Part shown: positions 1-28,962 of the stretch, one piece after another
How positions within the stretch are numbered: the stretch's first letter is position 1
How the letters are laid out: every line of letters starts with the position of its first letter
Origin: a virus
Virus record (IMG/VR): IMGVR_UViG_3300047564_005609
Coordinates: 1-28,962 of that record
Strand: one strand, 5' to 3'
DNA: 28,962 nucleotides
The notes under the pieces: generated by a model
Database searches by the model: none
The model's input: the letters and a program-made list of their open reading frames with translations, nothing else
Told to the model about the DNA's origin: nothing
Program-made: the position numbers and the translations under genes

Positions 1-13
1 TACCAGTCTAAAA

Positions 14-415
14 ATGCCTATTGAAAGGATAAGCAAAGAATTTAAAGATATTAGTTTATCCTTTCAGGTGAATCCCCTGAATTTTGACTTGATTGCGATA
101 AAAAATGAAACTGCAATTGCAAGATCAGTAAGAAATCTTGTATTAACTCAACCTGGAGAAAGATTTTTTAATCCAATTTTGGGTTCTAAAGTGAATAGAT
201 CTCTTTTTGAGAATATTGATGAGATAAGTGCTTCTATTATTAAAGATGAGATTGAGAATACGATAAGAAATTATGAGCCAAGAGTGAGTTTGATTGATGT
301 AACAGTTACACCAAAATTTGATGATTATGAGTTTGACGTTAGAGTAAGGTATAACATAATTGGCGCAGATTTATTGCCTCAGCAGTTATCATTTGCATTA
401 CAACCGACACGATAA
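14..415 (+). CDS. 25: Baseplate wedge protein gp25 (T4-like)
   Basis: This gene encodes a 133-residue protein matching the length of T4 gp25 (132 aa), a conserved wedge component that helps join the sheath to the baseplate in contractile tails. The body carries the family pattern: an N-terminal stretch with VNPLNFDL, the helix region IARSVRNLVLTQPGERFF near residues 36-52, and the EPR motif in NYEPRVSLIDV near residue 88, the hallmark of the GPW/gp25 family. The ATG at 14 gives the usual start MPIERISKEFKDI of marine relatives. Upstream bases 9-11 (TAA) could be the stop of the preceding gene. Its stop codon directly abuts the ATG of gene 6, so the two are probably translated together. Identification is by family pattern and gene order; I am very confident. 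Confidence 0.95.
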   Translation: MPIERISKEFKDISLSFQVNPLNFDLIAIKNETAIARSVRNLVLTQPGERFFNPILGSKVNRSLFENIDEISASIIKDEIENTIRNYEPRVSLIDVTVTPKFDDYEFDVRVRYNIIGADLLPQQLSFALQPTR

Positions 416-2326
416 ATGACACTAGTAAATTTTACAAATCTAGATTTTAATCAGATAAAAACTTCAATTAGGGATTATCTGAGATCAAACTCAAATTTTA
501 CTGATTATGATTTTGAGGGGTCAAACCTTTCGACAATCATTGATGTTCTTGCATACAATACATACATCTCTTCATATAATGCTAACATGGTTAGCAATGA
601 GGTATTCATTGACAGTGCAACATTGAGAGAAAATGTTGTTTCTATCGCAAGAAGTATTGGATACACACCTAAATCTAGAATTGCATCGAAAGCTAATATT
701 TCTTTTTTCGTAGATACTTCTCTAACGCCACTTCCAAGAAAACCACTTACTCTGACGCTTAAAAAAGGTATTATTGCGACTTCTTCAGGTTCTTTTGGAA
801 ATCAAAATTTTGTTTATTCTATTCCCGATGATATAACAGTTCCCGTTGTAAACGGAATTGCAGAATTTAATAATATTGTAATATATGAAGGCACATATAT
901 TACAAATAAATTTACAGTAGATTCCCTAAATCCAAATCAGAAGTATATTCTGGATAATGCAAATATCGATAGTTCTTTAATTAGAGTTGAAGTTAGAGAT
1001 GGCCAACTTGGAATAAGAAAAAAATATATTCAGGCAAATAATATTTTAGATATAGATTCTGAATCTAGAATATTTTTTATTCAAGAAATAGAAGATCAAA
1101 GATATGAATTAATATTTGGTGATGGTGTATTTGGTAAAAGATTGATTAACGAAAATATTGTCGAAGCTTCTTATATTGTTACTAGTGGGGAAAGCGCAAA
1201 TGGCGTATCTTCATTCTTGTTTAATGGGACTATAGTTGATAATACCAATCTAGATGTTTCGGGAGGAATTTCACTCCTAACAACAAATATTGCTTCAGGT
1301 GGAGGAAAAGAAATTGAATCGGTAGATTCTATCAAAAAATATGCAACAAGAATATATGCAGCTCAGAATAGAGCAGTTACTGCAAACGATTATGAAGCGA
1401 TAATACCAATAATATATCCAGAGGCAGAATCAGTTTCTGCATTTGGTGGAGAAGATTTAGATCCCCCTCAATTTGGAAAAGTTTTTATTAGTATCAAGCC
1501 AGAAGGTGGATTTTTTATATCAAACGGAGTTAAGGATAATATTAAAAGAGAATTGAAGAAATATGCAGTTGGTGGAATATTGCCCGAAATAATAGATCTA
1601 AAATATCTCTCGATTGAAATTCAAAGTAAAATTTATTATGATAACAATCTTGCACCTTCTTCAAGTTTTGTTTCGGATACTGTTTATAAAAATATACAAA
1701 AATATGCAAATTCTTCAGAACTGAACAAATATGGTGCAAGATTTAAGTATAGTAAGTTTTTAAAAATAATCGATGACAGTGACGAATCAATAACTTCAAA
1801 CATAACTACGGTTCAAATCAGACGTAATTTAAAACCATTGTTAAATAGTTTAGCGACATATGAAATATGCTTTGGTAACAAATTTTACATAAAAAATTCT
1901 GGTGGTTTTAATATAAAATCTTCTGGATTTTTTATTGGGGGTATTCAAGATCCTGTTTACTTTACAGATTTCCCCAATCAAGGTGAAAAGACAGGAATTA
2001 TAAGTATCTTCAGAAAAGATTCACTTGATGGTTTTAAAATTATTATTGAAAATGCGGGAACAATTGATTATGAAAAGGGCGAAATAAATATAGATTCTAT
2101 TGAAATTTTAAATACATCTAAAGAAGACGGTGAACCAATTATTGAAATTTCAGCCATTCCAGATTCTAATGATATTATTGGATTGCAAGATCTTTATTTA
2201 AATCTGAGTATAAATGATGTAAAACTTGAAGTAATACAGGATAAAATATCTTCTGGAGAAGATAGATCTGGTTCAACCTACATAAAAACAACAAGTTACA
2301 GTAATGGTTCTATCATAAGAGAATAA
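416..2326 (+). CDS. 6: Baseplate wedge protein gp6 (T4-like, baseplate J family)
   Basis: The 636-residue product is close in length to T4 gp6 (660 aa), which forms the ring of dimers that holds the wedges together around the hub. The N-terminus (MTLVNFTNLDFNQIKTSIRD, then YDFEGSNLSTIIDVLAYNT near residues 32-50) is the usual opening of marine gp6. The region near residues 295-345, with GGGKEIESVDSIKKYATR and then AVTANDYEAI, is the core shared with baseplate J proteins. The gene starts on the base after the gp25 stop with no intergenic space and no clear Shine-Dalgarno sequence, so translational coupling is likely. The following gene begins two bases after its stop. No truncation or frameshift is visible. 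The identification rests on motif pattern, length and position between 25 and the gp7-like gene. Confidence 0.93.
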   Translation: MTLVNFTNLDFNQIKTSIRDYLRSNSNFTDYDFEGSNLSTIIDVLAYNTYISSYNANMVSNEVFIDSATLRENVVSIARSIGYTPKSRIASKANISFFVDTSLTPLPRKPLTLTLKKGIIATSSGSFGNQNFVYSIPDDITVPVVNGIAEFNNIVIYEGTYITNKFTVDSLNPNQKYILDNANIDSSLIRVEVRDGQLGIRKKYIQANNILDIDSESRIFFIQEIEDQRYELIFGDGVFGKRLINENIVEASYIVTSGESANGVSSFLFNGTIVDNTNLDVSGGISLLTTNIASGGGKEIESVDSIKKYATRIYAAQNRAVTANDYEAIIPIIYPEAESVSAFGGEDLDPPQFGKVFISIKPEGGFFISNGVKDNIKRELKKYAVGGILPEIIDLKYLSIEIQSKIYYDNNLAPSSSFVSDTVYKNIQKYANSSELNKYGARFKYSKFLKIIDDSDESITSNITTVQIRRNLKPLLNSLATYEICFGNKFYIKNSGGFNIKSSGFFIGGIQDPVYFTDFPNQGEKTGIISIFRKDSLDGFKIIIENAGTIDYEKGEINIDSIEILNTSKEDGEPIIEISAIPDSNDIIGLQDLYLNLSINDVKLEVIQDKISSGEDRSGSTYIKTTSYSNGSIIRE

Positions 2327-2327
2327 T

Positions 2328-5300
2328 ATGTCAAATACGAGAGTTAAAATTGCTTCAATTGTACAAAGTCAACTTCCCGATTTTGTTAGAGAGGAATATC
2401 CACTTGTAAGTGAATTTTTAAAAGAATATTACAATTCTCTTGAAGTATCGGGAGGAACCTTGGATGTTCTTCAGAATATTGACAGATATGTTAAAATTGA
2501 CGAATTAACAAAATCTCTTTCTGGTAGAATAATTACTGTAAGAATACAGGATCCGCAATCATTCTTTACTATAAGTGGTGGATTTTCGGTTAATGAATTG
2601 ATCGTATTTAAAAACGGAACCAGACTACTTTTAAATACTGACTACTTTGTATTTTCAAGTACTGAACTGTCATTAGTAGAAGAATGTATTAATGGAGATA
2701 TTTTGGAGTTTTATATCCAAACTCCATCCACAACATTTTTGAAAAGTGAAGTTGGTTTTACTGATGATGTGATAAATGTTGAATCAACTTACGGGTTCCC
2801 AGAATCGAATGGAATAATAAAAATTGATTCTGAAATTATTTTATATAAAAGCAAAACGGAAACTTCTTTTGTAGATTGTAAAAGAGGTTTTAGTGGAATA
2901 ACATCATATAGGACAGAAAATACGACAGATCAATTAACTTTTTCAACTTCTCAAGTAGAGAATCATGAAAATAATTCTTCTGTAGAAAATTTAAGCCTTT
3001 TGCTGCTAAAGGAATTTTTATTAAAAATTAAAAAACAACTAACTCCGGGATTTGAAAACAAAACTTTTGTTGATGGAGTAAATCAAAGTACTTTTATAAA
3101 GCAAGTAAAGGATTTTTATAGTTCAAAAGGAACTGAAGATTCCTATCAGGTTATATTTAAAGCACTTTTTGGTGAAAATATTGAAATTTTAAGACCAAGA
3201 GATTATTTGTTTAAACCTTCTGATGCAAACTATAGAATAACAAGAGATTTGGTAGTAGAATCTGTATCAGGGGATCCAATGTCTCTCCTTAACAGAACTC
3301 TATATCAAGATGAATCTGGATCAGAAGAATCTCAGTTTTTCTCTAAAGCATATGGGACTATTACAAGAGTAGAAAAAATACAAAGATTAAATAAAAATTA
3401 TTATGTACTGAGTTTGGATGCAGACTATTCTAAAGATCTGACAGTTGATGGAACTGTTTACGGAAATTTTAAGATACATCCAAGTACAAAATTAACTACA
3501 AATGCTGACTTAAATTCTGCAGTCTTGACTGTAGATTCTACAATCGGATTTCCAAAAACTGGTGAATTGACGTATTCTGTTAATGGTCAAGAATACATCA
3601 ATTCATATATAATAGAAAATATTACACAATTTTCTTTATTTGGTACAACTGATGTAGAAATACCAAAAGGAACTGATATAAAAATAAACAATTTTGCTTA
3701 CTCTGAATTTGGTGGGAATATTGTAAAAGTAAGAATCACCGGAGTTATCTCCGATGTTTCTTTTGATAAAAATAACTATTTGATGTCAAAGGGAGAGACT
3801 TTTAAAGTCAATACACTAGGATATCCTGCAAAAGGTGTTCTTGCTAACAATTGGATATTCAATATTGCCAATAAGTTTAAAGTAAAACAAATTATAGGAC
3901 CAAAATCCTCTAACGCATCTTTAAATTTATTTTCATATGAAGTTATAACCATAGATAAAAATAATTTTTATATTGGTGATATTGTTAAACTAATTTCATC
4001 TGATGGAAATATTAATGATTATACCATAAGGGGAATTAACAATGAAAATTCTGTAAGTATAGAAGGTCCTTCAATAGGAAATTTAAATTTAAAATTTTTG
4101 ATAGAGAGGAGCATAGTAAAACCAAAATTTACTAACTTTGATTACATAAATCAATACTCTGCTAATGTCCAAAATGTTTATATACCAAATTCCAATGAGA
4201 ATGCAGGAATTTTTGTCGCTTCAAATTCACTGCCAAATTATTTAAATGAAAATATTGATATAAAAAACCCCGATATTGTTTTTTCCGGCACTTTCGGTGG
4301 AGAAATTTTAGACCTTAGCTCAGGAAATCCAAATAATTATCATGGACTTTATACTGGAGACTCCGTAATTTACAAAGATACAAATACTTCTGACCTACGA
4401 AATAATCTGGGAATTCTGAGTAAAGTATATTATGTTGAAAAAGTCGATAATACGAGAATAAAACTTGCCAATAGCAAATTAGATCTTTTCAAAAAAAGAT
4501 ATGTTTCTATCGAAAATAATGTATCAGTAACTAATAATATATTCTCAAAAAATAAAATAAAATTTTCTACCTTTTCTTCGCAAAATTTTATAAAAAATAT
4601 ATCAAAACCCGTAAATGGGAAAAAATTTGAAACTCCTGTTGGTCCTGTTGGAATATTTGTTAATGGTGTTGAAGCTTTTAGTTATAAATCAGAAGATAAA
4701 GTTTATTATGGTGGAATTGATAAAATCAATGTAATAGATGGTGGAGATGACTATGATGTAATCAATCCTCCAAATATTGAAATATTGGATGAAAACGGTT
4801 CAAATGCAACTGCATATGTTCAAGTTACTGGTGAATTAAATTCTATTGATATTATTGATCCTGGATTTGATTATATTTCAGATCCAATAGTAACCATCTC
4901 TGGAGGAAATGGTTCTGGAGCGGTTGCAAAAGTAAATCTAACTAGTTTCAGGCATAAAGTTTCATTTAATTCTATTGAGTCTTCACTATTCGTCAATTTA
5001 TCTACAAATACAATAGGATTTTCCACTTATCACAAATTTAGAGATAATGAACAAGTGATATATTTGCCAAATGGACAAACTCCTGTTGGTGGATTGACAT
5101 CCAAAGCACAATATTATGTAAACGTTCAGGATTCTTTTAATATTAGATTGCATAAAACTTTAAATGATTCTGTTTCCGGAATTAACACGATAAATTTAAC
5201 TTCATATGGAGTAGGTGTTCATGAATTTGAAGCAACTTCTATTAAGAGAAAAATTTCTAGTTTTTCTATAATTGATAGAGGTTCTAACTATTCGAATAAA

Positions 5301-8300
5301 AAGACTTCATGTTTTTCTTCCGGAGTAAGCACTACTTCTAATATAATAAACATTCCAGAACACGGGTATAAAACTGGTGAAATATTGAAATATACTTCAA
5401 CCAGTCTACCGATAGGTGGACTGGAGAATGGTAAGTCTTATTATGCAATAAAAGTAAATGATAATCAATTTAGGTTATCTGAGGTTGGAATTGGATCAAC
5501 ATCTAAAGATTTTTATTTTAGAACAAATCAAACTGTAAATTTGACATCAATAGGATCTTCAGAACACATTTTTAATTATGAAGATATTGTGGTATCTGTT
5601 GATGGAATTGTGGGAGTTTCCACGAGGACTGGTCAAGATTTTAATGCAGTAATTCAACCAATTTTTAGGGGTTCAATCAGTAAAGTATTTGTTAACAATT
5701 CTGGTGTTGGGTATGGTTCATCCGAAATTATAAATTATGAAAGACAACCTAATGTTGTATTGGGAATTGGAACGGGGGCTCAACTTTCTCCGATAGTTAA
5801 TAATGGAAGAATAACTCAAGTTTTAGTTTTGAATGGTGGAAGTAATTATAATTCACCGCCAGATATTAGTATTTTTGGAAATAGTACAACAGCAAGTTTG
5901 GTTCCGGTAATTAGTAATGGTAGAATAGTTGATGTTAAAGTTCAAAATTCTGGAGTTGGATTTAGTACAATTGGAACATCGCTTGAAGTTTTTACTCCCG
6001 GAAATGGGTTTAAATATGATTGTAAGATAAAATCTTGGACTATTAATAAAGTTGAGAAAAATTTAAATTCCAATAAAATATTAGAAGATGATGGAGTCCT
6101 CGATAGATATCAAGGAACACAAAAAGGACTGCAATATTGTCATTTTTATGCACCAAGAAAATTAAGGAGAAGCGTTTTTGGTACAGATTTTGTAAATGGT
6201 AAGAAAGTTTTAATACAAGATTTAAATATTGTTAGAAATGTTGAGGTAAGGTCAAAAGCCCATTCTCCAATAATAGGTTGGGCTTATGATGGAAATCCGA
6301 TATATGGACCATACGGATTCTCGTCTCCTTCGGGTGGCGTTGTTAGAGAGATGAAACCTGGATATATACAAAAAATTTCTGAAGATAGACCAGATCCAAT
6401 ATCGGAGTCTGCTGGAAGAATTTACCCTCCTGGATTTTTTGTAGAAGATTATCAATTTAATAATTCGAGTGATAGTGATCTGGATGAACATAATGGAAGA
6501 TTTTGTATAACACCCGAATTTCCAGAAGGAACTTATGCCTATTTTGCAACAATTAGTGATGGTTCCACAGAAACTTCTGGAATATTTAAAAATTATAAAA
6601 AACCAGTATTCCCATATCTTGTGGGTAATACTTTTAATTCTATCCCAAATACACAAAATTATCAAATAAATTTTACATCACAACAAAATTCATCTATATT
6701 CTCCGAGTTTAGTCTACTTAGAAATACTTCTCCATATAACCTTTCTAGTGAAAATTCACAATACGATTTTGTATTTAATCCTTTAAAAATAAAGGAACCT
6801 TTGATTAAAATAGAATCAACTTTATTATCCGGAATTGATGATGTTGAAATAACTTCTGGTGGAACCGGTTATAAAGTTGGCGATAAAGCAATATTTGATA
6901 ATACAAATACAAGTGGTTCAGATGCTTATGCCAGAGTTTCTTTCTTAGAAGGAAAAGAAGTAACTTCTATAAGTTGTGCATCTACAACTTATAATGATGT
7001 GGAATTTTATCCAATAAATTCTGGATCTTTTGTAGCTTTCAGTACAATACCACATAATTTCCTCAATAATGATATTGTATCGATTGGTGGATTAAGTACA
7101 AGTACTCAATTTCTTAATGCAGTATTGCAAATAGGTGTTCGCTCAGATACTCTCACTCTATCTAAAAATGTTGATGCTCCGTCTGCAACTGGCATTGTTA
7201 CATATTTTGATGTAAATGGTTCTCTAGATTTTCCCAAAATTAGAGAAAATGATATTTATGAATTGGATACAGAAAAAATTAAAATCTTATCAGTTGATAA
7301 ATTATCATCTAGAATTAAAGTACTAAGAGAGTTTGATTCTTCCGTAGGTACTTCACATACAATATCTACTGTTTTATTTGAAAAAACAAGAAAATTTACA
7401 TTTAGCATAGAAAAAGATCCGAAGATAAATTTTAACCTTAATAAAGAAATATATTTTAATCCAAAGGAATCGGTTTCTTTGGGAACTGGATCGACTTTAT
7501 CTTTTTCAAATCCTGGAGCGGGAATAACAATTATTTCTACACCAGCTAAAACAATTTATCTACCAAATCATAAGTTAGAAACTGGAAATGAATTAATTTA
7601 TTCAACCAATGGAGGATCTCCAATATTTGTTTCTGATGATAATATAACTAGTTTCCAATTATTAGATAATCAAATTGTTTATGCAGCGAAAGTCTCAGAA
7701 GATTTAATTGGCATCTCAACTAATCTAGTTGGACTCGGTTCAACAGGATCTTTTGTTGGTATTGATAGTAGCATTACAACTTCCATCTTATTCTTTACTA
7801 ATGTTGGATCTGGTGATAATCATAGTTTTAAAACAAATTATTCAAACAGTTTAACAGGAGAAGTTACTAAAAATGTTGTTACTGTATCAACAGCAGAAAC
7901 TCATGGACTAAAAGTGAATGACATAGTTTTCTTTGAAGCCCTTCCTGGCATTACTACTACTGTAGTGGTAAAATATAATGATAAGAATAGTAGATTACTA
8001 ATTAATCCAAAATCTTTTACCTCTTCTGATGTTGATATTACAAATAATATCATCTTTATAAAAAATCACGGTTATTCTACCGGAGAAAAAGTAGTATATA
8101 CTGCAGAAAGTTCTCCAATTGGTGGGGTATCAAATAATGAAATATATTATATTGTCAGATTTAGTAAAGATAAAATTAAACTGTCTTCAAGTTATTACAA
8201 TTCAATTAAGAATATTCCGGAAGTAATTGATTTTACTAGTGCTTCTGATGGAACTTTGTCTTTAGTAAATCCAAGAATTTTTGCAGTTTCCAATCAATTT

Positions 8301-11300
8301 ATAAAGTTTGATCTTTCAGATGAATCTCTTTCTTATAGTATAGAATCGGTCCCATATCCAGCTTTTGAATTTGTATTATATAAAGATTCTAATTTTACTG
8401 AAGAGTTTATCAAGGTAGAAGATTCTGAAATTTCCAGATTAAATGTTACTAAAGTTGGAAGGATAGGAGTTGATGAAAATGCATCTGTTACTCTAAGAAC
8501 AGAAAATTTAGATTTTGATTTGTATTATAGACTAGTTCCAGTTGATTTGGAAAATAACTCTTTTCTTAAAAAGAATATCATAGTAGATGATCAGAATATT
8601 ATAGAAAATAATAAAATACTTTTGGGAAAAAGCGGTTATTTTGGATTCCACTTATTATCTTCAGTCCAAGATAGTTCGTTTAACTTTAACATATTCAGTT
8701 TTCCTGAAATTGATTCATATTCTAAGTTTGACGGAAATTTTGTTTATTCTACCAATTCCAAAAATGCAGTTGGTGGAATAAAAGAATTAGAAATAACATC
8801 TAGAGGTAGATATTATGATACTTCTCCGGGTATAAGTTCAGTATTTTCTGAAAATGGAAAAAATGCTATTTTGGATCCCATTTCCTCAAGTATTGGTAAA
8901 ATTACAAATTTTGAGATTGAAGATATTGGATTTAATTATCCTGCCGACCAAACTTTATACCCATCAGCTAAATTACCCCAGATAATAAAGGTAAATCCTC
9001 TCTCAAGATTTAAAAATATTGGAGTATCTTCTGTAGGTATTGATTATAGTATATCTCCAGACCTCATAGTGATAGATTCAACAACAAATAACGTTGTCAA
9101 TGACGTTGAATTAAATTATGATGTAGAAACAAATACTGTAAAAATTATAAGAAATACTGAGGGAATTTTTAATTCAAAACCAACAATATTGCCAGTAAAT
9201 AACTCAAATGGAGTTCCAATTAAAGAAATAACTTTTGATGAAATTTCTAAAAATGTTACTATTGAACTTGATAAATCTTATAGTTTTGGCCAGGTTTTCC
9301 CATTCAACGTTGGTGATAAAGTATTAGTTGAGAATGTAAATATTGATATTGATTCTGGAAAAGGTTTCAATTCAAAAGAATATGGATATAAGTTATTTAC
9401 CTTAACTTCAGTTAATCCACTATTTGGAGGAACTGGAGCAAATATTGTTTATAATCTCAGTCAAGATTTGTTAGACTCGGAAGTTCCTGGAAGTTTTGAT
9501 TCTAATAATTCTGCAGGAATTGTTACTCCGGAAAAATATTTTCCAATATTTGATCCGGTTTTGGAAAAGTTTAGTTTCTTAAGAGGAGAAGTTGCGAAAA
9601 CTCAATCTCAAAGAGGTATAGTCTTAAATTGGAATAAAAATGTAGAACTATTGAAATTATCTACTTCTGATGACTTTGAATTGAATTCAATTATAGTTGG
9701 CGAATCTTCTAATGCGAAGGGAATTATTACTCGTATAGATTCAAACTTTGATGCAGTTTATAATATTGAATCATCAGCAATAGTTAAAAAAGGATGGGAA
9801 CTAGAAACCGGATTTTTAAATAATCAATTCCAGGTCATAGCTGATAATGATTACTATCAAAATTTCTCATATTCAATAAAATCTAAAGTAGATTATGATA
9901 CTTGGAACGACTCTATAGGAAATTTAAATCATACATCTGGATTTAAAAAGTTTGGAGATTTGGTAGTAGAATCTATCGATTCAATTTCAAGCGGAATATC
10001 TACAGACCAAAATGAAGGTGATTTTTCTGGCTTAGTAGAGTTTGTAAGGGAAATTGATTTAAATTGTGTAAACGATTTTGATCTTGTAAGGGAAAGAACT
10101 TTAAATATTAATTCGCAATTATTTTCTAAAGAATTTGTATTTAATTCCCGTTCTTTACAAGATGAATTTATATCAATTGGAAATAGAGTTCTTTCTATAG
10201 ATGATATTGGCAATAGATTCTCCAGCGAACAGTCATCTCAAATTTTTTCAATTGTAGATACATTTAGATTAACTGATTTTAGATCGAAAAAATATATAAC
10301 TTATGTTAAAGATAAAAACTCTACGGAGCTGAGAGAGTCGTCATTAGTTACACTAATACATGACAACAATGAAGTATTTCTGAATGAATACTCGGGTCTT
10401 AATACCGGAACTGATTTAGGATCATTTGAATTTTCTATCTTTAGTGTTGAGGGAACATTAAGATATTTTCCAAATAATTTTACATCAGATGATTATACTA
10501 TTAATGTTATATCATATGGAATAAAAGATGACAATACTGGTATCGGAAGTACATCGATAGGAAATTTGGTAGATTTAAGATCTTCGACTACAATAATTCC
10601 TTCAGGAACTTCTTCTCAAACAAATATTGTTGGTATTGGCTCAACATATTCTACTTCAAAAGTTTTAGTTCAGTTTACATCTTCCGACGAAACTTATTAT
10701 CAGTTTGAAGAAATAACTTTATTAAGTGATGGTAATAACGTCAGTATTTTGGAATACGGACAACTTTCAAATGCAACAAGAGTTGGATATTCTACGGGTG
10801 GAATAGGAACATATAGTGCTTATATATCCGGATCAACGATAAATCTAGATTTTACTCCAAATGTAAGTTTGGCAACAACGTATATTGTCAATACTTTAAG
10901 AGTTTCTATTGCAAGCACTAATGTTGGAATTACCACTTCTTCATTGGAGTTTAATACTTGCGAAATAAGTTCGAATTTTGTAGCAATATCATCCTCACCT
11001 TCGCCAACACAAATAGGAATATCAACTTTCTCTACAGATTATGAAAGTTCATATTATATTGTGTCTGTTGAGGATGTTACAAATGGAGATTATCAAGCAT
11101 CAGAAATTCTAGTTATTAATGATGGATCAAACGCATATATCTCTGAGTTTGGTGGAATAGGAACTTCTTCTGGTTTGGGAACTTTTGGTGCAAATTATGA
11201 TGTAATTTCTGGAACTACATTAAACTTTACTCCAATTGCTGATGCTTCTATAAATGTAAAAATTTATAGAAATGCATTAAGAGTAGTTGATACTGGTAAT

Positions 11301-14300
11301 GATTTTACATCCTTAAACCTAACAAATGCAAATATTGAATCTGATTTTTCAGAATTTGATGGTGTTTCAAATTCTATTAGAAAATCATTTGACCTACTTC
11401 ACAGAGGAGTACCAATCTTCCAAAGATCATTCCAATCTTCAGACCCAAACATCGTCAATATTGAAAATAATAGAATTAAAATTACAAATAATTTTTATGT
11501 AGGGGGTGAAGAACTTAAATATGATTTTGGTCAAGGGGATCCTGTTGGAATAGAAACAACAACGATAGCTGGCATTGGTTTAACGGATAAATTACCATCG
11601 ACGGTTTATGTTATAAAATTAAATGATGTGAGCATCAGACTTGCATCATCTCCAGAAAATAGTCTCAAACCAGTTCCAGAACCGTTAATTATTAATTCTG
11701 TTGGTGTTGGAATACATACATTTACTTCAACAAGACAAAATGCAAGATGTCTAATAACAATAGATAACCATATTCAATCACCAATAGTTTCGACTGCAGT
11801 AACCACAACTTTAGCATCAGGTTCCTCATCCAGTGAAGAGCAAATAACAATATCTGACATAACTTCCATTTTTAGTGGAGATTTGTTGAAGATAAATGAT
11901 GAAATTATTAGAGTAAACTCTGTTGGAGTTGGATCTACAAATTCTCTATTAGTTGATCGTGGTTTTGTTGGAACAAATGCGGAAAGTCATTCTATAGGAA
12001 GTACAGTTACAAAAGTACTAGGAAACTATAATATAGTAAACAACACAATTAATTTTGCAGATGCTCCATACGGAAACACTCCAACAAGTGACGAAACAAA
12101 TAGACCTGACCAAAGAGATTATATTGGCATTACAACAAGGTCCACTTTTGGTGGAAGAGTATTTTTGAGATCTGGTATTAATACAACCTCAGGTGTATTT
12201 GTAGACACATATTCTACTAACTACGTTTTAGATAGTTTATCCGATCAATTTGATGGAGTTACCAAAGAATTTGTTCTAAAGTCTTCTGGACAAGATGTTA
12301 CGGGTATTTCTACTAGCAACGCAATTGTTTTAATTAATAATGTATTCCAAGAGCCAAAAAGAACAGGTTCTGTAAGTATTGTAGGAAATTATGAAATATC
12401 GGAAAATGCAGGTATTAGTACGATAGAATTCATTGGTGGAATATCATCTGCATCTTATGATATTAATAATTCAAGTATTCCTAGAGGTGGTGTTATAGTT
12501 TCTGTAGCGTCAACAACAGGATTTGGATATCAACCATTAATTTCTGCTGGTGGAACTTCTATAGTTTCTAGTGCAGGAACGATTTCTAATATTAGTGTGG
12601 GATATTCTGGTTCAGGTTATAGATCTCTAGAAAAATATGAAATAATTACAAAAACTTCTTCAACTATTAGTTCTGGAAGTACAATAATTTACATAGACAA
12701 TCAAAATGGAATATTTGAGAAATTGGCGTATTCAAGTTCAAATTCCATAGGAATAGGTTCACAAAATGTTCCTATTTTGGGAATTGGAAATAGCTATGTT
12801 TTGATAGGATCTGGAAGCACTATTTCCCAATCTATAGAATCCGAAAAGTCTGTTTTGGTATCTCTAAACTCTCCTTATGTTGGATTAGTTGATGTTGGCG
12901 TCAAAACATCTAGTAATGGAATATTAAATTATGAATTTATAGGATTTGCAACAGTAATTCCAGGAACTGGTAACATTTCATCAAATATTAATATCACAAA
13001 TCCCGGTTCTGGATATACATCAGCAAATCCTCCAATAGTTGTTTTTGATGGTCCAAATAATTACGATAATATTCCACTAATATATTCTTCTGGATCTTCT
13101 GGATTAGGAACCGAAGCAACTGTTAATATTATAGTTGGACAAAATTCCAGTGTAATTGATTTTGAATTGGAAAATTTGGGATATGGATACAATACCTCAC
13201 AAATTTTGACAGTACCTACTGGTGGATTAACTGGAATACCAACTGATGCATCAAAACCATTTATTAATTTTGAATTAACTATAGATGAAATATTCTCTGA
13301 TATTTTCTACGGGTGGTCTATAGGGGATCTTCAAGTTATTGACAAAATTGAAAATCTATTTGATGGTGTAAGGAGGAATTTCCCAATAAAAATTAATGGA
13401 ATTCAATCATCAATTAGATCTAGAACAGGATCAAATGTTGAGATTCAATATACACTATTAATATTTTTGAATGATATACTACAAGTTCCGGATGTTTCTT
13501 ATACATTTAATGGAGGAAGTACTTTTACTTTCTTAGATGCTCCAAATGTTGGCGATACTTGCAAAATACTATTCTATAAAGGAACGGGTAACGTTGATGT
13601 TTTAAGTGAAGATGTTTTGCAGACTATTAAGATTGGAGATCTTGTTAGGGTAACTAGTGATATTGCAGAGCAAAACCAAAATAATAGGTTAATTACAGAT
13701 ATTATATCTTCTGATCTTTTGATAACAAATCCATATACTGGTGCAGGATTATTTGAAGATGAAACTATATTAAGACCACTACTTTGGTGTAGGCAAACAG
13801 AAGACTTGATAATAAGTGGACAGGAAATTGGTAAAGATAGAGAAATATATGAGCCATTAATTCAACCTGCAACAAATATTATACAAAATGTTGGATCTGC
13901 TTCAACTGAAATTTTTGTCCAGAGTGTCAAAATATTCTTTGACGATTTTAGAGAAAATACTAGCCAAACACTCAAATCAGAAATTATCTTGATATCACAA
14001 GATCCACAGGAAGGTTCTTACGCAACCGCTAATGTTTCCACATCTGGCACAATTTCTTCTCTAAATTTAGTTGAAGGTGGAATAGGATTTACAACAGATC
14101 CAGTCGTCAAAATTAGCAATCCTGTTGGATTTGGATCAACGTCTACTGCCATTGCTTCTATTTCTTCGGGAATTGTTACCTCACTTACTATTATAAATCC
14201 AGGATCTGGGTACACAACTTCAAATCCTCCACAAGTTTTAATTGAATATCCAAAGGTTATCGTAGAGGAAATTGTAGATGTTGATTATGAAGGAGATTTT

Positions 14301-14837
14301 GGAATAGTTGTTGGAGTTTCAACAACATCAGTTGGAGTGGCATCTACAGCTGTAGTTTTTGATTTGTTTATCCCAACAGAGTCTTATTTGAGAAATACTA
14401 ATATCAATGTTGGAATTGCAACTACAGGGATTAGCGGGATAAAAACAGATTATTACTTTACAATTTTCAATTCAAATATTGGTTTTGGTCTAACATCTTT
14501 AGATTCTACAAATAATATCGTTGGAGTTGGAACTTCATGCCTTGATAATGTTTATAAAGCCTCTAGTGTTTCTATAGCACAAACTAGCGTCCTTGGAATC
14601 GGAATAACAGATGTGACCCGAGTTGTTGTAAGTGTTTTAGATTATAATGGTTTGGTTGGTTATGGATACAGCGGTTTTTATGGAGAATTCAGTTGGGGTA
14701 GATTAAGTAATTTCATTAGAAAAAATCCGTTAAACTTTAATTCTTACAATACCAACGGAATTTCGGGATTAAATACATCAACTCTAGTACAAAGATTAAA
14801 TCCACTAAGTTATATTGGATACTCAACAACTTTATAA
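2328..14837 (+). CDS. 7: Giant gp7-like baseplate wedge protein with repeat arm
   Basis: A 4169-residue protein (roughly 450 kDa judged from length) sits exactly where gene 7 belongs, between 6 and 8. Residues 1-400 resemble the C-terminal part of T4 gp7: DFYSSKGTEDSYQVIFKAL at 262-280 parallels the T4 DFYSTKG...FKVLY segment from memory, followed by a similar beta-rich stretch. T4 gp7 is only 1032 aa, and its other domains are not recognisable here. Residues ~400-4100 are tandem beta-type modules: GxGY repeats, H-x-TGE...PIGGL repeats, a YHYH-like domain (~1260-1410), three ~80-residue repeats (~2659-2988), IDDEII...RG modules and FDGV...FLN modules. The C-terminus has SWGRLSNFIRKNP, an ending I know from large cyanophage structural proteins. 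I counted only 13 cysteines. There is no signal peptide or membrane segment. Inference: the wedge-binding core anchors a very long arm that faces outward. The role of the arm is unknown. Confidence 0.82.
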   Translation: MSNTRVKIASIVQSQLPDFVREEYPLVSEFLKEYYNSLEVSGGTLDVLQNIDRYVKIDELTKSLSGRIITVRIQDPQSFFTISGGFSVNELIVFKNGTRLLLNTDYFVFSSTELSLVEECINGDILEFYIQTPSTTFLKSEVGFTDDVINVESTYGFPESNGIIKIDSEIILYKSKTETSFVDCKRGFSGITSYRTENTTDQLTFSTSQVENHENNSSVENLSLLLLKEFLLKIKKQLTPGFENKTFVDGVNQSTFIKQVKDFYSSKGTEDSYQVIFKALFGENIEILRPRDYLFKPSDANYRITRDLVVESVSGDPMSLLNRTLYQDESGSEESQFFSKAYGTITRVEKIQRLNKNYYVLSLDADYSKDLTVDGTVYGNFKIHPSTKLTTNADLNSAVLTVDSTIGFPKTGELTYSVNGQEYINSYIIENITQFSLFGTTDVEIPKGTDIKINNFAYSEFGGNIVKVRITGVISDVSFDKNNYLMSKGETFKVNTLGYPAKGVLANNWIFNIANKFKVKQIIGPKSSNASLNLFSYEVITIDKNNFYIGDIVKLISSDGNINDYTIRGINNENSVSIEGPSIGNLNLKFLIERSIVKPKFTNFDYINQYSANVQNVYIPNSNENAGIFVASNSLPNYLNENIDIKNPDIVFSGTFGGEILDLSSGNPNNYHGLYTGDSVIYKDTNTSDLRNNLGILSKVYYVEKVDNTRIKLANSKLDLFKKRYVSIENNVSVTNNIFSKNKIKFSTFSSQNFIKNISKPVNGKKFETPVGPVGIFVNGVEAFSYKSEDKVYYGGIDKINVIDGGDDYDVINPPNIEILDENGSNATAYVQVTGELNSIDIIDPGFDYISDPIVTISGGNGSGAVAKVNLTSFRHKVSFNSIESSLFVNLSTNTIGFSTYHKFRDNEQVIYLPNGQTPVGGLTSKAQYYVNVQDSFNIRLHKTLNDSVSGINTINLTSYGVGVHEFEATSIKRKISSFSIIDRGSNYSNKKTSCFSSGVSTTSNIINIPEHGYKTGEILKYTSTSLPIGGLENGKSYYAIKVNDNQFRLSEVGIGSTSKDFYFRTNQTVNLTSIGSSEHIFNYEDIVVSVDGIVGVSTRTGQDFNAVIQPIFRGSISKVFVNNSGVGYGSSEIINYERQPNVVLGIGTGAQLSPIVNNGRITQVLVLNGGSNYNSPPDISIFGNSTTASLVPVISNGRIVDVKVQNSGVGFSTIGTSLEVFTPGNGFKYDCKIKSWTINKVEKNLNSNKILEDDGVLDRYQGTQKGLQYCHFYAPRKLRRSVFGTDFVNGKKVLIQDLNIVRNVEVRSKAHSPIIGWAYDGNPIYGPYGFSSPSGGVVREMKPGYIQKISEDRPDPISESAGRIYPPGFFVEDYQFNNSSDSDLDEHNGRFCITPEFPEGTYAYFATISDGSTETSGIFKNYKKPVFPYLVGNTFNSIPNTQNYQINFTSQQNSSIFSEFSLLRNTSPYNLSSENSQYDFVFNPLKIKEPLIKIESTLLSGIDDVEITSGGTGYKVGDKAIFDNTNTSGSDAYARVSFLEGKEVTSISCASTTYNDVEFYPINSGSFVAFSTIPHNFLNNDIVSIGGLSTSTQFLNAVLQIGVRSDTLTLSKNVDAPSATGIVTYFDVNGSLDFPKIRENDIYELDTEKIKILSVDKLSSRIKVLREFDSSVGTSHTISTVLFEKTRKFTFSIEKDPKINFNLNKEIYFNPKESVSLGTGSTLSFSNPGAGITIISTPAKTIYLPNHKLETGNELIYSTNGGSPIFVSDDNITSFQLLDNQIVYAAKVSEDLIGISTNLVGLGSTGSFVGIDSSITTSILFFTNVGSGDNHSFKTNYSNSLTGEVTKNVVTVSTAETHGLKVNDIVFFEALPGITTTVVVKYNDKNSRLLINPKSFTSSDVDITNNIIFIKNHGYSTGEKVVYTAESSPIGGVSNNEIYYIVRFSKDKIKLSSSYYNSIKNIPEVIDFTSASDGTLSLVNPRIFAVSNQFIKFDLSDESLSYSIESVPYPAFEFVLYKDSNFTEEFIKVEDSEISRLNVTKVGRIGVDENASVTLRTENLDFDLYYRLVPVDLENNSFLKKNIIVDDQNIIENNKILLGKSGYFGFHLLSSVQDSSFNFNIFSFPEIDSYSKFDGNFVYSTNSKNAVGGIKELEITSRGRYYDTSPGISSVFSENGKNAILDPISSSIGKITNFEIEDIGFNYPADQTLYPSAKLPQIIKVNPLSRFKNIGVSSVGIDYSISPDLIVIDSTTNNVVNDVELNYDVETNTVKIIRNTEGIFNSKPTILPVNNSNGVPIKEITFDEISKNVTIELDKSYSFGQVFPFNVGDKVLVENVNIDIDSGKGFNSKEYGYKLFTLTSVNPLFGGTGANIVYNLSQDLLDSEVPGSFDSNNSAGIVTPEKYFPIFDPVLEKFSFLRGEVAKTQSQRGIVLNWNKNVELLKLSTSDDFELNSIIVGESSNAKGIITRIDSNFDAVYNIESSAIVKKGWELETGFLNNQFQVIADNDYYQNFSYSIKSKVDYDTWNDSIGNLNHTSGFKKFGDLVVESIDSISSGISTDQNEGDFSGLVEFVREIDLNCVNDFDLVRERTLNINSQLFSKEFVFNSRSLQDEFISIGNRVLSIDDIGNRFSSEQSSQIFSIVDTFRLTDFRSKKYITYVKDKNSTELRESSLVTLIHDNNEVFLNEYSGLNTGTDLGSFEFSIFSVEGTLRYFPNNFTSDDYTINVISYGIKDDNTGIGSTSIGNLVDLRSSTTIIPSGTSSQTNIVGIGSTYSTSKVLVQFTSSDETYYQFEEITLLSDGNNVSILEYGQLSNATRVGYSTGGIGTYSAYISGSTINLDFTPNVSLATTYIVNTLRVSIASTNVGITTSSLEFNTCEISSNFVAISSSPSPTQIGISTFSTDYESSYYIVSVEDVTNGDYQASEILVINDGSNAYISEFGGIGTSSGLGTFGANYDVISGTTLNFTPIADASINVKIYRNALRVVDTGNDFTSLNLTNANIESDFSEFDGVSNSIRKSFDLLHRGVPIFQRSFQSSDPNIVNIENNRIKITNNFYVGGEELKYDFGQGDPVGIETTTIAGIGLTDKLPSTVYVIKLNDVSIRLASSPENSLKPVPEPLIINSVGVGIHTFTSTRQNARCLITIDNHIQSPIVSTAVTTTLASGSSSSEEQITISDITSIFSGDLLKINDEIIRVNSVGVGSTNSLLVDRGFVGTNAESHSIGSTVTKVLGNYNIVNNTINFADAPYGNTPTSDETNRPDQRDYIGITTRSTFGGRVFLRSGINTTSGVFVDTYSTNYVLDSLSDQFDGVTKEFVLKSSGQDVTGISTSNAIVLINNVFQEPKRTGSVSIVGNYEISENAGISTIEFIGGISSASYDINNSSIPRGGVIVSVASTTGFGYQPLISAGGTSIVSSAGTISNISVGYSGSGYRSLEKYEIITKTSSTISSGSTIIYIDNQNGIFEKLAYSSSNSIGIGSQNVPILGIGNSYVLIGSGSTISQSIESEKSVLVSLNSPYVGLVDVGVKTSSNGILNYEFIGFATVIPGTGNISSNINITNPGSGYTSANPPIVVFDGPNNYDNIPLIYSSGSSGLGTEATVNIIVGQNSSVIDFELENLGYGYNTSQILTVPTGGLTGIPTDASKPFINFELTIDEIFSDIFYGWSIGDLQVIDKIENLFDGVRRNFPIKINGIQSSIRSRTGSNVEIQYTLLIFLNDILQVPDVSYTFNGGSTFTFLDAPNVGDTCKILFYKGTGNVDVLSEDVLQTIKIGDLVRVTSDIAEQNQNNRLITDIISSDLLITNPYTGAGLFEDETILRPLLWCRQTEDLIISGQEIGKDREIYEPLIQPATNIIQNVGSASTEIFVQSVKIFFDDFRENTSQTLKSEIILISQDPQEGSYATANVSTSGTISSLNLVEGGIGFTTDPVVKISNPVGFGSTSTAIASISSGIVTSLTIINPGSGYTTSNPPQVLIEYPKVIVEEIVDVDYEGDFGIVVGVSTTSVGVASTAVVFDLFIPTESYLRNTNINVGIATTGISGIKTDYYFTIFNSNIGFGLTSLDSTNNIVGVGTSCLDNVYKASSVSIAQTSVLGIGITDVTRVVVSVLDYNGLVGYGYSGFYGEFSWGRLSNFIRKNPLNFNSYNTNGISGLNTSTLVQRLNPLSYIGYSTTL
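2757..2915 (+). repeat. IDxEEI...RG module, first copy in gp7-like protein
   Basis: Residues 144-196 carry the pattern V-x-STYGFPESNGIIKIDSEII followed by a CKRGFSG turn. The same plan recurs in a degenerate form at residues ~390-440 (VDSTIGFPKTGELTY), again near 3171-3231 of this protein (LLKINDEIIRV then VDRGFVGT), in the 834-aa protein (YIRIENEIISY then ITRAVDQT) and at the C-terminus of gp15 (YIYIDEEEIFV then VIRGADNT). The module is seen by eye on the protein level; its function is unknown. Confidence 0.6.
4722..4950 (+). repeat. Two GxGY-type repeats in gp7-like protein
   Basis: Two consecutive ~35-residue units at residues ~799-873 read I-x-V-I-D-G-G-D-D-Y...PPNIEI and I-D-I-I-D-P-G-F-D-Y...DPIVTISGGNGSGA. 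They are variants of the pattern hydrophobic strand - GG/PG - x-GY - PP/P - strand - GGxGSGAxA found in many marine T4-like virion proteins. Confidence 0.65.
5666..6000 (+). repeat. Three GxGY-type repeats preceding the YHYH-like domain
   Basis: Residues ~1113-1225 hold three successive units: VFVNNSGVGYGSSEI, VLVLNGGSNYNSPPDISI and VKVQNSGVGFSTIG. The second and third are each preceded by NGRI, giving a regular spacing of roughly 35 to 45 residues. They lead directly into the YHYH-like domain, and probably form a short rod of stacked beta units before it. Confidence 0.65.
6100..6600 (+). other. YHYH-like domain encoded within gp7-like gene
   Basis: Residues ~1258-1424 contain the signature HSPIIGWAYDGNPIYGPYG (1312-1330), then LDEHNGRFCITPEFP (from about 1385) and GTYAYFATI (from about 1401). 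This order (GWAYDG-x-PIYG, LDxxNG, GxYxYxxT) is that of the YHYH family, named after a Y-H-Y-H motif. Here the naming motif reads Y-A-Y-F at 1403-1406, so both histidines are replaced. The family function is not established. The similarity is seen in motif order, recalled from knowledge and not from a search. Confidence 0.75.
10302..11290 (+). repeat. Three diverged tandem ~80-residue modules in gp7-like protein
   Basis: Three copies lie at roughly nt 10302-10525, 10669-10910 and 11053-11290. Each reads: strand with S/E-x-V-T/L-V-I-x-D/H-G/N-x-N-x-V/Y, then L/I-x-E-Y/F-G/S, then LG(S/T)F or GTYSAYI, a glycine turn, and a final P-x-tactic strand ending in N-V-I/K-I/Y. The clearest parallels are ISEFGGIG...GLGTFGANY versus LNEYSGLN...DLGSFEFSI. 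They are separated by GIGSTS/GISTS-type Ser-Thr-Gly linkers. Confidence 0.6.
12238..13590 (+). repeat. Two FDGV...FLN...P modules in gp7-like protein
   Basis: Copies at nt ~12238-12450 (FDGVTKEFVL, then AIVLINNVFQEP) and ~13345-13590 (FDGVRRNFPI, then LLIFLNDILQVP, ending GDTCKILFYKGTG) share the plan FDGV-x-F-strand, an I-x-x-F/I-N-x-(I/V)-x-Q-x-P strand, then a beta hairpin. A partial FDGV unit occurs at ~11350. Such units resemble the repeated hairpin domains of phage tail fibres, which suggests a fibre-like C-terminal third. The resemblance is by eye. Confidence 0.5.
14015..14260 (+). repeat. Two GxGY-type repeats near C-terminus of gp7-like protein
   Basis: Residues ~3897-3977 hold LNLVEGGIGFTTDPVVKI, then a repeat with LTIINPGSGYTTSNPPQVL. 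A third related unit stands at nt ~12965-13050 (ITNPGSGYTSANPPIVV) and a partial one at ~12574-12640. The near-identity of PGSGYT(S/T)xNPP between units separated by about 1.2 kb shows recent duplication or continuing homogenisation. Confidence 0.65.
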
Positions 14838-14844
14838 AAACAAC

Positions 14845-14852
14845 TATAAATA
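14845..14852 (+). promoter_or_regulatory. T4-type late promoter TATAAATA upstream of gene 8
   Basis: The octamer matches the T4 late promoter consensus exactly and lies 20 bases upstream of the gene 8 ATG, within the short gap after the gp7-like stop. In T4-like phages such an element replaces a normal -10 box and is read by the late sigma-like factor with the sliding clamp. In this AT-rich genome an 8-mer can occur by chance, but its location in one of the few gaps supports function. Confidence 0.7.
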
Positions 14853-14872
14853 GATAAAAAAATGACAAAAAA

Positions 14873-16429
14873 ATGTCTGCGATTATAACTGATCAACTTA
14901 GAATATTAAATGCCAAAAACTTTGTTTCGGCAGCAACGTCAACTACAAATAATTATTATACTTTTGTTGGATTAACAAATGCAACAGATTATGATTCCAA
15001 TTGGGACTCATTACCTCCTGCGCCAAAAGATAATTTTGACCAGGAAAATGAATATTGGGATACAATGATTGCATTGAAAAAAATTACAAGTGGGGACGTT
15101 AGGCAGGTAGTTAGAAAGAATATTTGGAAGACTGGAACTACTTATGATATGTATAGCAATGATATTAGCAGAACTAATTTAGCTATCCCATCAAACTCCA
15201 CAAGTTTATATTCTTCTAACTTTTACGTTGTAAATAGTGATTTTAGAGTTTATATTTGCTTGTATAATGGTATTGATCCGGAAAATCCATCGGGTAGACC
15301 TTCTTTAGATGAACCAAGATTCACAGATTTGGAACCTAGGCCTGCAGGAGATAGTGAAGACGGTTATATTTGGAAATACTTATATACTATTAAACCAAGT
15401 GAATTGATAAAATTTGATTCTACTAATTTTATTCCTGTTCCTATAGATTGGGAAACAAACTCAGACTATGCTCCAATAAGGGATAATGCAATAAATGGTG
15501 GGCAGATTAAAATCATAAGAGTTTTGGATAGAGGTATTGGTATTGGAACTGCAAATAGGACATACACAAATGTTCCAATATATGGGGATGGTTCTGGTGC
15601 AGAGTGTACTATAGTTGTTAACAGCGATTCTGTAGTAGAATCTGCAATTGTAACTAGTGGTGGGTCAGGATATACATATGGAACTGTTGATTTAGTTTCT
15701 GGTGGAGTTCCTTCTGGTTCATCTTCTCCATCTTTTAAAGTTATTATACCACCGCAGAGAGGTCACGGATATGACATTTATAGAGAATTGGGAGCGTATA
15801 GAGTACTGATCTATTCAAGATTAGAAAATGATGTAGAAAATCCAGACTTTATCATTGGAAATAAAGTAGCAAGAGTTGGAATTGTAGAAAATCCCCTATC
15901 GTTTAATTCTGATGATGCTTTAGCACTAAGCAAAGCAAGTGCCTTATCAGCTCTTAAATTGGTTGGAGTTGGATATAGTTCTGCAAATTTTCCAGAAAAT
16001 TCTTACTTCACTCAGACAGTTGGATTAGGTTCAACTGCATTTGGGAGAGTAGTATCTTATGATAAAAACACAGGTGTTTTAAAATATTGGCAGGATAGAA
16101 CACTAGTTGGTTTTAATAGTAATGGTACATCGAATGCAAATCCACTTTATGGTTTTAATCGTAACTTATTTACCGCAAATCCGGGTGATGGTGGTTCAAT
16201 AATTATTGAATCTCCTAATGTAAGTGGACTCGGAATAGATACATCTTTTACTGGTGTAACTACTACAATAAATAATAGAAAATATTTTCTTGGCCAAAAT
16301 TTTGTTGATGGTGTTGCTAATCCCGAAGTGGAAAAGCACTCAGGAAATATAATTTATGTTGATAATAGACCTTCAATAACAAGGTCATCAAATCAAAAAG
16401 AAGATATCAAAGTCATCTTGCAGTTTTAG
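14873..16429 (+). CDS. 8: Baseplate wedge protein gp8 (T4-like, enlarged)
   Basis: The 518-residue product is a gp8 homologue; T4 gp8 is a 334-aa dimeric wedge protein. Two conserved stretches identify it. One is DSEDGYIWKYLYTIKPSE near residues 160-177, parallel to T4 GDGYVWEYLFEIPP. The other is the very C-terminus, EKHSGNIIYVDNRP then KEDIKVILQF, parallel to HSGEMIYMENRP...EINILFTF. The extra ~180 residues are mainly in the middle and include a GxGY unit (VTSGGSGYTYGTVDLV, residues ~259-274). The ATG at 14873 is preceded by a perfect late promoter but no obvious Shine-Dalgarno sequence. An ATG at 14862 is out of frame. The protein probably bridges gp7 and gp10-type components at the wedge periphery; the added repeat may decorate the baseplate. 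Confidence 0.92.
   Translation: MSAIITDQLRILNAKNFVSAATSTTNNYYTFVGLTNATDYDSNWDSLPPAPKDNFDQENEYWDTMIALKKITSGDVRQVVRKNIWKTGTTYDMYSNDISRTNLAIPSNSTSLYSSNFYVVNSDFRVYICLYNGIDPENPSGRPSLDEPRFTDLEPRPAGDSEDGYIWKYLYTIKPSELIKFDSTNFIPVPIDWETNSDYAPIRDNAINGGQIKIIRVLDRGIGIGTANRTYTNVPIYGDGSGAECTIVVNSDSVVESAIVTSGGSGYTYGTVDLVSGGVPSGSSSPSFKVIIPPQRGHGYDIYRELGAYRVLIYSRLENDVENPDFIIGNKVARVGIVENPLSFNSDDALALSKASALSALKLVGVGYSSANFPENSYFTQTVGLGSTAFGRVVSYDKNTGVLKYWQDRTLVGFNSNGTSNANPLYGFNRNLFTANPGDGGSIIIESPNVSGLGIDTSFTGVTTTINNRKYFLGQNFVDGVANPEVEKHSGNIIYVDNRPSITRSSNQKEDIKVILQF
15560..15700 (+). repeat. GxGY-type repeat inserted in gp8
   Basis: Residues ~230-276 of gp8 (GDGSGAECTIVV, then AIVTSGGSGYTYGTV) follow the same strand-GG-GY plan as the repeats of the gp7-like protein and gp14. 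The segment lies between the conserved central and C-terminal gp8 regions, so it looks like an insertion into the ancestral fold. Confidence 0.65.
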
Positions 16430-16434
16430 AAATT

Positions 16435-19400
16435 ATGCCACAGCAAACTAATCTAGACGTATCGCCATATTTTGACGACTTTGATAAGGAAAATCAATAC
16501 TACAGGGTTCTTTTTAAACCTGGACAACCCGTTCAAGCAAGAGAGCTAACAACCCTACAGTCAATTCTCCAAAACCAAATTGAACAATTTGGAGATCACT
16601 TCTTTAAAGAAGGTTCTATTATAATTCCAGGAAATATAAATTATATCGATAATTATTATGCAGTAGAGATTCAAGAAAGTTATCTTGGGTCTCTGGTACT
16701 ATCTTATCTTCCATATTTAATCGGAAAGACTATTAGAGGATCGAATAGTGGAGTAAGAGCTATTGTAGTTGGAGTTATTACTGCAGATAATTCAGTAAGA
16801 GGAACTGATACTTTATATGTCAATTTTTTAAATTCAGATACTTCTACTAATAGTTTTCAGGGATTTTCTTCAGCAGAAACTTTGATTTTAGAGCAATCAT
16901 TAATTGAAAATAGTACAATTGAAGATGATTTGGAAATTATTATTCCAGCAAATCAAGGTTTTGCTTTAACTATTGAAGGCAATCCAAACTCAATTGGTTC
17001 TGCTGTTAGTTTATCGGAGGGTGTCTATTACTTAAGGGGGCATTTTGTCACTGTTGAAGATCAAGTAATTATACTTGATCAGTATTCAAACACTCCAAGT
17101 TATAGAATAGGATTTGAAATTTTTGAAACTATAGAATCTTCATCTGATAATTTTGATCTTAATGATAATGCTAGTGGATTTACTAATTTTTCTGCACCCG
17201 GTGCTGATCGTTTAGTAATAGATGCAGTATTAACAAAAATTCCATTAAATGAACCTATAAAGACTTCATCTGTAAATTTTGTACAGATTTTGGAAGTTAG
17301 AAATGGAGTTTTACAAAGACAAATTAATAATCCAGATTATAATGAAATAGAAAAGGAATTTGCAAGAAGAACATTTGATGAATCCGGAAATTATTATGTA
17401 AAATCTCCTTCAGTTTTTGTAAAAGAGACTTTAGACAATCTAAAAGGAAACAATGGAGTATTTAAAGAAAATCAATTAACTTACAATAGCAATGCAGCAT
17501 CGGAAGATTTGGGAACATATGTTATTTCCCCACTTAAAGCATTTGTTAGTGGTTTTGAAATTGATGTTTTGGGGACTACATATCTTGACTTTGAAAAACC
17601 AAGACAAACAAAACTTTTGCAGGGTCAGAGTTTAAATTATGTGACTGGCCCAACATATACTCTCAATAGAGTTCACGGGTCTCCTTCATTGGGAATTTCT
17701 ACCTCATATTCTTTGAGTCTAAGAAATTCTAGAGTTGGGACAAGTTCTATAAATGCCGCAGGAAAAGAAATTGGACTTGCTAGAGTTTATGATTTCGCAC
17801 TAGAATCTGGTTCATATAATACTTCAGTACCAGATGCAAATGAATGGGATATTTCTTTATATGATATTCAAACTTATACTGAAATTTCACTCAATGAACC
17901 AATAACACTAACTGCACCGACATATATTAAAGGAAAATCTAGTGGAGCTGTAGGATTTTTAAGATTTAATGCATCCAATTCGGGTATTATTACTGCATAT
18001 AATACAAAGGGTACTTTTGTTGTTGGTGAAAGATTTATATTTGATGGAATAGAAAACAGTAGAGTTTCTACGGCAATAACTGCATATTCAACAAATGACG
18101 TAAAATCTCTTTATGGAATTGTTGGTGGAGCATCAACATTTACTGCAGATGTTAAGCAATCTACTTTAAGAAATGTTGGCCCTGTAGAAATTACTGCAGG
18201 TGCAGGTGGAATAAGTACAGTAACTTCATCAGATTTTATTTTCACTGGAATTGCAACCTCCGGAAATACTGTCGCATTTTCAAATCCGGGACTATCTGTT
18301 GTTTCTTTTGCAAAAATTGAAACAGTATCTGATAGCGAACTAACAATTTCTGGAATAGCAACTGTATCTGGCGTATGTGATGGTGGTTTGCCTACCACAG
18401 ATATTACACCAAGTGATTTTAGAATCCTATTTTCCAATTTTCAATCTTCATCTGATAATACATTATATACAACTCTACCTAGTAGAAATATTGCATCGGT
18501 AGATCTAACAAGTTCTACATTAACTATAAGAAAGCAATATGATGTTACTATTAGTAGTAATGCAACCAATACAATTATTGCAGAATCAGATGAGACATTT
18601 TTACCATATGATGAAGAAAGATATGTTTTAATTTCAACTGACGGAACTACTGAAAGACTAAGTTCAGATAAACTTATATTCTCCAGTGGTGGGAGAGAAT
18701 TGACAGTATTTGGACTAGAAACTTCTTCTGGAACAGGTAAATTAATTGCCACACTAAGAAAGACTGATATTGACTCTAAAGTCAAAAACAAAAACAGAGT
18801 TCAATCTATCATTGTTGACAAATCTAAGTATGGTTATTCTGGAACTGGTTCAACCACAAACAATGACGGATTAGTCTTTGGTACATATCCATATGGTACT
18901 AGAGTTCAGGACGAGGAAATTTGTTTATTGCAACCAGATGTAACATTCGTTTATGGAATTTATGAGTCAAATGATACTTCGGATCCAGAACTTCCAAATC
19001 TAATATTAACATCTATAAATGGTCCAACAGCAAAAACCGATGATTTATTAATTGGTGAAGAGTTTGTTGGTTCTTTTAGTGGTGCAGTTGGAGTATATGC
19101 AGAAAGATTAAATTCTTTGAAAATTTCATATGTATCCAGAAATTCCAATACATTTAGAATAAATGAACCTATAACATTTAAAGAGTCTGGTATAACAGCC
19201 ACAATTACTGGTATTGATGCTGGAGATAACAATATTATTTCAAATTATACCTTTGATAACGGACAGAGAGAAACAATTTATGATTATTCTAGGATAATCA
19301 GAAAATCAACTTCAAAAGAACCAACTAGAAAAATAAAAGTCGTATTTGAATCTGCTAGTTTTTCTTCATCAGATACAGGAGATCTAACTACAGCAAGTTC

Positions 19401-22161
19401 ATACAATCAATTTGATTATTGCGATATTTCTGCGGTTAATGGAATAAGAAATACTGATATAATTGATATTAGACCAAGGGTTTCTAACTTTACAGTTACA
19501 GACTCTTCACTATCTCCTTTCGAATTTAGTGCAAGAAACTTCACAAGCAGTGGTTCTTCTTCAAGCATTTTAGCATCAGATGAGTCTATTCTTCTAGACT
19601 ATTCATATTACTTACCAAGGGTTGATAAAATTTATCTAACAAAAGATGGAGTTTTCCAATTAAATAAAGGAGAACCTGCGGATAATCCGCAACCACCTGC
19701 AGATATTGATGACGCTTTAAATATAGCAACTATCACATTACCAGCTTATCTTTGCAATGTTAGTGAGGCAACTTTGAATCTTGCCGAACATAAAAGATAT
19801 AGAATGAAAGATATTAAAGTTCTTGAGGATAGGATTAAAAATCTAGAGTACTATACTTCTTTATCATTACTAGAATCTGATACTTCAAATCTCTTTATCA
19901 GAGATACGAATGGACTGAATAGGTTTAAGTCTGGATTTTTTGTAGATGATTTTTCTACCACTTCTTCTCAGAAAAAAGTAACTATAGTAAAAAATAGTAT
20001 TGATGTAGTTAATTCAGAATTAAGACCAGCTCCATATACGACGCAAGTTGATTTAATTTTGGGGTCAAATTCTCTCATCAGATTGGGAAATAACTTAGAT
20101 GCAAATCCCGATGCAAATTTTGTAAATGATTTAATTGGTACAAATGTTTCAAAAACTGGAAGTTTAATAACATTAGATTATTTTGAAGTTGAGGAAATAA
20201 ATCAACCTTTTGCAACAAGAACAGAATCTGTATCTCCATTTAGAGTTGGATTCTATGGCGGAACAATTAAACTTACACCTTCATCAGATATTTGGGTGGA
20301 CGTTATTAGATTAGAAGCCAATAGTACTGAAGTTGCTACTAATTACATTCAATCAGAATCTCAAATTTTAGCTTCCGAATTAGATAACCAAAGTGGATTT
20401 GGGCCCGTAACTTGGGGTTCTTGGGAAACTGTTTGGACTGGTTCTTCTACAGTAAAAGACTCCAGAACAGTTAATGTTGGATATTATATTATTAAAGAAG
20501 ATTTAGAAACAGTAACTAGAACTGGTACTTCTACAAGAAATGGAATTCGAAAAATAACCAAAGATGAATTTAAAAATGTTTCTCTTGGTGATACTGTATT
20601 AAGCACCGAAATAAGTGCTTTTATGAGATCTAGAAATGTCGAATTTGTCGCTCAGAGACTAAAACCATTTACCAGAGTTTATTCATTCTTTAATGGCATA
20701 GACGTAAATAATTTTATTGTACCCAAACTTCTTGAAATTCAAATGTCAACAGGGGTATTTGAAGTTGGAGAGACCGTAGAGGGTATTGTTGATATACCTG
20801 CTAACTTCTCTTCCTTAACTATATCTCCAGTTAGACCATATCCAAAAATAACTTTTAGAGTCGCTAATTCGAATCATAAGTATGGTCCATTTAATGCACC
20901 AACTCAAGTGTTTAGTGCAAATCCATATGAGGTAGGTCAACCAATTCCGGAAGCGTATTCTTCAACATCAACTATTCTGAATGTAGATACATTTAGTCTC
21001 TCACTCCAAGCACAGGGAGATTATTTTGGATATGTTGATGTGGGAATGAAATTGAGAGGATTGACTAGTGGATCTGAAGCTGTAGTAACAAATCTAAGAT
21101 TAATCACTGATAAGATTGGTGTTGTAATAGGATCTTTCTATATTCCAAATCCAAATATATTTGGCAACCCAAGATTTGAAACTGGTCCAAAATTATTCCG
21201 AATTACAAATAGTTCCACAAATTCTACTATTGAACCTGCGTTAACCAGTGCCGAAGAAAGGTATTTCTCTGAAGGAAAGGTTAATAAGGTTCAGGAAAAT
21301 ATTCTCTCAGTAAGAACTGTGAGAACAGAAACACAAACTGTAATAGAAAGTAGACCAGAAAGCATAACCGGACCAACAGCAGTTGTGGCAACTACAATTG
21401 TTGGAAATACTTTACCGCCAATTGTTCCATTAAGCCCACCACCTCCTGTTGTTCCTGAAGATCCACAAGAAGAAATAGACTTCGAACAAGAAATTCCAGA
21501 ACCTACATTCCCAGAACCAATTGAGACTCCATCCTTTGACTTCCCATCACCAGAACCATTTATTCCTGATTTTGGTGGTGGTGACGATTTCCCAATATCT
21601 CCACTACCTGAACCTGAACCTGAACCTGATCCTGAACCTATAGGAGAAGATAATGACACGCAGAGAATTGATGAACCAAGGGGAGGCCGAAAAAATAAGC
21701 CTAAAAATACTGGTAAGAGATTTATCAATATTGTAGGTCTTGATGGTAAACCTGGAAATTCTAAAGGTCCTGCGAAAACCTTTAGGCGGTCAGTTGCAGT
21801 TAACACAGTTAATGGTAAGACTTACCTTGAGACTAAATCCAAAGTTGGAGCCAAAAAAGCTAACAAGATATTTAAAAATGCAGAGGTTAAAGTAACAAAA
21901 TCTGATAGGGGAAGGAATGTACCAATAGGACGCGGATTTTCAGTTATTGCGAGTACAACCAAGGCGCCGAAATTTAATTTACCTAATGTAGGTGTACAAT
22001 CTCAAAGAAAACTTGCCGTACAACAAGTAAGGGATAAACTTCTAACACCAAGACAGGTGGGAGGAGTAGGCAACTTGATAACAAATAATAGGCGAACACC
22101 AACCCAACCTCAAGCAAATAGAGGTCAAAGTAATAATACTAGGAATAGGAATAGGAGATAA
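16435..22161 (+). CDS. DUF4815 virion structural protein with Pro/Glu and basic tail
   Basis: The 1908-residue protein begins with the DUF4815 signature (YYRVLFKPGQPVQARELTTL at 22-41, then a FGDHFFKEGSI stretch), typical of large adhesion-type structural proteins of marine T4-like phages. Further conserved stretches are HKRYRMKDIKVLEDRIKNLE (~1121-1140, probably a short coiled coil), GLNRFKSGFFVDDF (~1162-1175) and QRLKPFTRVYSFFNG (~1407). Residues ~937-1000 and ~500-540 contain SGA/GE-type units. From ~1660 to 1740 the chain is Pro/Glu-rich (PEPEPEPDPEP), then ~1745-1908 is strongly basic and rich in Lys, Arg, Asn and Gln. In relatives the DPLAQSF module usually follows in the same chain; here it is a separate downstream gene. 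The gene starts five bases after the gp8 stop without a clear ribosome site. Probably a baseplate-periphery or host-contact protein; the exact role is unknown. Confidence 0.8.
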   Translation: MPQQTNLDVSPYFDDFDKENQYYRVLFKPGQPVQARELTTLQSILQNQIEQFGDHFFKEGSIIIPGNINYIDNYYAVEIQESYLGSLVLSYLPYLIGKTIRGSNSGVRAIVVGVITADNSVRGTDTLYVNFLNSDTSTNSFQGFSSAETLILEQSLIENSTIEDDLEIIIPANQGFALTIEGNPNSIGSAVSLSEGVYYLRGHFVTVEDQVIILDQYSNTPSYRIGFEIFETIESSSDNFDLNDNASGFTNFSAPGADRLVIDAVLTKIPLNEPIKTSSVNFVQILEVRNGVLQRQINNPDYNEIEKEFARRTFDESGNYYVKSPSVFVKETLDNLKGNNGVFKENQLTYNSNAASEDLGTYVISPLKAFVSGFEIDVLGTTYLDFEKPRQTKLLQGQSLNYVTGPTYTLNRVHGSPSLGISTSYSLSLRNSRVGTSSINAAGKEIGLARVYDFALESGSYNTSVPDANEWDISLYDIQTYTEISLNEPITLTAPTYIKGKSSGAVGFLRFNASNSGIITAYNTKGTFVVGERFIFDGIENSRVSTAITAYSTNDVKSLYGIVGGASTFTADVKQSTLRNVGPVEITAGAGGISTVTSSDFIFTGIATSGNTVAFSNPGLSVVSFAKIETVSDSELTISGIATVSGVCDGGLPTTDITPSDFRILFSNFQSSSDNTLYTTLPSRNIASVDLTSSTLTIRKQYDVTISSNATNTIIAESDETFLPYDEERYVLISTDGTTERLSSDKLIFSSGGRELTVFGLETSSGTGKLIATLRKTDIDSKVKNKNRVQSIIVDKSKYGYSGTGSTTNNDGLVFGTYPYGTRVQDEEICLLQPDVTFVYGIYESNDTSDPELPNLILTSINGPTAKTDDLLIGEEFVGSFSGAVGVYAERLNSLKISYVSRNSNTFRINEPITFKESGITATITGIDAGDNNIISNYTFDNGQRETIYDYSRIIRKSTSKEPTRKIKVVFESASFSSSDTGDLTTASSYNQFDYCDISAVNGIRNTDIIDIRPRVSNFTVTDSSLSPFEFSARNFTSSGSSSSILASDESILLDYSYYLPRVDKIYLTKDGVFQLNKGEPADNPQPPADIDDALNIATITLPAYLCNVSEATLNLAEHKRYRMKDIKVLEDRIKNLEYYTSLSLLESDTSNLFIRDTNGLNRFKSGFFVDDFSTTSSQKKVTIVKNSIDVVNSELRPAPYTTQVDLILGSNSLIRLGNNLDANPDANFVNDLIGTNVSKTGSLITLDYFEVEEINQPFATRTESVSPFRVGFYGGTIKLTPSSDIWVDVIRLEANSTEVATNYIQSESQILASELDNQSGFGPVTWGSWETVWTGSSTVKDSRTVNVGYYIIKEDLETVTRTGTSTRNGIRKITKDEFKNVSLGDTVLSTEISAFMRSRNVEFVAQRLKPFTRVYSFFNGIDVNNFIVPKLLEIQMSTGVFEVGETVEGIVDIPANFSSLTISPVRPYPKITFRVANSNHKYGPFNAPTQVFSANPYEVGQPIPEAYSSTSTILNVDTFSLSLQAQGDYFGYVDVGMKLRGLTSGSEAVVTNLRLITDKIGVVIGSFYIPNPNIFGNPRFETGPKLFRITNSSTNSTIEPALTSAEERYFSEGKVNKVQENILSVRTVRTETQTVIESRPESITGPTAVVATTIVGNTLPPIVPLSPPPPVVPEDPQEEIDFEQEIPEPTFPEPIETPSFDFPSPEPFIPDFGGGDDFPISPLPEPEPEPDPEPIGEDNDTQRIDEPRGGRKNKPKNTGKRFINIVGLDGKPGNSKGPAKTFRRSVAVNTVNGKTYLETKSKVGAKKANKIFKNAEVKVTKSDRGRNVPIGRGFSVIASTTKAPKFNLPNVGVQSQRKLAVQQVRDKLLTPRQVGGVGNLITNNRRTPTQPQANRGQSNNTRNRNRR
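21412..22158 (+). other. Pro/Glu-rich linker and basic low-complexity tail
   Basis: Residues ~1660-1740 are dominated by Pro, Glu, Asp and Phe, with several PEP units. Residues ~1745-1908 switch to a basic segment (RGGRKNKPKNTGKRF near the start, ending NTRNRNRR). The abrupt acidic-to-basic switch, predicted disorder and lack of recognisable family mark this as an added tail. It is placed exactly where the normally continuous protein is interrupted. Possible roles, all inference: non-covalent pairing with the downstream half, or binding to nucleic acid or an acidic surface. Confidence 0.6.
21607..21636 (+). repeat. Tandem hexamer CCTGAA (x3), CCTGAT, CCTGAA
   Basis: Five consecutive hexanucleotide units encode the PEPEPEPDPEP stretch. 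Because the unit is two codons long, gain or loss of units would keep the frame and only change linker length. Confidence 0.85.
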
Positions 22162-22169
22162 AAGTGTAC

Positions 22170-22177
22170 TATAAATA
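22170..22177 (+). promoter_or_regulatory. T4-type late promoter TATAAATA upstream of 834-aa gene
   Basis: A perfect late promoter octamer lies in the 55-base gap between the DUF4815 gene and the next gene, 39 bases before its ATG. A near match (TATAAATG) follows at 22181-22188. A weak AGGA at 22201-22204 is 12 bases before the start codon. The downstream half therefore appears to have its own late transcript. Confidence 0.7.
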
Positions 22178-22216
22178 TAATATAAATGGGTCAGAAAAAT
22201 AGGATAAAGAAATAAA

Positions 22217-24721
22217 ATGAAACTAGTAGATCCTTTAGCACAGTCTTTTTATGTTGAACCGGAAAGTGGCATTTTTGCCACTTCGGTAGACTTATATTTT
22301 TTCTCCAGAGACCCAGAGTTGCCAGTTACCGTTCAATTAAGACCTATGCAATTAGGTCTTCCAACTAATGAAGTTTACCCATTCAGTGAGGTAGTAATTG
22401 ATCCTAAGGATATTCAAATCTCTTCTGATGCATCCTTACCAACTAGAGTTACTTTTGAGTCGCCGGTTTATCTTGCAGGAAAACAATTTCACGCATTAGC
22501 TATATTATCTGCATCAAATATCTATAATGTATGGATATCTAGACTGACGGAAATTGATGTTAGCACAAATAATTTGGAAGATGAGGAGCAAGTTTTAGTT
22601 TCAAAGCAACCATTAACAGGTTCTTTATTCAAATCACAAAATGGTGTTACTTGGAATCCAAGTCAACTTGAAGATCTAAAATTCAAATTAAACAGAGCTA
22701 ATTTTGTCGGTAGTGGTAATATAAACTTCTATAACCCAGATCTTAGTCTTGGAAATAATCAAATAGCAACCTTAGTCAAAGATTCTTTGGAATTAAATTC
22801 CAAAAAAATAAAGGTGGGTATAGGAACAACTATTGCAAATTCAAAATTACCTTCTTTGGGAAATACGATTATTCAAGCAAATAGTAATGGAACGGGCAAT
22901 TTTGTAGGTTCAGCGGGATCTGCATTTGGGGATCTTGGTATAATTAATTCCGGTATAGGATATACACCATCATCTGGAGCTTTTGTCTTTAATAATGTTT
23001 CTCTAAGATCTATAACAGGTAGTGGAAGAGATGCAAAAGCAAATATTACAATTGAAAATGGAGTTGCTATTGCCGCGACTATTTCTAATGGGGGAATGGG
23101 ATATTCTGCCGGAGATGTTGTTGGCATAACTAGCATAGGATCTCAAAATTTGGGAACAAATCTAAGACTATCTGTTTCTGAAATTTCCGGAGTTAACGAA
23201 TTAATTATAGATCAAGTTCAGGGAGAATATATAACAGGAGTAGGAAATACTTTAAGATTTATTAATAATGCCGGAGTAACTACAGATTTAAATGGTACTG
23301 GAGCAAATGTTATTATTCCTGCCGATGGAATTGAAGTTATAAATGATGGATTGAACATTAAGGTATATCATAAAAATCATGGAATGAACTCAACTCAAAA
23401 TTTGGTATCAATAAGTAATGTTGCTTCTGATTTAAAACCTACTAAACTATCTTTTGATTATAGTTCTACATCAACAGACTCTATCTCAATAGAAAGTGTC
23501 GAAATCGCAAGTTTTGATATTTTTGAAAATGTATCTGTGGCAGCAACAAATCCTGGATATATTAGAATAGAAAATGAAATTATTTCGTATACTGGAGTTA
23601 ATACTTCAGTATCTCCACCAGTCCTAACAGGAATTACTAGAGCAGTAGATCAAACAAATTCGTTTAACTACACTGCAGGAACTCCTGTATACAAATACGA
23701 ACTTTCATCAGTATCTTTACGCAGAATTAATAAAACTCACAACTTTGAGGACGTTACTATTGCTGATCCATATGATTTGGATTTTTACAATATAAAATTG
23801 GATATGAGTGATCAAGATGGTAGAATGGCAAATAGGACTTTATCTGTTGGACTTCCCAAATTATTTTTAAACGAATCAAAATCTGCAGGTGGTTCTGAAA
23901 TCAATGCCACACAAAATATACCATTTGAATTGGTAAGACCAGTAGTTCAAACACTAACATTAAGAGGTACAAATATAAATGCTTCTTTGAGAACGGTTAG
24001 CGGAAGTAGTATATCTGGTAATGAAATACCTTTTATTGATCAAGGATTTGAACCTATTAGTTTGGACGCAACTAATTATTTTTCAACACCAAGATTGGTT
24101 GGAGCAAAGATAAATGAAAATCTAAGAAATACAAATTTACCAGCTAATAAATCACTAACATTAAATTTAAATCTATCAACAACCAACTCTTATATTTCTC
24201 CGGTTATTGATTTGGATAGGGTTGGTATGATCTTTACTTCAAACAGAGTCAATAGTCCAATATTAGACTATGCTACAGATGATAGAGTTTCTACTTTGAA
24301 AGATGATCCAACTGCTTTTGTTTATGCAACTAAACCAATTTCCCTAGAAACACCAGCATCTTCTATTAAGATAATTCTGACAGCATATATCAATACCTAT
24401 AGTGATTTAAGATGCTTCTACTCAATAACGCAAGAACCAAATTCAGAATTAATTTATTTCCCATTCCCAGGGCATACAAATTTAACTCCAAGCGGAGATG
24501 TAATTAATGTAGCGGACAGTAATGGTTTATCGGATAGAAGAGTTTCGAAGACAGATCAAGTTGGATTTGACAACGATTCTCTAACAGACTTTAAAGAATA
24601 TGAATTTACCGTAGAAAATTTACCTTCCTTTAGATATTTTGGTATTAAGTTAATTGGAACTTCAACAAATCAGGCTTATCCACCAAGAGTAAAAGATTTA
24701 AGGGTAATTGCATTAGCATGA
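22217..24721 (+). CDS. Virion structural protein, detached C-terminal half of DUF4815-type protein
   Basis: The 834-residue product opens with DPLAQSFYVEPESGIF and a beta-sandwich-like stretch (VQLRPM, PVYLAGKQFH, YNVWISRLTE) spanning residues ~1-115. In related marine phages I recall this module lying inside a single long protein downstream of DUF4815; here it starts a separate gene. Residues ~235-310 hold two GxGY-type units (INSGIGYTPSSG, ISNGGMGYSAGD). Residues ~441-506 hold an IDxEEI...RG-like module (YIRIENEIISY, ITRAVDQTNSF). The C-terminus ends PPRVKDLRVIALA, the usual ending of the fused form. There is no catalytic motif, signal peptide or membrane segment. A peripheral baseplate or host-contact role is the best inference, as the gene sits where T4 has genes 9-12. 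A perfect late promoter precedes it. Confidence 0.75.
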   Translation: MKLVDPLAQSFYVEPESGIFATSVDLYFFSRDPELPVTVQLRPMQLGLPTNEVYPFSEVVIDPKDIQISSDASLPTRVTFESPVYLAGKQFHALAILSASNIYNVWISRLTEIDVSTNNLEDEEQVLVSKQPLTGSLFKSQNGVTWNPSQLEDLKFKLNRANFVGSGNINFYNPDLSLGNNQIATLVKDSLELNSKKIKVGIGTTIANSKLPSLGNTIIQANSNGTGNFVGSAGSAFGDLGIINSGIGYTPSSGAFVFNNVSLRSITGSGRDAKANITIENGVAIAATISNGGMGYSAGDVVGITSIGSQNLGTNLRLSVSEISGVNELIIDQVQGEYITGVGNTLRFINNAGVTTDLNGTGANVIIPADGIEVINDGLNIKVYHKNHGMNSTQNLVSISNVASDLKPTKLSFDYSSTSTDSISIESVEIASFDIFENVSVAATNPGYIRIENEIISYTGVNTSVSPPVLTGITRAVDQTNSFNYTAGTPVYKYELSSVSLRRINKTHNFEDVTIADPYDLDFYNIKLDMSDQDGRMANRTLSVGLPKLFLNESKSAGGSEINATQNIPFELVRPVVQTLTLRGTNINASLRTVSGSSISGNEIPFIDQGFEPISLDATNYFSTPRLVGAKINENLRNTNLPANKSLTLNLNLSTTNSYISPVIDLDRVGMIFTSNRVNSPILDYATDDRVSTLKDDPTAFVYATKPISLETPASSIKIILTAYINTYSDLRCFYSITQEPNSELIYFPFPGHTNLTPSGDVINVADSNGLSDRRVSKTDQVGFDNDSLTDFKEYEFTVENLPSFRYFGIKLIGTSTNQAYPPRVKDLRVIALA
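22920..23130 (+). repeat. Two GxGY-type repeats in 834-aa structural protein
   Basis: The units GIINSGIGYTPSSGAF and AATISNGGMGYSAGDVVGI are ~45 residues apart and follow the plan seen in gp7-like, gp8 and gp14. They lie between the N-terminal DPLAQSF module and the central region. Confidence 0.6.
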
Positions 24722-24727
24722 TAAATC

Positions 24728-24952
24728 ATGAACAAATCAAAAGTAGAAGGACACTCAAATCTAATTAGAGATGGTGAAACTAAAGCAATTATTAATACGA
24801 GCATGACGGACTATAACAACTATATTATGCAAAAAAAGTTAAAGGAAAAGGAAACTCAAAAAATAAATTCAATTGAAAAAGAAGTTTCAAATATAAAAGA
24901 TGACTTAAATGAAATTAAAAATCTTCTAAGGAGACTGGCAAATGAATCCTGA
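24728..24952 (+). CDS. Small conserved phage protein with coiled coil (74 aa)
   Basis: This 74-residue protein has an N-terminal segment with VEGHSNLIRDGETKAIINT and a charged C-terminal half (KLKEKETQKINSIEKEV, then IKDDLNEIKNLLRRL) with heptad-like spacing of I/L residues, indicating a coiled coil over about residues 40-70. Similar short proteins with a G-H-x-N-L-x-R-D start and a coiled-coil end are found in this place in other marine T4-like phages, as far as I recall, but no function is known to me. It follows the 834-aa gene by six bases and its end overlaps the next small gene by 11 bases. Its position between structural genes suggests a minor virion or chaperone role; that is inference. 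Confidence 0.75.
   Translation: MNKSKVEGHSNLIRDGETKAIINTSMTDYNNYIMQKKLKEKETQKINSIEKEVSNIKDDLNEIKNLLRRLANES
24928..24933 (+). promoter_or_regulatory. Shine-Dalgarno AAGGAG for the 54-aa gene
   Basis: A strong AAGGAG lies eight bases before the ATG at 24942, inside the end of the 74-aa gene. It is among the best ribosome sites in the window and is the main evidence that the short overlapping frame is translated. Confidence 0.7.
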
Positions 24953-25106
24953 GCAACTTGTATTGGAAGATTTAAGTAAAAATTTTGAATATTTTAAAAT
25001 GGCAGCGGAAATAGATTCTCTAGAAAATATTGAGGATGTTAAAAATGTTGCAAAATGTTATTTCAAATTGTACTTAAAGCAACAAGAAATTATTTCCAAA
25101 TTTTAA
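24942..25106 (+). CDS. Small hypothetical protein (54 aa)
   Basis: An open frame of 54 codons starts at ATG 24942, overlaps the end of the 74-aa gene by 11 bases, and stops at TAA 25104-25106. It begins MNPEQLVLEDLSKNFEYFKM and ends YFKLYLKQQEIISKF. The product is helical in appearance, acidic in its first half and Lys-rich at the end, with no membrane segment and one cysteine. A near-consensus Shine-Dalgarno sequence precedes it, and it fills the gap before gene 13. The plan EID...L...AK...KLYLKQQE resembles small hypothetical proteins of other marine T4-like phages, but I cannot assign a function. Confidence 0.72.
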   Translation: MNPEQLVLEDLSKNFEYFKMAAEIDSLENIEDVKNVAKCYFKLYLKQQEIISKF

Positions 25107-25154
25107 GTCATACTATATGATATTTTTACTAAATACTTCTAAAAGTAGAAATAA

Positions 25155-26003
25155 ATGGCTCAACCATCTACCAGACAAGAATTAATTGATTATTGTAAGA
25201 GAAAACTAGGTGCTCCCGTTCTGGAAATTAATGTGGCAGACGAGCAAATAGAAGACTTGGTAGATGATGCTATTCAATTTTTCCAAGAGAGGCATTTTGA
25301 TGGAGTTTACCCTACTTTTTTTAAATACAAATTAACTCAAAATGATATTGAAAGAGGAAGAGCAAGGGGAATAAATTCTTCTACTATTGGTATAACAACT
25401 ACTAGTGTTTCAACATCGATTGCTGGTATTTCTACTACATTTAATTATGAAGAAAATGGAAATTATTTACAAATGCCACCTTCAGTGATAGGAGTAAATA
25501 AGATTTTCCTTTTTGATGGTGCAAATAATATTACCAATAATATGTTCAGTGTTAAGTATCAATTATTTTTAAATGATATTTATTATTGGGGGACGACTGA
25601 ACTTCTGACTTATGCAATGGTAAAAACTTACCTCGAAGATTTAGATTTTCTCCTTAATACACAAAAACAAATCAGATTTAATAAAAGGCAAGATAGATTA
25701 TACTTAGATATTGATTGGTCTTCAGTAAGAAATGACCAGTATATTATAATAGACTGTTATGCAACTTTGGATCCAAATAGTTACAGTCAAGTTTGGAATG
25801 ATTCTTTTATTAAACCATATCTAACTTCTCTGATTAAAAGACAGTGGGGACAAAATATGATGAAATTTAATGGAGTTAGACTTCCAGGTGGAGTGGAATT
25901 GAATGGAAGACAGATGTATGATGATGCTCAGAGAGAAATTGATATGTTGATGGAAAGAATGTCTAATACTTATGAATTACCACCTTATGATATGATAGGT
26001 TAA
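25155..26003 (+). CDS. 13: Head-tail neck protein gp13 (T4-like)
   Basis: The 282-residue product is close to T4 gp13 (309 aa), which with gp14 forms the neck that closes the filled head and accepts the tail. The N-terminus QELIDYCKRKLGAPVLEINV then EDLVDDAIQFFQERHFDGV, and the C-terminal RQMYDDAQREIDMLMERM, are the usual marks of marine gp13. A Ser/Thr/Ile-rich loop (residues ~75-96, TIGITTTSVSTSIAGISTT) interrupts the N-terminal part and resembles the GIGSTS linkers of the gp7-like protein. The 48-base gap upstream has only a weak match to the late promoter (ACTAAATA, 25128-25135) and no strong ribosome site. Four bases separate its stop from gene 14. Confidence 0.92.
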   Translation: MAQPSTRQELIDYCKRKLGAPVLEINVADEQIEDLVDDAIQFFQERHFDGVYPTFFKYKLTQNDIERGRARGINSSTIGITTTSVSTSIAGISTTFNYEENGNYLQMPPSVIGVNKIFLFDGANNITNNMFSVKYQLFLNDIYYWGTTELLTYAMVKTYLEDLDFLLNTQKQIRFNKRQDRLYLDIDWSSVRNDQYIIIDCYATLDPNSYSQVWNDSFIKPYLTSLIKRQWGQNMMKFNGVRLPGGVELNGRQMYDDAQREIDMLMERMSNTYELPPYDMIG

Positions 26004-26007
26004 TCAT

Positions 26008-27390
26008 ATGCTTAATCCATTTTTTCAACAAGGTTCTTTTGGTGAACAAAGTTTAATTCAGGATTTAATTAACGAACAACTTAAAATATATGGCGTAGAT
26101 GTATACTATCTTCCAAGAAAGTATATAACGGAAAAAACTGTAATTAAAGAAGTAATAGAATCAAAATTTGATATATCGCACCCCATTGAGGCTTACATCG
26201 ATAATTATGAAGGTTACGGTGGCAATGGAACAATTTTATCTAAGTTTGGAATTCAAGATGTTGATGACTTGACCTTGATTATTTCTAAAGATAGATTTGA
26301 CACTTATATTGCCCCTTTAATTAGAAATAATCCTAATATAAAGTTAGGAAATAGACCAAAGGAGGGTGACTTAATTTATTTTCCTCTTGGCGATAGACTA
26401 TTTGAGATAAAATATGTAGAACACGAAAAACCATTTTATCAACTTCAAAAAAATTATGTTTATGAATTGAGATGCGAACTATTCAGATATGAAGATGAAG
26501 ATTTAGATACTAGCATTGATTTTATAGATGATAATGTAGTAAATGAAGGCTATATTCAAACTTTAACTTTAATTGGAGCTGGAGTAACTGCAACTGCCAT
26601 AACCTCAGTAGTTAATGGTGGAGTAAGATCTATTAGAGTTACTAATAGAGGAAATGGATATACATCCACACCACAAGTAGCAATATCTTCAGCACCTTTC
26701 GGTGGCAGGAATGCTGTTGGGGTTGCAACTATGATTAATAGTTTAGTTGATTGTGTTGGAATAAAATCTTCAAGAGTTCAAGGTGTAGAACTTATAAATC
26801 CTGGAATTGGATATACTTTAGCTCCAAATGTAGTTTTTGTTGGTGGCGGCGGATCTGGAGCTGCAGCAACATCTGTGATAGGAAATGGATTGGTTGGAAT
26901 TGTAACAATAACAAATGGTGGTTCTGGATATACTAATATTTCACCACCAACTGTTACTTTTAGCGGTCCAGGAATAGGGACAACAGCTATTGGATATGCG
27001 GTAGTAAATTCTTCGGGTTCTATATCGCAGATTAGAATTTTAGATGCTGGGGTTGGATATACGACAGCACCTACTATAACAATCGAATCTCCATATTCAT
27101 CTGGTATTGGCACATATAAATTTAATGAAGAAATTATTGGATCCATAAGTGGTTCTTCTGCAAAAGTTAAGTCGTGGAACGTTGTCAGTAGAGAATTAAA
27201 AGTTTCAATAATTACTGGAACTTTTGTTCCGGGAGAAATAATAACTGGACAAGATAGTGGTGCTACTTATGAATTGCGTGTATTAAATACTGATAATATT
27301 GTTGATCCATATGCCGATAATGATAATATAGAGGAACTTGCTGACACTATAATAGATTTCAGTGAAAATAACCCATTTGGAATGCCATAA
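26008..27390 (+). CDS. 14: Neck protein gp14 with GxGY-repeat insertion
   Basis: The 460-residue product is gp14, the second neck protein. The N-terminal ~180 residues (FGEQSLIQDLINEQLKIYGV, VYYLPRKYITE, EGDLIYFPLGDRLFEIKYVE) are the conserved gp14 core, and the C-terminus ends IIDFSENNPFGMP as expected. T4 gp14 has 256 residues; the excess is accounted for by residues ~182-368, which consist of four GxGY repeats, and ~374-430, an SGA/GE unit (SGSSAKVKSW, TGTFVPGEIITGQDSGA). The conserved ends flanking the repeats show insertion into a normal gene, not fusion. The inserted part probably projects from the neck, possibly replacing the missing whisker (wac) function; that is inference. The gene runs directly after 13 with no separate promoter. 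Confidence 0.9.
   Translation: MLNPFFQQGSFGEQSLIQDLINEQLKIYGVDVYYLPRKYITEKTVIKEVIESKFDISHPIEAYIDNYEGYGGNGTILSKFGIQDVDDLTLIISKDRFDTYIAPLIRNNPNIKLGNRPKEGDLIYFPLGDRLFEIKYVEHEKPFYQLQKNYVYELRCELFRYEDEDLDTSIDFIDDNVVNEGYIQTLTLIGAGVTATAITSVVNGGVRSIRVTNRGNGYTSTPQVAISSAPFGGRNAVGVATMINSLVDCVGIKSSRVQGVELINPGIGYTLAPNVVFVGGGGSGAAATSVIGNGLVGIVTITNGGSGYTNISPPTVTFSGPGIGTTAIGYAVVNSSGSISQIRILDAGVGYTTAPTITIESPYSSGIGTYKFNEEIIGSISGSSAKVKSWNVVSRELKVSIITGTFVPGEIITGQDSGATYELRVLNTDNIVDPYADNDNIEELADTIIDFSENNPFGMP
26551..27110 (+). repeat. Four GxGY repeats inserted in gp14
   Basis: Residues ~182-368 hold four units: IRVTNRGNGYTSTPQVAI, VELINPGIGYTLAPNVVF then GGGGSGAAA, VTITNGGSGYTNISPPTV, and IRILDAGVGYTTAPTITI. Spacing is ~45 residues. 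They are the most regular set in the window and the best source for a profile of the module. Confidence 0.8.
27129..27290 (+). repeat. SGA/GE-type module in gp14
   Basis: Residues ~374-430 read I-G-S-I-S-G-S-S-A-K-V, then LKVSIITGTFVPGEIITG and QDSGATYEL. A similar plan (SGA-x-G...GTFVVGERF) appears in the 1908-aa protein near nt 17941-18040, and a looser one in the gp7-like protein near 9690-9830. Function unknown. Confidence 0.55.
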
Positions 27391-27393
27391 ATA
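27386..27393 (+). promoter_or_regulatory. Possible late promoter CATAAATA upstream of gene 15
   Basis: A seven-of-eight match to the late promoter octamer overlaps the gp14 stop codon and lies 44 bases before the gp15 ATG. With one mismatch in an AT-rich genome it may be chance, but this is one of only four gaps over 30 bases in the window. Confidence 0.4.
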
Positions 27394-27425
27394 TATTTTA
27401 TTATAACTAAATTATAGTATTAACG

Positions 27426-27430
27426 AAGGA
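27426..27430 (+). promoter_or_regulatory. Shine-Dalgarno AAGGA for gene 15
   Basis: AAGGA lies seven bases before the ATG at 27438 and fixes the gp15 start. Confidence 0.65.
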
Positions 27431-27437
27431 TATAAAA

Positions 27438-28439
27438 ATGTTTGAATACTTTTACTACGAAATCTTAAGAAGAACTGTTGTTTCCTTCGGTTCTTTGTTT
27501 AATAACATAACAATTAAACACGCAGATAATAGTGGTAATACTACTAGTATTATGAAGGTTCCTTTAGCTTATGGACCAACTCAAAAGTTTTTAGCTAGAT
27601 TAGAACAGTCACCAAATTTAAATAAACCAGTTCAAATGAGTTTGCCTAGAATGTCATTTGAACTTATTGGTTTATCATATGACTCTGCTAGAAAATCTAC
27701 AACTACTCAAACTTTTATAACTTCACCAACATCAAATAAAAAACAAGAGAAAAAAGCATATTTACCTGTTCCATATAATTTGGATTTTGAACTAAGTGTG
27801 ATGACCAAACTAAATGACGATATGCTACAAATAGTAGAACAGATTTTGCCATATTTTCAACCCTCATACACTATTACAATTGATCTAGTAAAGGAAATTG
27901 GTGAGAAAAGGGATGTTCCTGTTGTTTTGAATAGCATTAGTATGTCAGATGATTATGAAGGTGATTTTTCAACCAGAAGAGCACTAATTTATACACTAAG
28001 ATTTACAGCAAAAACTTATCTCTTTGGACCAATTTCTACTGCATCTTCCGATATCATCAAAAAAGTATCTGTTGGATTTGTTGCTGGACACAAAACAGAT
28101 ACTCCATCTAGAGATCTTGTTTATAGTGTTGAAAAGAGAGCAATAAAAGACTATACGGGAGAAGTTACAACTACTCTATCCACAAATATTTCAGAAATTG
28201 ATACCATCATTGAAGTTACTGATGCAACAAATATTCCTGAGAATAGTTATATTTACATCGATGAGGAAGAAATTTTTGTAGATTCAAAAACAGGAAATAA
28301 ACTAACGGTAATTAGAGGTGCAGACAATACGACAGCTGCAGAACATGTATCTGGAACTGGAGTTAAAAAGATAACTCAAGAAGATAATCAATTAATAGAA
28401 GTTGGTGACGATTTTGGATTTAGTGGTTCGCTATCATGA
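27438..28439 (+). CDS. 15: Tail completion / sheath stabiliser gp15 (T4-like, extended)
   Basis: The 333-residue product is gp15, the hexameric ring that terminates the tail tube and sheath and joins the tail to the head. The N-terminus MFEYFYYEILRRTVVSFGSL parallels T4 MFGYFY...RR, and the central DDMLQIVEQILPYFQPSY (residues ~131-148) is the most conserved stretch of the family. KRDVPVVLNSIS and the EGDFSTRRALIYTLRF stretch follow. T4 gp15 has 272 residues; the extra part is C-terminal (~242-318) and matches the IDxEEI...RG module of the gp7-like and 834-aa proteins. A good Shine-Dalgarno sequence precedes the start. Its stop overlaps the gene 16 ATG in an ATGA junction, which indicates translational coupling. 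Confidence 0.92.
   Translation: MFEYFYYEILRRTVVSFGSLFNNITIKHADNSGNTTSIMKVPLAYGPTQKFLARLEQSPNLNKPVQMSLPRMSFELIGLSYDSARKSTTTQTFITSPTSNKKQEKKAYLPVPYNLDFELSVMTKLNDDMLQIVEQILPYFQPSYTITIDLVKEIGEKRDVPVVLNSISMSDDYEGDFSTRRALIYTLRFTAKTYLFGPISTASSDIIKKVSVGFVAGHKTDTPSRDLVYSVEKRAIKDYTGEVTTTLSTNISEIDTIIEVTDATNIPENSYIYIDEEEIFVDSKTGNKLTVIRGADNTTAAEHVSGTGVKKITQEDNQLIEVGDDFGFSGSLS
28161..28390 (+). repeat. IDxEEI...RG module at gp15 C-terminus
   Basis: Residues ~242-318 of gp15 read TDATNIPENSYIYIDEEEIF, then LTVIRGADNTTAAEHVSGTG. The layout parallels residues 144-196 and 3171-3231 of the gp7-like protein and 441-506 of the 834-aa protein. It follows the conserved gp15 body, so it appears to be an appended domain. 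Confidence 0.65.
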
Positions 28440-28867
28440 AAATGACTAAAAAATTTGAAGATTTAAACGAAACTTTTAATGTTTCCGGAGAAATAGTAGA
28501 AACAGAAAAAGTTTCTGAAATAAGCGTTCAAGAAAATAAAAATCCAGTTGATGATGTAAAAAAAGATTATGAGTATACAAGAGGAAATCTTTATTCCCTA
28601 ATAGAGAAAGGTCAAGAGGCTATAAATGGAATTCTAGAACTAGCACAAGAAAGTGAAATGCCTAGAGCATATGAAGTTGCGGGTCAATTAATTAAAAATG
28701 TTGCAGATGCCACAGATAAATTGATGGACCTTCAAAAGAAATTAAAAGATGTTGAAGAAGAAAAAGTATCAAGGGGCCCAACTACAGTAAATAATGCACT
28801 GTTTGTTGGTTCGACTGCAGATTTGGCAAAGTTTCTAAAACAACAAACTGAAAATGAAAACATTTAG
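28436..28867 (+). CDS. 16: Small terminase subunit gp16 (T4-like)
   Basis: The 143-residue product is gp16, the small terminase that recognises the concatemeric genome and stimulates the large terminase motor. It carries the marks of marine gp16: KKFEDLNETFNV at the start, YTRGNLYSLIEKGQEAINGI and AQESEMPRAYEVAGQLIKNV in the central helical region (residues ~42-86), a DLQKKLKDVEEEK coiled coil, and TTVNNALFVGSTADLAKFLK near the C-terminus. T4 gp16 is 164 aa. The ATG at 28436 overlaps the gp15 stop (ATGA). An in-frame ATG at 28442 gives the more usual MTKKFEDL start and may be the true one; there is no strong ribosome site to decide. Its end overlaps the next frame by 14 bases. Confidence 0.9.
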   Translation: MKMTKKFEDLNETFNVSGEIVETEKVSEISVQENKNPVDDVKKDYEYTRGNLYSLIEKGQEAINGILELAQESEMPRAYEVAGQLIKNVADATDKLMDLQKKLKDVEEEKVSRGPTTVNNALFVGSTADLAKFLKQQTENENI

Positions 28868-28962
28868 GCAGTTTAAAGAAGAGTGGACTAATAAATATAA
28901 AAAGAGTATTGATTGCTCAAACCCAAAAGGTTTTTCTCAACGTGCTCACTGTGCGGCAAGAA
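28854..28962 (+). CDS. Small Cys/His-motif protein, partial at window edge
   Basis: An open frame begins at ATG 28854, inside the end of gene 16, and runs off the window after 36 codons. The visible part starts MKTFRQFKEEWTNKYKK and contains CSNPKGFSQRAHCAAR (residues 21-36). A C-x-NPKGFSQ-x-AHC pattern occurs in many small proteins of unknown function in marine phages, as far as I recall; the two Cys and the His could bind a metal, which is inference. In T4 gene 17 follows 16, but the start seen here does not look like large terminase, so gene 17 probably lies further downstream. The true length cannot be seen. Confidence 0.6.
   Translation, partial: MKTFRQFKEEWTNKYKKSIDCSNPKGFSQRAHCAAR

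Follow-up and report, generated by a model that had tools for sequence, protein, structure and literature searches.

The long open reading frame in the window, by which we mean the whole stretch of DNA analysed, a 28,962-base IMG/VR virus record, encodes, with a probability of roughly 0.7, the giant gp7 of a Kyanoviridae-type (T4-like cyanophage) myovirus in which two blocks, A and B, make up the wedge core and an insertion and a C-terminal extension make up arms. Judged by its sequence, the gp7 core of this protein is split by an insertion of about 1900 residues or more, not moved. Marine cyanophages were already known to have giant gp7; the split-core anatomy is a correction and the useful result. 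The original prediction was right in naming gp7 and wrong about the evolutionary step: the window holds a known giant gp7 with a corrected architecture.

The gp7 frame fills 43% of the window, as had been pointed out beforehand, and lies among the following genes:

14..415, + strand: gp25 (baseplate wedge), PF04965, phrog_261
416..2326, + strand: gp6 (baseplate wedge), PF21379, phrog_219
2328..14837, + strand: giant gp7 (baseplate wedge subunit), 4169 aa, ATG start, computed mass 456 kDa, PHROG 2885
14873..16429, + strand: gp8 (baseplate wedge), PF09215, phrog_438
16435-22161 and 22217-24721: PHROG 358 protein (VrlC in other records), in two frames

Downstream of the PHROG 358 pair lie neck proteins, a tail sheath stabiliser and the terminase small subunit. 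The order gp25-gp6-gp7-gp8-VrlC seen here is also the annotated order in S-SM2 and P-HM1, and in Bellamy the two genes 3' of gp7 are labelled just "structural protein". The two PHROG 358 frames of the window match model positions 1-1409 and 1421-2055; at the VrlC place the frames of a relative (G002, locus L181) measure 1889 and 833 aa, the phage of locus L076 has two frames of 1147 and 827 aa, and S-SM2 and P-HM1 have a single VrlC gene. Two short frames of 74 and 54 aa (24728-24952 and 24942-25106) were found 3' of the VrlC pair; the 74-aa frame has a coiled-coil look by eye, and L076 carries at the same place as this pair an 89-aa frame with a similar-looking end.

The identification as gp7 is based on a match to PHROG 2885, the DFYSSKG motif, the presence of both blocks and the gp6-gp7-gp8 gene order. 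The match to PHROG 2885 ("baseplate wedge subunit", a model of 4179 positions) scored 3345 bits in three stretches, the best of which covered residues 134-3448. The resemblance of residues ~200-400 to the C-terminal part of T4 gp7, proposed from the letters alone, was borne out by the DFYSSKG...IFKAL stretch that starts at residue 262, and by BLASTP, in which residues 262-287 paired with T4 gp7 733-758. Furthermore, a phmmer search of residues 1-491 against PDB sequences returned a gp7 chain as its top match (E 0.0024, chain residues 729-789), and the same residues matched 456 of 50,697 phage records, 446 of which were named Synechococcus, Prochlorococcus or Cyanophage.

The expansion is several-fold, as predicted, with 4169 aa here compared to 1032 aa in T4 gp7. 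The lengths of giants taken from records were 3884 aa in S-CAM9, 4067 in Bellamy, 4156 in S-SM2, 4446 in P-HM1 and 5195 in P-SSM2, with larger ones of 5422 aa in S-CREM1, 6198 in S-ShM2, 6395 in S-RIM8, 6619 in S-SZBM1 and 7022 in S-MbCM6; the S-SM2 and P-SSM2 proteins are annotated as gp7. A survey lists the 7312-aa "baseplate wedge initiator" of P-SSM4 as the largest protein of bacterial viruses (PMC8553790). The gp7 of the window is thus of ordinary size for its family. Giant gp7 proteins of the Kyanoviridae (PHROG 2885; S-SM2, Bellamy, P-HM1, P-SSM2) are like the window protein in length and in their place after gp6, share blocks A and B, the insertion and the extension with it, and have YHYH residues that align with its own; its identity to the S-SM2 and Bellamy proteins was 28-58% in 150-residue steps. 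The larger giants S-CREM1, S-ShM2, S-RIM8 and S-MbCM6 likewise have both blocks and are expanded at the same three sites, with a second part of block A that starts from about residue 660 (219 in the window protein), tails of 1995-3501 residues, and a gap between A and B of 2571-2700 residues, a range that also holds for Syn2.

The window gp7 divides as follows:

2328..2513, + strand: core block A, first part (helical), residues 1-62; supported by hhalign with the compact gp7 family, hmmsearch and helices in the model
2523..2999, + strand: small insert interrupting block A, residues 66-224; predicted to fold as two beta domains
2982..3524, + strand: core block A, second part, residues 219-399; DFYSSKGTEDSYQVIFKALFGE from residue 262
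3525..9299, + strand: main insertion with repeat modules, residues 400-2324, about 1925 aa
6003..6554, + strand: YHYH domain (PF14240), residues 1226-1409; 86.1 bits against a cut-off of 25
9300..9977, + strand: core block B, residues 2325-2550, most secure over 2478-2550; YYQNFSYSIKS starts at residue 2509
9978..14837, + strand: C-terminal extension of about 1600 aa, residues 2551-4169 plus the stop

The second part of block A shares a few residues with the end of the beta insert, and the main insertion reaches residue 2477 if block B is taken as its secure part only. Block A is recognised by its helical part and DFYSSKG, block B by YYQ..SY.IKS...H..GF. The first compact gp7 found was a 519-aa protein in locus L076, encoded between gp6 and a gp8-like gene. 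BLASTP without composition correction aligned this protein with the window gp7 at residues 216-380 (E 1.4e-11), 2241-2617 (E 5.6e-9) and 10-100 (E 5.1e-6), the next match being at 0.002. In a profile comparison of the compact with the giant family, residues 1-399 matched at E 1.9e-22 and residues 2325-2550 at E 3e-13, and upon realignment the blocks narrowed to residues 228-363 and 2478-2550. The T4 family matched the compact family over T4 648-760 (E 2.5e-6, probability 89%) and, for block B, over T4 856-892 (E 4.5e-4, probability 33%). It matched the giant family over T4 727-822 (E 1.4e-9) and weakly over 866-888 (E 0.012, probability 3.6%), the direct alignment of block B to T4 being short, at about 45 residues. 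As the direct match of block B to T4 is weak, the case for its homology draws mostly on the compact intermediates and a test with profiles built without T4. In this test, A and B profiles were run against 68 T4 frames (at least 60 codons, 22 kb) and 68 reversed decoys, and gp7 was the sole significant match for both A (E 2.4e-10, next 0.093) and B (E 3.4e-5, next 0.71).

A set of 45 proteins went into profile B, and 38 members of that set into profile A. Block A preceded block B in all 59 gathered gp7 proteins, 14 of them outside both profiles (12 T4-like, S-CREM2 and S-PM2); the set counts Mosig (= L105) once and retains near copies (L123/L124, L128/L132), so that 59 is not a number of independent cases. 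The block B search matched 150 records. Among the matches listed, 23 phage records were found for both blocks, and comparison by eye placed B 3' of A, on the strand that also carries A, in each of them. None of nine neighbouring proteins, two of which were cut, matched the A and B profiles. An older and wider block-A profile matched S-PM2d082 over beta-insert columns (8e-6), and wide A and B profiles also matched second places, in repeat or beta modules, in S-RIM8, S-CREM1, Mosig and phiM12. Locus L089 has a T4-like gp7 in two frames of 502 and 554 aa.

Both blocks are also present in the compact gp7 of phages Ps15 (Stenotrophomonas, 503 aa), pf16 (Pseudomonas, 523 aa), BUCT-ZZ01 (Synechococcus, 607 aa), Cr30 (Caulobacter, 767 aa), Mosig (Pelagibacter, 874 aa), Melnitz (Methylophilales, 896 aa) and phiM12 (Sinorhizobium, 1007 aa). 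As in the window, these genes lie directly 3' of a gp6-like gene; unlike the window protein, their products have A-B gaps of 158-769 residues and tails of 4-213 residues. T4 gp7 (1032 aa, PHROG 964) in turn has A and B in the same order as the window protein, and both proteins are encoded between gp6 and gp8. However, T4 gp7 has a 640-residue N-terminal part and a domain VI, neither of which was found in the window protein, and it is without the window protein's insertions and C-terminal extension. T4 residues 1-640 had no significant counterpart in the giant (best E 0.15 pairwise and 0.39 by profile), and for this reason the window protein was not filed as PHROG 964; likewise, no counterpart was found for the last domain of T4 gp7 (PF21456, 920-1012).

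The original prediction held that the C-terminal core of T4 had been moved to the N-terminus of the giant. Block A does lie late in T4 gp7 (724-758 of 1032) and early in the window protein (219-322 of 4169), as such a permutation would have it. However, block A is followed by the rest of the core, at residues 2325-2550, so the domain order is that of T4, and T4 residues 1-640 are without a significant match in the giant. Moreover, compact gp7 without either addition occurs in many phages, and no domain move is needed. With A and B colinear in T4, compact and giant gp7, we rejected the permutation as highly improbable. The accompanying claim, that more than 3700 residues of repeats follow the core, was not confirmed: profile windows did detect repeats, but block B, itself part of the core, lies within that stretch. 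No account of a split gp7 core was found in the literature searched, a body of work in which subscription papers were mostly outside the scope.

IMG/VR contigs L004 and L005, from two datasets, showed 0 mismatches to the gene over its first 11,473 bases and 1 mismatch in the 2,327 bases upstream of it, and the 174-kb contig of L005 is identical to the window from position 12,001 on, over 16,962 bases. In addition, a single long frame of 3745-4225 aa was seen in 8 of 8 larger, hand-chosen records, and each of the 11 isolates in which the long gene was inspected has it as a single annotated CDS (for the S-T4 isolate only gene length was considered). An assembly join was rejected, and its chance is close to nil, because the gene is shared with other contigs and isolates have long single frames. 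The 174-kb sister contig L005, which may be incomplete, yielded no second gp7. A polyprotein, cut at assembly into core and arm proteins, is a somewhat better contender yet still improbable. It would fit locus L070, in which the gp7 stop (13836-13838) comes right after block B and the extension forms its own frame, with an ATG at 13838, one base on, an arrangement that may be a real split or an indel error. Five further loci have gp7 frames that close early, at 1405 aa in L011, 2793 in L023, 1171 in L046, 3611 in L049 and 291 in L065, making six with L070, and these five may likewise be errors or real splits. The single frame of the eight larger records and the single CDS of the 11 isolates speak against this reading, and the published accounts consulted do not, in the portions available, mention cleavage.

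The chain has grown at three places to very different extents. The main insertion point lies between the counterparts of T4 ~822 and 848-856, inside Pfam gp7 domain V (766-861). The A-B gap was 89-106 residues in the 12 T4-like proteins and 155-357 in the majority of compact gp7, reaching 517 in Cr30 and 769 in phiM12; it was at the long end 1555 in S-PM2, 1614 in S-CREM2, 2128-2378 in giants of the window's type and about 2150 in the window protein itself. The small insert in block A is absent from the shortest compact gp7 and in the S-ShM2 type exceeds that of the window by several hundred residues. C-terminal tails ranged from 2 to 3501 residues across the gathered gp7 proteins; many IMG/VR giants run off the end of their locus, and the tails of these are lower bounds.

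DNA identity between the window and locus L007 was 92% up to position 2490, 84% over 2491-9950 and 94% beyond, and the best two breakpoints fell at 2503 and 10017 (residues 59 and 2564), near where the first helical part and block B end. Locus L008 was 90% identical before 2490 and 82% after, with a fitted breakpoint at 2541, and ends before the second step; L006 showed no clear identity step relative to the window. The A-to-B stretch of L007 may therefore differ as a unit, either by recombination exchange or by a difference in rate. A broader proposal, which we put forward tentatively and at somewhat less than even odds, is that the gp7 core is a general grafting site, with three fixed places and graded sizes of ~500 to more than 7000 residues, that in cyanophages one chain per wedge would make the whole intermediate and outer baseplate, and that the A-B segment would be exchanged as a unit.

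With overlapping 80-column profile windows, we detected 52 off-diagonal repeat matches in gp7 at i-E<0.01, which are not independent since the windows overlap. The same procedure gave 30 matches in gp14, 2 in gp15 and a single one in gp13 and in each of the two PHROG 358 frames, and none on reversed or three shuffled protein sets; self-BLASTP of gp7 with the low-complexity filter gave no repeats at E<0.01. The neck protein gp14 (26008-27390) has repeat modules in common with gp7. Within the main insertion, the YHYH domain holds the best conserved 100-residue step (59% over 1301-1400). Across 25 giants, hand-picked long frames from 78 loci and isolates with near-identical loci mostly omitted, His 1312 was kept in all 25, His 1272 in 21 and His 1388 in 11, and Asp 1321, 1374 and 1386 were each kept in all 25. 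YHYH is predicted to be a zinc-dependent hydrolase, with three histidines and an aspartate as proposed zinc ligands (PMC7824862); given how unevenly the histidines are kept, one in 25/25 and another in 21/25, hydrolase activity is uncertain. We also looked for a hypervariable tip in the insertion and saw none, the conservation of the insertion being similar to that of the core.

Structure prediction gave a weak match. The model of residues 1-430 had a mean pLDDT of 69 and a pTM of 0.37, and Foldseek returned 306 matches to it, none of which reached E 0.001; the top match was T4 baseplate chain 5iv5_BJ (1004 residues; E 1.8e-3, probability 0.57, TM 0.10), which, as judged by chain length only, would be gp7, a hint and not a fold match. 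A model of compact gp7 (29-row alignment A4) had a mean pLDDT of 43.5. VIA-align aligned about 65-74 residues of each of the two beta domains of the small insertion: residues 66-133 were best matched by the N-termini of T7-type tail fibres (Z up to 8.9), and residues 134-224 by small beta barrels of phage tail proteins (Z up to 10.9); barrels of F1-ATPase reached 7.5. No T4-type baseplate chain of gp7 length was listed by VIA-align, which gives one row per entry, here mostly for residues 66-224; a better row of the same entry may hide a gp7 chain, and this absence therefore says little.

In T4, six gp7 monomers are found in the wedges (PMC3004832), and the wedge contains a (gp6)2-(gp7)1 heterotrimer (PMC6300606). 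By analogy, the gp7 core, made of blocks A and B, would link two gp6 chains in every one of the six wedges. An insertion inside domain V would let the chain exit the core and return to it, and so give rise to a long beta-rich arm, with the C-terminal extension as another putative arm. According to the original prediction, arms of this kind would be very long and visible on the particle. Probably the two arms make up the intermediate and outer baseplate, in place of the N-terminal domains of T4 gp7 and of gp10, gp11 and gp12, and might present modules such as YHYH to the host surface. The latter three proteins are reported to be missing from cyanomyoviruses (PMC2984593); some cyanophage records name the gene 3' of the giant gp7 "gp10" or "tail pin", labels that would weaken the replacement idea.

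Published mass spectrometry of homologues, from phages other than that of the window, speaks for gp7 being part of the virion. In purified particles of S-SZBM1, the 6619-aa S-SZBM1_208 was detected with 71 entries, in a column that we take to be peptides, and 13.5% coverage (PMC9146016), and the gp7 core match of this phage falls in the S-SZBM1_208 gene. Similarly, the 1937-aa ORF122 of S-CREM2 was identified in virions with 91 unique peptides and 27.2% coverage (PMC10665884), and ORF122 carries blocks A and B.

Whether the arms touch the host is a separate matter. They could be pure scaffolding that stabilises the baseplate, YHYH and repeats being structural, a reading that we consider unlikely, although more credible than a polyprotein. 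The 30 profile matches of the same kind in the neck protein gp14, an insertion about as conserved as the core and devoid of a hypervariable tip, and the uneven retention of the YHYH histidines are all consistent with scaffolding. Evidence on the other side comes from S-PM2, in which S-PM2d081, a protein 3048 residues long and labelled "hypothetical", was found mutated when the phage was co-cultured with Synechococcus (PMC9910659). This protein has both blocks and lies after gp6, which identifies it as gp7. However, most of the early mutations were also present in the deposited sequence and some were pre-existing alleles (PMC9910659), and the mutations are thus compatible with a host-contact role, without proving it. 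The unit-like divergence of the A-to-B stretch in L007 also speaks against mere scaffolding, but a rate difference could also explain it and it is no proof of host contact. On balance, we favour the giant gp7 with a split wedge core and arms that would contribute to the outer baseplate.

T4 gp7 has been stated to be absent from cyano- and pelagimyophages, with VrlC in its place (PMC7029224). Contrary to this statement, the gp7 core is present in the window, in other cyanophages and in Pelagibacter phage Mosig, where a VrlC gene lies in the same stretch as gp7; it is also present in Methylophilales phage Melnitz. Furthermore, in the S-ShM2 (L176) and S-MbCM6 (L178) records the name "gp7" is given to a later gene, and the S-MbCM6 giant is labelled "gp8"; no core block was found in the 554 of 573 and 195 of 1378 residues tested of these so-called gp7 genes. 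Few bacterial-virus proteins are larger than giant gp7, yet its annotation is muddled. Together, blocks A and B provide a simple sequence test for which gene is gp7 and for where its core is interrupted, and they show structural biologists where the arms should leave the wedge.
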